Origin: Natrinema zhouii | GTDB lineage: Archaea > Halobacteriota > Halobacteria > Halobacteriales > Natrialbaceae | Assembly (NCBI RefSeq): GCF_013456555.2 | Contig: NZ_CP059154.1 | Coordinates: 496,001-560,000 of the forward strand | Length of the DNA stretch: 64,000 nt | Direction of reading: 5' to 3' | Shown: positions 1 through 64,000 of the stretch, piece after piece | Numbering within the stretch: position 1 is the stretch's first letter | Layout: each line of letters starts with the position of its first letter | The notes under the pieces: model-generated | Databases searched by the model: none | What the model saw: the letters and a program-made list of their open reading frames with translations, nothing else | What the model was told of the DNA's origin: nothing | Translations under genes and position numbers: made by a program

Positions 1-367
1 GCTCGAGCAGCGTCGAGAGGACGACCGGATGGTTGTCGCTGACGATCGCGAGGGGCTGCTCGAGCGACCGAACCGCGGAGATGTCGTCGTAGACCGATCG
101 CAGCCCGCGTTCGACCGCGTCGCACTGGGTCCGGACCATCTCTCGGGCGGCCCGTGCACAGAACGCGTCCGTCTCGATGCCGAGGCCGTGACACCGCCGG
201 GCGATCGACTCGAAGTCGCCGGACGTGAACGCACGGAGCGTCTCGGCCGCCGGCCCGGCACACTCGAGTTTCTCGTACGTTCGACCGAGCGCGGCGGACA
301 GCCGCTGGGAGGAGGGGGTCTCGACCACGACCCCGTCGAAGTCGAACAGGACCGCATCGTACACCAT
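1..367 (-). CDS. HAD-superfamily hydrolase, 3' end outside window
   Basis: Only the first 122 codons lie in the window; the gene runs off the left edge. The N-terminus reads MVYDAVLFDFDGVVVET, the HAD motif I (DFDGV, residues 9-13) with both catalytic aspartates. A later AIVSDN segment fits motif II. Family members are phosphatases of the phosphoglycolate/beta-phosphoglucomutase type acting on small phosphorylated substrates in the cytoplasm; the substrate cannot be told from this part. The ATG was chosen because it sits directly before motif I and about 30 bp from an AT-rich TATA-like box. It is divergent from the aldehyde ferredoxin oxidoreductase gene. Confidence 0.85.
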   Translation of the reverse strand, partial: MVYDAVLFDFDGVVVETPSSQRLSAALGRTYEKLECAGPAAETLRAFTSGDFESIARRCHGLGIETDAFCARAAREMVRTQCDAVERGLRSVYDDISAVRSLEQPLAIVSDNHPVVLSTLLE

Positions 368-392
368 ACTGCCAGGGCGTTTTCCCGCAGCG

Positions 393-400
393 AATATAAT
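393..400 (-). promoter_or_regulatory. TATA-like box for the HAD hydrolase gene
   Basis: The AT run aatataat (attatatt on the minus strand) is centred about 30 bp upstream of the ATG at 367. That spacing is the one expected for an archaeal promoter driving a leaderless or nearly leaderless transcript. Call rests on position and composition only. Confidence 0.5.
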
Positions 401-488
401 TCTGTTGAGCCGATTGGCACCGCTGGCACTCTCAAATAGTCCGTCGAACGGATCCAGAGCTAAGAGGCTCCTCGTGGAATGGGGTAGC

Positions 489-2195
489 ATGCTCCACGCA
501 GACGGGCCACTCCTCTCCATCGATGTCGGCGAGCGAACGGCGACCGAGACGACCATCGACGGCGTTCTCGAGGCGGCCGTCGGTGGGCGGGCAGCCGCGA
601 CCCGACTGGCTCACGAGCGAATCCCGTTCGACGCGGATCCCTTCGGCCCCGAGAACCGCGCGTATCTCGCCACGGGACCGCTCCAGCAGTCCCGAATGTC
701 CTTTACCGGCCGAATGAACATGACCGGGCTCTCGCCGCTGACCGACGGACTGGTCTCGACCAACGCGGGGGGCTACCTCTCGCGGAACTTCGTCGGAACG
801 GGGATCAGCGTCCTCGAACTAGCGGGGCAGAGCGACGAGTTGCTGGCCGTCCACGTCACGGATGGCGAATCACTCTCGTCGGGCAGCGAAGCGGCGTCGC
901 GTCCGCGCGTCGCGTTCGAGGCGGTCCCCGAACTCGAGGGAGCGACGGTTCCGGAGACCTCCGCGTATATGGCCGAACACCACGATCTCGGCCCGGACAA
1001 CTGCATCGCGATCGGTCCCGCCGGCGAGAATCGGGTTCGGTTCGCCTCGGTGATGACGTTCGACTCGCGAGCGTTCGGGCGCGGCGGGCTGGGCGCTGTT
1101 CTGGGATCGAAGAACGTCAAGTGCGTCACCTTCGACGGGGACGCCGCGCCGCCGATCGAAATCCCGAACCCGCCGGAGATGGACGTTCACCGGGAGGCGG
1201 CACAGTCGGACGACCTGCTGCGACGACGGGGGACGACGGGCAGCACCGAGTTCATCAACGACAACTTCTCGCTGCCGACCAGATACTTCAGCGAGTACGG
1301 GTTCGAACACGCCGACCGAATCGGCGGTGCCGCCGTCGAGGAGAAGAAGTACGAGAAGGGCGCGTGCTCGGCCTGTGCGTACGCCTGCAAGCTCCCCACT
1401 CGGGACGAGGAGACGGGCGTCGAAACCGAGGGACCGGAGTTCGAAACCGTCTACGCGTTCGGCTCGAGCCAGGGTGTCGACGACATCGTCGACGTAATGA
1501 GAGCGAACGAGCTGTGTGACTCCCTCGGAATGGACACGATCTCCGCCGGGATCACCGTCGCAGCCTACCTCGCGAGTGAAGACGAGTTCGGCAACGCGGA
1601 CCTCGCTCGTGAGCTCACGGAGCAGATCGCGTACCGCGAGGGGATCGGCAACACCCTCGCCGAGGGCCTCGACCGCTGCCACGACGAGCTTGACGTCGAC
1701 AACTACACCGTCAAGGGGCTGGAGTTCGCCGCCCACGACGGGCGCGTTCTCCATGGGCAGGGGCTCTCCTACGCCGTCGCGAACCGCGGCGCGGACCACA
1801 TGTACGCCGGACTGATGAACCTCGAGTATAGCGGCGAACTCGATCCGGAGGGAACCCTCGGAAAGGTCGAACGACTCGTCCGCGAGGAGAACGCGGCGGC
1901 GTTCCGCGATACGGGCATTATCTGTGCGTTCGGCAGCAGCTATGTCACGGAGGACCGTCTGGAAGCGCTGTTCGACGCCGACTACGAGGACCTCATGGAG
2001 ATCGGGGCGCAGACGGTTCGCCTCGAGCGCCACTTCAACAACCAGCGCGGCTTCGACCGGGGCGACGACGAGCTGCCGTACGAGATCCCGGACCTCGAGC
2101 GGGCGATCGACGAGTACTACGCGACGCGCGGCTGGACGGACGACGGAATCGTTCCGGACGCGGCGCTCGAGTCGGTCGTGCCCTCGGCGGACTGA
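489..2195 (+). CDS. Aldehyde ferredoxin oxidoreductase (tungsten enzyme)
   Basis: The 568-residue product matches the AOR family (about 600 residues). These enzymes oxidise aldehydes to acids with ferredoxin, using a tungsto-bispterin and one [4Fe-4S] cluster. Visible signatures are the cluster motif CxxCxxxC at C293, C296 and C300, a fourth candidate cysteine at C479 in GIICAFGSS, and the LCDSLGMD block shared by AOR proteins. The open frame extends upstream to 225, but that part overlaps the divergent HAD gene; ATG 489 is preferred because homology begins there. A MoaD-like gene faces it 40 bp downstream, which fits a pterin cofactor need. The physiological aldehyde is unknown. Confidence 0.93.
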   Translation: MLHADGPLLSIDVGERTATETTIDGVLEAAVGGRAAATRLAHERIPFDADPFGPENRAYLATGPLQQSRMSFTGRMNMTGLSPLTDGLVSTNAGGYLSRNFVGTGISVLELAGQSDELLAVHVTDGESLSSGSEAASRPRVAFEAVPELEGATVPETSAYMAEHHDLGPDNCIAIGPAGENRVRFASVMTFDSRAFGRGGLGAVLGSKNVKCVTFDGDAAPPIEIPNPPEMDVHREAAQSDDLLRRRGTTGSTEFINDNFSLPTRYFSEYGFEHADRIGGAAVEEKKYEKGACSACAYACKLPTRDEETGVETEGPEFETVYAFGSSQGVDDIVDVMRANELCDSLGMDTISAGITVAAYLASEDEFGNADLARELTEQIAYREGIGNTLAEGLDRCHDELDVDNYTVKGLEFAAHDGRVLHGQGLSYAVANRGADHMYAGLMNLEYSGELDPEGTLGKVERLVREENAAAFRDTGIICAFGSSYVTEDRLEALFDADYEDLMEIGAQTVRLERHFNNQRGFDRGDDELPYEIPDLERAIDEYYATRGWTDDGIVPDAALESVVPSAD

Positions 2196-2234
2196 GAGCG
2201 GGGTAGCGCGAGAGGCTGAATCACACCCGCCCGC

Positions 2235-2513
2235 TCACCCGCCGTACACCGATGGAACCAGCCGAATCACGGCGTCGTCCGTCAGTTCCGTCTCGAGGCC
2301 ATCGATGTGGACGACGTTCTTCGTGTCCCTGGTGACGACCGTGTCTCCCGCCAGCCCGTCCCCGTCGTCTGCCACGAGTTCGCCCTCGAGCGGGTACGCG
2401 TCCTCGAGTTCGGCCAGGAGTTCGCCGACGGTTTCGGCCTCGGTTTCGTGGGACACGGTCTTCTCGCCGACCGCGTCCCGAAAGGGGCCGAAGAAGACGC
2501 ACTCGAGTTGCAC
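2235..2513 (-). CDS. MoaD/SAMP-like ubiquitin-fold protein
   Basis: This 92-residue protein starts with a beta-grasp strand (MQLECVFFGPFRDAVG) and ends in VYGG. A terminal Gly-Gly is the hallmark of MoaD sulfur carriers and archaeal SAMP modifiers, where it is adenylated by an E1-like enzyme and becomes a thiocarboxylate or an isopeptide bond. Its length and ending suggest a SAMP3-like member, though that is a family guess. Tail-to-tail placement with the tungsten oxidoreductase gene suggests a role in tungstopterin dithiolene synthesis, protein tagging, or both. Confidence 0.85.
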   Translation of the reverse strand: MQLECVFFGPFRDAVGEKTVSHETEAETVGELLAELEDAYPLEGELVADDGDGLAGDTVVTRDTKNVVHIDGLETELTDDAVIRLVPSVYGG

Positions 2514-2613
2514 ACCGTCCCGTTCGACGTGATCGGTCTTGTAGGCGAGGGTTCGGTGGATGACCGTCGACAGAGCAGGAAGAAGACTGGTGATCGGTCG
2601 TCGCCAGTCGGGG

Positions 2614-3438
2614 TTATCGCTCGAGAAACGAGCGAGCCCGCGAATCGAACGTCCGTTTCCGTTCGTGGAACGCGGCGTGTTTCGCGCTCGGCGCGAGCGT
2701 CACGCTCCCGTCCGGAATCCGCTCCGCGGTCTCCCGGGTGATCGGCGGCGGGAAGACCGGATCGCGGCCACCGCCGAACACGAGCGTCGGCCGATCGATC
2801 TCCTCGAGTCGGTCGCGGCTATCGAATCCCAGTGCGAACTCGAGCGATCGCCACACGTCAGCGGGTTCTGCCGGGCGGGGCTGGAGGAATCGACCGACGG
2901 TCTGGACGGTAAGCGGATACGCGATCGCCCGACCGTCCGAGAACATCACGGTGGCGAGCGTCGACCGGATCGACGCCCAGTCGTGCTCGCGAGCGGAGCC
3001 CTCGAGCCGTCGGACGGTCGGGTGAGCGTCCTCGTCGATACGACAGCCGCTGTTCGCGAGCACGAGCCGGTCGATCAGTTCGGGGTGCCGGCGAGCCAGT
3101 TCCTGGCCGATCATCCCGCCCATCGAGACGCCGACGATGTCGACCGCTTCGTACTCGTCGGCGATTTCCTCGAGTGCTTCTCGATGTGACTCGACGGCGT
3201 CGTCAGCGTCGTATCCCGCCGGCAGACCGCGCGGCCGGCTGAGGAGGTAGACCGTGTACTCGTCGAGGTAGCGCGCGAAGTACGGTGCGAGCCCCCAGCC
3301 CGTAAACGGCGGATACTCTCCCGGAAACATCGCGTCGCCGATCCCGGGGAGGACGACGAGCGCTCGCGAACCGCGTCCGGTCCCGGCGCTCACGTAGGGG
3401 TGAGAACCGGGAAGCTCCCCGGTATCGCTGCGTATCAC
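2614..3438 (-). CDS. Alpha/beta-fold hydrolase
   Basis: The 274-residue product has the nucleophile elbow GVSMGG with Ser105, an acid in FGGGRDPVF (Asp226) and a late histidine (His254 or His258 in SAKHAAFH). This is the full catalytic triad of a cytoplasmic alpha/beta hydrolase. The substrate is not evident. Translation appears to start at GTG 3438, three bases after the stop of the DUF892-like gene, so the two are probably cotranscribed. Confidence 0.85.
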   Translation of the reverse strand: MIRSDTGELPGSHPYVSAGTGRGSRALVVLPGIGDAMFPGEYPPFTGWGLAPYFARYLDEYTVYLLSRPRGLPAGYDADDAVESHREALEEIADEYEAVDIVGVSMGGMIGQELARRHPELIDRLVLANSGCRIDEDAHPTVRRLEGSAREHDWASIRSTLATVMFSDGRAIAYPLTVQTVGRFLQPRPAEPADVWRSLEFALGFDSRDRLEEIDRPTLVFGGGRDPVFPPPITRETAERIPDGSVTLAPSAKHAAFHERKRTFDSRARSFLER

Positions 3439-3441
3439 GAG

Positions 3442-3951
3442 TTACGACGGCGTCAGCCGATCCCACAGGGACTTCATGTCCTTCGCGGTCGCCAAGGTTT
3501 CGAGTTCGCGGAACGCGGATTTCTCCTCGTCGTAGTTCGACTCGAGCGGCTGTTGGACGTCGTTACCGAGTTCGAGTTGCTCCCCGAGCGTCGTCAGCCC
3601 CTCGTAGGCCGTCATCTCGACGCGCTCGGTCATCATCCCCGCGTTCAGGTAGACCATGTTGAGCAGTTCGTCGTCCTCGATCTCGGCCTCGAGTTCGCGC
3701 CGGTCCTCCTCGAGCCCGTCGAGGATGGCGCAGTCCCGCGCTTCCGCGGGTCGGTCGAGCGCCGCGAAGACGTCTTCGAGGCGCTGGACCTGCGTGCGCG
3801 TCTCGTCGCGGTGGTCGGCGAAGCCCTGACTCATCCGGTCGTTGGTGGTGTTGCGGGCCATCTCGTCGAGCGTCTCGACGAGTTCCTGTTCGATGTAGTA
3901 CTGTTGGGCGAGCTTGTGTACGAACAGCTCGTGGAGATCGTTCATTGTCAT
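3442..3951 (-). CDS. DUF892/YciE-type ferritin-like protein
   Basis: The product (about 169 residues) matches the DUF892 (YciE/YciF) ferritin-like family: helical, starting MNDLHELFVHKLAQQYYIEQ, with acidic/His residues spaced along the helices (E in EQELVETLDEM, H in FADHRDETR, E in MMTERVEMTAYE). Members are stress-induced and thought to bind a di-iron centre; function is not firmly known. Two ATGs compete (3951 and 3945); the upstream extension to 3987 lacks family similarity. The alpha/beta hydrolase follows after 3 bp. Confidence 0.85.
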   Translation of the reverse strand: MTMNDLHELFVHKLAQQYYIEQELVETLDEMARNTTNDRMSQGFADHRDETRTQVQRLEDVFAALDRPAEARDCAILDGLEEDRRELEAEIEDDELLNMVYLNAGMMTERVEMTAYEGLTTLGEQLELGNDVQQPLESNYDEEKSAFRELETLATAKDMKSLWDRLTPS

Positions 3952-4076
3952 ACAAGTAGACTTTAGTGACCAGTTGCTTAGTCGCACGCCCCGAACACGC
4001 AGGCGTGGCGCTGTCGGCCGATTTCACTGCCCGGCTGCCGACGAACACCGACCGAGTTCCCCGCTTTGCCGTTCGA

Positions 4077-4634
4077 TCACGGGACGTCGTCCGGAACGTC
4101 GAAATCGTGGAAGTGCTCGCCCTTCTCCTTGCTGAGAATGTCCAGCGCCGCCGACGCGCCGTCGCCCGCGGCGATCACGGCCTGCCACTCCTCGTCCCGG
4201 ACCATCGCGCCCGTCGCGTACAGGTCCTCGATGCTCGTCTCCGTGTCGAGATCGACGTCGACAGTGCCGTCGTCGGCGAAGTCGACCTCGAGGTCCTCCG
4301 CCATCGAGCGGTCGGCACCGGTCGCGAGTACCGCGTAGTCCGCTTCGTACTCGCCGTCCTCGGTCTCGACCCGGAAGCCGTCGTCGCCGGGATCGACGTC
4401 GGTGACTTCCTCGCCGACGCGGACGTCGGCTCCGCGGTCGCGGACCTGTCCGCGCGTGAGTTCCATGAACTCGCTGCCGCTGATGCTTCGAATCCCGGGA
4501 TAGTTGAACAGGTGGGCCTTGTGCATCCACGTCTCGTCCGTGTCGAAGACGACCGTCTCGAGGCCGTTCTTCGCGGTGAACAGCGCTGCGCTCAGGCCGG
4601 CGGCACCGCCGCCGACGATTGCGACGTCTGGCAT
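4077..4634 (-). CDS. Short FAD-dependent oxidoreductase, thioredoxin-reductase-like
   Basis: The 185-residue product opens with the Rossmann FAD motif VAIVGGGAAGLSAA and has the ATGAMVRDEEWQAVIAAGDG C-terminal FAD segment of the thioredoxin reductase family. It is far shorter than thioredoxin reductases (about 320 residues): the NADPH-binding domain and its redox-active CxxC are missing. Such short forms exist in haloarchaea, and the electron donor and acceptor are unknown. The ends look intact, so this is probably a real minimal flavoprotein and not a fragment. Confidence 0.8.
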   Translation of the reverse strand: MPDVAIVGGGAAGLSAALFTAKNGLETVVFDTDETWMHKAHLFNYPGIRSISGSEFMELTRGQVRDRGADVRVGEEVTDVDPGDDGFRVETEDGEYEADYAVLATGADRSMAEDLEVDFADDGTVDVDLDTETSIEDLYATGAMVRDEEWQAVIAAGDGASAALDILSKEKGEHFHDFDVPDDVP

Positions 4635-4790
4635 GGCACCAACGACCAGCGGCGTACCGATAAAGCATTCCGTCAGTCGCGATGACAGACACGTATTACT
4701 GAGCCACGGCCGCGTCGGGACGGCCGTTTCGGGGACCTCGACCCCTGAGACCTTTTGCCTCGAACGTGATAGCGAGAGCCGCTGATTCCA

Positions 4791-6350
4791 ATGTCGGACT
4801 CACCCGAATCCCCGCGCGAAGAGTCGCTGTGGCTGGCCACGACGCCGACGACCGAGTACGAACCGCTCGAGGACGGCCTCGAAGTCGACGTGGCAGTCAT
4901 CGGCGGCGGCATCACCGGGCTGACCGCGGCGATCGAACTCCGAGAGGCCGGTCGCTCCGTCGCGGTGCTCGAGTCGGATCGAATCGTCGAGAGCACGACC
5001 GGTCACACGACGGCCAAACTCACCTCCCAACACGGACTGATCTACGATACGCTCGTCTCCCAGTTCGGCGAGCGGAAGGCGCGGCAGTACGCCGACGCGA
5101 ACGAGGCCGCGATCGATTACGTGGAGCAGCGGATCGAGGAAGCGGATATCGACTGCGACTTTCGGCGGACGGAAGCGTACACGTACGCCGCATCGCCGGA
5201 CGACCGCGGGACGATTCGAGACGAGGTCTCGACCGCCCAGCAAGTCGGCCTCCCCGCCTCCTTCGTCGATGAGACGCCGCTGCCGTTCGACACCGCCGGT
5301 GCGGTCCGCTTCGACGAGCAAGCCGAGTTCCATCCGCGGAAGTACCTGCTGGCGATCGCGGAACGGGTCCACGGCGACGGGAGCTACGTGTTCGAGGAGA
5401 CGCGCGCGCTCGAGGTCGATCCCGGCTCACCGTGTCGCGTCGAAACCGAACACGGTGAGGTCGTCGCCGATGACGTGGTGGTCGCGACGCACTTTCCCGT
5501 CCTCGATCGCGCCGGCTACTTCGCGCGGATGCATCCCCACCGCGCGTATCTGCTCGCCGTTCGGGTCGCGGAGACGCCCCTCGAAGGGATGTTCTACAGC
5601 ACCGATTCGCCGCCGGCGACGATGCGAACGTATTCACCGAGCGCGTCGGCCAGCGGCGGTTCCGACGACGGCGAGCTCCTCTTGGTCGGTGGGCAGAGCC
5701 ACAAGCCCGGAATCGATGGCCCGCCGACCTCCGAACGGTATCGGCGTTGTGAGGCGTTTGCCCGCGAGCACTTCGACGTCGAGTCGATCGAGTACCGCTG
5801 GTCGACGATGGATTACTCGCCGGTGGACGACGTCCCCTTCATCGGGAAGATCGATCCACTGTCGGAGCACGTCTACGTCGGCACCGGATTCGGCGGCTGG
5901 GGGATGACCAACGGCACCGCCGCGGGGATGATCCTCGCCGATCTGATCGTCGAGGACTCGAACCCCTGGGCCGACGTGTTCGACCCCCAGCGGTTCACGC
6001 CGAAAGCGTCGGCCAAGAGCTTCCTCGAGGAGAACGCCACAGTCGGCGGCAGTTTCGTTGGCGATCGGATCAAATCGCTGCTCGCCACGCTCGGAGCCGA
6101 CGGGACGGCCGATCTGCCCCCCGGCGACGCCCATGTCGTTCGGCGCTCGAGCCAGCCGGTCGGCCTCTACCGCGAGGAGGACGGAACGACCCACGCCGTG
6201 TCGGCGACCTGTCCGCACATGGGCTGTCTCGTCCGCTGGAACGACGCCGAGGAGACCTGGGACTGTCCCTGTCACGGCTCGCGGTTCACTCACGAGGGCG
6301 AGGTGCTGTCGGGCCCCGCCGTTGAGGACCTGTTGTACCGAGAGCTCTGA
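4791..6350 (+). CDS. FAD-dependent oxidoreductase fused to a Rieske [2Fe-2S] domain
   Basis: The 519-residue product has an N-terminal DAO-type FAD domain (VAVIGGGITGLTAA, GxGxxG at about residues 38-43) and a C-terminal Rieske domain. The cluster ligands are visible as CPHMGC (C474, H476) and CPCHGS (C492, H495). Fusions of this type pass electrons between an amino-acid/amine-type FAD oxidase core and the iron-sulfur cluster; the substrate is unknown. There is no signal peptide, so it is cytoplasmic. It stands alone on the plus strand. Confidence 0.92.
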   Translation: MSDSPESPREESLWLATTPTTEYEPLEDGLEVDVAVIGGGITGLTAAIELREAGRSVAVLESDRIVESTTGHTTAKLTSQHGLIYDTLVSQFGERKARQYADANEAAIDYVEQRIEEADIDCDFRRTEAYTYAASPDDRGTIRDEVSTAQQVGLPASFVDETPLPFDTAGAVRFDEQAEFHPRKYLLAIAERVHGDGSYVFEETRALEVDPGSPCRVETEHGEVVADDVVVATHFPVLDRAGYFARMHPHRAYLLAVRVAETPLEGMFYSTDSPPATMRTYSPSASASGGSDDGELLLVGGQSHKPGIDGPPTSERYRRCEAFAREHFDVESIEYRWSTMDYSPVDDVPFIGKIDPLSEHVYVGTGFGGWGMTNGTAAGMILADLIVEDSNPWADVFDPQRFTPKASAKSFLEENATVGGSFVGDRIKSLLATLGADGTADLPPGDAHVVRRSSQPVGLYREEDGTTHAVSATCPHMGCLVRWNDAEETWDCPCHGSRFTHEGEVLSGPAVEDLLYREL

Positions 6351-6375
6351 TCGTCGCAGTGAGAATCGATCGCCG

Positions 6376-7125
6376 TTAGGGAAGCGTCACCGCATCGAGA
6401 TCGATGCGGTTCGGTTCGGGAACCGACTCGAGAGGTTTGCTCGAGACGGCAAAATCTCCCCGTTCGACCATCCGTTCCTCCTCGTTGTCCGGGAGTACGA
6501 TCACGCCCTTTGCCAGCAACGGCGCGAGTATGCCCGCCGCCACGGTCCGGGGGTCAGACAGCGGCGCTCGAACGACGACGCGATCGTCCGTCTCGAGCCC
6601 GGTCTCTTCGAGCACCGCGTGTGCGGCCTCGAGCAATTGTCCGTGCGTAACGGTTCGCTCACCGTCGGTCAGGATCGCCGTCTCGGGATCGATAGTTAGC
6701 GGCGGAAACGACGGGTTTTCGGTCCAGATGCCGGCGTCGAAGTGGTGGACGTCCGGCGCGTCGGGGTTCGATCCGTAGCCGACGCGCTGTGCGCCACGCG
6801 GGAGGTCGTACTCCTCGAGGGCCGAAACGGGTGCGACGAGGGCCCGAAAGTCGTCCGCGTCCGCGAGGTCAGTCGGCGGCTCGAAACGGGTGGTTCCCTC
6901 GAGTAGCGTCGTCCCGAAGAAGGCGAGCAGGGCGAGCGGGCCGTCGCCGACGACGCCGACGGTGACGCCCTCGCGAACGCCCGCGTGGCGCAGGAAGTTC
7001 CCGGCCTGCCACGAGGAGGTACACAGCCAGTGGTAGTCGTACTCCCGACCCGTCGCGTCGACGAGTCCGATCCGGTCGTCGCGGAGCTCCCGGGTGAACA
7101 GCTCGTCGACCGTCCCAGCGTTCAT
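6376..7125 (-). CDS. AMP-ligase-like protein lacking most of the family fold
   Basis: The 249-residue product resembles the acyl-CoA synthetase/AMP-binding family only in part: DATGREYDYHWL looks like the N-terminal domain start, and TDGERTVTHGQLLEAAHAVLEETGLETDDRVVV repeats the same kind of motif. The full enzyme is 500-650 residues; the P-loop-like adenylation motif and C-terminal lid are not seen. It may bind a ligand without catalysis, or be a degraded ligase. ATG 7125 is preferred over the upstream start at 7185. It is followed by, and probably unrelated to, the DJ-1 gene. Confidence 0.6.
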   Translation of the reverse strand: MNAGTVDELFTRELRDDRIGLVDATGREYDYHWLCTSSWQAGNFLRHAGVREGVTVGVVGDGPLALLAFFGTTLLEGTTRFEPPTDLADADDFRALVAPVSALEEYDLPRGAQRVGYGSNPDAPDVHHFDAGIWTENPSFPPLTIDPETAILTDGERTVTHGQLLEAAHAVLEETGLETDDRVVVRAPLSDPRTVAAGILAPLLAKGVIVLPDNEEERMVERGDFAVSSKPLESVPEPNRIDLDAVTLP

Positions 7126-7212
7126 ACTCGAGACTGGGCACCGGGGCGGAAAAAGGACGCCGACTCGCGTCGCCGGCGTCGCCATCGCAACCCGCCGTAC
7201 GGCGGGCTGAGG

Positions 7213-7806
7213 TCAGTCGTCCGCGGCCGCCGGCTCTGCGTGGTCGATGTCCGTCCCGAGACACTCGAGGAACTGCGCGAGCCACTCGGGGTGGTCCGGC
7301 CACGCCTGTCCCGTTACGAGATTTCCATCGCGCGTGACGCCGTCTTCCCAGGTGCCGCCCGAGATCCGGACGTCCGCCTCGAGGGCCGGATAGCCGGTAC
7401 AGGTCCGTCCCTCGAGCACGTCCGCCGCGGCGAGGATCTGGATTCCGTGACACAGCGCCGCGACCGGTTTGTCCGCCTCGAAGAAGTGGCGGGTTATCTC
7501 GAGCACCTCGTCGTACGTTCGGAGGTACTCGGGTGCGCGCCCGCCCGGAACGACGAGCGCGTCGTAGTCGGCGGGATCGATGTCCTCGAAGTCGTGGTTT
7601 AGTTCGAATTGGTGCCCCGGCTTCTCGGTGTAGGTCTGGTCGCCCTCGAAGTCGTGGATAGCGGTCGGACAGGTGTCCCCGGTTTCCTTCTCCGGACAGA
7701 CGGCGTGGACCTCGTGGCCGACCATCTGGAGCGCCTGAAACGGGACCATGATCTCGTAGTCCTCGACGAAGTCACCGGCGAGGAGCAGTATCTGTTGTGC
7801 TGACAT
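7213..7806 (-). CDS. DJ-1/PfpI family protein
   Basis: The 197-residue product has the DJ-1/PfpI nucleophile elbow VAALCHGIQ (Cys119-His120) and the conserved acidic residue near the N-terminus in [10 protein letters not shown]. Family members act as glyoxalase/deglycase-like or stress-protective proteins in the cytoplasm. The annotated ATG at 7806 begins [16 protein letters not shown], directly before the first strand; an upstream in-frame start at 7836 is less likely. The exact substrate is unknown. Confidence 0.9.
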
Positions 7807-7977
7807 GGGTATCCTCGTCCGATCGTTCGGTCGCAACAGCCATAGTCTATGCTGTACGATACCGTAACACTCATAACAGCAGCCAACCCGCTCCCTCGAC
7901 CGCTCGAGGGCGGCTGCTCGAGCGAAATCGCGTGACGAGTGTCCGAGAGGTGAATCACTCGAGCGCCGTCAGTCTCC

Positions 7978-9105
7978 TCAGACGACGCCGTGATCCCGGT
8001 AAAACCGTCGCGTTCGATCGTCAGCGAGCAGCGGTCGGTGTACCTGGAGCGATGCGACGCCCGGATAGCTGTTGGCCTCGATGATCTGGAACTCGCCTTC
8101 GTCGGTGACGACCAGATCCCAGCCGACGTAGGGTGTGTGGGAGAGCGTTTCCGCGATCTCGAGCAAGCGGTCTCGCGTTTCCTCCCAGCCGGGAATCTCT
8201 GTTCCCTCGATACGAGCGCCGGTCTCGGGGTGACTCTCGTGCCAGTCGACGATACCGTCGTGTGGATACTCCGCACCCACACTGAGCGCGCCCGTCTCGC
8301 GATCGATCTCTGCGCTCAATCCGCCGTTCGAGAAGTTGTCCACGGGGACGGAGTCCCCCGTTCCGATCCGTTGAATCGCGATCGGGATGAACGCCTCTCC
8401 CGCCCGCTCGTCGTACATCGTCAGGACCCGGAGCGTGTTCACCGTGTCGGGGAACAACTCGTCCGCGTAGTCGGCCTGTTGGACGAACTCGCAGACGAGG
8501 TAGTCCTCGAGGCCCGCGAGCGTCTCGACGAGGTCGGACTCGCTCGTCCGCTCGCCGTCGAACCGGTATTCGCCGTCCACCCGCTCGAGGAAGTGAACGT
8601 TGTTCCCGCCGCCGCCGCTGAACCACTTCAACACGAGCCGGTCCCCGTCCGAGAGGGCGTCGTCGAGCCAGTCGATCGGTTCCTCGGTCGGCCGCGTCGT
8701 CGCCGATCCGGGCGAATGCTCGAGTTCGATGCCCCCGTCGGTCAGCGCCGACTCTTCGGCGGGATCGAACGTGTGAAAGCGCCCGTCGTTGAGCAGCCCG
8801 TACACGGTCGGACGGTGAGCCGGGAACTCCCCGAGGACCCGGTGGAAGGCGAGTTTGTTGTCGATCAACGCGTTCCAGTGGCCGTTGATTCGCTTCGTTC
8901 CGACGAAGCGCTGGTAATCAGTGAGATAATCGGCGGGGTCGTTCGACTCGAAGTCGTAGATAACGCCGGACTTGCTCAGAAAGCCGCGTCGATAGAGCTG
9001 GAGTCGGCGACGGGGGGAAAGATCGAACGATGACCCGGACCGCCGTTCCGCCCGGAGTAGCTTCCGCAGCCGATTCGCCGACCGGTAGGTTCCAACGATG
9101 TTCAT
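7978..9105 (-). CDS. ATP-grasp protein, sugar-transfer-associated type
   Basis: The product (375 residues from ATG 9105; a GTG lies one codon upstream) matches the sugar-transfer-associated ATP-grasp family. Visible features are the ATP-grasp lysine/loop region RLVLKWFSGGGGNNVHFL, the central VCEFVQQ strand, a VNTLRVLT block and the metal-binding end WDLVVTDEGEFQIIEANSYPG. Such enzymes form amide or ester links with ATP and are often found near surface-polysaccharide genes. No partner is adjacent here, so the substrate stays open. Confidence 0.8.
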   Translation of the reverse strand: MNIVGTYRSANRLRKLLRAERRSGSSFDLSPRRRLQLYRRGFLSKSGVIYDFESNDPADYLTDYQRFVGTKRINGHWNALIDNKLAFHRVLGEFPAHRPTVYGLLNDGRFHTFDPAEESALTDGGIELEHSPGSATTRPTEEPIDWLDDALSDGDRLVLKWFSGGGGNNVHFLERVDGEYRFDGERTSESDLVETLAGLEDYLVCEFVQQADYADELFPDTVNTLRVLTMYDERAGEAFIPIAIQRIGTGDSVPVDNFSNGGLSAEIDRETGALSVGAEYPHDGIVDWHESHPETGARIEGTEIPGWEETRDRLLEIAETLSHTPYVGWDLVVTDEGEFQIIEANSYPGVASLQVHRPLLADDRTRRFYRDHGVV

Positions 9106-9182
9106 CACCGACGACTGACGGGCCCCAGCCCATATTTATCGGTGAGATAATGGTCGTGCCCGCTGTGGAAACTGTCCGCTCG

Positions 9183-10361
9183 CTAGAACGCGCGCTTGAT
9201 CTTCTCGAAGAAGCCTTCCTTCACTTCGATCTCGTCGCCGCCGGCCTCCGCGAACTCCTCGAGCGCGTCGCGCTGATCCTCGTTGAGACCCTCGGGAGTG
9301 ACGACCTGAACCTTCACGAAGAGGTCCCCCTGTCCGCGACCGCGAAGCCGGGGAATGCCCTTGCCCTCGAGGCGGAACGTCTCGCCGCTCTGGGTTCCCT
9401 TCGGAATCTCGAACTCGGCACCGCCCTCGAGCGTGGGGACCTCGACAGTGTCGCCGAAGGTGGCCTGCGGGAACGAGATCGGCAGCCGATACTGGAGGTC
9501 GTCGCCGTCGCGTTCGAACTCGTCGTGCTCGCTGACGGTCACGTCGATCAGCAGGTCGCCGTGGGGACCGCCCTCGGGGCTGGGTGCCCCCTCGCCTTCC
9601 ATCCGAAGGGTCTGTCCCTCCTGAATGCCGGCCGGGATCTCGACGGTCAGCGTCGCCTCGTTTCGGACGTAGCCCTCGCCACGGCACTCGCCGCATGTCT
9701 CAGAGTACAGCGTCCCCTCTCCCTCACAGCGAGGACAGGCCGTCGTCTGCTGGACGCGACCCAGTGGCGTCTGCTGGACCTGCGTCACCTGTCCACGTCC
9801 CTGACACTGCGGACAGGTCTCAGCGTCAGCCTCCGGCGGATGACCCTCGCCCTCGCAGACGTCACACTCCTCGGGCCGCTCGACGGTAAATTGCTTTTCC
9901 GCGCCCTCGTAGGCCTCTTCGAGGTTGATCTCGAGTTCGGTTCGCAGGTCGCGTCCCTTGCGGGGTCGACGACGGCCGCGGCCGCCGCCACCGCCGCCGA
10001 AGACCTGTTCGAAGATGTCGCCGAGACCGCCGCCACCCATGCCGCCGCCCATTCCGCCACCGCCCATGCCGCCGAACGGGCCGCCCCCCATCCCGCCGGC
10101 ACCGCCGGCGTCGCTCGCGTCGAAGCCGTGTTTCTCGGCCTGTTCGTAGCGGTCATGACCCATCTGATCGTAGGCCTCGCGCTTTTCCTCGTCGGTCAGG
10201 ACCTGCTTTGCCTTCTGGATTTTCTTGAACTTCTCCTCGGCATCGGGGTCGTCGCTGACGTCCGGATGGTACTCGGTGGCCTTCGACCGATACGCCTGTT
10301 TGATCTCCTCGGCAGACGCGTCGGAGCTCACGCCGAGAACGTCATAGAAGTCCTCGCTCAT
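9183..10361 (-). CDS. dnaJ: Chaperone DnaJ (Hsp40)
   Basis: The 392-residue protein has a complete type I Hsp40 layout: a J domain with HPD at residues 32-34, a Gly/Met-rich linker, four CxxCxGxG zinc repeats (CDVCEGEG, CPQCQGRG, CPRCEGEG, CGECRGEG) and a C-terminal substrate-binding region. It stimulates DnaK ATPase and delivers unfolded clients. It lies downstream of dnaK on the same strand, but an AT-rich membrane-protein gene and about 300 bp separate them, so it probably has its own promoter. Confidence 0.98.
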   Translation of the reverse strand: MSEDFYDVLGVSSDASAEEIKQAYRSKATEYHPDVSDDPDAEEKFKKIQKAKQVLTDEEKREAYDQMGHDRYEQAEKHGFDASDAGGAGGMGGGPFGGMGGGGMGGGMGGGGLGDIFEQVFGGGGGGRGRRRPRKGRDLRTELEINLEEAYEGAEKQFTVERPEECDVCEGEGHPPEADAETCPQCQGRGQVTQVQQTPLGRVQQTTACPRCEGEGTLYSETCGECRGEGYVRNEATLTVEIPAGIQEGQTLRMEGEGAPSPEGGPHGDLLIDVTVSEHDEFERDGDDLQYRLPISFPQATFGDTVEVPTLEGGAEFEIPKGTQSGETFRLEGKGIPRLRGRGQGDLFVKVQVVTPEGLNEDQRDALEEFAEAGGDEIEVKEGFFEKIKRAF

Positions 10362-10656
10362 TCGTTGTTCACCCGATAGTCGGTTGAGACACTTGAAACG
10401 AACGTTCCGGACGTACCTTTTTCCGCCTCGGGTTCGCTCGCTTCGCTCGGAACCACTCGGCGCAAAAATCTACGCTAAAAAGGCCGCTCGCTCCCGGTGG
10501 TCGCTCGCGGGTGCAGTGCTTGCGCCTTCACCGCAGCGGTAACTCGAACGCTGTGGAGGACTCACGTACTATAAGGCGTGAAATGCCCCCATTCGATCTC
10601 GTCTCGAGACGGATCGGACGGAGATGTTCCGAGAGGACGCCGTGCTCGCGATATTC
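10362..10656. other. Intergenic region upstream of dnaJ
   Basis: No gene was recognised. It contains Cys/Ser-like low-complexity haloarchaeal spacer sequence with tandem tcgct runs, and from 10481 a segment similar to one at 27384. The right part is GC-rich; the last part borders the AT-rich membrane-protein gene. Confidence 0.5.
10481..10525. repeat. Dispersed intergenic repeat, copy A
   Basis: The segment beginning ggccgctcgctcccggtggt is closely matched at 27384-27428 (copy B) over about 43 bases with six or so differences. Both copies are in non-coding spacers and contain ctcgct-type runs. This may be a short dispersed element of haloarchaeal spacers. Confidence 0.5.
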
Positions 10657-10908
10657 CTAGTTTGAACCGTTTTTCGGAAACTCAGTGAAATTGGCAAGGG
10701 CTAATACGAGAAGGGCAACGACACCGGCAGCAATCACAGAACCGTCTAAACGTAAGAGTACGAACACTGCAGACATAACAATAATTACATGTACAACAAT
10801 TAGTCTGGGTATATAGTTTCGTTTCTCTCCAATTATTTGATTTACCACGACAAATGCTGATCCCCAGAAGAAGCCAACTAGCAGTGATAACAGATCTATC
10901 CTAGACAT
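10657..10908 (-). CDS. Small membrane protein, AT-rich, unrecognised
   Basis: The 83-residue product has at least two hydrophobic helices (LLSLLVGFFWGSAFVVV near the start and a second and third in LIVVHVIIVMSAVFVLL and VIAAGVVALLVLALA). It is basic at the loop (GEKRNYIPR). I recognise no family. The gene and the 200 bp upstream are clearly richer in A and T than the flanking dnaK and dnaJ genes, which suggests acquisition by transfer. It interrupts the chaperone locus. Confidence 0.65.
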   Translation of the reverse strand: MSRIDLLSLLVGFFWGSAFVVVNQIIGEKRNYIPRLIVVHVIIVMSAVFVLLRLDGSVIAAGVVALLVLALANFTEFPKNGSN

Positions 10909-11123
10909 GAATATTATATGTAAAATAATGTAATAACTGTTGTGGTAGAATCATGATCCGAAATAAAATAATTTCTTAGATGTTAGCAGCCGTATACCAT
11001 ATGATCCCCCGTCATCTCGCCGAGATGTTGAAAACTAGTCGCTTTAGACGGATCAGTCTCGTAGGCCCATCCCTTGAAGTTCTGATCGACGCTAGAATCG
11101 TCTGACGGGTTAACGAAGACTCG

Positions 11124-13079
11124 TTACTCGTCGTCTTCGGACTCGTCCTCGTCGAAGTCAACGTCCTCGAAGTCGGCGTCGACGAACTCCTCGCCCTCGC
11201 CGTCGGCAGCGCCCGCGTCAGGACCGGGGTTCGGGCCGTCGCCCATGCCGCCGGGGCCTGCGCCGGCCGCACCGCCTGCGCCTGCCGCGCCGGCACCCGC
11301 TGCGCCGCCGGCCGCACCGGCGTCCGCGGCACCGGCTTCCTGGTAGATCTGCTTGCCGATCTCCTGAAGTTCCTCGCTCAGGTTCTCGGTCGCCGTCTCG
11401 ATGTCGTCAGCGTCGGCATCGTCGTCGTCGATCGTCGCCTCGAGGTCCTCGATCGCGTCCTCGATGTCCGCACGAAGGTCGTCATCGACCTGCTCGTCGT
11501 TCTCCTCGAGCAGCGTCTCGGCGCGCTGGATCGTGGCCTCGGCGTTGTTGCGGGCCTCGATGCGCTGGCGCTTTTGCTGGTCCTCTTCGGCGTGTTCTTC
11601 GGCTTCGCGCTGCATCTTCTCGATCTCGGAGTCAGAGAGTCCGGCGCCGCCCTCGATGGTGATCTCCTCGGTGGTGCCGCTGCCCTTGTCCTCCGCGCTC
11701 ACGTTGACGATGCCGTTCTCGTCGATCGAGAACGTGACTTCGATCTGGGGCGTTCCGGCGGGGGCCGGCGGGATGCCGGTCAGGTGGAATTCGCCGAGCA
11801 TCTCGTTTTCCGCGGCCAGTTCGCGCTCGCCCTGGAAGACCCGGACCTGCACCGTGGTCTGGTTGTCCGCCGCGGTGGTGAAGATCTTCGACTCCTCGGT
11901 CGGGATCGTCGTGTTCTTCTCGATGAGGCGCTCGAAGAGGCCGCCCTTGACCTCGATACCCAGCGAGAGCGGCGTCACGTCCAGCAGGACGATGTCGTCG
12001 ACCTCGCCGCCCAGCACGCCGCCCTGAATCGCTGCGCCCAGCGCGACGGCCTCGTCGGGATTGACGTTCTTCTGGGGCGCTTTTCCGGTCAGCTCTTCGA
12101 CCTTCTCGGCGACCTGAGGCATCCGGGTCGACCCGCCGACGAGGAGGACTTCGTCGATCTCGTCCGCATCGTAGCCCGCGTCCTCGAGCGCCTGCTCGGT
12201 CGGCTCGACGGTCCGGTCGATCAGGTCCTGCGTGAGCGACTCGAACTTGGCACGCGTCATCGACTCCTCGAGGTGGATCGGGCCGTCGTCGGTCGCCGTG
12301 ATGAACGGGAGGTTGATCTCGGTCTCTTTTCGACTACTGAGTTCGATTTTGGCCTCCTCGGCGGCGTCCTTGAGCCGCTGGAGGGCCTGGCGGTCCTCGC
12401 GGAGGTCGATGCCGTGTTCGTCCTCGAACTCGTCGGCGAGCCAGTCGATGATGGCCTCGTCCCAGTCGTCGCCACCGAGGTCGTTGTCACCGTTGGTCGC
12501 GACGACTTCGTAGACGCCGCCGCCGAGATCGAGAATAGAGACGTCGAAGGTACCGCCACCGAGGTCGTAGACGAGTACGGTCTGGTCGGAGTCGTCGTCG
12601 AGGCCGTAGGCCATGGAGGCGGCCGTCGGCTCGTTGATGATGCGCTCGACCTCGAAGCCGGCGATCTCGCCGGCGTCTTTGGTTGCCTGACGCTGTCGGT
12701 CGGAGAAGTATGCGGGAACCGTGATGACGGCCTTCTCGACGTCGTCGCCGAGATAGTCCTCGGCGTCGCGTTTGATCTTCTGGAGGATCATCGCCGAGAT
12801 CTCTTCGGGCGTGTACTCCTCGCCCTCGATCTCGACGGTGTAGTCTTCCTCGCCGATGTGGCGCTTGATCGAGGCGATCGTCTTTTCCGGGTTCTGAATC
12901 GCCTGATTCTTCGCGGGTTTGCCGACGAGGCGCTCGTCGTCGTCGGTGAAGGCGACGACGGAGGGTGTCGTCCGTTCGCCTTCCGCGTTGACGATAATCT
13001 CCGGATCGCCGCCTTCCATCACCGCGAACGCGCTGTTCGTCGTCCCGAGGTCGATTCCGAGAATCTTGTTGCTTGCCAT
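11124..13079 (-). CDS. dnaK: Chaperone DnaK (Hsp70)
   Basis: The 651-residue product begins [20 protein letters not shown], the Hsp70 phosphate-binding motif, followed by the [17 protein letters not shown] and [12 protein letters not shown] signatures of the actin-like ATPase domain. The beta-sandwich region ([18 protein letters not shown]), a helical lid and an Ala/Gly-rich linker lead to an acidic tail ending DESEDDE. The frame stays open for 130 codons upstream, but ATG 13079 starts the conserved sequence and has a TATA box 31 bp upstream. grpE precedes it on the same strand. Client folding uses DnaJ and GrpE encoded nearby. Confidence 0.98.
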
Positions 13080-13104
13080 AGTGGACGGGTATTGTGCGCA
13101 CTTT

Positions 13105-13113
13105 GTTTTAAAG
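13105..13113 (-). promoter_or_regulatory. TATA box of dnaK
   Basis: The minus strand reads ctttaaaac in an otherwise GC-rich spacer, centred about 31 bp upstream of the dnaK ATG. This predicts a transcript with a leader of only a few bases and a promoter separate from grpE. Confidence 0.6.
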
Positions 13114-13278
13114 GTTACTAGGCAGAATGAGGATCCGAATAAAATCCGGAAACCACGGCTCTCAGCCTCGCTCGCGACAGTTGGGCTGCAGTAAAAACCA
13201 GGGTCAAATCCGGCCCTCTGTCGAGCAGTGGCAGACCGAAACGCGATACACCGACGACTCGAGCGGCGTCCGCTCGCG

Positions 13279-14499
13279 CTACTTGTTCGCGTCGTCTGCG
13301 TCGTCCGCTGCCGTGCCCTCGCGGTCATCGTCGGCGACTTCGCCGCCGAGTTCAATCGCCTTACCGTCGTCATCGTCGTCGGTAGTCGCCGATTCGTCGG
13401 TCTCGGTCGATTCGTCTGGGACCGTGTCGGCATCCGCGTCGGTTCCGTCGGCTGCCCCATCGTCAGCATCGGTCTCGTCAGTCGCGTCGCGCTGCTCGTC
13501 CGATTCGTCGGTCGCTACCTCCTCGTTCTCGTCTGCGCCGTCGTCGTCATCCCCGTCCCCATCTGCGAACTCACCGTTCGAGACGGTCACCTGAGCGTTC
13601 TGGATGACTTTCTCCCCCATCTCGTAGCCGGGCGTGTAGACATCGGCGATGGTTCCTTCGGGCTGGTCGCTGTCGACCTGCATCATGACCTCGTGGCGCT
13701 GCGGGTCGGCCTCGGTCCCGGGATCGGGGTCGATTTCCGAAACGTTCTCGTCCTCGAGAATGCGATCGAACTCGCGCAGCGTCATATCGACGCCGTCCCG
13801 GAGCGTGTCGACATCGCCGCTCTCCTCCTCGAGCGCGCGTTTGAGGTTGTCCCGGACGCCGATGAGGCGCTCGACGAGGTCCTCGGCGGCGCGGTCCTTG
13901 ATCTGCTGTTGGCGTTTCTTGGCGCGTTTCTTGTAGTTCTGGAAGTCCGCCTGTTTGCGCTTGAGGCGACTCTTCAGGTCCTCTATCTCTTCCTCGTACT
14001 CCTCGAGTTGCTCGTCGCGCTCGTCCAAGGCCGACTCGTACTCGTCGAGCTGGTCCTGGAGTTCGCCGATCGTCTCGGCCTGGGACTCGATGCGTTCCGT
14101 GAGATCCTCGAGTTCCGCGCGCTGGTGTTTGACGGTCCCGTTGAGATCGCGGGCCTCCTCGACGATCGAGTTGACCTTGCGGGCGAGTTCGTCGTCGTAC
14201 TCGGTCACCCGATCGAGCATACGCTGGACGTCCTCGCTCGTTTGGGGTGCCTCCCCGTCCTCGTCGGCATCGCCCGCGGTCGTTTCGGTCCCCGCTGCCG
14301 CTGTCTCGTCGGCTACGTCCGCGCTCGAGTCGGTCTCTGTGGCCGCTCCTGCCGATTCCAAGTCGGTCGATTCGGATTCCTGTTCCGAATCCCCGTCCAT
14401 CGACGTCTCGTGATCGACGTCGGCCGTCTCGCCGTCGTCGGATTCCTCCTCGGACGGGACACCCTGGGCTGACGCGTTCGTGCCCTCGTCTTCGCTCAT
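13279..14499 (-). CDS. grpE: Nucleotide exchange factor GrpE with long acidic tails
   Basis: The core (about residues 85-305) has a long coiled coil ([18 protein letters not shown] and following heptads, residues ~120-190) and the GrpE head ending [16 protein letters not shown]. GrpE opens the DnaK nucleotide cleft. At 406 residues it is about twice the bacterial length: roughly 80 residues before and 95 after the core are almost all Asp, Glu, Thr, Ser and Ala. Such acidic tails are common in haloarchaea but these are extreme. It is first in the grpE-dnaK-dnaJ order. Confidence 0.95.
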
Positions 14500-14520
14500 G
14501 TGGCAGTCAACGAACAGCGG

Positions 14521-14528
14521 TAATAAAA
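14521..14528 (-). promoter_or_regulatory. TATA-like box of grpE
   Basis: The minus strand reads ttttatta about 26 bp upstream of the grpE ATG at 14499. Spacing and composition fit an archaeal promoter giving a leaderless or nearly leaderless mRNA. No heat-shock operator could be assigned by eye. Confidence 0.55.
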
Positions 14529-14682
14529 GGGTTGAGGTACGGCGGCTCGCATCCAGTGAAACGGAAAACTGAACTGATCACTACGGATGCGAAGTGAGCA
14601 CTGAAGTTTTTATCAGGTTTCAATGGTATCTGGCGAGTCGTGCTGAACTGATAGCGCGTCTCTCGCTCCGCTGCTCCATTGA

Positions 14683-14853
14683 TCAGTTGGCGATAATCCG
14701 GGCGATCCAGACGATCGGGATCACCGGGATGGCCAATCCGGTGACCAGAAGCACGATGGCGATTAGGACTTTCTCGGCGCGACTCGACCCGTGCCATATC
14801 GACTGCCACATATCATCGATCGCCTGTGCCGTTCGCTGAATCAATCCAGCCAT
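14683..14853 (-). CDS. Small membrane protein, unrecognised
   Basis: The 56-residue product (MAGLIQRTAQAIDDMWQSIW...) has an amphipathic N-terminal helix, a basic/acid spacer (GSSRAEK) and one long C-terminal hydrophobic helix (VLIAIVLLVTGLAIPVIPIV). I recognise no family; short proteins of this form occur in many haloarchaeal genomes. ATG 14853 is chosen over 14898 because of an AT-rich stretch just upstream. It lies upstream of grpE on the same strand, with 180 bp between. Confidence 0.55.
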   Translation of the reverse strand: MAGLIQRTAQAIDDMWQSIWHGSSRAEKVLIAIVLLVTGLAIPVIPIVWIARIIAN

Positions 14854-15218
14854 AGATGATACTGAGAGTATAAAGACGGAAAATTTCACGGCATGCAAGG
14901 GATCGGGAGTCCCCGTTTCGCAGCGTCTGAGACAGTTGTTTTCACAGCTACCTCTTCCACTTCTCCCCGGATAATACGAGTGGAACCAGATCGCTCTATT
15001 GTGCCGGATATAGCCTCTCTATTCAGCAGGCCGTTCGTATCAGCCGCTGCGGATTTCAGGGGGCTGACTGATTCAAAGTGGTCCGCCATCGGTACCACCT
15101 GAAGCAATTATCCCGCTTGACCACCGAGGACCGATATGCAGTGGTGCGACCAGCCAGCGAAATCGTTCGGGAGCGAGGGTGTGAAGGCCCGGAACCGAAG
15201 CCAGAGGGGGCGAGTGGC
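14854..15218. other. Non-coding or leader region before RNase HI
   Basis: No convincing gene is seen. The part from 15078 is open in the RNase HI frame, but the translated sequence (MVRHRYHLKQ...) looks unlike a conserved domain, so it is left as a possible 5' extension. The first part is AT-rich. Confidence 0.4.
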
Positions 15219-15872
15219 GTGACCGACGACCCCCTCCCGGCAGAACATCTCTCACCGCTCGCCACGCTCGTCGACGAGGTACTCGCGGGTGTCGGGTACG
15301 AGGTAGCGGCCGCCACCGACGCCGTCGACGATACCGTCCCCGGCTACGGCGGCCTATTCGACCCCGTGACCACCCCGGCCGAGTTGCGTCGCGCGCTCGA
15401 GAGCCTGCTGGGGTCGGGACTCACCCGGCCACCCGTTCCCGAATCGACGAGCGACACGTTCGTCCTCTACATCGACGGCAGTTCACGCGGCAACCCCGGC
15501 CCCGCAGGGGCGGGCGCTGTCATCATGGACGATACGGAGGACCAACTCGCTCGTCTCGGCCGCCCCGTCGGCTCCCGGACGGGGAACAACACCGCCGAGT
15601 ACGTCGCCCTCCAGCTCGGGCTCTCCGAACTGTTGGCTCGCTACGAGCCACGCAGGCTGGACGTGCGCATCGATTCGATGACGGTCATCCGAGACGTCTG
15701 GGGTGGCGATGACCCGACGGAACCGGGCGTCGAGACGTACAGCGAGGCCGTCGCGGCGGCACTCTCGAGCATCCCGGACCACCAGTACACGCATCTGGCC
15801 GACAGCGACCCGAACCCCGCCGACGCACTGGCGACAGTGGGAGCCGATATCGCGGCTTTCGGTCCTGGATAG
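15219..15872 (+). CDS. Ribonuclease HI with N-terminal extension
   Basis: The C-terminal domain is RNase HI. It cleaves RNA in RNA-DNA hybrids. The catalytic carboxylates are visible: Asp86 in VLYIDGSSRGNPGPAG, Glu127 in NNTAEYVALQ, Asp152 in VRIDSMTVI, and a last Asp in DPNPADALA. Residues 1-75 form an extra domain seen in haloarchaeal RNase HI proteins. The start is uncertain: GTG 15219 begins VTDDPLPAEHLSPLATLV, where the haloarchaeal-type domain seems to begin, but the frame is open up to 15078. No operon partner on its 5' side. Confidence 0.88.
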   Translation: MTDDPLPAEHLSPLATLVDEVLAGVGYEVAAATDAVDDTVPGYGGLFDPVTTPAELRRALESLLGSGLTRPPVPESTSDTFVLYIDGSSRGNPGPAGAGAVIMDDTEDQLARLGRPVGSRTGNNTAEYVALQLGLSELLARYEPRRLDVRIDSMTVIRDVWGGDDPTEPGVETYSEAVAAALSSIPDHQYTHLADSDPNPADALATVGADIAAFGPG

Positions 15873-16205
15873 GGGCGTTACGCCGCTTTCGATTCGAAAT
15901 CCCGGCACCGTTGAAATCCGCAGAAGCGACTCGAAACCACGTACTGACTCCACCCTCTCTGTTTAGCGGTGACAGCTTCCGTTGGGCGCACGGGACTCGC
16001 TTTCGTCGATAAACGCCAGAAGATGCCTATCGCCATGGATACGTGTGCGTTCTCCGACTGTACTTGCCACGCATCACGAGTAATAGGCACCCACGTCTGG
16101 GAGAATGGGGTTGTCCACGAACCGATCGAAATAGCGCTCGTAGTGACGATCTCGAGGTCGCAAAATACCCGACCGTATATGTGGGTCTGCCCCCGATTGT
16201 GTCCC
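15873..16205. other. Spacer before the XPB-type helicase
   Basis: No gene is recognised. The helicase frame is open from 15969, but that translation (cysteine- and histidine-rich, no repeat or domain) looks random. A TATA-like box at 16174-16181 supports the start at 16206. Confidence 0.45.
16174..16181 (+). promoter_or_regulatory. TATA-like box of the XPB-type helicase
   Basis: The sequence cgtatatg is centred about 28 bp upstream of GTG 16206. This supports a leaderless GTG start over the much longer open frame. Confidence 0.5.
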
Positions 16206-17660
16206 GTGACGCCGACACCGGCCGACGAATCGACCGCGATCGAACTCCGGTACGAGGACGGGACGATCCGGATCGACGGCCTCGAGAGAGCCACCGTCTC
16301 GCCGTCGTCGCTTCGCACCGCCGTCCCCGGCCCCGAGCCCGACCGGCGGACTGACGGGTGGCGCGTCCCGGCCTTCCGGTACGCCGACCTCCGTGCAGCG
16401 CTGGCGGGGACGGACGCCGTAATCGATGACCGCGTTCTCGATCTCGAGTCCGTGCCCGCCCTCGAGTCCGCGTACGAACTCCGCGATTATCAGGCGACGG
16501 CGCTCGAGGCGTGGCTCGAGACCGATCGCTGGGCCGACGGCCCGGCCGAGTCAATCGGACGAGCACCCGCCGGCATCCTCGAGCTCCCGACCGGAAGCGG
16601 CAAGACCGTCATCGCGCTGAAGGCGATCGAACGGCTCTCGGTGCCGACGCTCGTCGTCGTGCCGACGATCGACCTGCTCGAGCAGTGGCAGCGAGAACTC
16701 GAGCGCGAATTCGAGCGCCCGATCGGGCGCTTCGGCGGCGGCGAACAGCGTCTCGAACCGATCACCGTTTCGACGTACGACTCGGCGTACCTGAAAGCCG
16801 ATTCGGTGGGCGATCGGTTCGGGTGCGTCGTCTTCGACGAGGTCCACCACCTCGGCGGCGAGGGCTACCGCGAAATCGCGCGACTGCTGGCTTCTCCCGC
16901 CCGCCTGGGGCTGACCGCAACGTTCGAGCGACCCGACGGCGCACACGAGGTGATCGAGGACGTCGTCGGCCCGCTGGTCCACCGCGTCGACGTGGACGAA
17001 CTCGCCGGCGACCACCTGGCGAACTACGACGTCAAGCGACTCGAGGTCTCGCTCACCCCCGACGAGCGCGAGGAATACGAGCACAATCAGGAGGTGTTCA
17101 CGAACTACCTCGCCCAGTCGAACATCGAGATGCGGAGCGGCTCTGACTATCAGGAACTCGTCAAGCGATCGGGCAACGACCCCGACGCGCGCGAGGCGCT
17201 GCTCGCCCGCCAGCGCGCACGGGAGATCATGTTCGGGAGCGAGGCGAAACTCGAGGCGCTGGCGGGGGTTCTCGACGACCACCGCGGCGATCGGGCGATC
17301 GTCTTTACGGCACACAACGACCTCGCGTACGACGTCAGCGAGCGGTTTCTGATTCCGACGATCACCCACCAGACCGACAATGTATTAGCAGACGGTCGTT
17401 CCGAGCGCGAGTATATCTTGGATCGCTTCCGCGAAGGTGACTATACGAGACTCGTCACGACCAACGTGCTCAACGAAGGAATCGACGTACCAGAGGCTAG
17501 TGTTGGCGTCATTCTCTCGGGAAGCGGGAGCGAGCGCGAGTTCAAACAGCGCCTCGGACGGATCCTCCGGCCAAAAGAGGACGGCGGTCGGGCGATTCTA
17601 TACGAGATTATCTCCAAAAACACCAGTGAAGAACGGATAGCAAGACGTCGTCGTGACTAA
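16206..17660 (+). CDS. XPB/Rad25-type DNA repair helicase
   Basis: The 484-residue protein is a superfamily 2 DNA helicase of the XPB (Rad25) type. Visible motifs are Walker A LPTGSGKT, the DEVH box FDEVHHLGG, motif III LTATFERPDG, and the C-terminal QRLGRILRP motif VI. XPB unwinds or bends DNA during nucleotide excision repair; archaeal XPB usually works with the Bax1 nuclease. That partner is not adjacent here, but a DUF790/Bax1-like gene occurs at 33184. The GTG start is supported by a TATA box and by the beginning of the helicase-like sequence. Confidence 0.92.
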   Translation: MTPTPADESTAIELRYEDGTIRIDGLERATVSPSSLRTAVPGPEPDRRTDGWRVPAFRYADLRAALAGTDAVIDDRVLDLESVPALESAYELRDYQATALEAWLETDRWADGPAESIGRAPAGILELPTGSGKTVIALKAIERLSVPTLVVVPTIDLLEQWQRELEREFERPIGRFGGGEQRLEPITVSTYDSAYLKADSVGDRFGCVVFDEVHHLGGEGYREIARLLASPARLGLTATFERPDGAHEVIEDVVGPLVHRVDVDELAGDHLANYDVKRLEVSLTPDEREEYEHNQEVFTNYLAQSNIEMRSGSDYQELVKRSGNDPDAREALLARQRAREIMFGSEAKLEALAGVLDDHRGDRAIVFTAHNDLAYDVSERFLIPTITHQTDNVLADGRSEREYILDRFREGDYTRLVTTNVLNEGIDVPEASVGVILSGSGSEREFKQRLGRILRPKEDGGRAILYEIISKNTSEERIARRRRD

Positions 17661-18075
17661 TGGCGATTTAGTATACCATGATCCAAAGGGGGTGATGCTA
17701 CGTTTGCTCTCGTCGCGGTTAGCAGCCAGCGGACTGGTTTTGGTGGTCCAGTGTGGCGTGTGTGGATGCTTAGATGCCCGATTCAGTGCGTGATCTGCCT
17801 CTGATTTTCACGGCAACCGCTGGGGAAGATTATGGGAACATTTGTCAGTGGTAGGAATAGCCATTAGGCCGTCGATCGCAGGCTTGTAACGAATATTTGG
17901 GTGACGGTTTTGTAGCGAACTGGGAGCGTTCGGCCCTTATCCTGTACGTATTAGCCGGCTCCCGAATAGCAGATAGTCGAAGACAAGCTGCTCGGATCCA
18001 AGCCCGTTCCAAATCCGAGTAGAGTAGTCGAGGAGATGGCCCTATTAGTGTAGTCGTCGAGAGCGTATACTCGCG
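17661..18075. other. Non-coding spacer, 415 bp
   Basis: No gene, RNA or clear repeat was recognised. Its AT content is somewhat above the helicase gene, and several taatacc/tgtagcg-type short runs occur. It precedes the frameshifted DUF2270 gene. Confidence 0.4.
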
Positions 18076-18838
18076 ATGCCTCCAGAATCAGCGAAAGATA
18101 TCGATCCCGGCAACGCAGAACATCGCGAAATCGGGGAGGGATTATTAGAGGAAGAAATGGCACCGAGCTCGTCGATGGCACACCTCTACCGAGGTGAGAT
18201 CCATCGAATGAAATTTTGGCGCGAACGACTCGACCGAACGTCAAACTGGGCCGTTATCGTCATGAGCGGGGTCCTCACGTGGGGCTTTTCCGGCCGCAAC
18301 CGACCGCATTACATCCTCCTATTGGGACTTGCGGCACTAACCGCCTTCCTAATTATGGAGGCACAGCGGTATCGCGGCTACGATCTCTGGCGTGGACGCG
18401 TTCGGACGCTCCAAAAAAAACGTCTTCGCGTACGGATTAGACCCGTCTACAGGCCTTGAAGATCCGTCGTGGCGGGAGAGGTTGAGCCAAGACTACCGGA
18501 CGCCAGTTATCAAGATTACTCGAGAGGAAGCAATTGCGCACCGCCTTCGCCGGATCTACCTACTACTCTTTACAATTATGTTGGGTGCGTGGACGATCCG
18601 AGTTACCGCATTCGCACAAACACCATGGCCCGCCAGTGCATCAATCGGTGTGATCCCTGGTCTCCTCGTAACCGGTATCCTCGTCACGCTATACCTCTTC
18701 GCAGTTCTCGTCGCCGTGCGGCCGCGGACGTGGCGAGCCGAGGACGAACTCCATTCAGGGATTCCCGTGCGTTCCCAGAACACCTCTCTGGTATGGCCAT
18801 GCGGCCGCGATGAGCGGTGCGACCGCTGGTTAGATTGA
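18076..18838 (+). pseudogene. DUF2270 membrane protein, frameshifted
   Basis: Two overlapping frames together make one DUF2270-type protein. The first (from 18076) holds the N-terminal segment and two hydrophobic helices (WAVIVMSGVLTWGF, ILLLGLAALTAFLIM) ending YDLWRGRVRTLQ. The second, entered after a run of eight A at 18413-18420, continues NVFAYGLDPSTGLEDPSWRERLSQDYRTP and ends with two more helices. With seven A the junction reads LQKNVF, matching the expected sequence. The break is either a one-base insertion (pseudogene or sequencing error in a homopolymer) or a site of ribosomal slippage. DUF2270 proteins are of unknown function. Confidence 0.8.
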
Positions 18839-18936
18839 CCGCAAACTTCACGAGTACGCGTTTCTCGACTCCTGTGATCTCCGTCTCGACAGAGACTAAT
18901 GAACGACCATGACTGTACGGATATCAGTAAGAATAC

Positions 18937-19557
18937 GTGGATCGACTCGAAAGGCCTACCCGGTTGATGGAGGATCAGCGCTTTCTCGAGTCGGAATGGG
19001 ATTATTGTCTGGTGCTGGACGCCTGTCGGTACGACGTATTTAGCGAAGTGTACGATGACTATCTCGACGGAGAACTGGAAAAGCGGCGGAGTCCCGGCTC
19101 GTCGACACCGGAGTGGGCCTATCGAACGTTCACCGACGACTACGACATCGCGTACTTTTCCGGGAACCCGTTCATCAACGACCTCGGGATCCCCTTGAAC
19201 GAACTCAAGTGGGGCGCCAGTTGCGATTACGAGTGGACGGCTGCTAACCACATTAGCGAGGTCTTCGACGTCTGGAAGACCGGTTGGGACGACGATCTCG
19301 GGACGGTCCCGCCGGAGAGCTTGGCGGCGGCGTTCCGCGATCACTCCGAGGCCGTCAAGCGGGCCGATCGGACGGTCCTCCACTATATGCAACCACACGC
19401 ACCGTATCTCTCTCGCGGGAAGGGGCAAAAGCTCAAGCAGATCCAGAAGGGGATTCGGAGACAGGAGGAAGCCGAAACGGTGGCGAACCGGAGCGAGGCG
19501 TTCACGCTCGAAGCGGTCAGGGACCAGTACCGAACGCTCTACAACGAGGTGGCCTGA
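18937..19557 (+). CDS. Alkaline phosphatase/sulfatase-superfamily protein, C-terminally truncated
   Basis: The 206-residue product starts with CLVLDACRYDVF, the metal-site motif of haloarchaeal sulfatase-like proteins, and carries MQPHAPYL. The usual C-terminal half with the second metal site (a DHG motif) is missing: the frame ends at YNEVA followed by a stop touching the ATG of the next gene. The product is probably inactive or needs a partner. The tracked start is GTG 18937; ATG 18967 (MEDQRFLE) is an equally good choice. It precedes the glycosyltransferase gene with no gap, suggesting a shared transcript or a deletion junction. Confidence 0.65.
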   Translation: MDRLERPTRLMEDQRFLESEWDYCLVLDACRYDVFSEVYDDYLDGELEKRRSPGSSTPEWAYRTFTDDYDIAYFSGNPFINDLGIPLNELKWGASCDYEWTAANHISEVFDVWKTGWDDDLGTVPPESLAAAFRDHSEAVKRADRTVLHYMQPHAPYLSRGKGQKLKQIQKGIRRQEEAETVANRSEAFTLEAVRDQYRTLYNEVA

Positions 19558-20664
19558 ATGAAAATCGGATTCTTCACGGACAGTTACTTCCCCGAAATCG
19601 ACGGTGTCACATATACGATCAAGCTTTGGCGAGAGGAGTTAGAACGAAACGGACACGAAGTGTACGTCGTCTACCCGGAGGGCGACTACGAACCCGGTGA
19701 CCGCGAAATTCCGGTCACATCGGTCTCGAACCCGTTCTACCCCGGCTATCGAATCCCACTCTTTAGACGGCCGTCTACGCTCCCTGATTTGGACGTCGTC
19801 CACTGTCACGGTCCGGCACCGGTCGGCATTCTCGGTCGTTACTACGCGCGGAAACACGAACTGCCCGCGATATACACCCACCACACGCCGCTCGAGGAGT
19901 ACTTCCATCAGAACGTCAAATTCGAATCGGTCGCCGCCGCGCTATCGAAGCTATATGTTCCTCTCGAGAACGCGTTTCTCCGGAGTTTCGACGCCGTGAC
20001 TGCCTCGACCAAGCGGATCGAACGCGACGTCGAACACGTGCCGCTCCCGGTCGGACTCGATATGAAGTTCTTCCAGCCGACCGAGACCGACTGGTATCCG
20101 GATCAGACGGTAATCGGATACAGCGGACGACTTAGTATGGAGAAAAACGTCAGCGAGATCCTCCGCGTCGCCGAGACCCTTCCCGAGTACCACTTCGTCA
20201 TCGTCGGCGATGGCCCCTACCGCGATTCCCTCGAGGCCGCCGCCCCCGAGAACGTCGATATCCGGACGTTTCTTCCTCGGGAGGAGCTGCCGATCTTTTA
20301 CTCCTCGATCGATGTCTTCGTCACCGCGTCGACGGCGGATACGTTGGGTCTGTCCACGCTGGAGGCCAACGCCTGTGGCACGCCCGTCGCCGCCGCCGAC
20401 GTGCCCCCGTTCGAGCAAACGATCGGTGCCGCCAACGGCGAGCGCTTCGAGTACGGCGACCGCGCGGCGATGGCCGACGCCATCGAGAGCTGTCTCCGTA
20501 CGGAGCGCGATACGAGGGCCGCCATCGAACGGTACGACGTCCGGCGCACGATGGATAATCTCGAGTACCTGTATCGCAGCGTGCAGTCGTCAACCGACGA
20601 GGTGCCGACGACCGCCGACGACCGCTGGGGATTCTCCGAGGACTCGCAGGGATCGCTCGACTGA
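19558..20664 (+). CDS. Family 4 glycosyltransferase
   Basis: The 368-residue protein has the GT-B layout of GT4: N-terminal MKIGFFTDSYFPEIDGVTYT, an HTPLEEYF segment, GYSGRLSMEKN at the domain interface and the nucleotide-sugar site TLGLSTLEANACGTPVAA. Enzymes like this add sugars to lipids or glycans at the cytoplasmic face of the membrane. Acceptor and donor are unknown. Neighbouring sulfatase-like and membrane proteins suggest a role in surface glycan or glycolipid making. The ATG follows directly after the stop of the truncated phosphatase gene. Confidence 0.92.
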   Translation: MKIGFFTDSYFPEIDGVTYTIKLWREELERNGHEVYVVYPEGDYEPGDREIPVTSVSNPFYPGYRIPLFRRPSTLPDLDVVHCHGPAPVGILGRYYARKHELPAIYTHHTPLEEYFHQNVKFESVAAALSKLYVPLENAFLRSFDAVTASTKRIERDVEHVPLPVGLDMKFFQPTETDWYPDQTVIGYSGRLSMEKNVSEILRVAETLPEYHFVIVGDGPYRDSLEAAAPENVDIRTFLPREELPIFYSSIDVFVTASTADTLGLSTLEANACGTPVAAADVPPFEQTIGAANGERFEYGDRAAMADAIESCLRTERDTRAAIERYDVRRTMDNLEYLYRSVQSSTDEVPTTADDRWGFSEDSQGSLD

Positions 20665-20691
20665 CCGCCTGATCGGCGCTCCGGCGGCCAC

Positions 20692-21549
20692 TCAGGCGTC
20701 GCGGCGATTCGTCGTCAAGACGGGGGTCGGCGCAGTGCGGAGTACTCGTTCGGAGATACCGCCGAGGAATCGCTCGTCCAGTCCCGTCCGACCGTGGGTT
20801 CCCATCACTACCAGATCGATCCCCTCGGCGTCGGCGTACGAGGTGATCTCCGTCGGTACCGATCCCGACTCGACGGCGGTCACGACGTCGTCGACGCCCG
20901 CGTCGTTGGCCGTCGCCTCGCCGTCCTCGATCAGGTCTCTCGCTCGACTCTCACGATCGGATTCCCCGCCGAGCGATCCGAGGAGCTGGTCCTCGAGAAC
21001 GGCGAGGAGATGGAGCGTCGCGCCGTGGTGCTTCGCGACGGCCGCGCCCGTGCGCAACGCGGTCGTCGCGTGTTCGCTTCCGTCGGTCGGGACGAGGATA
21101 GACTCGTACGGATAGATCGGCGTGTCGTCGATCGCGCGAACCGTCAGTACCGGCATCGGCGCCGTATTGACGACCTGTTCGGCGACGCTCCCGACGACAT
21201 ATCGTTCCAAACCGTCTCGACCGTGGGTCCCCATCGCTATGAGATCGACGTCCTTCGTCTCGGCGTAGTCGACGATCGCTTCGTGGGGGACTCCCTGAAC
21301 GATGTCCGTGGTAACGGGAGCATCGCTGTCCGCAGCCCGTTCCCGCGCGTCCGAGACGATCTCGTCGCCCTCGTGCTCGAGGACGTCCACGACGTCGGTC
21401 CCGATGCGAGTCTGACTCAGCTCGTTCGTGTCCGCGACGTAGAGGAGGGTGACAGGCGCGTCGTGATCGCTGGCGATCTCGAGCGCGTGATCCAGCGCTA
21501 CCGTCGCCGAATCGCTCCCGTCGACGGGAACGAGAATGCGGTCGTACAT
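20692..21549 (-). CDS. Tandem universal stress protein
   Basis: The 285-residue protein holds two UspA domains. Each starts with a valine-rich strand (ILVPVDGS and ILVPTDGS) and ends with the ATP-binding GxxG motif MGTHGRDGLERYVVGS or MGTHGRTGLDERFLGG. Usp proteins bind ATP and accumulate under stress; the exact job is unknown. The ATG at 21549 begins MYDRILVPVDGS; a second ATG at 21558 is possible. It is convergent with the glycosyltransferase and divergent from a pseudogene. Confidence 0.93.
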   Translation of the reverse strand: MYDRILVPVDGSDSATVALDHALEIASDHDAPVTLLYVADTNELSQTRIGTDVVDVLEHEGDEIVSDARERAADSDAPVTTDIVQGVPHEAIVDYAETKDVDLIAMGTHGRDGLERYVVGSVAEQVVNTAPMPVLTVRAIDDTPIYPYESILVPTDGSEHATTALRTGAAVAKHHGATLHLLAVLEDQLLGSLGGESDRESRARDLIEDGEATANDAGVDDVVTAVESGSVPTEITSYADAEGIDLVVMGTHGRTGLDERFLGGISERVLRTAPTPVLTTNRRDA

Positions 21550-21653
21550 GGCCGTCATCGACTACGACCCGGATCGGTATACCGTTTGATCCGACGACGG
21601 AGTGACATCCTCCCGTCGCCGGACATGATCGTCGACGAAGTGGCAGTGACACG

Positions 21654-22332
21654 GTGAACGATTATCCGGATCCCGGTAATGGTCTAGAACGGTTCGGATT
21701 CACTGTGACGGCACCAAAACCACGCGTCCGGCGAACAGGTGAAACCGGCGTTCGGCGGATCGTGAATCGCCTCTTGCACGCGGGAATTGTCGCCGCGCTC
21801 GCTGCGGGAATCCGGCGTCGCGATCCGAGCGTGATTGTCAACGGTGCCCTCTCGCTGACGTTCGGCTCGTTACCGCGATACCTCGAACGGCGATACGACG
21901 TTCACTTTCGGCCGTGGCAGCGGGAGTGGATCTCGACGGCTGCATTGGTCCACCACGCTCGGCATGCTCGGCCCGTACGATCGCATCTGGTAGTGGGACC
22001 ATCTCGCACACACGCTCTCGGGGGTCGTCTTTGCCGGTGTCGCGGACGTGGTGTACCGATCCGACGTCGACGGGGAACGCCACGCTTCGAGTCGCTCTAG
22101 GACGGCGTTCGTCGCCGGAATCACGTTCGGACTCGGCTTCGTCTGGGAGGTATTCGAATACATCGTCCACGCGCTCGGCGATCGGATCGGGTTCGACCCC
22201 TTGCTCGTCCACTACGGACGGCTCGACGCCGTAGGTGATCTCGTCTTCGATCTGCTCAGGGCAGCGATCGTCCTCCTGTTCGGGCGGGATCGGTTATCGA
22301 ATCTCGTCGACGCGGAGGGAGACGAATCATAA
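21654..22332 (+). pseudogene. Membrane protein pseudogene with frameshift and stop
   Basis: The first frame (to about 21958) runs to WISTAALVHH; the expected continuation LGMLGPYDRIW...DHLAHTLSGVVFAGVAD is in a second frame and contains a TAG stop at IW*WD, where TGG (Trp) would be expected. It then ends in VWEVFEYIVHALGDRIG and a final hydrophobic helix (VLLFG). One frameshift and one stop make this a decayed gene for a multi-span haloarchaeal membrane protein of unknown function. GTG 21654 is the first codon. Confidence 0.75.
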
Positions 22333-22345
22333 CGCTCTGAACGAA

Positions 22346-22483
22346 CTATTCTTCCTCGGGGAGATCGACTAGTTGGACCGAACTGAGAATATCAGTCCGT
22401 AACATGGATGCCTTCTCCTCGCCGAGATGATCGTTCTCTTCGAGCACGTCGATTAGCAGTAGTTGGTAGTACGGTTTCTTTAT
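22346..22483 (-). pseudogene. Possible C-terminal gene remnant
   Basis: A 45-codon frame ends in a natural-looking stop and reads KPYYQLLLIDVLEEN then SVQLVDLPEEE. It is preceded by a stop, so it can only be the tail of a former gene. Acidic and hydrophobic pattern is gene-like, but I do not recognise a family. Weak call. Confidence 0.3.
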
Positions 22484-22649
22484 TCAGGGTTGGGAGTGAA
22501 AATCACGGTCAGTATAGGTGAAGCAGTTAACGGAACGGCTATCGATGTGACTGTTTGTCACTCCAAAATAATTAGCGAATAGATTTAACGAACTAGAGAG
22601 AGAAAACCCAGACAGCTACTGATTAAGCGATAGAGCCTCATTGATTTCT
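22484..22649. other. AT-rich spacer before the response regulator
   Basis: The sequence holds many A/T runs (aaaataattagcg, aaacccag) and no gene. It probably carries the promoter of the following AT-rich response regulator gene. Confidence 0.4.
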
Positions 22650-23081
22650 GTGACTAAAAGTAATACTACCCCTGATATTCTACTCGTAGAGGATAACCCT
22701 GGAGACGTTCGATTAACTCAAGAAGCCTTTCGAGGTGCCAAGTTTGATGTGAGAATGCATATTGCCTCAGATGGTAGTGAGGCGATTAATTTTTTAAAGG
22801 ACAAGGAGTCACCGTGTCCTGATTTGGTGTTGTTAGATCTAAATCTTCCCCGCAAAGATGGATTTGACGTGTTAGAGGAAATGCAGAATGATTCTGAACT
22901 GGAGCGCGTTCCGGTGCTTGTCTTGACCAGCTCGACAGCCAGGGAAGATATTATTTCGAGTTATAAGCAACACGCGAATGCTTACTTAACGAAGCCTGAT
23001 AGTCCAGAATTATTTATTGAATTAGTTAAGTCGGTTGAGGAGTTTTGGTTAAAGAGAGTACGATTGCCTCCCTGTTCTTGA
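22650..23081 (+). CDS. Stand-alone receiver-domain response regulator (Rcp1-like)
   Basis: The 143-residue product is a single CheY-like receiver with ILLVEDNPGDVRL, the phosphoacceptor Asp in LVLLDLNLPRKDG, the Thr/Ser motif LVLTSSTA and the Lys in YLTKPDSP. There is no output domain. This is the Rcp1 type, paired in cyanobacteria with phytochrome-like kinases. The gene is much more AT-rich than its surroundings (codons like aat, aaa, tta are frequent), suggesting transfer. The start GTG 22650 is preferred to TTG 22641. A related gene is at 34869. Confidence 0.92.
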   Translation: MTKSNTTPDILLVEDNPGDVRLTQEAFRGAKFDVRMHIASDGSEAINFLKDKESPCPDLVLLDLNLPRKDGFDVLEEMQNDSELERVPVLVLTSSTAREDIISSYKQHANAYLTKPDSPELFIELVKSVEEFWLKRVRLPPCS

Positions 23082-23241
23082 GTAGATTAGAGGTAGGTAG
23101 TCACCTCGACGGTAAGTTCGCATCTGTAGTTACCGAATCACTCGATTCAGTTTCAGAGGCAACTTTAGCTAAAGAAACCATGTCACTATCTACTGTTAGT
23201 TCTACGATTGCATCGCAATAGGAGGGAATAGCGATAACGTG

Positions 23242-24819
23242 TTACTCGAGATAGCCGAGCTCGCGAAGTCGCTCGCGGGTCTCCTCGTCGGCGTCGGCCA
23301 GCGCCTCGTCCGGGTCGCCGGCCGCCGCGTCGGGATCGTCCCACGCACCGCCGACGGCCTCCTCGAAGCGGGCCAATGCCCGTTCGGCTGCGGCGACGGC
23401 GTCGTCGGCTGCTGGATCCACCGGTGACTCCTCTTCCGGATCTTCGTCGAGTCGGTAAGCCTCGTCGGGGATACGGTCTGCGCGGACGTACTTCGCGTCG
23501 GTTCCGCGGGCGGCTCGCATCCGCGAGTAGGCCCGGTGATCATCGGGCAGATCGATCCCGGCCTCGCTGGCCTTCTCCTCGAGGTGGTGGAGTTCGATCA
23601 CTGGCTGGGCGTATTCGACGAACGCGTAATCTCCACCGCTGTCGTCGTCCTCGAGGATTGCCTGCTGGCCGGGGTCCGGCTCCGCAAACCCGTCGAAGGC
23701 GCGATACTCGTCGGACAAGAGCGATCGCGTCGAATCGAACCCGGTGAGGCCGCCGCCGTTCGTCTCGAGCGCGTCGTCGGGATCGACGTCCAGCGTTTCG
23801 AGGACGGTGTGATAGCAGTCGAGCAACTCGACGAGATCGTCGCGCCGATCGGCCTCGAGCTCGGGGTGTTTGATCAGCAGCGGGACGTTGATTAGCTGGT
23901 CGTAGAGCGCGAACTCGTGGCCGTAGAGGTCGTGTTCGCCGTGGAGTTCTCCGTGGTCGGCACAGACCACGACGGTGGTCTCCTCCCATTGGTCGGTCTC
24001 GCGTAACCAGTCGAAGAGCCGGCCGAGTTCGGCGTCCATGTGGGCGATCTCGGCGTCGTAGAGCCCGCGAATCGCGTCCCACTCCTCGTCGTCGATCTCC
24101 CAGGCGCCGGAATTGTACTCCTTGGAGTTCTGGCAGACGTCATCGGGATCGACGCCGGGGGCGAACTCTTCGCGGAACTCTTCGGGCGGATAGTAGGGTA
24201 AGTGGGCGTCCATCAGGTTGACGAATGCGAACCACCCCTCACCGCTCTCGCTATCGTCGATGAACGACTTCGTCCGATCGATGACCGACGGCGTCTTCGA
24301 ATCTGCCCCTTCGCCGCTGGCGAGTTTAGAGTGGGCCATCGCACCGAGGTGGACGAGCTCCGACGCCAGATTACGTAGATAGTCGTTGTCGTTGATAGTC
24401 TGCCACGCGCTGGCCAAGGGTCCTGAGAGGACTTCGCCGGGGAGCACCTCGAAGAACGAGTCCTGCTCGTCGAATCCGTCGGTGAGACCGGTGTAGGGCG
24501 TGATCCAGGCGTTCGAAGAGTAACACGCCGTGTCGTATCCCGCCGCCGACAGGATCGACGCGAGAGTAGTCTCGTCCTTGAGGTACGAACTCCCCTGATC
24601 GGCCCCGTGCTGACTCGGGTATTGACCGGTAAACAGTGAGGCATGGACAGGAAGCGTCCACGGTGCGGGCGCAACGGTCGATTCGAAGACGGTGGCCTCC
24701 GCGGCGAACCGCGAGAGTTGGGGCGTCGTCTCCCGCTCGTAGCCGTACGGTCCGAGATGATCCTTCCGGACCGTGTCCAGAACGACGAAGAGGACGTTCG
24801 ACTGCTGAGTTCCGTTCAT
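23242..24819 (-). CDS. Sulfatase-like alkaline phosphatase superfamily enzyme
   Basis: The 525-residue protein begins NVLFVVLDTVRKDHLGPYGY (metal ligand Asp) and has a later metal site VVCADHGELHGEHDLYGHEF. The sulfatase nucleophile consensus (C/S)xPxR is replaced by WTLPVH near residues 54-59, with Thr in the nucleophile position, so formylglycine maturation is not possible as usual. It may be a phosphatase, phosphodiesterase or transferase rather than a sulfatase. ATG 24819 begins MNGTQQSNVLFV; there is no signal peptide. It is divergent from the LPG-synthase-like gene. Confidence 0.85.
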   Translation of the reverse strand: MNGTQQSNVLFVVLDTVRKDHLGPYGYERETTPQLSRFAAEATVFESTVAPAPWTLPVHASLFTGQYPSQHGADQGSSYLKDETTLASILSAAGYDTACYSSNAWITPYTGLTDGFDEQDSFFEVLPGEVLSGPLASAWQTINDNDYLRNLASELVHLGAMAHSKLASGEGADSKTPSVIDRTKSFIDDSESGEGWFAFVNLMDAHLPYYPPEEFREEFAPGVDPDDVCQNSKEYNSGAWEIDDEEWDAIRGLYDAEIAHMDAELGRLFDWLRETDQWEETTVVVCADHGELHGEHDLYGHEFALYDQLINVPLLIKHPELEADRRDDLVELLDCYHTVLETLDVDPDDALETNGGGLTGFDSTRSLLSDEYRAFDGFAEPDPGQQAILEDDDSGGDYAFVEYAQPVIELHHLEEKASEAGIDLPDDHRAYSRMRAARGTDAKYVRADRIPDEAYRLDEDPEEESPVDPAADDAVAAAERALARFEEAVGGAWDDPDAAAGDPDEALADADEETRERLRELGYLE

Positions 24820-24990
24820 TATCCGGGACAATTGAGTCCATCCCAATAAAACGAATCAACTCGGCACAATCATGGCACTCGTTGGAGAACTCGATTATCG
24901 TTGGCGTCGATCGACGGCGGAACGATACCAATTCCTGCCTTCTGCAGCGGTGATCAGACGTTTCAAGTTCGCTGATGATCAACACCCGCT

Positions 24991-26010
24991 ATGGAAGAGC
25001 AGAACCGACGCGCACTCCTTATCGGCGCTTGTGGAACTATCGCCGTCTTTGCCGTCCTGTTTTTCGTCGTCGGTGCGCGCGACGTCGTCGACTCGCTTCG
25101 GTCGGCCGCGCCCTCGTTAGTTATTACAACCTTCGCTCTCGCGCTGTGCTGGCTGGCCGCGTGGAGCCTCATACTCCGGACGGTTCTCGTCTCCCTCGGC
25201 GTCGAAATTCCGATCAGCAAGGCGTTTTTCGTCTACGCTGGTACCGTCTTCGCCAACAACGTCACTCCGTTCGGCCAGGCCGGCGGCGAACCGGTCGCGG
25301 CGCTGTTGATCTCGAAAGTCTCCGACGCGCACTACGAGACCGGCCTCGCGGGGATCGCCAGCGTCGACGTGCTCAACGTCGTCCCTTCGGTGTCTCTAAT
25401 CCTCCTCGGGGTCGGCTACTATGCAACCACCACTACCGTCGGGGAGCGCCTCGAGACGGCCGTCGGCTCGGCGGTCGCGCTGATCACGGGTATCGTCCTC
25501 GCCATGGCCCTCGGCTGGCGGTATCGGTCCGTGATCGTCGACCGCCTTCCCGCAGTCATCGCTCCTCCTCTCGGTCGGCTCGGATTCGCTCCGTTCGATA
25601 GCGAGACGTTTCGGGCGGACTTGACGGAGCGGCTGGAGCGATTCTTCGAGAACATCGAGCGCATCGCGACGGATCGACGGCGTCTCGGCGCCGTCGTTGG
25701 TCTCTCGTTGGCCGGCTGGCTCTTCCAGACCGCCGCGCTCACGGCCGCGTTCGCCGCGATCGGTTACAGCGTTCCGATGTACGTCCTGCTGTTCGTGATC
25801 CCATTGGCGAACCTCGCGGGAGCGGCCCCGCTCCCGGGCGGCCTCGGCGGCATCGAGGCCGCCTTTGTCGCGCTGCTCGTCCCAACAACTAGCGTCGCGG
25901 CGTCGGCGATCACCGCTGCCGTGCTCGTCTTCCGCGGAGCGATCTACTGGATGCCAGTTCTGATCGGCGGACTCTCGGTATCGGCGTTCGGCGTCCGGGC
26001 GTTGGAGTGA
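24991..26010 (+). CDS. LPG synthase transmembrane-region (UPF0104) family protein
   Basis: The 339-residue protein has about eight hydrophobic helices and the family motif PLPGGLGGIEAAF, with FGQAGGEP near the first third. It belongs to the lysylphosphatidylglycerol synthase/AglD-like TM region family. Members flip or modify lipid-linked molecules; specific substrate unknown. It may cooperate with the nearby glycosyltransferase in surface glycan or lipid work. It is divergent from the sulfatase-like gene. Confidence 0.9.
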   Translation: MEEQNRRALLIGACGTIAVFAVLFFVVGARDVVDSLRSAAPSLVITTFALALCWLAAWSLILRTVLVSLGVEIPISKAFFVYAGTVFANNVTPFGQAGGEPVAALLISKVSDAHYETGLAGIASVDVLNVVPSVSLILLGVGYYATTTTVGERLETAVGSAVALITGIVLAMALGWRYRSVIVDRLPAVIAPPLGRLGFAPFDSETFRADLTERLERFFENIERIATDRRRLGAVVGLSLAGWLFQTAALTAAFAAIGYSVPMYVLLFVIPLANLAGAAPLPGGLGGIEAAFVALLVPTTSVAASAITAAVLVFRGAIYWMPVLIGGLSVSAFGVRALE

Positions 26011-26099
26011 CCGCTCGAACCCCGGATCGACCGAGCGGTCGATTTCCCTTTGGTACGAACAGTCAGGTATCCACCATTCGCGACGTCCGTCCCGAGTGG

Positions 26100-26615
26100 C
26101 TAGTCGGATCGTCGAGACAGCTTCTCGTCGTGCCCGCTTGCGGCGCCGCTATCGGACGATCGGTGGCGGTTCGACGGTAGTTCGTCCGTCCGCCAGAGGA
26201 GGACTCCGATCGAGGCCGTCCACCACAGTAGCGTTGCTACCATTCCGTGAACGGGAACTCCGAGGCCCGTAGTCGTCCCGAGTGGGAACAGCCATTTGAT
26301 CCCCATCGGCGAGAGCGAATCGATTGCGAGATGTGAACCGATCGCCAGCCCGGCGGCGAGCGCGTCGCTTCGGTTCCGACGGACCACGTACGCACCGAAC
26401 ACGATTGCGGCCGCGAAAAGCGGCGTGTGTGTGAGCCCGCGGTGTACGAACGGCCAGCCCCACGCTGCGGGAAACCAGAAATCGACGTCAGGGAAGAGTC
26501 CGAGGGCGATCCCCAGTCGCGGGTCGGCGTCGGTGAACCCGCGAACGAGCGCGTAGCCCACGACGGCGTGGGTGGCGAACGCGCCGACGAGAAACAGGGC
26601 CCGTTCCGCCTCCAT
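26100..26615 (-). CDS. YdjM-like metal-dependent hydrolase, membrane protein
   Basis: The 171-residue product resembles the YdjM (LexA-regulated inner membrane, putative metal hydrolase) family: LFPDVDFWF, FVHRGLTHTP and GSHLAIDSLSPMG carry the conserved Asp/His residues, set between hydrophobic helices. Enzymatic activity is not proven. ATG 26615 (MEAERALFLVG) is preferred to the upstream start at 26663. The C-terminus is a charged tail. No operon. Confidence 0.82.
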   Translation of the reverse strand: MEAERALFLVGAFATHAVVGYALVRGFTDADPRLGIALGLFPDVDFWFPAAWGWPFVHRGLTHTPLFAAAIVFGAYVVRRNRSDALAAGLAIGSHLAIDSLSPMGIKWLFPLGTTTGLGVPVHGMVATLLWWTASIGVLLWRTDELPSNRHRSSDSGAASGHDEKLSRRSD

Positions 26616-26736
26616 GGGGAAAACGTTCGGACGGCGACCCCACATAGCTTGTGATTCGATCACACGCTATGGCGACGAGACTCGAACCGGTTGAAAACCA
26701 ACACTGCTTACATTCGGGACGGAATATTCCCGGCCG

Positions 26737-27261
26737 ATGGGGCCGCTACAACTCGAGGGAATACCGACCTGGCTCGAGTCGCTGTTCACGTCGGAACTCG
26801 CGTTCGCGGTGTTGCTCGGAATCTGTATCCTCGAGGGCGCGATGATGCTACGGTTTATGCCCAGCGAACTGGTCGTTCCGGCCGCGCTGGCGCTGATCGG
26901 GTCGTCGATTCCGAAGGCAATCGCTATCGTCGCCGTCGCAGTTGTCGGTACGACGATCGGTCAATTCCTGCTCTTCTGTCTCGTCCGCCGGGCCGGGCGC
27001 GAGTACGTCATCCAGAAGCGCTGGTTCCCGCTGACTGAGTCGCGACTCGAGCGGTTCGACGGCTGGTTCGACCGTTGGGGTGGTATCGCCGTCGCCGCAA
27101 GTAATACGATGCTGGTTGTCCGGGGACTGCTCACCGTCCCCGCCGGTCTCTCCGAGATGGACGGCCGGACGTTCCTCGTCCTATCGACGCTCGGATCGCT
27201 GTCTTTCCAGTTGATTCTCGCCGCGCTCTACCTGTTCGGCGGCTACCTACTGGCGTTGTAA
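26737..27261 (+). CDS. DedA/SNARE-associated family membrane protein
   Basis: The 174-residue protein has a re-entrant-type segment ELVVPAALALIG, a GTTIGQFLLFCLVRRAGR region and the helix-loop PAGLSEMDGRTFL typical of DedA proteins, which are lipid scramblases or transporters that maintain membrane homeostasis. About four or five helices. Its role in archaeal lipids is not known. It is divergent from the YdjM-like gene. Confidence 0.85.
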   Translation: MGPLQLEGIPTWLESLFTSELAFAVLLGICILEGAMMLRFMPSELVVPAALALIGSSIPKAIAIVAVAVVGTTIGQFLLFCLVRRAGREYVIQKRWFPLTESRLERFDGWFDRWGGIAVAASNTMLVVRGLLTVPAGLSEMDGRTFLVLSTLGSLSFQLILAALYLFGGYLLAL

Positions 27262-27383
27262 TCCCGGACAGTTTCGATTCCGCTCAAGCGCAAGTCCGAG
27301 CCGGCCATGAATCCGATTCGGACCGTTCACGCCAATCCCGTGCGAGGGAAAACCGAGACCACTCTAGGCGGGACATATACTAG

Positions 27384-27428
27384 AACGTCCGCTCGCTACC
27401 GGTAGTCGCTCGTGGATGCAGTGTTGGA
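27384..27428. repeat. Dispersed intergenic repeat, copy B
   Basis: It reads gaacgtccgctcgctaccgg onward and matches copy A at 10481 over about 43 bases, including the run gtcgctcg and tgcagtg. It lies in a 248-bp spacer after the DedA gene. Confidence 0.5.
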
Positions 27429-27509
27429 ACCTGATCGCAGCAATGCCGCTCCCTTTCCGGTCGATTCAGTGAAATCTGGAATTCGGCCTGTCCCGTTCGA
27501 TCGACCGAA

Positions 27510-28931
27510 TCAGTCGCCCTGTCGGTAGACAGGGAGTCGGAACCGGACGCCAACGTCCCGGAGTTTCCATCTGGTCTCCAGTCCGATCCACGTCAGGCCG
27601 GTCAGCAGCGCGATCGCGACGGCGGCGAACTCGGTGGCGCCCATCCAGACCGGCGTCGCGAAGAGGAGCCCGTTGTAGACCCGGTGTGGAAGAATCGACT
27701 CGAGGAGGTCGCCGGCCCACCCGAGCGGGTTGAACCCGAAGACGCTGTCGTCACCGCCACCGCCGTCGTCGTCTGTCCGCGATTCGAGGCCGAGTTCGGC
27801 CGCGCTTTCGCCGCCCTCGCTCTCGGGCCCGGTCTCGAGGCGCTCGGCCTCGTAGGGCAGCGTCGACTCGACCTGCCAGACGATATCGCCCGACTCGTTG
27901 ACTTCCATGACGCGGTTACCGTGGCTGTCGGCGATCAGCGTGTTCCCGTTGGGGAGTCGGTCGGCGTCGCGGGGCCACTGGATCCGGTCGTCCGCCCACT
28001 GCCAGGTGCGGTTCCACTCGCCGTCCTCGCGCTGGAACTCCTGAACGCGGCCGTTCTCGGAGTCGGCGACGACGATCGCGGGTCCGCCCTGCGACTCGGG
28101 AATGTAATCGGGGTTGTGCTGTTCGTACTGGATATCATAATCGTCCTCTTCCCCGAGCGTCCAGTCCTCGACCAGCCCTTCCCCGGGATCGAGGAAGACG
28201 ACTTGATCCTGGTTTCGGAGACTGGCCACGATCCGCCCTTCGTGTTCCCCCTCTTCGATGAATTCGACGTCATTAATGTGGGCCCAGTCCTCGGGGTACG
28301 GTCCGCCCTCCTCGACGGGGAAGTCGCTCTGGGCGTCCCAGAGCCACTCGACGACTTCCGTCTCGGTGTTCACGACGAACACCTGATCGGCGACGATATC
28401 GGCGATCGCGATATGCGTTTCGTTGAGTCGCGTCGAGTCGTGCCACTCGCCCGCGGTCTCCTTGTAGTCGTATCGCTTGTAGATCACTTCGACCTCGCCG
28501 GTCTCGAGGTCGGCCCGCTCGATGACGTTCAGGGCGCACGGCGGGTCGCTACACGTCGGTCCCTCGCTGTGGATCGTGTCTGTCGCGGCGTACTCGACGG
28601 TCAACGGATCGCCCTCAACGGGATCGACGTCGAAGTACTTCGTCCGCGTGTTATTGTAGTACATGACTTCGCCGTCGGGCGCGTAGGCGGTGATCGTCCC
28701 TGCACGTCCCGATTCCGTCACGACCGTGTGGTTCTCCGTCGCCGGGGCCTCCGGAACGTCTTCCTCGGACGCGGTCGAGAGACCGTTCGTCGACGCGCTG
28801 GCCACGGCGGCCGCCGAGAGGAGGATAATTACCAGGAGCAGTACTCGGAGCCGATTCCGAGAGAGCTCCGAACGGAACCGAGAAAGCACCGATCGACTGC
28901 TCACGTGCGACGCCAGTGATCGATCAGTCAC
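27510..28931 (-). CDS. Arylsulfotransferase-like membrane-anchored protein
   Basis: The 473-residue protein has a signal-anchor helix (LRVLLLVIILLSAAAVASA, residues ~28-46), a large outer domain of the arylsulfotransferase/beta-propeller type (RPNGNTLIADSHGNRVMEV near the C-terminal third), a linker, then a C-terminal membrane helix (VWMGATEFAAVAIALLTG). Arylsulfotransferases move sulfate between phenolic donors and acceptors outside the cell; this archaeal group is not characterised. Repeated Asp/Gly near DDDGGGGDDSVFGFN forms a hinge. Start is GTG 28931. Sulfatase-like and glycosyltransferase genes nearby hint at surface modification. Confidence 0.82.
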   Translation of the reverse strand: MTDRSLASHVSSRSVLSRFRSELSRNRLRVLLLVIILLSAAAVASASTNGLSTASEEDVPEAPATENHTVVTESGRAGTITAYAPDGEVMYYNNTRTKYFDVDPVEGDPLTVEYAATDTIHSEGPTCSDPPCALNVIERADLETGEVEVIYKRYDYKETAGEWHDSTRLNETHIAIADIVADQVFVVNTETEVVEWLWDAQSDFPVEEGGPYPEDWAHINDVEFIEEGEHEGRIVASLRNQDQVVFLDPGEGLVEDWTLGEEDDYDIQYEQHNPDYIPESQGGPAIVVADSENGRVQEFQREDGEWNRTWQWADDRIQWPRDADRLPNGNTLIADSHGNRVMEVNESGDIVWQVESTLPYEAERLETGPESEGGESAAELGLESRTDDDGGGGDDSVFGFNPLGWAGDLLESILPHRVYNGLLFATPVWMGATEFAAVAIALLTGLTWIGLETRWKLRDVGVRFRLPVYRQGD

Positions 28932-29274
28932 GGTTCGGTCACCCGCGAGTATCGAAACGCCTGCTGGAAGCCCATTGGATTTTATTTTCTAAGCGAGATA
29001 TTAGTGTCTTTTGTGAACGATTTAACCGGGGGTATAGACCGGTTAGCTGTACATCTCCGGAATAACCGGGTGCAGATCTCTCGAGAACGACGTTTCGGAA
29101 CGACGCCCTGCCGACAACACGAACAGCGCGAAAACTTGGTCAGGATCATCTCGAGGTTCCGTCCGGTCGGATTGACCGATTAGTACGGACGCCCGCTCGG
29201 CTCGAGTCCGCATTTGTCTCTCCCATTCACAGGAAAGGGAGAACGATCGAGAGGGCCGTACTCTGCTCGCTCGC
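28932..29274. other. Spacer between arylsulfotransferase-like and NhaP genes
   Basis: No gene. It holds an imperfect inverted repeat aaccgg...ccggtt at 29024-29044, about 93 bp upstream of the arylsulfotransferase-like start, and an aggaaagggagaa run. The rest shows no structure by eye. Confidence 0.4.
29024..29044. promoter_or_regulatory. Palindrome, possible operator
   Basis: aaccgg and ccggtt are perfect arms separated by nine bases. It lies upstream of the arylsulfotransferase-like gene. It could be a regulator binding site; no regulator was identified. Confidence 0.35.
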
Positions 29275-30552
29275 TCACCCCTCCGAGAATGCCGACGATT
29301 GATCGCTCTCGTCCGACGACTGTGGGTTATCGATCAGATGGCCATACAGCTTCGTGAACGGCGTGGCCGTGATCCCGTGGACGAGTATCGAACTCGCGAT
29401 GACGAGACTGGTCGCCCCCCAGATGATCTCGTTGCCCAGTATTCGGTGGGCGACCGTCGCGTAGAACAGCGCCGCGATCCCGATCGGGCCGAACCAGCCC
29501 GCGAACAGCGAGTCGCGAGTCCCGTCGATCGGTCGAACTGCCTGCCGGAAGATCACCACTATCGGCAGGCGCCGAAGGAGCAAGACGCCGGCCGCGAGGG
29601 CCACGCCGGCCCAACCGAGCGAAATCCATTGGTCGATCGGCAGCGCGATACCGAAGAAGACGAAGATCGGGAACGTGAACAGGCGGAGCACCGTCTCCTG
29701 GACCTTCTGGTCGTCGGATTCGTCGGTAGCGTCAGCAAACTGATTGAACAGCAGTCCGGCGACGAAGGCCGCGAGGATGCCGTCACTGCCCAGTAACTTG
29801 ACGCCGCCTAGTACGGCGAAGGTGAGCGCGACGGTGACGCTCAGCAGTGACGTCTCCTCGAGGAACTCGTGTTCGCGGGACTCGCGTTCGATCCAGCCGG
29901 CGGCCGCACCGATCGCCGCGCCGACGAGCACGGCGGCGCCGACCTCCCAGAGGAGTGTCGAGACCAGCCAGTCGGTGATCGCCCGCTGGGGCGGATGCTG
30001 GAGTACCAGAATCGGAAGGAAAACGAGCGGGTACGCGAGCCCGTCGTTGGCCCCCGACTCGGCGGTGAGGAGGTCCCGGATCGACGCCGGAATGTACTGC
30101 TCTGCGGTAGTGCCCGTGACGATCGTTCCGGCGAGGACCGGGTCCGTGGGGGTGATAATCGCCCCGATGAGCAGCGCGATCCAGAGCGGGACGCCCAGAA
30201 AGAGATAGACGAGTCCGCCGCTGACGAGCCACATGCCGATCATTCCGGGAACGAGGACCGCCACCATCGAGCCGATGTGTGTCCGGAGGTACCGTTGGGG
30301 GAGACGGAGCGCGGCGGCCATGACGGCCAGGCCGACGGTGAGACGGGCGAACTGTTCCATGATCGTGAACGGATCAGCCCAGTGTGAGAGACGGAACAGT
30401 CCCAGACCGAGAGGGCCGATCACGATCCCGAGAATTACCGACGCCATTGGCTCCGAGAGAAAGTATACCTTATTTCGCATCAATCCCGCAACGAGACTCA
30501 ATGCCACCGTCAGGCCACCGATTGTGACGAGCGCGATATTGAGCTCTTGCAT
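29275..30552 (-). CDS. NhaP-type Na+/H+ antiporter (CPA1)
   Basis: The 425-residue protein has 12-13 hydrophobic helices and the CPA1 signatures ITPTDPVLAGTIV and AESGANDGLAYP (conserved ND). It exchanges Na+ for protons across the membrane, which suits haloarchaeal pH and salt balance. ATG 30552 begins MQELNIALVTIGG; the frame stays open to 30768 but that part lacks homologous character and includes the likely promoter. It is divergent from the lipid kinase. Confidence 0.93.
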   Translation of the reverse strand: MQELNIALVTIGGLTVALSLVAGLMRNKVYFLSEPMASVILGIVIGPLGLGLFRLSHWADPFTIMEQFARLTVGLAVMAAALRLPQRYLRTHIGSMVAVLVPGMIGMWLVSGGLVYLFLGVPLWIALLIGAIITPTDPVLAGTIVTGTTAEQYIPASIRDLLTAESGANDGLAYPLVFLPILVLQHPPQRAITDWLVSTLLWEVGAAVLVGAAIGAAAGWIERESREHEFLEETSLLSVTVALTFAVLGGVKLLGSDGILAAFVAGLLFNQFADATDESDDQKVQETVLRLFTFPIFVFFGIALPIDQWISLGWAGVALAAGVLLLRRLPIVVIFRQAVRPIDGTRDSLFAGWFGPIGIAALFYATVAHRILGNEIIWGATSLVIASSILVHGITATPFTKLYGHLIDNPQSSDESDQSSAFSEG

Positions 30553-30895
30553 AGTATCGCTTCCGAACGTTGGTCCAGAATCCGAATCTCCCGAAAAACG
30601 GGCGCGTGTAACGGCCGTTTGCTGAGAAATGGCATAGAGGTTCGGCCTGCGAGCGTCGCGCCAGCCGCCGCACGGTCGTGACAGTAGTACCGTCCGCCGG
30701 ATCAACACACGCACTGACGCGAACCGCCGAAGAGACCGTCCACCGGCCGATGAGAGTAATGTTCGCAAATACCATCATCGGCGGTGGACGCATGAGCGTA
30801 CTGTCGTAGGTGCGGAAGAGTGACCGCAACGAGGCACAATCTCCCGGCCGCATCCGGGCCAGAGCACTTGAGCGCTCATCCCGTCCGATTCCGTC
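30553..30895. other. Divergent spacer between antiporter and lipid kinase genes
   Basis: No gene is recognised. It should contain both promoters. Open frames through it are shadows with arginine-rich translation. Confidence 0.4.
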
Positions 30896-31831
30896 ATGAC
30901 CAGTGGAGACGCGGGTTCGACCGACGGGACGACCGAGGACACGCGTCGCCTCATTCTCAACCCGACGAGCGGGGACGGAGATCACGTCGAGCGAGTCAGT
31001 CGACTCGCCGCTACCCACGGGTTTCGAATCGTCGAGACCGAACGCGCCGGGCACGCGATCGACCTCGCGGCGCGGACCGCCGCCGATGGCGTCGACCTCC
31101 TCGCGGTCTGCGGCGGCGATGGAACCGTCCACGAGGCCGTTCAGGGACTCGTCGCGGCCGACGCGCTCGAGGACGTGGCGCTCTGTATCATCCCGGCGGG
31201 AACGGCGAACATCGCCGCGTCGGCGCTTGGAATCGAGCACCTGCGAGACGGGTTCGCGGCCGCGGACCGAGGCGAGACGAAGCGAATCGACCTGGGAATG
31301 GCCGACGGCGAGCCGTTCGTGCTGTCGGCTATTGCGGGGCTCCCCGCAGCGGCGAGTACGGCCGCCTCCGGCGGTCTCAAAGAGCGGGTCGGCACGCTCG
31401 CGTTCGTCATCGAAGGCCTGCGGACGGCACGGGAGTTCGACGGACTCGAGGTGGCGGTCGACGCCGTCGCAGGCGACGGGGAGTACGCCTGGCAGGGCGA
31501 GGCGCTGTGTCTGGGGATCGGGACCCTTCGGCGTTTCACCGGCGAAAACGAACCGTCAAACGCCCGGAACGGTCGTCTCGAGGTGACGATCGTCGATCGA
31601 GTGCCGCCGACGGACGTGATCACCGAGGCCGTCGAACGACGATTCCTCAGTCGCGAGACGCCCCACGTGACGACGATCGAAGCGTCCCAACTCGAGGTCG
31701 TCGCGCTGAAAGACGAGCCGGTTCGGTTCAGTCTCGACGGGGAACGCCGGGAGTACGAGACGGTCGAGATCGGCGTTCGGCCGCGAGCGCTCCGCGTTTG
31801 CGTGGGGGAGGAGTACGGTTCGCGAACGTGA
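30896..31831 (+). CDS. Diacylglycerol-kinase-like lipid kinase
   Basis: The 311-residue protein has the family motifs RLILNPTSGDGDHVE (phosphate site), VCGGDGTVHEAVQG (GGDGT nucleotide site), and IIPAGTANIAASALGIE. It phosphorylates a lipid head group or related molecule in the cytoplasm; in archaea the substrate is unclear. ATG 30896. It is 140 bp from the convergent diadenylate cyclase gene. Confidence 0.9.
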   Translation: MTSGDAGSTDGTTEDTRRLILNPTSGDGDHVERVSRLAATHGFRIVETERAGHAIDLAARTAADGVDLLAVCGGDGTVHEAVQGLVAADALEDVALCIIPAGTANIAASALGIEHLRDGFAAADRGETKRIDLGMADGEPFVLSAIAGLPAAASTAASGGLKERVGTLAFVIEGLRTAREFDGLEVAVDAVAGDGEYAWQGEALCLGIGTLRRFTGENEPSNARNGRLEVTIVDRVPPTDVITEAVERRFLSRETPHVTTIEASQLEVVALKDEPVRFSLDGERREYETVEIGVRPRALRVCVGEEYGSRT

Positions 31832-31971
31832 GCCGGGTCCGAACTCTGTTTCAGAACGGAACGCGAACACGGGCCCGTCGTCGCCGATTCAACTGGAGCG
31901 GTAGCGCGGAGTCCCCCTCCTCAAGGAACGAGCGAAGCGAGTGAGTAGGGAGGAGCGCGTTCGTTTACCGG

Positions 31972-32547
31972 TCAGGAATAGGTCTGGAGATTCCACTGTC
32001 CGCCGAGTTCGGTTCGCTTGGCGGTGTCGAACGACCCGCCTTTGAAGCGCGTCACGCGGCCGGTTTCCTCGCTGAGCGTCACCGTCGAAATCACGTTCTG
32101 CCGTTGGGAGGTGTCCAGCGCGCTCATGTGACGCGCCCCCATCCAGTCTTCGTACTCCGCGGCCGGTTCGTCTGCGGCCTCGAGGTCGCCGGGCGTGAGG
32201 TCCCGGAACCGAACCATCTGTTCCTGGACGACGCCGTCGACGCTCACGACGACCGCGCCGTCTCGAGTCATCGCCACCTCTCGCGCCGTCTCGAAGAACG
32301 ATTCCAGATCGAGACAGACGTCGCGACAGCGGTCCGTCGGCCACGTGTTGTGCCCCATCGGATCCGCGAAGTCTGCGACCGAGGGACCGGTGACGACGGC
32401 GACGTACATCCCCGGACCCTTGACGTACTGTTCGTCCCACCGGTCGAAGTCGAGACTGATCCCCTCGAGCGAGTGAACGAGACAGTCGATCAGTTCCCGA
32501 ACGCCGTCGTGGGTCTCGTACGCGATCCGGAGGTCCGAATCGACCAT
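31972..32547 (-). CDS. dacZ: Diadenylate cyclase, DacZ type
   Basis: The 191-residue product holds a DisA_N (DAC) catalytic domain with the DGA motif in RDGAVVVSVDGVV and the RH motif in GARHMSALDTSQ, which fits the haloarchaeal DacZ enzyme. It joins two ATP into c-di-AMP, an osmotic and cell-size signal in haloarchaea. ATG 32547 begins MVDSDLRIAYE. The N-terminal 90 residues are a haloarchaeal-type extension. It is alone on the minus strand. Confidence 0.85.
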   Translation of the reverse strand: MVDSDLRIAYETHDGVRELIDCLVHSLEGISLDFDRWDEQYVKGPGMYVAVVTGPSVADFADPMGHNTWPTDRCRDVCLDLESFFETAREVAMTRDGAVVVSVDGVVQEQMVRFRDLTPGDLEAADEPAAEYEDWMGARHMSALDTSQRQNVISTVTLSEETGRVTRFKGGSFDTAKRTELGGQWNLQTYS

Positions 32548-33183
32548 ACGAACCGTTCGGGACCGACGGTGGTAATTTCGCTGCCTGAACGGGGTCGCTT
32601 CCGACCGAGACAGCGTTCGATCGCGAATGCAGATAGAGACCCTGCTCTCGTCTCGCTCGAGACGGGGGTTCAATACATCACTTCGAACTGATCAACCGGT
32701 GCGATGGCGCACGCTGTCGACCGACCGAGCGCTAGCGAGGGCGGCGACGACACCGTGCGAGGGATGAGCGAATAGTGCGGGACCGGAGGTCCCGCATACC
32801 ATTCGAACGGGCGCAAAGCGCCCGTGAGCAGACGAAGTGAGCGTTAGCGCGGGACCGACGGTCCCGCGAACCATCCGAACGGGTGCTTCGCACCCGTGAG
32901 GAGAAATCGGTTGGAGAGGGTGTGGCGATTCCGTGCCGCCAGCATGAGTAGACCGCTCCCCCGTCACCGTCACGAATGTTCACAGAAGAGGAACGCTTTC
33001 ACACCGCCATTGAACTGCCGAGCCGTCACCGGCAACCGCTAAACGGTCACGCGAATTGGCCGCCGATATCCCATCAATCGGTGCTTGCGAGATAAACCGG
33101 CACAGACCCAATCGTCCCCTAGACTCAGCCACCAATTGACTCGTCCGGGTGACTTTTGACGCTACCACACCGACTCGAGGTAG
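32548..33183. other. Large spacer with tandem hairpin repeat
   Basis: No gene. The central part (32758-32901) is a 72-bp tandem repeat with strong hairpins. The remainder (32902-33183) is mixed GC without clear structure and should include the promoter of the DUF790 gene. Confidence 0.5.
32758..32901. repeat. Two 72-bp tandem units, each with two hairpins
   Basis: The unit occurs twice with a 72-bp period. Hairpin 1: gcgggacc-gga-ggtcccgc (32777-32795) and gcgggacc-gac-ggtcccgc (32849-32867). Hairpin 2: acgggcgc-aaa-gcgcccgt (32807-32825) and acgggtgc-ttc-gcacccgt (32879-32897). In hairpin 2 the copies differ by C-G versus T-A in the stem, a compensatory change. It may be transcribed (downstream of dacZ on plus, upstream of dacZ on minus). 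Confidence 0.8.
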
Positions 33184-34716
33184 ATGCTGACGAAGGACCT
33201 GCTTCGCGTCTCGCGGGCCGGCGGTGGGTATCACCCCCAGTTCGCCGGCCGCGAACACCGCCCGCTCGCGGCCCGCGTCATCGGCACGTATCAGGGCCAC
33301 GTCGGCGACCCCCGTGCGGAACTCGAGACCGCCCTGGCCGAACTGGAGCGCGGCGCCGAGGACTTCAAACTCGCGCGGGGACTCGCAGCGCTGCTCGAGC
33401 GGGAGACGTCGTTCGAGACGGACGCCGAAATCGAGCCCGAACGGGCGCGTAAAGCCGCGTTCGAGGCGGCCGAAGCGGTCGGTGTCGTCACCGAGGACGA
33501 GCGCACGATGGCGCTCATCCGCGCGAGCGAATCGATTGACGTGTCGGCGGACGGCCTCGACACCGCGTTGTACGCCGATCTCGAGGAACGGCAGGTCCTG
33601 ACCGCGGTCGAGCCCCGGTGGGATCCGGACGGACTGCTCGCCCAGTACAACCTCTCGCTGGCAATGACTTCTCTATTCGACGCGACCGAGGTGCGGGTGC
33701 GCTCGAGCGATCCGAAGGCGTTGATCTCGGCGATCAAGCGGTTGCGGCTGATGTACGAGATTCACCGGACCGACGGCGACTCCGCGGACGACGATGCGGG
33801 GCTCTCCGAACGCGAAGTTATCGTGACGGGGCCGACCCACCTCTTTCGTGCAACCAGGCGCTACGGGACGCGCTTTGCGCGGCTCCTGCGAACGGTCGCG
33901 AAGGCCGACCGGTGGCGCCTCGAGGCGACGATCGACGACCGCGGAACCGAGCGAACCCTCGAGCTTTCGCACGAGGACCCCGTCCGGGTGCCCGACGCGG
34001 AGCCGATCGCGGACGTGTCCTTCGACAGCGGCGTCGAGGCCGATTTCGCCGCTCGCTTTACAGCTCTGGATCTGGAGTGGGACCTCGTCCGCGAACCGGA
34101 GCCGCTTGCCACGGGAACGCGGGTGATGATTCCCGACTTCGCGTTCGAGTACGAACACGGAGACTTTCGGCTCTATTTCGAGATCATGGGATTCTGGACG
34201 CCGGAATACGTCCGGAAAAAGCTCTCGCAGCTGGCGGGTCTCGAGGACGTGGACATGCTGGTCGCCGTCGACGAATCGCTCGGTGTCGGCGAGGAGATCG
34301 CCGCCCGCGACCATCGGGCGATCCCCTACTCCGGGACGGTGCGGGTCAAAGACGTCGCCGACGTCCTCCGGGAGTACGAACGCCAGCTGGTCGCCGAGAG
34401 CGCGGCCAGTCTCCCCAACGCGCTGCAGCCGGCGGACGACGCCGTCACGGTGGACGAACTGGCGGATCGCCACGGAGTGAGCGCGGACGCGCTCGCGGAC
34501 AAGGCCTTCCCCGACCACGAACGGGTCGGCCGGACGCTGGTTCGACCCGCCGTCCTCGAGTCGGTAGCCGACGAGGTCGAGCCGGGGATGGCGCTCGCGG
34601 ACGCCGAAGCGATCCTCGAGGAGTCCGATCTCTCCGACTCGAGTGCGATCCTCTCGCGGCTCGGCTATCGCGTTGAGTGGGAGGGACTGGCCGGAGGGAC
34701 GCTCGTCGAACGATAA
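33184..34716 (+). CDS. DUF790 (Bax1-like) nuclease, XPB partner family
   Basis: The 510-residue protein matches DUF790/Bax1: a C-terminal half with a PD-(D/E)XK-type core, here VMIPDFAFEYEHGDFRLYFEIMGFWTPEYVRKK, where the Asp in IPDF and the Glu in FEIMG are likely metal ligands. Bax1 cuts DNA at bubbles opened by XPB. In many archaea the two genes are adjacent; here XPB is at 16206 on the same strand, about 15.5 kb away. ATG 33184 begins MLTKDLLRVSRAGGGYHPQF. Confidence 0.87.
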   Translation: MLTKDLLRVSRAGGGYHPQFAGREHRPLAARVIGTYQGHVGDPRAELETALAELERGAEDFKLARGLAALLERETSFETDAEIEPERARKAAFEAAEAVGVVTEDERTMALIRASESIDVSADGLDTALYADLEERQVLTAVEPRWDPDGLLAQYNLSLAMTSLFDATEVRVRSSDPKALISAIKRLRLMYEIHRTDGDSADDDAGLSEREVIVTGPTHLFRATRRYGTRFARLLRTVAKADRWRLEATIDDRGTERTLELSHEDPVRVPDAEPIADVSFDSGVEADFAARFTALDLEWDLVREPEPLATGTRVMIPDFAFEYEHGDFRLYFEIMGFWTPEYVRKKLSQLAGLEDVDMLVAVDESLGVGEEIAARDHRAIPYSGTVRVKDVADVLREYERQLVAESAASLPNALQPADDAVTVDELADRHGVSADALADKAFPDHERVGRTLVRPAVLESVADEVEPGMALADAEAILEESDLSDSSAILSRLGYRVEWEGLAGGTLVER

Positions 34717-34745
34717 CGGACGTTACCGGATAACGGACGTTACCG
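34712..34745. repeat. 17-bp tandem direct repeat at the end of the DUF790 gene
   Basis: gataacggacgttaccg occurs twice in direct succession (34712-34728, 34729-34745). The first copy includes the stop codon of the upstream gene. Function unknown; it may be replication slippage. Confidence 0.7.
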
Positions 34746-34868
34746 GCCGTAATCGAGAACGGCAGAGTTACCCGGCAACGGCGGCCGATCTTCCGTCACC
34801 GGTGATATGGATCCAACGTGCTTTGTGATCAGCCTTAAGCCCCCATCCCCCGTTTCGAGAGATACGTA

Positions 34869-35321
34869 GTGTCCCATCAATCATCTCCCGAACCTGTTTC
34901 CATCTTACTCGTCGAGGACAATCCCGGCGATGTTCGCCTCATAGAGGAGGCGTTCAAAACGGCGGGGTTTGAGACGGTCTTTCATACGGTTGCGGACGGC
35001 ACCGCTGCCCTCGAGTTCCTGCGGGAGCAGGTGCTGTCCGCGGACGGTGCCGACGTCGATCTCATGTTACTCGATCTGAATCTCCCGAGAACGAGCGGAT
35101 TCGAGGTGCTCGAGGCGATCAAGGACGAGACAGCGTTCACGTCGCTTCCGATCATCGTACTCACGAGTTCGGAAGCGACCGAGGACATCGTCAGGAGTTA
35201 CGAACTGTGCGCGAACGCCTATCTCACCAAGCCGAGCGATCCGGCCGAATTCGCCGAACTCGGTCGTGCGGTCGAAGCGTTCTGGATCGACGAAGCGACG
35301 CTGCCACCCGTTCCCTCGTGA
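34869..35321 (+). CDS. Stand-alone receiver-domain response regulator (Rcp1-like)
   Basis: The 150-residue product has ILLVEDNPGDVRLIEEA, LMLLDLNLPRTSG (phosphoacceptor Asp), IVLTSSEATED and the Lys in YLTKPSDP. It has no output domain and ends VPS. It is similar to the regulator at 22650 but written in ordinary haloarchaeal high-GC codons. Rcp1-type receivers usually take phosphate from PAS/phytochrome-like kinases such as the one at 56889. GTG 34869 starts the family sequence. No kinase is adjacent. Confidence 0.93.
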   Translation: MSHQSSPEPVSILLVEDNPGDVRLIEEAFKTAGFETVFHTVADGTAALEFLREQVLSADGADVDLMLLDLNLPRTSGFEVLEAIKDETAFTSLPIIVLTSSEATEDIVRSYELCANAYLTKPSDPAEFAELGRAVEAFWIDEATLPPVPS

Positions 35322-35342
35322 GTCGAGGCGGGTTCGTCCCGA

Positions 35343-35570
35343 TCAGTCCCGATCCGTCTCGCTCCAGTCACAGTCCTGGCACTTCCGGCCGGTGACGAGT
35401 TCGGTCACCGACGGCATGTACGTCACCGTCAGGACGGAGCCGCCACACGCTGGACACTCCTCGTCGGCCTCCCCGATGGAGTCGACCTCCATGACGGAGT
35501 CGCCCTCGACGATCTCGGCGAGTTTTTTGGCCGTCACCATTCGCCCTTGAACGACGCGATTCTCGCTCAC
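35343..35570 (-). CDS. Small zinc-ribbon-like haloarchaeal protein
   Basis: The 75-residue product carries two cysteine pairs, CPAC and CQDC, separated by 28 residues, a likely zinc site. The rest is hydrophilic. It belongs to a small family found in haloarchaea without known function. The start GTG 35570 is used; an internal ATG (MVTAKKL) is possible. It is convergent with the response regulator. Confidence 0.7.
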   Translation of the reverse strand: MSENRVVQGRMVTAKKLAEIVEGDSVMEVDSIGEADEECPACGGSVLTVTYMPSVTELVTGRKCQDCDWSETDRD

Positions 35571-35769
35571 ACTCGGAATTTCGGACGGGACACCCTAAGC
35601 GTTTCCTGACGCGGTCGCCGATCGACGCGGTCTGGTCGTCAGGTCGATCCCGTTTTCGAACCACTCCCCGAGCTATCAGCCCCGGCGGGCTTCGCAGGGG
35701 CGTCGTCCGCACGATCGGCATGTGTCTGCGGGCACAACCGTATAGATGCTCTTGCTCGAACGATCGGGT

Positions 35770-36099
35770 ATGGAGACGCGATGGGCGACCGTCGACAATG
35801 TCACCCTCGAGCTACCGGCCGACTGTACCGTCTGCGAACTCCGGGACGCCCTGTACAAACCGGACGACGCCGTACTGATCGGAGTGACGGGAGACCTCGT
35901 CTCGATCGTTCACGATGAAGACCGACCGCTTTCGGAGTTAGTCGCCGGCTGTGCGGAGACGTATTACTTCCGGCGGCCGGAGGGGCCCGACCGAAACGAG
36001 GTACTGTCCGCACCGGAACTCGAGACGGCACTGGCGGAATCGAACGGCGAACGAACGGAGGCGGAAACGACGTTCCAGCGGCCCGGAATCGATCACTGA
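35770..36099 (+). CDS. Unknown haloarchaeal protein, beta-grasp-like start
   Basis: The 109-residue product METRWATVDNVTLELPADCT... starts with two beta strands and an alpha-helix order that resembles a ubiquitin/MoaD-type fold, then has a charged C-terminus without Gly-Gly. The similarity is from pattern only and I do not claim homology. Three cysteines are spread through it. ATG 35770 is used; the upstream ATG 35746 is less likely. No partner is evident. Confidence 0.55.
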   Translation: METRWATVDNVTLELPADCTVCELRDALYKPDDAVLIGVTGDLVSIVHDEDRPLSELVAGCAETYYFRRPEGPDRNEVLSAPELETALAESNGERTEAETTFQRPGIDH

Positions 36100-36117
36100 G
36101 TCGGTCGACGATACCGT

Positions 36118-36897
36118 CTATTGGTCGCCGTCGACGATTTCGATCGGATCGTTCACGTGGAGGGGCTTGCCGCGATCGGATTCGGGGACGCGCGCGATGA
36201 TCATCAGCGAATAGTAGTGGTCGAACGCGTCCGCGTCCGCCCAGTCGGGGAACGTTTCCTCGCGGCGTCGAACGAACTGTTCTCGAAACGCCGGGGTCGG
36301 CTCGCCAGTGTTGGGATCACGCTCCGGGACGACGCATCGGCCACACGGCGTCACTCCGTCGAACCGAACGCCGCCGACCTCGAACGCCGGCGCGTCCGCG
36401 CCGACGAATCGGTCCTCCCAGAACGGCTCCACGCCGTCGATCTCGACGTTCGCTCGGAGCCGTCGCCGCGCGCCCTCGACGGTCATTCTGTCGAACCAGT
36501 CGGCGACGGTCCGAAGCGTCGCCGTGCTGATCACCGACGGCCCCATCTCGCGTCGGTCCACGAACCCCAGCGATCGATCCCGCTTGAGTGAGAGTTCGAT
36601 ACCGAAGAACTCGCTCAACCAGTCCGCGGCGGCCTCACGGTCGGTCTCGAGGTCGAATCGCTGGCGCTCCCCGTCGGGCGTCTCGAGCGCGACCTCCCTC
36701 GCCTCGAGATCGAAATCGGCGTCGAGGTCGTGGATTCGATCGGTCCGTTTTCCGTTGAACACGTCGCCGTCCCCGTCGAACAGCGCGAACTCCCGGTCGT
36801 GGGCGACGGTCCCGCCCTCGAGGATGTCGGCCGTCTCGAGGTCGACGCCGTCGAGCCCCTTCACCGGATACACCCTGAGTCGCTCGAGTCGTGCCAT
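36118..36897 (-). CDS. MOSC domain protein (molybdenum-cofactor sulfurase-like)
   Basis: The 259-residue product has the N-terminal beta-barrel (RLRVYPVKGLDGVDLE) and MOSC domain with VTPCGRCVVPERDPNTGEPT (cysteine pair) of the MOCO sulfurase C-terminal family. Such proteins bind sulfurated molybdenum cofactor or carry sulfur. The cysteine in TPCGRC is probably the sulfur carrier. Together with the AOR gene it suggests metallopterin work in this genome, but it is not in the same operon. ATG 36897. Confidence 0.9.
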   Translation of the reverse strand: MARLERLRVYPVKGLDGVDLETADILEGGTVAHDREFALFDGDGDVFNGKRTDRIHDLDADFDLEAREVALETPDGERQRFDLETDREAAADWLSEFFGIELSLKRDRSLGFVDRREMGPSVISTATLRTVADWFDRMTVEGARRRLRANVEIDGVEPFWEDRFVGADAPAFEVGGVRFDGVTPCGRCVVPERDPNTGEPTPAFREQFVRRREETFPDWADADAFDHYYSLMIIARVPESDRGKPLHVNDPIEIVDGDQ

Positions 36898-36977
36898 TGG
36901 CGATCCCTACCGGCCGATGTACCATTACAGTAGCGACCGAACCACGGGCTCGTCGATACCGAACACCGTCTCCCGGC

Positions 36978-37232
36978 TCAATCGATCGTCACGACGGGGT
37001 CTCCGATCTCGTCGAATTCCACTCGCACCTGATGATCGGCGTACGGAAATCCGACGGAGCCCGATCGGCGTTCACCGGACTCAGTGGCTGCAAAGATCGC
37101 CGCGAGTGCATCGGGATCGACCGCGTCGAACAGCGGCGGTAACTCCATCGGATCGGTTCCTTCGAGTGCCGCGACTCCGGTGACGATCCGCTCGTGCACC
37201 TCAGCGGTGTCGACCGCGAGGGTTTGTTTCAT
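36978..37232 (-). CDS. HalOD1-type output domain protein
   Basis: The 84-residue product (MKQTLAVDT...) matches the short halobacterial output domain HalOD1: VHERIVTGVAALEGTDPMELPPLFDAVDPDALAAIFA followed by a beta-rich end with GSVGFPYADHQVRVEF. It is thought to be a signalling output in haloarchaea; target unknown. Stand-alone, as is usual. An ATG two codons upstream (37238) is possible. Confidence 0.8.
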   Translation of the reverse strand: MKQTLAVDTAEVHERIVTGVAALEGTDPMELPPLFDAVDPDALAAIFAATESGERRSGSVGFPYADHQVRVEFDEIGDPVVTID

Positions 37233-37238
37233 TGGCAT

Positions 37239-37569
37239 CTACCGCTACATCTCTCCATTAATACCTTTCGAAACTCTCATGGCTTATCGTAATTTCCATT
37301 CGCTACAAATCGTCTACTGAACACGTGAGTTTGGCACGAGGACTACCACGATGATTGCCGCGTCCGTTCTCAGACCTGGAAAGAGTGTTCCGGCCAGAAA
37401 ACCCTGACCAAGAAAAACACGTTCGAGGGGCTTCGCGCTCAAGTAGTCGTCGTCATGCCATCGAAAAATCGCTGGTGAAAGCGATTATTGGAATATCGCT
37501 GGGTGTCGATCGCCTCTCAGTCGCTGGTGACGAACGCTGCTCGACTGGATACTGCACGCGTTCTCGTCG
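37239..37569. other. Spacer, 331 bp
   Basis: The left part is AT-rich (ttaatacctttcgaaactctc), fitting the promoter of the HalOD1 gene. The rest has no gene or clear repeat by eye. Confidence 0.4.
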
Positions 37570-38703
37570 TTACTCGTTGCCGGTCGTCTCGTTCGTCTCG
37601 TTTTCGCTACGTCCGTCGTCAGCACCATCATGCTCGTCGGTCGCCCCTGTCGTTTCGGCAGCGGTCTCCGGGACGTAGCCGGCCGTTCCGACGTCGATTC
37701 TCGCGAGACTCGGTTCGGCGGCCGTCTCGTCCTCGAGGAAGGTCCCATAGGCGAAGTTCGCGATGTACAGTGACGTCATGGTTTCCTCGGTGGTGCCGAA
37801 GTGGACGCCCGCGGGGAAATCGAGGGGGTCGCCGCCAACGACCGTCTCGATCTCCTGATCGTCCGTGATGCGAACGACCTCGTTTGCCGCGTTCACCGCG
37901 ACGTACACGGCTCCCTCCTCGTCGATCGTCATGCCGTCCGCACCGATCAGGCCCTCGTCCTGGACGACCTGCTCTACCTGTCCGGCACTCCCGTCGTCGG
38001 CGATCGGGACTCGCATGACCGATCCCGCATTGAGATTGTCGACGTAGACGTCGCCGTCCGGATGGACGGCCAGCCCGTCCGCACCGACCGGCGTCTCGGC
38101 TTCCATATCCGGCTCGAGCAACGGATCCGAAACCCACGGCTCGGCCTCACCATCGGTCGTCACGCGCCAGATTGCGCCACCGAGGTGATCCGAGACGAGC
38201 AGTGCGTCCGAGGTCGTCGGGTCGGTGATGACCCCGTTCGGCATCGCCTCGTCGGGTGATAGCGACGCGATTCGTTCGGGCTCGCCGGCGTCCAGATCGA
38301 CGCGCCAGATGCCGTGCGTCTCCGGCTCGCCCGATCCGTTCGCGGCGTAGAGGACGCCGTCGAGAACGGTACTTCCGAGCAGCAGTCCCTGTTCACCGGT
38401 CTCGATCGTTGCAACCGACGACTGATTCCCCTCGGAATCGACGGCGCGGATCTCACCCGACGGCCCCATGCTCAGGTAAGCGGTCCCCTGCTCGTCGATC
38501 GTGAGATTTTCCGGCAGGGCGGGTGGCTCGAACTCGGCCACTGTCTCGAGGTCGCCCGCCGCATCGTCTTGCCGTCCGACCACACCGGTCGGGAGACTCA
38601 CGAGCGCGCCCGCCGCGGCGATGCTCCCCAGAATTGATCGTCGGGATGCGCGCGCTCGAGAACCGGTACCGGTCGTCGTCTCAGCTGTGTTGTCAGTAGT
38701 CAT
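37570..38703 (-). CDS. Tat-exported SMP-30/NHL-type beta-propeller protein
   Basis: The 377-residue product starts with a Tat signal (SRRSILGSIAAAGALVSLP, residues ~22-40). The mature part has repeated LTIDEQGTAYLSMGP / VHPDGDVYVDNLN / MTIDEEGAVYVAVN units, the blades of an SMP-30/gluconolactonase-like propeller. It probably acts outside the cell as a lactonase or binding protein. A C-terminal tail (TTGATDEHDG..NETNETTGNE) carries N-E-T sequons like the linkers of the quinoproteins at 43-47 kb. ATG 38703. Confidence 0.85.
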   Translation of the reverse strand: MTTDNTAETTTGTGSRARASRRSILGSIAAAGALVSLPTGVVGRQDDAAGDLETVAEFEPPALPENLTIDEQGTAYLSMGPSGEIRAVDSEGNQSSVATIETGEQGLLLGSTVLDGVLYAANGSGEPETHGIWRVDLDAGEPERIASLSPDEAMPNGVITDPTTSDALLVSDHLGGAIWRVTTDGEAEPWVSDPLLEPDMEAETPVGADGLAVHPDGDVYVDNLNAGSVMRVPIADDGSAGQVEQVVQDEGLIGADGMTIDEEGAVYVAVNAANEVVRITDDQEIETVVGGDPLDFPAGVHFGTTEETMTSLYIANFAYGTFLEDETAAEPSLARIDVGTAGYVPETAAETTGATDEHDGADDGRSENETNETTGNE

Positions 38704-39071
38704 GGCTGCGACGGCGGGACCGACCAGCCGATATCGTGTAAATAGCTCACACCGTTTCCCGACAAATCGACCGGTTATTGCGAGTTACACCGGCGAAAAA
38801 TCTCGTTTGTCTGGTCCACGACTCATTATGTCGGCCGAGCGGGAGTTAGATCGGTCCGCGCCGACGGCAACGTCGTACATACGTCTCCTGACTGTCTCTC
38901 GAGTCGGCAGATGGCAGTACCCCTCCACTGAACCGGCCGCTGTCGGTATCCACCTTCCGAACCGATCGCTACCGGCACCGCTCGACCGAATCGACTGCCA
39001 TCGGCCCCCTGTTTGCCGAACCGACTGCTACCGACACTCGCTCGCCGGACCGACCGCTCCCGGACACTCAC
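38704..39071. other. Spacer with degenerate tandem repeat
   Basis: No gene. The right half is a degenerate 29/30-bp tandem repeat. The left half is AT-poor and without structure by eye. Confidence 0.45.
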
Positions 39072-39094
39072 TTACCGAACTGACAGCTCGTCAC
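38928..39094. repeat. Degenerate 29/30-bp tandem repeat, six units
   Basis: Unit starts are at 38928, 38957, 38986, 39016, 39045 and 39075 (29, 29, 30, 29, 30 bp apart). Each unit opens with ccgaaccga or close variants (ctgaaccgg, ccgaatcga, ccggaccga, ccgaactga), then a gctaccg-like middle. The last unit runs into the end of the adjacent gene. The units touch each other, so it is not a CRISPR array. Confidence 0.7.
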
Positions 39095-39374
39095 CCCCCG
39101 ACGGCTCCGTGAACTCGAGTTCGATCTCGAGTTCCCGCTCTCGTTGTTCGGAGAACTCGATCTCGACCTCGACGGGGTCGCTGTAGTCGAAGGGAATCTC
39201 CCACTCCGACGCGGAGATGGTAAACGACGTTCCGGCCTCGAGTTGATCAGCGAGGTCGTGGAGGAAGGCCGCCGTCTCCTCGCGGGAGAGGTAGACCTCC
39301 TGTTCGAAGAAGCCGCTCGTGATCGTCCGCCGGTCGCTGGTTCGGTCGTCGGGAAAGTTGACGCGATCACTCAT
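39072..39374 (-). CDS. Amphi-Trp domain protein
   Basis: The 100-residue product has the amphi-Trp motif region EWEIPFDYSDPVEVEIEFSE after an alpha-helical AAFLHDLADQLEAG segment. Such proteins are small, soluble and of unknown function in haloarchaea. ATG 39374 (MSDRVNFPDD) with a TATA-like box 30 bp upstream is preferred over 39389. Its 3' end overlaps the degenerate tandem repeat. It is divergent from an ArsR-type regulator. Confidence 0.82.
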   Translation of the reverse strand: MSDRVNFPDDRTSDRRTITSGFFEQEVYLSREETAAFLHDLADQLEAGTSFTISASEWEIPFDYSDPVEVEIEFSEQRERELEIELEFTEPSGGDELSVR

Positions 39375-39399
39375 GTGTTGTCGTCCCACGAGGACGCCG

Positions 39400-39407
39400 A
39401 TAAAACT
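39400..39407 (-). promoter_or_regulatory. TATA-like box for amphi-Trp gene
   Basis: The minus strand reads agttttat centred about 30 bp from the ATG at 39374. Position and composition fit an archaeal promoter for a nearly leaderless mRNA. Confidence 0.5.
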
Positions 39408-39515
39408 GCGTCACGCGTATCGATAAGTCTGATCGACAGCATATTCGACCGCCTCGACTGCAAGCGTCGTGAGAATCGGCGAAACCCTTCTTGATTCAGG
39501 TGTCCAAAGACGCGT

Positions 39516-39818
39516 GTGACACTGATCGATGCCCTGGGGAACGGAACGCGGTTGACGATTCTCAGGGAACTCTCGCGAGAACCGATGTACGTCTCGGAAC
39601 TCGCAGAGGAGATCGGAATGGACGGGAAAACTGCCGTTCACCACCTCTCGACGCTCGAGGAAGCCGGACTGGTCGAACACTACAGGCGAGGGAACAGAAA
39701 GTACTACGAACTCGCTCGGCGCATCGAGTTGCGCATCGCCCCGCCGCCGGAGCGCGCGTTCGTCCTGCAGGCCGACCCACTCGACGACGAGAGTGAGTCG
39801 GAAACGGAGTCGTCGTGA
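39516..39818 (+). CDS. ArsR-family winged-helix transcription regulator
   Basis: The 100-residue product is a winged-helix DNA-binding protein: IDALGNGTRLTILRELSREPMYVSELAEEIGMDGKTAVHHLSTLEEAGLVEHYRRG has the ArsR recognition-helix and wing pattern. The C-terminal stretch (PPPERAFVLQADPLDDES) is short and acidic and lacks cysteine metal sites. It probably represses or activates an adjacent gene (amphi-Trp or the exchangers). GTG 39516 starts the domain. Confidence 0.88.
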   Translation: MTLIDALGNGTRLTILRELSREPMYVSELAEEIGMDGKTAVHHLSTLEEAGLVEHYRRGNRKYYELARRIELRIAPPPERAFVLQADPLDDESESETESS

Positions 39819-39834
39819 GGTTCCCCGCGTGTCC

Positions 39835-39885
39835 GTGCGCGAGTCGGACAGTAGCCTCCTCGTGTTTGTGCGCAGGTCGGACAGT
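39835..39885. repeat. Direct repeat, 18 bp, spacing 33 bp
   Basis: gtgcgcgagtcggacagt (39835-39852) and gtgcgcaggtcggacagt (39868-39885) differ at two bases. They precede the first exchanger gene. They may be binding sites for a regulator; no other evidence. Confidence 0.5.
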
Positions 39886-39971
39886 GGTGTAGACGTCAAA
39901 CAGACCCGTGTAGAGATTTCCAACGAATTTCGTGGAGGGAGTTCCCATGAACTGTCTTCCCCGGCCTGTTA

Positions 39972-39979
39972 GCTATATG
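39972..39979 (+). promoter_or_regulatory. TATA box of the first exchanger gene
   Basis: gctatatg is centred 29 bp upstream of the ATG at 40005. This supports the longer start and a leaderless transcript. Confidence 0.55.
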
Positions 39980-40004
39980 GCACTGGTTCGCATGCAGATT
40001 CCAC

Positions 40005-41300
40005 ATGCTCGAGGTCCTCGTCGAGAACGCCACCGCGTCGCGGCAGCCGAGGCCCGTCCGTGGGATGGACGCGCTCGGTGCGATACCCCTTCCATCTCGT
40101 CGATCGATCCGACGGAGTATCGCCGTTCTTCTGGTATTGATGACGCTCGTCGCAATCCCGGTCGCGCCGGTGCTCGCACAGGGCGACGACGGAAGTGCAG
40201 ATGAGGACGATGAAGCGGCAGAAGAAGAGGGCGGCCTTGAGGGAGCGATCGAGGGATTCGTCGGAGCGCAAGGGCTGTTGGGTGCGGTGCTCGTCCTCGT
40301 CGCCGGTGGCCTCTTGTTGACGGTCTGCGTCGAAAAGCTGATCAGTTATCTCACTCGAGCGGCGCTGAAATTGAAGATTTCGCTGTTCGCGCTCGCGATA
40401 CTCTTCACCGGATTCGAGTTCGACGACACGATCCTCGCGCTCGTTCTGTCGGCCGGTGACCTCGAGGGTGCCGCCCTCGGGACGGCGCTCGGGACCGGAC
40501 TGGCGATTATCGGCGTGACGCTCGCGCTCGCCGCGATCATCAGGCCGTTCCCGGTCGATCTCCCGTCCGATTATATCGCCCTCTTTGCACTGGCACCGCT
40601 ACTGTTGATTCCGTTCGTGCTCCTCGGAACGCTGACGTTCGTCCACGGACTCCTGCTCCTCGGCGCGTTCGTCCTCATGTTCGGCTACATCATCGCTCGA
40701 GAGTATCAGCGCGACACGCCGGTCTTCCGGAACACCGAACTCGGCGAAGAGATACAGGCCGACGGCGGCGTCGCGTTGCCGACGGAGTTCTCGGAAATTT
40801 CCGAGGATCGACTCGTCGGCGGGCGCTCCGCATCCGGGTGGATCTGGCTCTCCCTCTCCGTCCTCGCACTGATCGGCATCGTGTTCGCGTCGATGTTGCT
40901 CGAGGCCGGATCAGAGGTCGTTATCGACGGATTCGGCCTCGAGGAGACCGTCTTCGGGGCGACCATCCTGACGGTGATCCTCACGTTCGAGGACGTCATG
41001 CTCACGATCGAGCCGGTCAGACGCGGCGTCCCCGAGATCGGCGTTGGAAACGTCATCGGGAGCGTCCTCTTCTCGGTGACCGGAAACGTCGGCGTCATCA
41101 TGCTCCTCAGCGACCTCGAGATCTCCCGGTCCGTGCTCACGTTCCATCTCCCGACGGTGGTCGTCGTGACCGCCCTCGCCGCGTACTTCCTCTACGAAGG
41201 GGAGTTGAAACGGTGGCACGGCTTCCTCCTCGGCGGGTTCTACGTCGCCTACTGGCTGATCGCCATCGTCGTCTTCGGTGGCGTTCCGATCAGTGGCTGA
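40005..41300 (+). CDS. CaCA-superfamily cation exchanger, divergent, secreted-type N-terminus
   Basis: The 431-residue protein has a hydrophobic segment (SIAVLLVLMTLVAIPVAPVLA) followed by an acidic patch, then about ten helices. Two related halves carry alpha-repeat-like sequences: FTGFEFDDTILALVLSAG and, more clearly, EDVMLTIEPVRRGVPEIGVG with NVIGSVLFSVTGNVG. The usual GTSxPE motif of Na+/Ca2+ exchangers is replaced by TFEDVM. It may move Ca2+ or another cation against Na+ or protons. ATG 40005 is supported by a TATA box. A paralogue follows after 180 bp. Confidence 0.8.
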   Translation: MLEVLVENATASRQPRPVRGMDALGAIPLPSRRSIRRSIAVLLVLMTLVAIPVAPVLAQGDDGSADEDDEAAEEEGGLEGAIEGFVGAQGLLGAVLVLVAGGLLLTVCVEKLISYLTRAALKLKISLFALAILFTGFEFDDTILALVLSAGDLEGAALGTALGTGLAIIGVTLALAAIIRPFPVDLPSDYIALFALAPLLLIPFVLLGTLTFVHGLLLLGAFVLMFGYIIAREYQRDTPVFRNTELGEEIQADGGVALPTEFSEISEDRLVGGRSASGWIWLSLSVLALIGIVFASMLLEAGSEVVIDGFGLEETVFGATILTVILTFEDVMLTIEPVRRGVPEIGVGNVIGSVLFSVTGNVGVIMLLSDLEISRSVLTFHLPTVVVVTALAAYFLYEGELKRWHGFLLGGFYVAYWLIAIVVFGGVPISG

Positions 41301-41442
41301 TCCGCGGTGAGTTCGCGGAACTGACCGCTGGCAGCGCTGTGACGGCCACGACGGTCGGGGCACCGAGGGCATTGGGCTGGCGGTTTCCCCGCACGGAGAC
41401 CGACTCCAGCCGGTCCGTCGCGTTTCGTCGTGACCGAAGTCG

Positions 41443-41450
41443 ATAATTAA
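41443..41450 (+). promoter_or_regulatory. TATA-like box of the second exchanger gene
   Basis: ataattaa is centred about 31 bp upstream of ATG 41478, in an otherwise GC-rich spacer. Confidence 0.5.
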
Positions 41451-41477
41451 GTACGACCGTGGTGTAGGTTCACGGAC

Positions 41478-42557
41478 ATGGTCGTTCCGAGTTCACCGGT
41501 GGCTCTCGTCGGCCTATTTCTCGTAGGCGTCGTGCTGGTGATCTGGTGCGTCGAGATCTTCATCGAGGCCGTCGCCCAGAGCGCCGTCTCGCTCGGCGTT
41601 TCCGGCTTCTTTCTCGCGGTCGTGCTGGCCGGCGTCGACCTCGAGAACGCCGTCCTCGGCATCACCGCGGCGTTCGTGGAACTTCCCGGGCTCGCGCTCG
41701 GGACGGTGTTCGGGGAGTCACTGTTCGTCCTCGCCGTCGCCGTCGGACTCGCGGGTATCCTCGTGCCGTTTCGAATGGACGTTCCCAGGGCGTATCTCGC
41801 GATGCTCGTTCTCGTTCCCGTCCCCGCGTTCGCGCTGTCGATCGGCGGGACGATCGATCCGCTCGAGGGCGCGGCCCTCCTCGGTCTGTTCGTCCCGCTG
41901 CTCGCCTACATCTTCTGGCACGAACGCCGCTCCGAAACGACGTATCTGCTCTCGGCGGAACTACAGGAAGTGATCGACCTCGAGGCCGAACCGGGTGAAG
42001 GTGAGAGTGCAGAAACACCGGACGGCGGCGATGAACTGGGTGGACGACGGGACCGTGAGGGGGATCTAGATCTCGACCTCGATCTCGACGAGTTCGTCCC
42101 GTCGTTCGAACACCGGAGCGGGCTCTTCAATCTCGGCATCGCCGTCCTCGCCGTAGTCGGAATGACGGTCGGGTCCGGAATCACGGTGGTCAGCGCCGAA
42201 GGGATCTTCGTCGCCTTCGGTATCTCGGGGCTCGCGTTCGGTGCCACGGTACTGAGTTTCATCGCGTCGATCGAGGAACTGGCCCTTACCGTCGAACCGG
42301 TTCGGCGGAATCGACCGGAACTCGCCATCGGGAACGTCGTCGGGAGCACGGTCTTCTACATGACGGCCAACGTGGGAATTATCGCGTTGCTCCATCCGAT
42401 CAGTACGGGCGGGGACGTCCTGACGGTCCACTGGCCGTTTCTCGCCGCCTGCGTGCTCGTCGTGACGGTCATGCTCACGCGAGGCCGCGTCACCCGAGTC
42501 GGCGGTGTCGTCCTGATCGGGCTCTACCTCGTCTACTGGGTCGCAAACTACCTGTAG
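41478..42557 (+). CDS. CaCA-superfamily cation exchanger, second copy
   Basis: The 359-residue protein has about ten helices, with a central hydrophilic loop (residues ~155-205) rich in Glu, Asp and Gly. The second half carries SIEELALTVEPVRRNRPELAIGNVVGS, which aligns with EDVMLTIEPVRRGVPEIGVGNVIGS of the upstream gene. Here too the standard Ser-x-Pro-Glu motif is changed (FIASIEEL). The two genes are clearly paralogues. Ion specificity cannot be told. Confidence 0.82.
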   Translation: MVVPSSPVALVGLFLVGVVLVIWCVEIFIEAVAQSAVSLGVSGFFLAVVLAGVDLENAVLGITAAFVELPGLALGTVFGESLFVLAVAVGLAGILVPFRMDVPRAYLAMLVLVPVPAFALSIGGTIDPLEGAALLGLFVPLLAYIFWHERRSETTYLLSAELQEVIDLEAEPGEGESAETPDGGDELGGRRDREGDLDLDLDLDEFVPSFEHRSGLFNLGIAVLAVVGMTVGSGITVVSAEGIFVAFGISGLAFGATVLSFIASIEELALTVEPVRRNRPELAIGNVVGSTVFYMTANVGIIALLHPISTGGDVLTVHWPFLAACVLVVTVMLTRGRVTRVGGVVLIGLYLVYWVANYL

Positions 42558-42865
42558 CCACCGACGGTAGTCTCGTCCCGAGTCGGTTCGCGGATGGAAC
42601 TCGGTTTCGCTGACTCGAGGGAAATTGGCCGATGGATTCGAGATGAGTTCGAGATAGATCGAGCACGGGACTCGAGGTGAGTCGACCGCTACTCTGCCCG
42701 GAAAAACGGTCTTAGGACAGACTAACTGAATATTGTCCGCTCGGCTATCAAACAAGTCTCCCTTGAGCGGGGAACGATCGAGCCAGTTTATTGCGAGATA
42801 TCGACACCACGCTATCCAGTACGCTGGGTCGGATCTCGACGAATCCGCCCGCGTACTGGACTACT

Positions 42866-45079
42866 ATGACACGGAACGACGACTCCAAAACGGCGACATC
42901 GAGGCGACGAATCCTCCGATCGACCGCAGCACTCTCCGTCGCAGGCGTTGCGCTGCCGGCGACGGCCCAGGATGATGCCATCACCGGTGAGATCGAACTC
43001 GGCGGGCGGACAAGTGGGTGGGTCGGCATCTCGCCGGATGCGATCACGGACGAACGAAACCCGACGCTCCAGTTGGTCGCGGGCGAGGAGTATACACTCA
43101 CCTGGGAGAATCAGGACGGTGCCGGACACAACTTCATCATCGAGGGCGAGGACGAGGAAGAGAACTACGTCGCGACGGACGTCCTCTCGGACACGGGCGA
43201 GACCCAGACGGTCGAGTTCACCGCCGAAGAGGGAATGTCGGAGTACTACTGCGGCCCGCATCCCCAGTCGATGCGCGGCGCGATTGAATTCGCAGACGAC
43301 GCGACTGACGGGGAGGAGACCGACGAATCCGCCCCACTCATCGGCGAGGGGCCGACGGTCGGCCTCGAGACGGTCACCGACGACCTGACAGCGCCGGTCA
43401 CCCTCCAGGTAGCCGACGAAGAGGCCGACCGCCGCTTCATCGTCGACCAGACGGGGTACATCTACGTCCACGGCGAAGACGGACTGCAAGAAGAGCCCTT
43501 CCTCGACGTGTCTGACCAGCTCGTCGAATTTCAGGATTTCGACGAGCGCGGACTCCTCGGGCTCGCGTTCCACCCCGATTTTCAGGAGAACGGGCGATTC
43601 TTCGTCCGGTATAGCTCACCACCGCGAGAGGGAACACCGGAAGAGTACGATCACACGTTCGTTCTCTCGGAGTTTCAGACGGCGGACGACGATCACTCGA
43701 CGGCCGATCCCGATTCGGAGCGGACGATCCTCGAAATCCCGGAGCCGCAGTTCAACCACAATTCCGGCCCGATCGCCTTCGGTCCTGACGGCTACCTCTA
43801 CGTGCCCACTGGCGACGGCGGCGGTGCGAACGACACGGACGAGGGCCACGTCGAGGACTGGTACGACGAAAACGACGGCGGGAACGGCCAGGACACCGAA
43901 GAGAACCTCCTCGGTGCAATCTTGCGGCTCGACGTCGATGTCGAATCGGACGAACGTGCGTACGGCATCCCGGACGACAATCCGCTGGTCGACGCGGAGG
44001 GGCACCACGGCGAGTACTATGCGTGGGGAATGCGAAACCCGTGGGGCGGGATGTCGTTCACCGGCGACGGCGAGTTCCTGATGGCCGACGTCGGACAGGA
44101 ACTCTTCGAGAGCGTCAACCACGTCCAGCAGGGTGGTAATTACAGCTGGAACGTCAAGGAGGGAGCCCACTGCTTCAGCACGGAGAACCCGACGGAACCG
44201 CCCGAGGACTGCCCGGATAGCACGCCCGACGACGTCAGAGGCGGCGAAGAGTTACTCGATCCAGTAATCGAGTACCCCCACGATCTCGGGATCCTCGAGT
44301 CCGATGGTGCCGAGAGTGACGAGGCGGACGATGGTGCTGAGAGTGACGAAGCGGACGATGGTGAGGAGACTGCGAGTACCGGCGAGCCGGTCGGCGTCTC
44401 CATCACCGGCGGCTACCTCTACGAGGGCGGCGAAATCGACGACCTCGAGGGCACGTACATCTTCGGCGACTGGAGCCAGGACGGCGAGGGCCCGGGAACC
44501 CTGTTCCTCGCTCGCCCGCCGGAGGGCTGGCCCGACGACGGCGACGGAGACGACCTCGAGGATATGTTCCTCGACCCGCCGACCGACGACGGCGATGACG
44601 GGAACGGTGGCAACGAGACGGAAACCTCTGGTAACGAAACGGACATCGCTGATAACGAGACGGCCGCCAACGGTGGCGACGAGTTACACGAGGAAGAGCA
44701 GGAACGCGGCGGGAACGAGACCGAATCGGACGAAGCCGCTCCGGGCACTACCCAGGAGGGACTGTGGCCCATCGAGCGCCTGCAAGTCCAGGGGAGTGCT
44801 GCGGAAAACGGTCGGCCGACCGGATTCGTCTACGGCTTCGGTCAAGGCGCCGACGGCGAACTGTACGTCCTCACCACCAGCACGTCGACGGTAGAGGGCG
44901 ACGGCGCGGTCCACCGGATCGTTCCCGCGGACGAGACAGACGACGAGGGCGACACCGACGCCGACGCGACCGAAGAAGACAGTCCAGAAGTCGAACGGGA
45001 ACCGGAAACCGAGGAAGAAGCCGAGGCGAACGGTGACAACGAAACCGAGGCGGACGACGACAACGAAACGGCGGACTGA
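42866..45079 (+). CDS. Cupredoxin fused to glucose/sorbosone dehydrogenase-like propeller
   Basis: The 737-residue product has a Tat signal (TSRRRILRSTAALSVAGVALP, residues ~11-31). Residues 35-140 form a plastocyanin-like cupredoxin with candidate copper ligands H88, C129, H132 and M136 (YYCGPHPQSMRG). The rest is a PQQ-dependent soluble glucose/sorbosone dehydrogenase-like propeller (RGLLGLAFHPDF, FNHNSGPIAFGPDGYLYV). Two low-complexity acidic stretches interrupt it: repeats of ESDEADDG near residue 485 and an NET-rich linker near 580-625. A copper protein next to a quinoprotein dehydrogenase suggests electron transfer outside the cell. The ATG at 42866 starts MTRNDDSK. Confidence 0.9.
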   Translation: MTRNDDSKTATSRRRILRSTAALSVAGVALPATAQDDAITGEIELGGRTSGWVGISPDAITDERNPTLQLVAGEEYTLTWENQDGAGHNFIIEGEDEEENYVATDVLSDTGETQTVEFTAEEGMSEYYCGPHPQSMRGAIEFADDATDGEETDESAPLIGEGPTVGLETVTDDLTAPVTLQVADEEADRRFIVDQTGYIYVHGEDGLQEEPFLDVSDQLVEFQDFDERGLLGLAFHPDFQENGRFFVRYSSPPREGTPEEYDHTFVLSEFQTADDDHSTADPDSERTILEIPEPQFNHNSGPIAFGPDGYLYVPTGDGGGANDTDEGHVEDWYDENDGGNGQDTEENLLGAILRLDVDVESDERAYGIPDDNPLVDAEGHHGEYYAWGMRNPWGGMSFTGDGEFLMADVGQELFESVNHVQQGGNYSWNVKEGAHCFSTENPTEPPEDCPDSTPDDVRGGEELLDPVIEYPHDLGILESDGAESDEADDGAESDEADDGEETASTGEPVGVSITGGYLYEGGEIDDLEGTYIFGDWSQDGEGPGTLFLARPPEGWPDDGDGDDLEDMFLDPPTDDGDDGNGGNETETSGNETDIADNETAANGGDELHEEEQERGGNETESDEAAPGTTQEGLWPIERLQVQGSAAENGRPTGFVYGFGQGADGELYVLTTSTSTVEGDGAVHRIVPADETDDEGDTDADATEEDSPEVEREPETEEEAEANGDNETEADDDNETAD
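44606..44735 (+). repeat. NET-sequon linker in the cupredoxin-GSDH gene
   Basis: The coding strand encodes repeated GNETxxxGNETD units followed by GGDELHEEEQERGGNETES. The same kind of sequence is in the convergent quinoprotein gene, on the opposite strand, at 45601-45784 (GNETDxxGNETE, GGDKLHEEEQERNETDE). At base level 24 of 29 bases of the DELHEEEQER segment are the same, including the rare codon tta. Confidence 0.75.
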
Positions 45080-45172
45080 ACGGCGACCGGACGGTCGCAC
45101 ACCTGTCGTAGTGTGACGGCCGCGGCGCTCCTCTTTTCGACGCGAAAAATAGAGACCGAGCGTTCGAACGCG

Positions 45173-47260
45173 CTATTCCTCGAGCGAGAAGACGGCGATC
45201 GTGTTGCCCTCCTCCTCGACCTGATTCCCGCCACCGCCGGGAATCGCAACGTACTGTTTCCCTTCGTTCGGGTCGTACCAGCTCATGGGCGCGCCGTCGA
45301 CGCCGTGATCGCCGACCTCGTGAGCGGCCAAGTATTCGCCCGTCTCGGTATCGAAGGCGTGGAGCTGTCCGGTCGGGCCGCCGGCGAAGGTTACACCCGT
45401 CGCGGTCGTCAGCGAGCCGCCCCACGGCGGTCCGGCTCGCCAGCTGAACCAGTTCTGCCACTTCACGTCGCCGGATAGCGGATCGATTCCAGCGATGACG
45501 CCGGCCATCTGGTTCCACTCTGGCACTTCCTCGTCTGCGAACTGTTGGGTCTCTTCGTCTTCTTCCTCCTCCTCTTCCTCTTCTTCCGCTCCGTCGTCCC
45601 CCTCCTCTTCGTCGGTTTCATTTCGCTCCTGTTCCTCCTCGTGTAATTTGTCCCCGCCGTCCTCCGTCTCGTTACCGACGGTATCCGTTTCGTTGCCGAG
45701 GGTATCCGTCTCGTTTCCGATAGCTTCGGTCTCGTTTCCGATTGCCTCCGTCTCGTTGCCAGCGGCGTCCGTCTCGTTCCCGGGCGTCTCGTCGCCCTCT
45801 CGTTGCTCGCCGACTTCCGCCTCGTCCGCGTCCGCCGTTTCTTCGTCTTCGGGCGTCTCGTCGCCCTCTCGCTGTTCGCCCTCCTCCGCATCGACCGGCT
45901 CCGTCTTTCGCACGGTGTCCATCCCGATATAGGTCGTTCCGGGCTCGTACTCCACCTCGAACCAGGAGAACTTGATCGGGTAGTTGGTCCCTTTGACGAC
46001 TAACGTCTGCGTCTCGGGATCGTACGCGCTGGGCTGTGGATTGGTCCCACCGATGAGGTCCGGCATGATCCAGGGCGCGCTCTCGAGGTCGTCGTACGGC
46101 GGCAGATTGAACGTATTGAGGTGCTGGACGTACTCGTCGCTGCGCTGATGGAGTTGCCCGGTCTCCATGTTTACCGTGTACACCCAGCCCGTCTTGCCGG
46201 GCCACGTCGCGAATTTCTGCGTCTCGCCGTCGACGTCCGCCTCGAAGACGACCGGCGGACTCGGCGAGTCGTAGTCCCACCAGTCGTGAGGCGAGTCCTG
46301 GTGGTGCCACTGGTACTCGCCGTCAGAGGCGTTGACGGCGACTTTGCCACAGGAGTAGGGGTTGTATCCGGGCCGGACGGTTCCGTACCACGGGCCGGGG
46401 TTGGCCGACGGGATAACGACCGATCCGTTTTCCGGCTCGATCGCACCGGACGCCCAGGCGGTCGCGCCGCCGTGCTGCCAGGAGTCACCGACCCACTCGT
46501 GTTCCGGCGTCATGTTGACGCGCCACTGCGGATTCCCCTCGAGATCGATCGCGTCGAAGAAGCCGCTGACCCCGAACTCGCCGCCGAAACTGCCCTTCAT
46601 GAGCATCCCGTCGTAGATCAGCGGTGGGAACGACGACGTTGTGCCCCGCGACCGCTCCCATCGGAGCTCTTCGTGCATAACGTCGTCAGCGACTTCGCCG
46701 CGATAGGCGGCCGCGCCGTTGTAGTACCACCGCTCTTCGCCGGTGTAGCGGTCGATCGCGATGACGCCCAGATCGAGCGTGCTCTTGTAGATCGTGTCAC
46801 CGAGCACGGCAGGGCCTCGTTCGGCGGGCGGCGTCTCGTCGGACGCACCGACGACGGGTTCGTAGAAGTGCGTCCACAGGAGTTCGCCCGTTCGCGCGTT
46901 GATCGCGTACAGCATGTCCGGCCCGACCGTCGTGTACATGATCGGCGGATCGCCGTCCACGACGATCGGCGAGCCCTGGAAATCGTTGGGATCGTCCGCG
47001 ACCTCGAGTCGATACTCGGCCTCGAGTTGATCGACGTTCTCCGGCGTAATCACGTCGGCCGTCGTGTGGCGCTGGGCCTCGTAGGAGCCGCCCATGATGA
47101 GCCAGTTGGTCGGCTCCTCGCCCGTCTGGGCGAGGTCCTCCTCGGTAACGTCCACTTCGGGTATCTGGTCGATATTGCCCTGTTCGATTACTGATTCGCC
47201 CGGTTTTTCACTCCACGGTGCGTCCTCTGGCAGGTCGATGAGGTGAGATTCGTACGTCAT
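45173..47260 (-). CDS. PQQ-type quinoprotein dehydrogenase with NET-rich insert
   Basis: The 695-residue protein has propeller units with W-motifs (RTGELLWTHFYEP, YTGEERWYYNG, VTFAGGPTGQLHAFDTETGEYL) of membrane/periplasm PQQ alcohol/glucose dehydrogenases, plus DSPHDWWDYDSPSPP with the probable catalytic Asp. An insert of about 130 residues (470-600) is acidic and carries seven NET sequons (N-glycosylation sites) as GNET repeats and a Glu run. No signal peptide is visible (MTYESHLIDLPEDAPW). The gene lies 15 bp after a Tat-signal protein gene, so the pair is cotranscribed. PQQ synthesis genes are not in this window. Confidence 0.88.
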   Translation of the reverse strand: MTYESHLIDLPEDAPWSEKPGESVIEQGNIDQIPEVDVTEEDLAQTGEEPTNWLIMGGSYEAQRHTTADVITPENVDQLEAEYRLEVADDPNDFQGSPIVVDGDPPIMYTTVGPDMLYAINARTGELLWTHFYEPVVGASDETPPAERGPAVLGDTIYKSTLDLGVIAIDRYTGEERWYYNGAAAYRGEVADDVMHEELRWERSRGTTSSFPPLIYDGMLMKGSFGGEFGVSGFFDAIDLEGNPQWRVNMTPEHEWVGDSWQHGGATAWASGAIEPENGSVVIPSANPGPWYGTVRPGYNPYSCGKVAVNASDGEYQWHHQDSPHDWWDYDSPSPPVVFEADVDGETQKFATWPGKTGWVYTVNMETGQLHQRSDEYVQHLNTFNLPPYDDLESAPWIMPDLIGGTNPQPSAYDPETQTLVVKGTNYPIKFSWFEVEYEPGTTYIGMDTVRKTEPVDAEEGEQREGDETPEDEETADADEAEVGEQREGDETPGNETDAAGNETEAIGNETEAIGNETDTLGNETDTVGNETEDGGDKLHEEEQERNETDEEEGDDGAEEEEEEEEEDEETQQFADEEVPEWNQMAGVIAGIDPLSGDVKWQNWFSWRAGPPWGGSLTTATGVTFAGGPTGQLHAFDTETGEYLAAHEVGDHGVDGAPMSWYDPNEGKQYVAIPGGGGNQVEEEGNTIAVFSLEE
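45601..45784 (-). repeat. NET-sequon linker in the quinoprotein gene
   Basis: It has GNET units at 7-residue spacing (AIGNETE, AIGNETD, LGNETDT, VGNETED) followed by GGDKLHEEEQERNETDE. It is related to 44606-44735 on the opposite strand; together they form a long imperfect inverted repeat about 1 kb apart. Confidence 0.75.
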
Positions 47261-47275
47261 TCGTGTTCACCGTCG

Positions 47276-48214
47276 TTAGTTGGGTGCTGGGTTCCTCGCT
47301 GCACGCTTGTCGTCCGTAATCCGGATGACGTCGTCGATGAGGAACTCCTGGCCGATGATCATGATCGCGGTACTGGCGGTCGTCAGCGTCGTCAGCTGGT
47401 CGTCGGCGATATCGCCGGCCGCGAGGTCGCGCGCGGCCGAGCCCAACAGGTAGTAGCCGCCGAGCATCGACTTGGCGTCCCAGAGTCCCCGGTCGATCAT
47501 CTCGCTGGTGACTAGCGGCTCCCGCTGCCAGAGGTAGTAGTCGAGTCCGTCGATCCACAGCAGCGACCCCTCCGCGGCCCGCTGGTGGAGCGGCGCGACG
47601 TACTCGTGGACGACGCCGTCGTCGACGGCGTCCGCCGGCGGATAATCGGGCGTCTTCATCCACCACGATAACTGCTCGCGCGAGTTCACGATGTTGACCA
47701 CCAGTGCCGTCTGTTCTTGCTCCGCGAAGCCGACCTCGGAGAGCGTCGCCGGAAGCGCGTCGATATGCAGGAGTTGCCGCGTCGTCTCCTCGATGTGTCC
47801 CGGCTCGAACGCCGGCAAGTTCTCCTCGGCGCTCGCGAAAAAGCCCACCTCAGTCAGGTGCTCGTTGATTCCCCACGCCGCCGTGGTCAGCTCTTGATAC
47901 GCCGATGCCCCCTCTTCGGGGATCCCCATCGACTCCAGTTCGGGCAACAGTTCGAAGCTCTCCTCGAGCCCCGCCAGTTCCTCGTTCAACAGCGCCGCGT
48001 CGAGCGTTCCCGTCAGTCCAGCGCGAACCGCCTCGCCCATCTCGGCGAGCCCGTCCGCAGCACCGCTCGAGACCTCCGCGCGGAGATCACGCAGCGTCGC
48101 ACCGGCGATACCGCCGCCGGCGATGACGCCGAGGGCTTTGAGGAAGTCACGACGATCCGCGTCGCTCACCTCCCCGTAGCTGTACCTCTCTTCGGGATTG
48201 GTACCATATGCCAT
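47276..48214 (-). CDS. Tat-signal secreted protein, partner of the quinoprotein
   Basis: The 312-residue product starts with a twin-arginine signal (ADRRDFLKALGVIAGGGIAGA, residues ~19-39). The mature part is mostly helical, Glu/Ala/Leu-rich, with no motif I recognise. Its stop is 15 bp before the ATG of the quinoprotein. It could be an escort that carries the signal-less quinoprotein through the Tat pore in folded form, as small Tat subunits do for hydrogenases. That is an inference from gene order and the missing signal. Confidence 0.78.
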   Translation of the reverse strand: MAYGTNPEERYSYGEVSDADRRDFLKALGVIAGGGIAGATLRDLRAEVSSGAADGLAEMGEAVRAGLTGTLDAALLNEELAGLEESFELLPELESMGIPEEGASAYQELTTAAWGINEHLTEVGFFASAEENLPAFEPGHIEETTRQLLHIDALPATLSEVGFAEQEQTALVVNIVNSREQLSWWMKTPDYPPADAVDDGVVHEYVAPLHQRAAEGSLLWIDGLDYYLWQREPLVTSEMIDRGLWDAKSMLGGYYLLGSAARDLAAGDIADDQLTTLTTASTAIMIIGQEFLIDDVIRITDDKRAARNPAPN

Positions 48215-48517
48215 GATGCCTCTCGAGAGACAGCGTCGGCCTCAATAGATGCTTCCACAGTTGCGGGTATGGAATATATTTCTTCAGGAACGTCGGTTCG
48301 CTGTATTTGCTTCGTCTCTTCCCGTTAGTTGATGGCTAGTGTCAATCAGCAGTTAGCACGGGCCCTCGACGGACAAGAGATAGTTTCCGTCCCCGAAATC
48401 GGAGTAACTCGAGACTCCGTGCGAATAGTCACAGTCGGGCTACCGCGATCAGAAAGACGGAGACGGAGCGGCTACAGTAACTTTGATTCCGCTCAACGAC
48501 TCGATGACGGCAGTCAG
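48215..48517. other. Spacer upstream of the Tat-protein operon
   Basis: An AT-rich ggaatatatttc at 48271-48282 lies about 62 bp upstream of the Tat-signal ATG (leader ~36 bp). No gene; the other promoter is for the lrp gene on the far side. Confidence 0.45.
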
Positions 48518-48973
48518 TCACTCCGTGTCGAGTTCGAACTGTTCGTTTTCGGAGACGGCGTTGAGCACGATGCTCGTATTCGATTGGTTAATGTCAGGAT
48601 CGGTGATCAGGGACTTGATCTCGTCGTTCATGTCGTCCGTGTCTTTGAACTTCCCGATCGCGATGACGTCGTAGTCCCCCGTGACCTCGTAGACGGAGAT
48701 CATCTGGCGGTGATCCTTCAGCGTCTGTGTAATTTCGGGAAGCGCGCTCCCTTCGGCTTTCAGCTGCATGACAGCGGTGACATCGTATCCCACCGCGTCG
48801 TAGTCGACTTTCGGCGTGTAGCCCTCGATAACACCTTCCTCCTCGAGATCGGAGAGGTGATTCGAGACCGTCGTCACCGAGACGTCGAGTTCTTCGGCGA
48901 GGCTACGGAGGCTGGCTCGGCCGTCGTCGAGGAGTTTGTTTACCAGGTCTGAGTCCAAGTCTTCGTAGGTCAT
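48518..48973 (-). CDS. Lrp/AsnC family transcription regulator
   Basis: The 151-residue product has an N-terminal helix-turn-helix ([29 protein letters not shown]) and a C-terminal RAM ligand domain with [15 protein letters not shown]. Lrp/AsnC proteins bind DNA as multimers and respond to amino acids. Placed upstream of the Tat/quinoprotein operon on the same strand, it may regulate it, though the 300-bp gap is large. ATG 48973. Confidence 0.92.
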
Positions 48974-49719
48974 TACCGGTACAAGGTGCTCCTTCTACTA
49001 GGAGTTTACGAATATCCAGTTCTATTCGCGCCCAGTGAGTCGATGTTGTGAGATACGCGGATGTGCCGTGTATGGGTGTAGATTACTGCAAATAGACGAA
49101 TCGTCATCACCTCTCCGGTGTCATGTGCATCCAGCAACCGAACGAGCGTCACTACCCGACGAACCGATCGAAACTGCTGGTATCACTCGTCCTTTCCCGA
49201 TTCGGATTCTCGTCCGTGACGTTGACGACTCGAGAATTCGGTCGTCGCGAATCTGCCGTTTGGGATTTGTACTAGGTTGGGATGAGCTCACGGCTCGAGA
49301 GAAGACAGCTCTCCACGGAACAAAACCAAAGGGTTCGTTCGGTAACAAGTGACAGCGGGGTTCTCCGTCCGGGATTTGAACCCAGATATATAAAACCTGT
49401 TTCGTCGACCTATAGGCGAATCGAATTATCAGGAAAACCGGCCCTGTTGAGAGCCTATTCTTCAGATGTATTTTAGCGTGAAACACGCGGTGATATTGGG
49501 CGAGAAGGGGCCCTCATAGTTTGTTTCCTGTGATATCGGCAGATACGGCATATTATCCACTTTGCGAGTCTGTCCACCTATCCGGGTTGCCATACAAGTG
49601 AGTTGTACACGTCATCTACTATTCTTCCTAATCACTTTCTCTTCTCAAGTAATATCTATTGGTTATTGAAATTTCATGGTCGATGTTATTGTGCATGGGT
49701 GACTGAATGACTGACTGCT
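48974..49719. other. Large non-coding spacer
   Basis: No gene is recognised in about 745 bp. It includes an att-like 3' end copy of tRNA-Glu (49361-49385). From about 49440 the AT content rises; the right end carries the promoter of the LTD-protein gene. Confidence 0.5.
49361..49385 (-). repeat. Partial tRNA-Glu 3' end, att-like copy
   Basis: ttctccgtccgggatttgaacccag matches 50721-50745 (3' end of the tRNA-Glu gene) at 23 of 25 bases, including the T-loop ttcaaat core on the minus strand. It has no acceptor or D-arm, so it is not a tRNA gene. It fits an attachment site left by integration. Confidence 0.7.
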
Positions 49720-50391
49720 ATGAGGCTCAACAGACGACGGTTCATCGCAGGCACAGCGCTGGCAGCAGCCGGCATTGGTATCAGTGGAAATGTCCTCGCA
49801 GATGGGCACGAGCTACCGGTCAAAATCGTTGAAGTTAATCCGACCGAGGAAACGGTTATCCTCGAGAATACAGGCAGCGAGACCGTTGATCTTGGAGGCT
49901 ATCTGCTGGATTGGGAGCATGAAAACGACGAAGATCAGACTAAAGCCTTTGAAGAAGGTGTGACAATTGAACCTGGCAAGCAGCTATCAGTCTGGTCAGG
50001 TTTCCAGTCAACTCAAATAGGTGACGTTAAGGCAGACTACCAAATCGCAGACTATGATCATGGCCGAATTAATGACCAGGATCCGGACGTTATCGCTCTT
50101 CTCTCACCCGAGGGTGAACTCGTAGCGACAAGTGATGGATATACCTCCGGAGGGGACAACTCATCAGGTGACAACTCGGGTTCGGATTCAGATTCTGATA
50201 CGGATTCGGACAACACTGGTGACGAGTCGTCAGCAGACACCGATGAGACCACCAACGACGATACTGACGTTGAATCCGACTCCGACACAGGCGACGAAGA
50301 TGCTGGCGGAGAAGCCGACGAAGACGTCAACGCTAATGCTGACGAAGAAGAGGAAGCTGAAGCCGAAGCAGAAGCTGAAGATGACTGCTAA
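49720..50391 (+). CDS. Tat-exported lamin-tail (LTD) protein with acidic tail
   Basis: The 223-residue product has a Tat signal (NRRRFIAGTALAAAGIGISG, residues ~4-23). Residues 35-145 fit a lamin-tail domain: VEVNPTEETVILENTGSETVDLGGYLLDW and later VIALLSPEGELV. The C-terminal 80 residues are Ser/Asp/Glu/Thr-rich and end EAEDDC, with a terminal cysteine. LTD proteins bind DNA or nucleotides or sit at the surface; role unknown. Base composition is AT-richer than the flanks, and it sits in the islet beside the tRNA-Glu fragments. Confidence 0.8.
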   Translation: MRLNRRRFIAGTALAAAGIGISGNVLADGHELPVKIVEVNPTEETVILENTGSETVDLGGYLLDWEHENDEDQTKAFEEGVTIEPGKQLSVWSGFQSTQIGDVKADYQIADYDHGRINDQDPDVIALLSPEGELVATSDGYTSGGDNSSGDNSGSDSDSDTDSDNTGDESSADTDETTNDDTDVESDSDTGDEDAGGEADEDVNANADEEEEAEAEAEAEDDC

Positions 50392-50595
50392 CTAACGCAG
50401 CAGTTCCATCTCCTCGTTTTCTCTCAGCTACCGTTATTCTACTTTGAGGAGACAGTGAGGTCCCTTGGAGTCCAGAAAGAACGCTAAATGTAGAGAGTCT
50501 TAAGAAGAGGATTCGGCTAAAAGGACAAGAAAAGTCACTATATAACAATGATTTATACCACGTGTGAAAACTGCGAGACGGCGAAGCTATCTTAG

Positions 50596-50617
50596 TGCTC
50601 CGTCTGGGATTTGAACC
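50596..50617 (-). repeat. Partial tRNA-Glu 3' end, exact 22-bp copy
   Basis: tgctccgtctgggatttgaa plus cc matches 50721-50742 exactly. It lacks the other half of a tRNA. With the copy at 49361 it marks two likely attachment sites to the left of the intact gene. Confidence 0.75.
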
Positions 50618-50695
50618 ACGCGAAGACGTTCCTGCTCGCTCACTTCGTTCGCTCGCGGGCTGCGACGTCTCTGATTCAAATCACAGAGCGTCCGC

Positions 50696-50720
50696 TTTTT
50701 GCTCACTTCGTTCGCAAAAA
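50696..50720 (-). terminator. Hairpin terminator after tRNA-Glu
   Basis: tttttgc (50696-50702) and gcaaaaa (50714-50720) can pair across an 11-base loop; on the minus strand the run of T after the tRNA 3' end fits an archaeal U-rich terminator. Confidence 0.5.
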
Positions 50721-50795
50721 TGCTCCGTCTGGGATTTGAACCCAGGTCATCGGCTCGAAAGGCCGAAATGATTGGCCGGACTACACCAACGGAGC
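50721..50795 (-). tRNA. tRNA-Glu (anticodon UUC)
   Basis: The minus strand folds as a complete cloverleaf: acceptor GCTCCGT paired with ACGGAGC, D-arm with GGTGTAGTCCGG, anticodon stem TCGGC/GCCGA with loop CTTTCGA (anticodon TTC), and T-arm GGGTTCAAATCCC; the discriminator is A. No CCA is encoded. Decodes GAA and GAG. Its 3' end is a favoured site for integrase attachment, and two partial copies lie to the left. Confidence 0.95.
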
Positions 50796-50958
50796 GATCA
50801 CGCTGTTCTCGCACCGAGGCTCGCTTCACTACGTTCAGCGACCCACCGGAGCGATCCGTCACACGCGCTGTGTGCAACTGGTCGTTGCCGGGGGCTAGTA
50901 AAAAGGGTTCCGTTCCGGGCTGGGGATGGCACACTATCACGCACGCGTCCAGTTTCGC

Positions 50959-52344
50959 TCACGACTGCCGAAGTGACGACCCCTCGAGCGACATCGAGAG
51001 CTCCCCCTCGAGCCCGAGTAAATCCACGATCGTCGGCGTCACGTCCGTCGCGTCGACCGGTCCGTCGCCCTCGAGTTCGGGCGCTGCTGGTCCGCCGAGG
51101 CCGAAACAGCCGTAGGCGGATTCGTCGACGCGGCCGTGGGAGCCACTCACCTGTGAGGCGTCCAGCGAGACGAGTCCCTCGTCGCCGAAGAACAACTCAC
51201 AGGGGTCGAAGCCGGGTTTGGCATGGATGTCCATCTCGGTCGCGTACGGCGGCGCGTTCGCGCGGTCGTCCCACCAGTAGTACTGGAACCAGGCGTCAGG
51301 ATCCGCGACGAGGACGAGGTCACCCGCGTTCGGGTGGTCGATCCCGCGCTCGGCCTTCCCCGAGTCGTCGAGCACCGCGTCGATACCCTCGAGCCCCGCG
51401 AGCGCATCGCGAGCGGCGTCGACCGCTCCCTCGGCGTAGATGTGTGCGATCTGGTGGTCGACCATCGCGAACGCGTCCGAACCGCCGATGTCGGCGTCGC
51501 CGTCCGCGTCCGTCTCGAGCAGCCCGGCCTCCCGAAGCGCGCGGTTGGGGAATATCGGTCGATCCACCTCGTGAAACCCGTACTCGCTGACGAGGGTGAG
51601 GACCGTCTCGTCCCAGCGGTCCGTTTCCGAGAGGTCGGCGAGGAACCCCTCGAGGAGGTCGTCGACGGTCTCGAGTGCCGTCGCGAAGGCGTCGCTGCCG
51701 GGGCCGTCGCTCTGTCCGGCGTAATCCAGGTGGGGGACGTAGATCCACAGCAGGTCGGGATCGAACCGGTCGATCGCCTCGCGTGCTGCCGCGAGGATCC
51801 AGCGGCTCCCCTCCTCGTTCGCACCGGGCCCCCAGTAGTTGTGCAGCGGGAAGTGGCCGAGTTCCTCGTGGAGGTCATCGTAGAAGCCGTCGGGATTCGT
51901 CCAGCAGTTCATTTCGAGGAGGTTGTTGTCCTCGTCCTCGATCGGTGACGGCGTGACCGCCACGTCGGCGCTCGTCCCGATCAGGTGCTGGAAGTTCAGC
52001 GCGCCGGTGGTCAGCCCAGCCACGTCGCTCGCGGTCTCCCAGATCCGGTCGCGACCGTCGCGGTCGCGCTCCCAGAACTCGGCGGTTTCTCGCTCGCGGT
52101 CGTATTCGCCGCTCGAGACGTCGCCGTGCTCGCTGGGACCGCGCCCGGTCGCGAGGGTGGTCTGAGCCGGAACCGTGACGGCGGGAAACGGTGGTCTGAG
52201 GCCGGTCACGCGTTCGCTTGAGAAGTGCGACTCGAGCGTCGGCGTTCGGTCGGCGTCGATGTGCTGGGGCTGGAGGCCGACGACGTCGAGGACGATCGTT
52301 CGGCCGGCCATCTGGGCCGTCTCGGGAATCGTGGGTGCAGTCAT
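50959..52344 (-). CDS. Alkaline phosphatase/nucleotide pyrophosphatase family protein
   Basis: The 461-residue protein has the metal and nucleophile site TIVLDVVGLQPQHIDADRTPTLESHF and FPAVTVPAQTTLATGRGPSEHG, where Thr is the expected nucleophile, and ends in a VDATDVTPTIVDLLGLEG stretch with VSGSHGRVDESAYG. It is a nucleotide pyrophosphatase/phosphodiesterase-type enzyme of the alkaline phosphatase superfamily. No signal peptide is seen. It lies 54 bp after the inositol-phosphate synthase gene on the same strand, so they form an operon. ATG 52311 is an alternative start. Confidence 0.87.
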   Translation of the reverse strand: MTAPTIPETAQMAGRTIVLDVVGLQPQHIDADRTPTLESHFSSERVTGLRPPFPAVTVPAQTTLATGRGPSEHGDVSSGEYDRERETAEFWERDRDGRDRIWETASDVAGLTTGALNFQHLIGTSADVAVTPSPIEDEDNNLLEMNCWTNPDGFYDDLHEELGHFPLHNYWGPGANEEGSRWILAAAREAIDRFDPDLLWIYVPHLDYAGQSDGPGSDAFATALETVDDLLEGFLADLSETDRWDETVLTLVSEYGFHEVDRPIFPNRALREAGLLETDADGDADIGGSDAFAMVDHQIAHIYAEGAVDAARDALAGLEGIDAVLDDSGKAERGIDHPNAGDLVLVADPDAWFQYYWWDDRANAPPYATEMDIHAKPGFDPCELFFGDEGLVSLDASQVSGSHGRVDESAYGCFGLGGPAAPELEGDGPVDATDVTPTIVDLLGLEGELSMSLEGSSLRQS

Positions 52345-52398
52345 GGGATCTCAGGGGCGTGTCGGGATGCAACGGGAATCGGTGGGGATCGTTGCGTC

Positions 52399-53619
52399 TC
52401 AGCGATGCTCCTCGGCGTAGTCGTACAGTCGGTCCAGCTGCCGGGAGAAGTCGTGCTCGTCGACGCCGAGCGGGGCTTTGAAGAACGACGCGAGCTGGGG
52501 CTGAAGCCCGCCGTCGCCGTGTTCGTCGGCGTGGGAAATCAGCCGCACCAGATCGAGCACGAGCGGCGCGGCAAGCGCGGAGTCCGACCCTTCCCACGTG
52601 AACTGCATCTTCATCTCCGTCTCGAGGAAGCCCTCGAAGTGGATGTAGTCCCAGGCCGTCTTCCAGTCGGCCAGCGAGGGCGTGTAGTCGATCCGGACCC
52701 GGTTGTGACCGATATCGGGGAGGATCGAATCGAGCACGTCGCCCTTGCTCGCGAGCTTGCCGGCGGCGTTCGCCTCGTCCTCGAGAACGAGGCCGTCCTT
52801 GTTGCCGAGGATGTTGTGGCCCTCCCAGCTCATGACTCGCAGGTTGCGGCCGGCGAACATGGGCGCGAGCGCGGACTTGACGAGCGTCTCGCCGGTCTTC
52901 GCGTCGCGTCCCATGTGCGGAACCTCGGTTTCGGCCGCGAGTTCGCGGACTCCCCCGAGCGTGTTGGCCGTACTCGGCGTGAAGTTGACGAACGGATGTC
53001 CGCTGGATATCGCGGCGTAGGCGTAGAGGACGCTGGCGGGAAGGTCGCGGTCGTCCTCGTCGATCGCTCGCTCGAGCGCGTCGCGCGTGTCGTAGCGGTC
53101 CGACTCCGCCAGTTCGGGTTCCGTCGAGGCGACGTTGACGACGACGAGTCGCTCGAGGTCGTGGCTATCGCGGAACGTCTCGTAGTCGTCTCGGATCTGG
53201 TCGACGACGTCCCGAATGGACAGGTCTTCGGCGAGCTGTTCGCTGTCCTCGGAGACGGCGGCACCGCAGTTGACTGCCGTGCCGACCTCGATCCGCTCGT
53301 CGATCGCGGCCAGATCATCTCGAACCGCCTCGAGCGTGTCGGCGTCCGGAACGCCGTTTCGATCGCGCTGGCGTTCGGCCTGCGCGACGAGTGACTCCGG
53401 TTCGATGTCGTGGCCCCCGAAGACGAATCCCTCGACGGGCGGGAGCTCGAGGTTCGAAACCGTATCGCGCTCGGTGACCATCCCAGTGGTGTCGGTCGCT
53501 CCCTGAGCGATGGCGCGAGCGCCGACGATCGACATCGTCGCGACGTTTCCGCGTGCCCCCACGAGCCAGACCCCCGTTCGATCCGCGTCGTCGACCGCTG
53601 GATGTTCCCCGTGGCTCAT
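52399..53619 (-). CDS. Inositol-3-phosphate synthase family protein
   Basis: The 406-residue protein has the NAD Rossmann motif VWLVGARGNVAT and the central family sequence GRDAKTGETLVKSALAPMFAGRNLRV, followed by SWEGHNILGNKDGLVL. It makes inositol 3-phosphate from glucose 6-phosphate in the usual family, or a related cyclised sugar phosphate. Archaeal members can feed archaetidylinositol or osmolyte synthesis. The gene is followed by the phosphatase-type gene, so the product may be dephosphorylated. ATG 53619 overlaps the stop of a small upstream frame. Confidence 0.92.
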   Translation of the reverse strand: MSHGEHPAVDDADRTGVWLVGARGNVATMSIVGARAIAQGATDTTGMVTERDTVSNLELPPVEGFVFGGHDIEPESLVAQAERQRDRNGVPDADTLEAVRDDLAAIDERIEVGTAVNCGAAVSEDSEQLAEDLSIRDVVDQIRDDYETFRDSHDLERLVVVNVASTEPELAESDRYDTRDALERAIDEDDRDLPASVLYAYAAISSGHPFVNFTPSTANTLGGVRELAAETEVPHMGRDAKTGETLVKSALAPMFAGRNLRVMSWEGHNILGNKDGLVLEDEANAAGKLASKGDVLDSILPDIGHNRVRIDYTPSLADWKTAWDYIHFEGFLETEMKMQFTWEGSDSALAAPLVLDLVRLISHADEHGDGGLQPQLASFFKAPLGVDEHDFSRQLDRLYDYAEEHR

Positions 53620-53741
53620 CGGGTCTCATCCCCTCCCGACGGCCGCTCGGTCCGGACTGTCGACGCGCGTTCACCCGTCCCCTTCTCGGGATCGATCCAC
53701 AGCGGGTTCGTCACTGCCGTCGCTCGTTCGATCAGCGTCAT
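53616..53741 (-). CDS. Possible 41-residue small protein, coupled to the synthase gene
   Basis: A short frame, starting MTLIERATAVTNPLWIDPEK, ends TGA in the ATGA overlap with the synthase ATG, a form typical of translational coupling. I do not recognise it; it may be a chance frame. It is not homologous to any family I know. Confidence 0.35.
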   Translation of the reverse strand: MTLIERATAVTNPLWIDPEKGTGERASTVRTERPSGGDETR

Positions 53742-53921
53742 TCCTGCGACCGTGGGGGCCGAACGGCTTTCGTTATGACTCGCGTAGCGGGAGTAACACG
53801 GTTTTGATCGCTCGTAACGCCGTATTCCGCCGCAGAGAGGTGTTGATTCACCATCATCAACCTCGGGTTTGGCGATCGAACGATCACAGCACCAAACCGT
53901 CGGGTCGTGGGACGGCAGAAT
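53742..53921. other. Divergent promoter region between two operons
   Basis: No gene. It includes the promoters for the synthase/phosphatase pair (minus) and the hydrolase/isomerase/prenyltransferase trio (plus). An AT-rich part is near 53767-53800. Confidence 0.45.
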
Positions 53922-54722
53922 ATGCGGATTATCGATCCTCACATGCACATGGTATCGCGCTCGGCCGACGACTACCGACGAGCGCGGCGGGCGGGTATCG
54001 AGTGCTGTATCGAGCCCGCGTTCTGGAGCGGCCAGGACAAACACCACGCGGGTGCCTTCTTCGACTACTTCGAACAGATCATCGAACACGAGACCGACCG
54101 TGCCGAGCGGGCCGCCGGGATGGACCACTACGTGACGATCGGGCTCGAGCCGAAGGAAGCGAACTACCGCGAGATGGCCGAGGAGGTCGTCGACCGGATC
54201 CCGGAGTACCTCGAGCGCGACCCCGTCGTCGGCGTCGGCGAGATCGGCTTCGATCAGGTGACCGACGACGAGGAGTGGGCGTTCCGCCGCCAGCTCGAGA
54301 TCGCAGAGGAGCGCGAACTCCCTGTCATCGTCCACACGCCGCACACGGACAAGCCGTCGGGCACCGAGCGGATCGTCGAGATCATCGAAGAGATGGGCGT
54401 CACGCAGGAACGGATCATTATCGACCACAACACGGAGAATACGATCGACATTTCGACGCGAACGGACTGCTGGATCGGCTTCACGCTCTACCCGGGCAAG
54501 ATCGAGACCGAGTCGGCGATCGACCTGCTCGAGGAGTACGGCACCGACAACATGATCTTCAACAGCGCCGCGGACTGGGACCCCTCGGATCCGCTGGCGG
54601 TGCCAAAAGCACGTGACCAGATGCTCGACCGGGGCTGGGATCGCGAGGAGGTCCGCAAGGTCGTCTTCGAGAACCCCTACGAGTTCTTCGACCAGTCGCC
54701 GAACTTCGACTACGAGGCCTGA
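53922..54722 (+). CDS. TatD-family metal-dependent hydrolase
   Basis: The 266-residue product starts MRIIDPHMHMVSR, the HxH metal site of TatD-type (amidohydrolase) barrels. Other sites are GVGEIGFDQV, the VIVHTPHTDKPSG histidine strand and IIDHNT. It lacks features of a nuclease tail. The gene is first of three packed genes; the next ATG is 3 bp after its stop. In the bacterial ebo cluster a TatD homologue has the same company. The start at 53922 is preferred to 53907. Confidence 0.87.
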   Translation: MRIIDPHMHMVSRSADDYRRARRAGIECCIEPAFWSGQDKHHAGAFFDYFEQIIEHETDRAERAAGMDHYVTIGLEPKEANYREMAEEVVDRIPEYLERDPVVGVGEIGFDQVTDDEEWAFRRQLEIAEERELPVIVHTPHTDKPSGTERIVEIIEEMGVTQERIIIDHNTENTIDISTRTDCWIGFTLYPGKIETESAIDLLEEYGTDNMIFNSAADWDPSDPLAVPKARDQMLDRGWDREEVRKVVFENPYEFFDQSPNFDYEA

Positions 54723-54725
54723 CTC

Positions 54726-55556
54726 ATGCAGTTCGGCTTCTCCACCAACGCCTTCCGGGAGTATCAACTCGAGGACGCGATCGAGGCCATCGCCGACGCG
54801 GGCTACGACGGCGTCGAACTACTGCTCGACGAGCCCCACCTCTATCCACCGAACGCAACCGACGAAGAACGCGAACGCGTCGAAGAGGTCCTCGATACGC
54901 ACGGAATCGCCGTCAGCAACGGCAACGCGTTCATGCTGACCGCGATCGAGGGCTTTCACCATCCCTCCTACATCGAACCGGACGAGGAGTACCGCCAGAA
55001 GCGAATCGACTACACCCTCGCGGCGCTCGAGACCGCGGCCGACCTCGGACTGCCCTACATCTCGATCGAACCCGGCGGGCCGATTCCCGACGGAAAGTCC
55101 CGCGAGTGGGCGATGGACACCTTCGTCGAGAGTCTCGAGCAAGTCATCCCGACGGCCGAGGCAGTCGGCGTCGACCTCCTCGTCGAGCCCGAACCGGACC
55201 TCCTGATCGAGACCGGCGACGAGTTCCTCGCGCTCCTCGAGCGAGTCGATTCCGAGCGCGTGAAGTGCAACTTCGACGCGGGCCACTTCTACTGCGTCGG
55301 CGAGGATCCGGCCGAACTCGTCGAACCGCTCTGGGAGCACACGAGACACTACCACCTCGAGGACATCCCAGCCGACCGGACCCACGAACACACCCAGCTC
55401 GGCGACGGCGCGATGGACATCGACGCCTTCCTCGGCGAACTCGAGGACCGGGGCTACGACGGCTTCGTCACCGTCGAACTCTACCCCTACGAGGAGACGC
55501 CGATCGAGACCGCGCGGGAGGCGATGGCCTACCTCGAGGAACGCGGGTGGGCGTAG
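54726..55556 (+). CDS. Sugar-phosphate isomerase/epimerase-like TIM barrel
   Basis: The 276-residue protein has the AP-endonuclease-2/xylose-isomerase-like TIM fold: FGFSTNAFREYQLEDAIEAIADAGYDGVELL at the first strand, DLLVEPEPDLLIET, NFDAGHFYC and YHLEDIPADRTHEHTQLGDG with metal-binding Glu/His/Asp. It is 3 bp after the hydrolase and 1 bp before the UbiA gene, so the three are cotranscribed. The ebo cluster contains a TIM-barrel (EboE-like) of this type. A paralogue is at 61042. Confidence 0.88.
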   Translation: MQFGFSTNAFREYQLEDAIEAIADAGYDGVELLLDEPHLYPPNATDEERERVEEVLDTHGIAVSNGNAFMLTAIEGFHHPSYIEPDEEYRQKRIDYTLAALETAADLGLPYISIEPGGPIPDGKSREWAMDTFVESLEQVIPTAEAVGVDLLVEPEPDLLIETGDEFLALLERVDSERVKCNFDAGHFYCVGEDPAELVEPLWEHTRHYHLEDIPADRTHEHTQLGDGAMDIDAFLGELEDRGYDGFVTVELYPYEETPIETAREAMAYLEERGWA

Positions 55557-55557
55557 G

Positions 55558-56589
55558 GTGGCCGGCGGGGTGTCGTCGGATCGAAACGGGAACGCGGGGT
55601 CGGATGCAGAGGCGGAGGCGGACGCAGACGCGGAGGCGGACACAATCGACGGCGAGGGTGAGGGCGAATCCGAACCCGAACGAGGCCTGCAGGCGACCCT
55701 CGGGGCGTTCGCCGAACTGGTCCGCATGCCGAACCTCTTCACCGCACCGCCGGACGTGATCCTCGGGGCCGCACTGGTGAGCGTCGCCGGCTCCGATTTC
55801 GTCCCAGCCACTGTCGCCGGACTCGCGATCGCTTCCGTTTGCCTCTACGCGGGAGGAACGACCCTCAATGACGCGTTCGACGCGCCCATCGACGCTCGAG
55901 AACGGCACGAACGCCCGATTCCCTCCGGTCGCGTGTCCCGGCGCGCCGCGTTCGGACTCGGATTCGCGCTGCTGCTCGTCGCCGTCGGGATCGCGTTCGT
56001 CGTCGCCGGCGGTCCCGCTGCCGTCGCCGCCGGACTGGTCGCCGTCGCGATCGTCGCCTACGACGGCCTTCTGAAGGGAGCCGCCGCCGGCTTCCTCGCG
56101 ATGGGTGCGACGCGCGGGCTGAACGTCCTGCTGGGTACGACTGCGGCCGGAAGCGCGGTGCTCGAGTCCCCGCTCCGACTGCTCGCCGTTCCCGCGGTCA
56201 TCACCGGCTACGTCGCCGCCGTCACGTTCATGGCGGCTCGAGAGACCGAGGGTGGCAACCGAGGTGCCGTCGCGGTCGCCGCTGCGGGTGCGGTTGCAGC
56301 AGTGCTCGCCGTCGGCTGGTACCTCGTCGCTGTCGGTCCGACCGCGCTCGAGGCGGTAGTCGCGACCGCGTTTGCCGTTGCCTTCTGCTGGTGGGTCAGT
56401 CGTCCCCTGCGAGCCGCGTACGCCGATCCGGTACCGAGTACCGTCGGGCCGGCGGTCGGCGCGTGCGTCCTCGGACTCGTGTTGCTCGACGCGGCCTTCG
56501 CCACCGCAGCGGGGGTTCGCTGGGGACTTGCTGCCGGCGTCTTTCTCATTCCGGCGGTTGGTCTCTCGCACGTCTTCGACGTGACGTGA
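55558..56589 (+). CDS. UbiA-family prenyltransferase
   Basis: The 343-residue protein has an acidic N-terminal stretch (residues 8-42), then 8-9 helices. Its first catalytic motif is LNDAFDAPIDARERHERPIPSGR (N104, D105, D108, D112) and a second Asp is in YDGLLKG. It transfers an isoprenoid to an acceptor within the membrane. Third in the packed plus-strand operon; the gene starts with GTG 55558. An EboC-like role (lipid-linked sugar or small molecule) is possible. The acidic tail is unusual for the family. Confidence 0.9.
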   Translation: MAGGVSSDRNGNAGSDAEAEADADAEADTIDGEGEGESEPERGLQATLGAFAELVRMPNLFTAPPDVILGAALVSVAGSDFVPATVAGLAIASVCLYAGGTTLNDAFDAPIDARERHERPIPSGRVSRRAAFGLGFALLLVAVGIAFVVAGGPAAVAAGLVAVAIVAYDGLLKGAAAGFLAMGATRGLNVLLGTTAAGSAVLESPLRLLAVPAVITGYVAAVTFMAARETEGGNRGAVAVAAAGAVAAVLAVGWYLVAVGPTALEAVVATAFAVAFCWWVSRPLRAAYADPVPSTVGPAVGACVLGLVLLDAAFATAAGVRWGLAAGVFLIPAVGLSHVFDVT

Positions 56590-56888
56590 CTACCCACATG
56601 TGGTGGTGCGCTGTGACGTCGCGGTGGCGCGCGCTGGGCCGCGGCGAAGAGTGAGTATCGACCTCTCAGAAGGATGCCAGAAATGGCGTGCTGAATATAG
56701 AACACGAGTTTAGCACAGTGGCTCCGGCAATGGTGTCCTCAGGCGACCCGCTCACTAAGCGTGAGACTGGTTCCTGAAACCCGAAACGAGAGAGCAACCC
56801 GCCGTCTTATGGTATCCAATCTAGGAGTGGTTCCAGACTCGGTTAGTACACGACGAACTTATCCAATCTGGGATTCATCATTGTTCAT
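56590..56888. other. Spacer before the sensor kinase
   Basis: No gene in about 300 bp. It holds AT-rich runs near 56690-56710 and near 56870 that may be promoter elements. Confidence 0.4.
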
Positions 56889-59800
56889 ATGAGCGATCAA
56901 GCAGGGGCTCCAGGGGGCGGATTTTGGGCGGACGCTGCCGGCGAACGTGCACTCGATCGCTACTCTACGCTCATTAATATGATCGACGACGGCATCTACC
57001 AGCTTGACGCCGAGGGGCGGTTCGTCGCGGTTAACGACACCATCGTTGAATTAACGGGCTACTCTCGAGAGGATCTCCTCGGCGAGCACGCGTCACTTGT
57101 GCTCATCGACGAGGACGTCAGTCGTATCCAGCACGAGATCGTCCGGCGGCTCACTGACGACCGCCAGAACGAGGCTATCGAGTTCACAGCCTTGACGGTT
57201 GACGGCAACACAATCCCATGCGAGTTGGAGATGCACCTCCTCGTCGAGAATAGAACGTTTCAGGGGTCCATAGGGGTTGTGCGCGACATCACCGAGCGCA
57301 AGCAGGCGGAACGTGAACTCCGACAGGAACGCGATCTCGTCAAAGGAATCGTCGAGACCAGCCCCATCGGAATCGCGGTCATCGACGCCGATGGCGAGGT
57401 GACCTTCGCCAATGAGCGCGCCGAGGAGATATACGGTCGCTCCCGCGACGAACTCGGCGGTTTCTCCCACGACGACCCTCGCTGGGATCTCGTCAATGAG
57501 AACGGTGAGCCGCTTGAGACCGGGGAAGCACCGTTCGACCGTGTGGTCACGGAGGAAGAGGCGATCTACAATCAGGTCCTCGGCCTTCGCAAGCCCTCCG
57601 GTGAGCGCGTGTGGCTGGCAGTCAACGGTGCCCCGCAACAGAACGAAGACGATGAACTGGAACAGGCCGTATTCGCGTTCGAGGATGTGACTGAGCAACG
57701 CGAGAACGAGCGCAAACTCGAGAAGAGCGAGCGTCGGTACCGGACGCTCGTCGAGAACTTCCCGAATGGATCGGTAGGAATGTTCGACGAGGACATGCGG
57801 TACACCGCCGTTGGTGGACAGCTCTTGAAGACGCTCGATATGGAGCCGGAGGACCGAATCGGGAGCACCATCCACGAACTCCATCCGGACAGTCTCGTCG
57901 AACAAATCGAGCCATACTTTCAGGGCGCACTCGAGGGAGAGGCCGATACCTTCGAGATCGAGTTCGGGAGCCGACACCTCCACGCGCACGCTCTCCCGGT
58001 CAGAGACGCCAAAGACGAGGTGTTCGCCGGCATGATCGTCGTCTGGGATGTCACCGAGCGCAAGGATCGCGAACGCGAACTCGAGCGAAATAAAGAACAG
58101 TTCGAGACTCTGTTCGAAGTGATCCCAGTCGGTGTCGTCGTCGCGGAGGCTGACGGGGAGATAATCGAGGCCAACGATACTGCACACACTATCTGGGGCG
58201 GGGACGTGTTCGATGCCGACTCCATCGAGGAGTACGACCAGTACCCAGTGCGATGGGCTAATTCGGGCGAGCCGGTGCCCCCGGAGGAGATGACGCTGGC
58301 CCGCGTAGTCGATGGCGAGGAAGTGACCGAGCCAGACATCTTCGAGATCGACACCGCTGACGGCAAACGACGGATCATCCGAGCGGAGGGCATGCCGATC
58401 CGGGACAAGACTGGCAAGGTGACCCGCGGAGTCGTCACCCTGAGCGACATTACCGAGCGTAAGGAGGCCCAGCGTCAGCTCGCAGAATCTGAGCGACTCT
58501 ACCGCACATTGGCCGAGCACTTTCCAAACGGGACGGTCGGCGTCTACGACCACGACCTCCGGTACACGCTGGCGGCAGGGGAGAAAGTGGGTGATCCCGC
58601 ACCCAGCGCAGAGGAAGTCGAAGGGACACGAATGCCAGAGCTATACCCCGACGATGCCGTGGCGGATCTCGAGCCGTTGTTCCGGACTGCCATCGAAGAC
58701 GGCGAGACCGGAACCATCGAAACCGAGGTCGTCGGTCGTGACTGGCGGGTGTGGGCCACGCCGTTACGGGATGCGGACGGCGAGATATACGCCGGACTGA
58801 GCTTCGCCCAAGATATCACCGAGCGCAAGGAGCACGAACGCGAACTTGAACGGGCACTCGACTTGCTCGAGCGGACTGAGCGCATCGCGGACGTCGGCGG
58901 CTGGGAGATCGATCCGCAGACCCAGGACGTGTTCTGGACCGACCACATCTTCGAACTCCTGGAGGTGCACACCGATGAGGAACCGCCCCTGGACGAGGCC
59001 CTCGACATGTACCACGAAGCGGACAAACCGATAGTCGAGGAGGCCGTTGAGGACGCGCTCGCCTCCGGCGACCCCTTTGATATCGAGGTACGGCTCCGGA
59101 CAGCAGCCACCGATGAAATACGCTGGCTTCGACTTCAGGGGGCTCCGGAGACCGTCGGCGATAAGGTCGTCTCGTTCCGCGGGGCGGCTCAAGACATCAC
59201 CGAACGTAAACAGCGCGAGCAGCGACTCAAAGAACTGATCGACAAGCTCGAGGAATCCAACGAACGCCTCGAACAATTCGCCTACGCCGCCTCCCACGAC
59301 CTCCAAGAACCCCTGCGGATGGTCTCGAGCTATCTCCAGCTGCTAGAAAATCGCTATGCTGACGACCTCGACGAAGACGCGCAGGACTTCATCGAGTTCG
59401 CGGTCGACGGCGCCGACCGAATGCGCAACATGATCGAGGGGCTCCTTCAGTACTCACGAGTCGAGACACGGGGTGACAACTTCGAGTCAGTCGAACTGGA
59501 CGCCGTCGTCGCGGACGTCTGTGATGATCTTCAAGTTCGGATCAAGGAGACCGACACTGAGATCACCGCTGACTCGCTGCCCCGTGTTGACGGAGACGAG
59601 GGGCAGTTGCGTCAAGTGTTCCAGAACCTGCTGGACAACGCCATTGAGTACAGCGGCGATGAACCGCCCAAGGTGGATATCTCAGCCGAGCGAAACGGGG
59701 CTAAATGGGTTATCTCGGTCAGCGACGAGGGGATCGGTATCGAGCCGAAAGACGCCGACCGCGTCTTCGAGGTGTTCCAGAGCCTCCACACCCCAGACGA

Positions 59801-59942
59801 ACACTCCGGTACCGGGGTCGGGCTCGCGTTGTGCGAGCGCATCGTCGAGCGCCACGGCGGCGACATCTGGATTGACTCCGTACCTGGCGAGGGGACGACA
59901 TTCTCGTTCACACTCCCTGTGGCGAGTGGCCAGAAGAGATAG
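56889..59942 (+). CDS. Six-PAS sensor histidine kinase
   Basis: The 1017-residue protein contains six PAS/PAC units, each ending in a DITERK-like sequence (residues ~135, 265, 390, 515, 640, 780), then a HisKA domain with YAASHDLQEPLRMV (His803) and an ATPase domain (LLDNAIEYSGDEPP, DEGIGIEPKD, GTGVGLALCERIV). No membrane helices: it is cytoplasmic. It senses a small ligand, redox or light through PAS. SHDLQEPLR kinases are of the type that pair with Rcp1-like receivers; candidates in this window are at 22650 and 34869. No regulator is adjacent. Confidence 0.95.
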   Translation: MSDQAGAPGGGFWADAAGERALDRYSTLINMIDDGIYQLDAEGRFVAVNDTIVELTGYSREDLLGEHASLVLIDEDVSRIQHEIVRRLTDDRQNEAIEFTALTVDGNTIPCELEMHLLVENRTFQGSIGVVRDITERKQAERELRQERDLVKGIVETSPIGIAVIDADGEVTFANERAEEIYGRSRDELGGFSHDDPRWDLVNENGEPLETGEAPFDRVVTEEEAIYNQVLGLRKPSGERVWLAVNGAPQQNEDDELEQAVFAFEDVTEQRENERKLEKSERRYRTLVENFPNGSVGMFDEDMRYTAVGGQLLKTLDMEPEDRIGSTIHELHPDSLVEQIEPYFQGALEGEADTFEIEFGSRHLHAHALPVRDAKDEVFAGMIVVWDVTERKDRERELERNKEQFETLFEVIPVGVVVAEADGEIIEANDTAHTIWGGDVFDADSIEEYDQYPVRWANSGEPVPPEEMTLARVVDGEEVTEPDIFEIDTADGKRRIIRAEGMPIRDKTGKVTRGVVTLSDITERKEAQRQLAESERLYRTLAEHFPNGTVGVYDHDLRYTLAAGEKVGDPAPSAEEVEGTRMPELYPDDAVADLEPLFRTAIEDGETGTIETEVVGRDWRVWATPLRDADGEIYAGLSFAQDITERKEHERELERALDLLERTERIADVGGWEIDPQTQDVFWTDHIFELLEVHTDEEPPLDEALDMYHEADKPIVEEAVEDALASGDPFDIEVRLRTAATDEIRWLRLQGAPETVGDKVVSFRGAAQDITERKQREQRLKELIDKLEESNERLEQFAYAASHDLQEPLRMVSSYLQLLENRYADDLDEDAQDFIEFAVDGADRMRNMIEGLLQYSRVETRGDNFESVELDAVVADVCDDLQVRIKETDTEITADSLPRVDGDEGQLRQVFQNLLDNAIEYSGDEPPKVDISAERNGAKWVISVSDEGIGIEPKDADRVFEVFQSLHTPDEHSGTGVGLALCERIVERHGGDIWIDSVPGEGTTFSFTLPVASGQKR

Positions 59943-60059
59943 ACTCGCTTTACACTCGGTTTAATTTGTTGATTTGACACCGTCCGCAGTGATGCGTACG
60001 CGCCCTCTATTCAGTAGACGTGGACGAGATTCTCAATGCAATAGCATGAGAACGGTTGA

Positions 60060-60500
60060 GGGGTGTCTCATCACAAGCAACCCGCCACTGAGTGGGCGAA
60101 TCGGCACCGAAAAGCACTGACGACCCGGCACACCCACGAAGATGTCCTCACCGACCGGCAGTTCGAACTCCTGCTGGAAGCGTGTTCAGCACTCCCAGAG
60201 CCGCACAACTTCGAGGCATGATTTATCTGTCTCACTGCAGGGCGACTCGGGCTACGCGCCGGGAAAATCGGTCATTTCCAGACCGGGTGGGTGAACTGGA
60301 ACCGCCGAACGATTCGCATCTCGCAGCACGAACCATGCGGTGTGGGTACTGCCGACGGCAGGCCCGACAGGAAGCCGCCCACAACGATAGTCTGTCCGTC
60401 GCAGATGCTATCGCGTCTCGGTGGCATCCAAAGACTGTCGCCTCGGCTCGACTTCCTCTATCGATTTGTAGTCGCTTTCGAAAAGATTGCTGCTAAGTAC
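60060..60500 (+). pseudogene. Tyrosine recombinase/integrase remnant
   Basis: One frame reads HEDVLTDRQFELLLEACSAL...NFEA*FICLTAGRLGLRAGKIGHF, with TGA in place of an arginine codon. After QHEPCG a frameshift is needed to reach CGYCRRQARQEAAHN and ASRWHPKTVASAR. These pieces are characteristic of haloarchaeal phage-type integrases. The N-terminus and the catalytic end are lost. It is the dead remnant of a mobile element, next to the sensor kinase. Confidence 0.7.
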
Positions 60501-60547
60501 TGAATCCATTTTTGTGATCTCTCGCGGATCAGACCCAATAGGCGCTT

Positions 60548-60622
60548 CTAATCTGGATCCACGATTTCGTAGACTCTCACGTTCGTATCACCGAGCACAT
60601 CAATGAGATTACAGTCGGCCAT
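60548..60622 (-). pseudogene. Short remnant, winged-helix-like
   Basis: It encodes MADCNLIDVLGDTNVRVYEI and ends after 24 codons. The start resembles haloarchaeal winged-helix proteins beginning ...DVLGD..R. It is likely a truncated leftover; weak call. Confidence 0.25.
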
Positions 60623-60652
60623 CTTAGATGCTGTTCAGTACAGGTGGCATAC

Positions 60653-60805
60653 TTATCGAAGAGCAACACGGTACAGCGATGATACAATGACTGCTTCGAG
60701 ATAAAGAACAACGAGTGTAATCACCCATGAGACGATTCCACTTCCAATTCCGGGGATGAAAGGGGGTACAGTTAGCGCAAAATACGTAAGTGCTGGAACG
60801 ATCAC
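60653..60805 (-). pseudogene. C-terminal remnant of a membrane protein
   Basis: A 50-codon frame (VIVPALTYFALTVPPF...LVVLYLEAVIVSSLYR) is almost entirely hydrophobic with a final basic residue. It resembles the C-terminus of a multi-span haloarchaeal membrane protein and has no convincing start (GTG). A real tiny protein cannot be excluded. Confidence 0.4.
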
Positions 60806-61041
60806 TTCTCTAAGATTCTACTGCGAACACAGGTTTCCTGCTCGCGTGGCCACGAGGGATTTTCCCGTCCTCCCCAACCGACTCGGTCGGTCGCGATGCT
60901 TCCTCCTTCGTCCCTCGTACGGCTCCGTGCCACGGCTTACCGCCGGTTCGCGGTGCCCTCCAGCCACCGCTCACAATAATCGCGCTTCGAGTGTGACGGG
61001 CCAACGAATTAGTGCCCCTCCGGTGTACGAGCCTCAGATCG

Positions 61042-61890
61042 ATGGTCGAACTCGCTTTCTCGACGAATGCGTACACGCGTCACTCGCTCCCCGAAGCTGT
61101 CCGCCGGATCGCCGACCACGGCTACGCCGGCGTCGAACTGCTCGGCGACGACCCTCACGCCTACTTCCCCGACTTCGAGGACGCCGATCGCGACGCGCTG
61201 CTCGAGGCCCTCTCGAACACCGACCTCGCCGTCTCGAATATCAACGCGAACACGGCGATGGGCTACTACGACGACGCGCCGCCGTCGGCGTTCTTCGAGC
61301 CGAGCGTGATCCGTGCCGACGACGAGGCCCGCGAGTGGCGCGTCGAGTACACGAAGCGAGCGATCGACCTCGCCGAGACGGTCGACTCGCCGGCGATCTG
61401 TCTGGCGACCGGCCGTCCCCTCCCGGGAACGGCGCCCGAGGAAGCCCGCGACTACCTCCGCGAGTCGCTCCACGAGATCCTCGACTACGCCGAGGCCCGC
61501 GATGTGGAGGTCGGCATCGAGTTCGAACCCGAACTGCTGATCGAGAACACCCACGAGGTGCTCGAGTTGATCGACGAGATGGGCCGGGACTCGCTGGGCG
61601 TCAACCTCGACGTCGGCCACGCGGCCGTCTACGGCGAGGACGTGACCGAAAGCATCCGCGCCAGCGCCGGCTCCATTACGGGGGTTCACCTCGAGGACAT
61701 CGTCGGCGGCCGCCGTGGAAAGCACTATCACCGGATCCCCAGTGACGGAGACCTCGACTTTCGGACGATATTCGACGCCCTCGCGGACATCGGCTACGAC
61801 GGGTTCGCCACGCTCGAGCTCTACACCTATCCCGACGAACCTGACCGAGCGGCGCGGGAGGCGTTCGAGGCGCTCGAGGAGTACGTGTAG
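61042..61890 (+). CDS. Sugar-phosphate isomerase/epimerase-like TIM barrel, second paralogue
   Basis: The 282-residue protein shares the order and motifs of the gene at 54726: LAFSTNAYTRHSLPEAVRRIADHGYAGVELL, EPELLIENTHEVLELI, NLDVGHAAVYGE and HLEDIVGGRRGKHYHR. It starts at ATG 61042; the upstream ATG 61012 would add a non-conserved decapeptide. It probably acts on a sugar phosphate or related metabolite in the cytoplasm. It is followed by an FAH-family gene 100 bp downstream. Loss or change of the ebo-like neighbours distinguishes it from the first copy. Confidence 0.87.
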   Translation: MVELAFSTNAYTRHSLPEAVRRIADHGYAGVELLGDDPHAYFPDFEDADRDALLEALSNTDLAVSNINANTAMGYYDDAPPSAFFEPSVIRADDEAREWRVEYTKRAIDLAETVDSPAICLATGRPLPGTAPEEARDYLRESLHEILDYAEARDVEVGIEFEPELLIENTHEVLELIDEMGRDSLGVNLDVGHAAVYGEDVTESIRASAGSITGVHLEDIVGGRRGKHYHRIPSDGDLDFRTIFDALADIGYDGFATLELYTYPDEPDRAAREAFEALEEYV

Positions 61891-61960
61891 CGTCCCCACC
61901 TGCCAGACCCACCATCGGCTCATCGGTTCGAACACCCTCAAGCGCGCCGCCTTCTCAATC

Positions 61961-61970
61961 CTTTTTACCC
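61961..61970 (+). promoter_or_regulatory. TATA-like box of the FAH-family gene
   Basis: ctttttaccc centred about 26 bp upstream of ATG 61991 is a usable archaeal TATA variant. Confidence 0.45.
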
Positions 61971-61990
61971 CCTGCGACCATCCATCGACT

Positions 61991-62728
61991 ATGAAATACG
62001 TCCGATTCCGAGACCCGGCCGGCGCAGTTCGCCGCGGCGAGTACGAGAACGGCACCGTTCACTTCGCGAACGAGAGTTACAGCCTCGAGAGCGACGAGAT
62101 CGACGTTCTGCCGCCGTCGGAGCCCTCGAAGATCGTCTGTATCGGGAAGAACTACGCCGACCACGCGGCGGAATTCGACTCCGAACTCCCCGACCGACCG
62201 ATGCTCTTCCTGAAGCCGCCGAACGCGCTCGCGGCCCACGGCGACACCGTTACCCTGCCCGCGGGCAAGGAGCGAATCGATCACGAGGCGGAACTCGGCG
62301 TCGCCATCGGCGAGCAGTGTCGCCACGTCCCCGAAACCGACGCGATGGACGTCGTCGAGGGCTTTACCTGCGTCAACGACCTCTCGAACCGCGACGACCA
62401 GAATCGGGAACAGAACTGGATCCGCGGCAAGGCCTTCGACGGTGCCGCGCCGATGGGGCCCGTCCTCGCGACTCCCGACGAAGTCCCCGCGGATGCCGCC
62501 GTCCGGACTCGCGTCAACGGCGAGACGAGACAGGACGGCTCCCGCGAACAACTTGCGTTCTCGATCCCCGAACTGATCGCCGAGATCACGACCTATCTCA
62601 CCCTCGAGCCCGGCGACGTGATCGCGACCGGCACGCCCGAGGGCGTCGGCCCGCTCGCTGACGGCGACGAGATCGAGATCGAAGTCGAGGGCGTCGGCAC
62701 GCTCGAACACTCGGTCCGCATCCCCTGA
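61991..62728 (+). CDS. Fumarylacetoacetate hydrolase (FAH) family enzyme
   Basis: The 245-residue product has the FAH metal and catalytic motifs: IVCIGKNYADHAAE, FLKPPNAL, DHEAELGVAIG (Glu/Asp metal ligands) and EPGDVIATGTPEGVG. Enzymes of this type split C-C bonds or decarboxylate small keto acids. The substrate cannot be told. ATG 61991 begins MKYVRFRDPAGA; the frame extends upstream but lacks similarity. A TATA-like box is 26 bp upstream. Confidence 0.92.
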   Translation: MKYVRFRDPAGAVRRGEYENGTVHFANESYSLESDEIDVLPPSEPSKIVCIGKNYADHAAEFDSELPDRPMLFLKPPNALAAHGDTVTLPAGKERIDHEAELGVAIGEQCRHVPETDAMDVVEGFTCVNDLSNRDDQNREQNWIRGKAFDGAAPMGPVLATPDEVPADAAVRTRVNGETRQDGSREQLAFSIPELIAEITTYLTLEPGDVIATGTPEGVGPLADGDEIEIEVEGVGTLEHSVRIP

Positions 62729-62828
62729 GCGCTACTCCGTTCCCGGTGTCCGCCCTCGGCCCGCGATCGATCCGATCCGAGGCGATCGGAGTGGAACGCT
62801 TTTCGGCCCGCTTGAGAAACGGTCTCGC

Positions 62829-63533
62829 ATGACCGTCCGATTCGACGCGGTGACCGCCGACTGGTTCGGCCACGCGGCCGTCCGACTCGAGGGGCAAACC
62901 GGCACAGTCGTCTATCTGGATCCCGATCCCGAAGAGTACGGCGTTCTCGATGGGCTCGAGCCCCGTGACGGCGATCTGATTCTCGTCTCCCACGATCACC
63001 ACTACGATCCCGAGTCGATTCGACGCGTCGCTCGCGAGGACGCGCTGGTCGTCGTTCACGAGTCGATCGACGCGAGCGAGATCGGCCGCGTCGACGAGCG
63101 ACCGGAAGCGCTCCCGTTCGCGGTCGAACGCGTCGCCGCCGACGAGTCGTTCGTCCTCGGGCCGCTCGATCTGTTCACGACGCCGGCGTACAACGATCCG
63201 GACGGTCCACACACCGACGAAAACGGAACGCCGTCCCATCCCGAGGGGCGGGGCTGTGGCTTCGGCGTCACCATCGACGGCATCACCGCGTTCTGGCCCG
63301 GTGACACCGACGTGCTTCCGGTTCACGAGGACGTTCCGGTCGACCTCTTCCTCCCGCCGATCGACGGTACGTCAACGATGGATCGCCACGAAGCGGCGGC
63401 GCTGGCCGACCGCCTCGAGCCTGATCTCGTGCTTCCGGTTCGCTACGATCCCGCCGCGGCGACCGAAATTGACGTCGACGCGTTCGTCGTCGACGTTGCG
63501 CACCGGGGCGTTCCGGTCGTCCTCGACGAGTGA
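62829..63533 (+). CDS. MBL-fold metallo-hydrolase (UlaG-like)
   Basis: The 234-residue protein has the metallo-beta-lactamase site SHDHHYDPESI, a histidine in PSHPEGRGCGFG and FWPGDTDVLP with an Asp ligand. It is the UlaG-like type that hydrolyses phosphoester or lactone bonds. The gene has no close partner; it is 100 bp after the FAH gene. Cytoplasmic. Confidence 0.88.
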   Translation: MTVRFDAVTADWFGHAAVRLEGQTGTVVYLDPDPEEYGVLDGLEPRDGDLILVSHDHHYDPESIRRVAREDALVVVHESIDASEIGRVDERPEALPFAVERVAADESFVLGPLDLFTTPAYNDPDGPHTDENGTPSHPEGRGCGFGVTIDGITAFWPGDTDVLPVHEDVPVDLFLPPIDGTSTMDRHEAAALADRLEPDLVLPVRYDPAAATEIDVDAFVVDVAHRGVPVVLDE

Positions 63534-63552
63534 CGGCCGGCGGCGCTGTCAG

Positions 63553-63858
63553 TCAGACGCCGACGCGCGACCAGGCGAACACGGCGATGACGACGAGAAC
63601 CAGCACTCCGAACGCGATCCACTGCCCGAAATTGGTGTCGGCGATCGGTGCGAAGACGTCGACGAGACCGGTCCCCTGCAGGAGCCCCAGCGCTAGGACG
63701 ACGACGGCCATGATCGAGATCAGACCGATCGTGACTCCCTCTTTCATCATCCACGCGGTTTCATCGGCCTCCTGCGCACCGGAGGTCGTCGGTTCGTCTA
63801 TCGCTTCCTCGTCCGGGTCGCTGTGCATCGGCCGTTCGCTGTCTTTGTCGTCCGCCAT
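63553..63858 (-). CDS. Small membrane protein, unrecognised
   Basis: The 101-residue product (MADDKDSERPMHSDPD...) has an acidic N-terminal half and two helices (VTIGLISIMAVVVLALGLLQG, WIAFGVLVLVVIAVFAW). It is of the haloarchaeal small two-helix type without a known function. ATG 63858 is preferred over 63918. The upstream side to the window end shows no gene. Confidence 0.65.
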   Translation of the reverse strand: MADDKDSERPMHSDPDEEAIDEPTTSGAQEADETAWMMKEGVTIGLISIMAVVVLALGLLQGTGLVDVFAPIADTNFGQWIAFGVLVLVVIAVFAWSRVGV

Positions 63859-64000
63859 ATCACTGATTCTAGATGGTGACAAGCCGCGCGGACGGGAACC
63901 GGTTGCACCTGCAGACACAGGGCGTCACCGAATGGTCGTTTCAGAAACCGTCGAAAATCACCGTCAAACGAGGCCTCGAGCCGAACTTCGAGATACCACG

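Follow-up and report, generated by a model that had tools for sequence, protein, structure and literature searches.

The window, namely the 64,000-nucleotide stretch of the Natrinema zhouii genome that was analyzed, carries two divergent operons. On the reverse strand are the genes for an EboF-like protein of the alkaline-phosphatase superfamily (50959..52344, 461 aa; PF01663 Phosphodiest over the full domain, 157 bits) and, 54 bp from it, for inositol-3-phosphate synthase (Ino1; 52399..53619, 406 aa). The forward strand codes for an EboB-type TatD-family hydrolase (53922..54722, 266 aa; PF01026 TatD_DNase, 73 bits), a TIM-barrel epimerase/isomerase-like protein (TIM1; 54726..55556, 276 aa; PF01261 AP_endonuc_2, 166 bits), and an EboC-type UbiA-superfamily prenyltransferase with a GTG start (55558..56589, 343 aa; Pfam UbiA, 61 bits), separated by gaps of 3 bp and 1 bp, respectively. 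We place the TatD start at the ATG at 53922, which is in register with the homologs; the GTG at 53907 is the start of the longest ORF. The ORF calls and Pfam matches bear out these five genes, along with the coordinates and gaps given in a preliminary description of the locus, which nevertheless overlooked a sixth member that adjoins UbiA in most relatives. This is a second TIM-barrel protein (TIM2; 61045..61890, forward strand, 281 aa; PF01261, 150 bits) showing about 39% identity to TIM1. Its orthologs are present in 59 of 60 archaeal loci, typically about 100 bp past UbiA. In the window, a PAS-domain histidine kinase lying outside the conserved set (56889..59942, forward strand, 1017 aa; Pfam PAS, HisKA and HATPase_c) sits between UbiA and TIM2 and pushes the latter downstream, leaving a gap of a length absent from most archaeal clusters.

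The six-gene set is conserved among haloarchaea. The UbiA of the cluster shows a patchy distribution, being present in 56 of 391 haloarchaeal genomes. Since all six genes occur together in 49 of the 60 archaeal loci, and 45 of the 60 display the same divergent layout (EboF and Ino1 on one side; TatD, TIM1, UbiA and TIM2, in that order, on the other), their grouping is not a matter of chance. A census in which the neighbors were clustered, and some of them scanned against families, recovered an FAA-hydrolase gene at 17 loci and a metallo-hydrolase-like gene at 12, besides housekeeping genes; all of these are less constant than the six cluster genes. Several archaeal clusters also bear a small zinc-finger ORF next to ino1, resembling HVO_B0212 of Haloferax volcanii, a small zinc-binding protein; HVO_B0213 of that species is an Ino1 (PMC8305020, PMC11241148).

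The best curated family for the UbiA protein is EboC (NCBIfam NF035940), albeit with a score of 194.5 bits that lies under the cut-off of 250, followed by the SCO3242 prenyltransferase model (163 bits, below the cut-off of 260) and, at 53 bits, the DGGGP synthase model. DGGGP synthase is also its nearest solved relative. However, a DGGGP synthase whose second Asp-rich motif is intact (KDVEDIEGD) is encoded separately in the genome, ruling out the cluster UbiA as that enzyme. The cluster protein retains the NDxxDxxxD motif, while its second Asp-rich motif is cut down to a single Glu, as is the case in bacterial EboC (54 sequences compared); this degeneracy might reflect a role other than prenyl transfer.

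Both domains of the inositol-3-phosphate synthase fold are present in the window's Ino1 (NAD_binding_5, PF07994, 167 bits; Inos-1-P_synth, PF01658, 112 bits), with A. fulgidus Ino1 as its best PDB match (1u1i, E = 3e-84). It conserves all six catalytic residues that were checked (D225, K274, K278, K306, D332 and K367), and the six catalytic Lys/Asp residues of the A. fulgidus enzyme are intact in each of 34 cluster Ino1s (6/6 in 34/34). It is the sole Ino1 of the genome, in which a search for the DHQ-synthase family (PF01761), to which EboD-type cyclases belong, recovered no member; the same search of the 60 archaeal loci also found none. Moreover, among 80 bacterial EboB loci, 40 contain a DHQS-family cyclase and 5 contain Ino1, with no locus coding for both. 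Thus, as initially proposed, Ino1 occupies the cyclase slot of the cluster.

Archaeal Ino1 commonly serves archaetidylinositol synthesis, and the H. volcanii homolog HVO_B0213 is treated under polar-lipid head groups (PMC8305020). Taken together with the divergent orientation of the two operons, this offers some precedence for Ino1 serving ordinary archaetidylinositol lipids and lying only by chance beside an unrelated TatD–TIM–UbiA operon. We consider this very unlikely in light of the phyletic patterns: across the class, Ino1 is found in 51 of the 56 genomes with the cluster UbiA as compared to 2 of the 335 without it, and in the window's family the corresponding counts are 26 of 26 and 1 of 99 (Fisher p = 5e-26). 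A gene for a lipid head group should not follow an ebo-type UbiA in this manner. The same Ino1 clade is also found within bacterial ebo operons, with the cluster Ino1s grouping with these bacterial versions at a support of 94–95. One genome (G021) retains both genes although Ino1 is 240 kb away from UbiA; conversely, three near-complete genomes (G346, G366 and G399) keep the remaining cluster genes without Ino1, and a search of these three for a DHQS-family cyclase found none. A specifically archaeal origin of the cluster Ino1 was also considered: its position in the tree speaks against this, but a grouping of all archaeal Ino1s is not rejected (p-AU 0.22).

The TatD protein is 43–46% identical to the TatD proteins of bacterial ino1-type ebo loci, its residues D5, H7, H9, E106, H137, H170 and D220 do not vary in A2, and the haloarchaeal versions form one clade within the EboB tree. 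Going by the profile comparison, the TIM-barrel proteins are not EboE: each reaches only about 24 bits with the EboE model NF035939, for which the cut-off is 250, and a custom HMM for EboE recovered nothing better than 4e-7 in the archaeal loci. TIM1 instead shows weak similarity to the fructoselysine 3-epimerase, IolO and IolE models, and both proteins resemble the IolO, IolE and hydroxypyruvate-isomerase models. This likeness, along with the degenerate second motif of EboC, would fit a module for the breakdown or salvage of compounds derived from inositol or sugars, with UbiA as a membrane anchor or a degenerate enzyme. Yet the most diagnostic partner, Ino1, is a biosynthetic cyclase, the slot is filled in other lineages by biosynthetic sugar-phosphate cyclases, and the census, in which the neighbors were clustered and partly family-scanned, shows no recurrent inositol dehydrogenase or kinase; hence, we regard such a module as quite unlikely.

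The EboF-like protein shares the LDYxxQ/SEYG/GSHG signature with bacterial EboF, the E and Y positions of SEYG being conserved in 53 of 53 archaeal and 47 of 48 bacterial sequences, with LDY and SHG behaving likewise. Among solved folds it is nearest to the NPP family (2gsn, E = 6e-9). Relative to the metal ligands of XacNPP (D54, D210, H214, D257, H258 and H363), D54 is replaced by V or another aliphatic residue, H214 by Q or L, D257 by E, and H258 by Y. Accordingly, the six-ligand di-metal set is incomplete, with EboF keeping only D210 and H363, together with Thr90, of XacNPP. As most of the metal ligands of nucleotide pyrophosphatases are lost, the earlier idea of a product trimmed by the phosphatase is doubtful; EboF is possibly no normal phosphatase, a point to bear in mind for ebo-type clusters.

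The use of this cyclase extends beyond archaea: Ino1 stands in for EboD in three unrelated bacterial groups, namely Actinobacteria (Streptomyces and others), a Gemmatimonadota plasmid (Gemmatirosa) and a Proteobacteria MAG, and the cyclase label requires at least four changes on the EboB tree. A further cyclase is seen in Paenibacillus phytorum, with 2-deoxy-scyllo-inosose synthase as its best match (2d2x, E = 3e-94) ahead of DHQS (6e-43). Both 2-deoxy-scyllo-inosose synthase and Ino1 use glucose 6-phosphate. With the swap recurring in the three bacterial groups, the product would be a lipid-linked cyclitol, and repeated replacement by enzymes that turn a common sugar phosphate into six-membered cyclitols supports the hypothesis that the pathway may make an isoprenoid-linked cyclitol.

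We hence propose that the cluster probably codes for a haloarchaeal version of the ebo pathway, with Ino1 replacing EboD and a prenylated cyclitol being made from glucose 6-phosphate. In this scheme, Ino1 would form myo-inositol 1(3)-phosphate from glucose 6-phosphate, and TatD (EboB), EboF and the two TIM-barrel epimerase/dehydratase-like enzymes might remodel this cyclitol. DGGGP synthase attaches a prenyl group to a hydroxyl of a polyol phosphate, and the intramembrane EboC would act on the cyclitol in an analogous manner. The end product may be a lipid-anchored cyclitol that serves at the membrane, in line with the proposal made for bacterial ebo. The substrates, the order of the steps, the joining to an isoprenoid, and the prenyl-cyclitol product with its role are inferred; the proposal as a whole draws on the linkage, the UbiA–Ino1 profile, the EboC and EboF signatures, the cyclase exchange, the intact Ino1 residues and the separate DGGGP synthase. 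Against this we count the sub-threshold EboC score, the missing EboA and EboE, the three genomes with neither Ino1 nor DHQS, the ligand loss in EboF, the degenerate EboC motif, the archaeal Ino1 origin left by the p-AU value, and that, to our knowledge, the in vivo substrate or product is known for no Ebo protein.

In Nostoc punctiforme, ebo deletions block the export of the scytonemin monomer, and a cyclitol-lipid carrier was suggested by the authors (PMC6282210). By analogy, the haloarchaeal cyclitol-lipid could be a non-covalent carrier acting in export and not a final metabolite; this we hold to be unlikely as the census detects no recurrent cargo gene cluster beside the archaeal clusters, though it is compatible with the prenylated-cyclitol proposal and not exclusive of it. 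More tentatively, ebo could be a general lipid–cyclitol pathway with an exchangeable cyclase (DHQS-type, 2-deoxy-scyllo-inosose synthase or Ino1), in which case haloarchaea may make an undescribed prenylated inositol, i.e., an ether-linked isoprenoid cyclitol, acting at the membrane. With a cheap, well-defined assay for Ino1 and labelled inositol available, the question of the ebo product becomes testable in its archaeal and actinobacterial version.

Among known systems, the archaetidylinositol-pathway Ino1 (A. fulgidus AF_1794, PDB 1u1i) shares the enzyme family and catalytic residues with the cluster Ino1, but the partners and distribution of the latter follow the ebo-type UbiA and not lipid head-group genes. 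The actinobacterial SCO3242-type cluster, e.g., on a plasmid of Streptomyces sp. NBC_01362 (L104), likewise has Ino1 in place of EboD in the order Ino1–SCO3242 prenyltransferase–TIM–EboA–TatD–EboE–EboF, its products being 45% (Ino1), 42% (UbiA), 46% (TatD), 38% (EboF) and 31% (short TIM barrel) identical to those of the window. It differs in being a single operon that retains EboA and EboE and has one short TIM barrel as against two; in the sources searched it appears only in automatic annotation and NCBI family names. The Paenibacillus phytorum cluster (L141) matches the haloarchaeal one in the order TIM2–TatD–TIM–UbiA, then EboF, and neither EboA nor EboE was found in it; unlike the haloarchaeal cluster, it has the above-mentioned 2-deoxy-scyllo-inosose-synthase-like cyclase and an adjoining IolE-like dehydratase. 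The Proteobacteria MAG locus (L175) combines this gene order with Ino1.

The literature searched contains no inositol-type or archaeal ebo cluster, with neither inositol nor archaeal ebo being mentioned in the two studies of the canonical bacterial and eustigmatophyte operon eboA–F (PMC5133447, PMC6282210). With that operon the haloarchaeal cluster shares the EboB and EboF types and, at a family score below the cut-off, the EboC type, with the EboC and EboF signatures in common with bacteria, as well as the tight clustering and a cyclase. To this extent the ebo relation drawn in the preliminary description stands, but it does not hold for EboA, EboD and EboE: a custom HMM for EboA (50 sequences) found none in the archaeal loci, two short TIM-barrel proteins are present in the stead of EboE, and the cyclase of this archaeal host is Ino1. 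Given these absences, the haloarchaeal cluster is an ebo-type variant and not a canonical member, and it extends ebo-type clusters to Archaea.

The cluster of Natrinema zhouii (50959-56589) is divided between the two strands, with an EboF-like protein (Pfam Phosphodiest, PF01663) and the myo-inositol-1-phosphate synthase Ino1 (PF07994 and PF01658) on the minus strand, and a TatD protein (TatD_DNase; likeliest start ATG 53922), a TIM-barrel protein (TIM1; AP_endonuc_2) and a UbiA protein (Pfam UbiA) on the plus strand. These five genes and their gaps of 54, 3 and 1 bp are as the preliminary description gave them. TIM2 (61045-61890), another AP_endonuc_2 TIM-barrel protein with about 39% identity to TIM1, is the sixth gene of the set; in most relatives it lies ~100 bp after UbiA, and in the window a 1017 aa PAS histidine kinase (56889-59942) stands between them. 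The neighborhood is conserved among haloarchaea: in a sample of 60 archaeal loci, including that of the window, all six genes occur together in 49, and the divergent layout EboF-Ino1/TatD-TIM-UbiA-TIM2 is common to 45.

Several features were observed around these genes. TIM2 is followed, at 61955-63533, by genes for a fumarylacetoacetate-hydrolase-family protein and a metallo-hydrolase-like protein, which have near-cluster homologs in 17/60 and 12/60 archaeal loci, respectively. Between Ino1 and TatD, some ten archaeal clusters have a small zinc-finger ORF with a core of about 69 aa (MPE.CP.C...WRHPEETVLD..LDFS). It is oriented divergently from TatD, lies upstream of either ino1 or TatD, and is absent from the window; in H. 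volcanii the locus tag of the zinc-binding small protein HVO_B0212 is adjacent to that of Ino1, HVO_B0213 (PMC8305020, PMC11241148). On the minus strand at 50596-50800, the final ~24 bases of a tRNA-Glu (50721-50795) recur ~100 bp downstream (GTGGTTCAAATCCCAGACGGAGCA), which looks like an integration-site scar. A protein classed by eye as PQQ-type dehydrogenase-like (45173-47260) has an inserted NET-rich repeat run and an acidic stretch.

At a threshold of E<1e-20, UbiA is present in 56 of the 391 genomes of the class, which fall in 19 of 86 genera, and in 26 of the 125 from the family of N. zhouii; it is thus patchily distributed. Ino1 tracks it closely, being found in all 26 UbiA-containing genomes of the family as against 1/99 of the remainder, and in 51/56 as against 2/335 across the class. 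Of the five genomes that seem to be exceptions, G359 and G392 have a partial Ino1; in G346, G366 and G399, three near-complete haloarchaeal genomes that have the other cluster genes, neither Ino1 nor a DHQS-family cyclase was found. One genome (G021) retains Ino1 240 kb from UbiA; hence, the link between the two is functional and not merely positional.

The closest solved structure to the cluster Ino1 is that from A. fulgidus (1u1i, E 3e-84), whose residues D225, K274, K278, K306, D332 and K367 are retained in all 26 archaeal and all 8 bacterial cluster Ino1s tested. It is the sole Ino1 of the window genome, in which no DHQ-synthase family protein was found, and no fetched locus combines Ino1 with a DHQS-family cyclase, supporting the earlier proposal that Ino1 replaces the ebo cyclase. 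This swap is not restricted to archaea. Scanning 84,980 genomes with an EboB alignment yielded 80 named loci, 40 with a DHQS-family cyclase, five with Ino1 and none, within the fetched stretch, with both. A Streptomyces plasmid operon (PGAP annotation) reads Ino1-SCO3242 prenyltransferase-TIM-EboA-TatD-EboE-EboF, and the same set recurs in other Actinobacteria; Gemmatirosa has the order TatD-EboF-UbiA-Ino1-TIM. The haloarchaeal order TIM2-TatD-TIM-UbiA is seen in two bacteria: a Proteobacteria MAG (L175), which has Ino1, and Paenibacillus phytorum (L141). In the latter, a DHQS-family cyclase and an IolE-like dehydratase adjoin the cluster (5866-7886 of the locus); the nearest solved relative of this cyclase is 2-deoxy-scyllo-inosose synthase (2d2x, E 3e-94; next 6e-43). 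Glucose 6-phosphate is the starting substrate of 2-deoxy-scyllo-inosose synthase as well as of Ino1. The cyclase label requires at least four changes on the EboB tree, and, judged from these sequences, the ebo cyclase slot appears exchangeable between lineages. In the Ino1 tree, haloarchaeal and bacterial ebo-type versions, Gemmatirosa excepted, group together (support 94–95); the alternative topology with a single archaeal clade is not rejected (p-AU 0.22). A different Ino1 clade occurs on Methylobacterium, Hymenobacter and Roseomonas plasmids, clustered with YcaO-like, Gfo/Idh/MocA, sugar-isomerase and PIG-L deacetylase genes (annotated in the latter two; the Methylobacterium record carries no annotation), possibly marking another inositol-derived metabolite pathway.

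The best NCBIfam model for UbiA is EboC (NF035940, 194.5 bits; curated cut-off 250), followed by SCO3242 at 163, with DGGGP synthase far lower at 53. All 60 archaeal and 54 bacterial sequences keep the first Asp-rich motif intact, and the second is reduced to one Glu in the archaeal and nearly all the bacterial ones. The DGGGP synthase of the window genome is a different protein, in which the KDVEDIEGD motif is intact, and the genome encodes a further member of the UbiA superfamily as well. Since DGGGP synthase, the nearest solved relative of EboC, prenylates a glycerol phosphate hydroxyl, EboC might plausibly O-prenylate inositol phosphate or a derived cyclitol. The subsequent trimming by a phosphatase, as initially envisaged, is weakened. 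EboF shares the LDY, SEYG and SHG signatures across 53/53 archaeal and almost all of 48 bacterial sequences, and, aligned with Xanthomonas NPP, it retains no more than D210, H363 and the nucleophilic Thr; as the ligands D54, H214, D257 and H258 are substituted, a conventional di-metal phosphatase or phosphodiesterase role seems unlikely in any ebo cluster. TatD retains its usual HxH, E, H, H and D ligands. For TIM1 and TIM2, the nearest models are sugar epimerase/inosose dehydratase-like (IolO, IolE, fructoselysine 3-epimerase) rather than EboE. EboA was not found in the archaeal loci.

These observations support the view that haloarchaea have an ebo-type pathway whose cyclase is Ino1, and that this is one instance of a broader trend in which the cyclase has repeatedly been replaced. 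They also add weight to the suggestion by Yurchenko et al. that the ebo product is an isoprenoid-cyclitol compound, their EboD having been thought to act on sedoheptulose 7-phosphate (PMC5133447). Given that the substitute cyclases instead use glucose 6-phosphate, the ring itself may count for more than its exact substitution. Inositol and archaeal ebo go unmentioned in both main ebo papers (PMC5133447, PMC6282210), and no description of such a cluster was found in the literature searched, which covered few subscription journals. The suggested kinship with the canonical ebo operon stands for the shared EboB and EboF types, is probable for EboC, which scores under its curated cut-off, and fails for EboA, EboD and EboE. 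Hence, the haloarchaeal cluster is not canonical ebo and is best filed as a variant of ebo, apart from the canonical operon.
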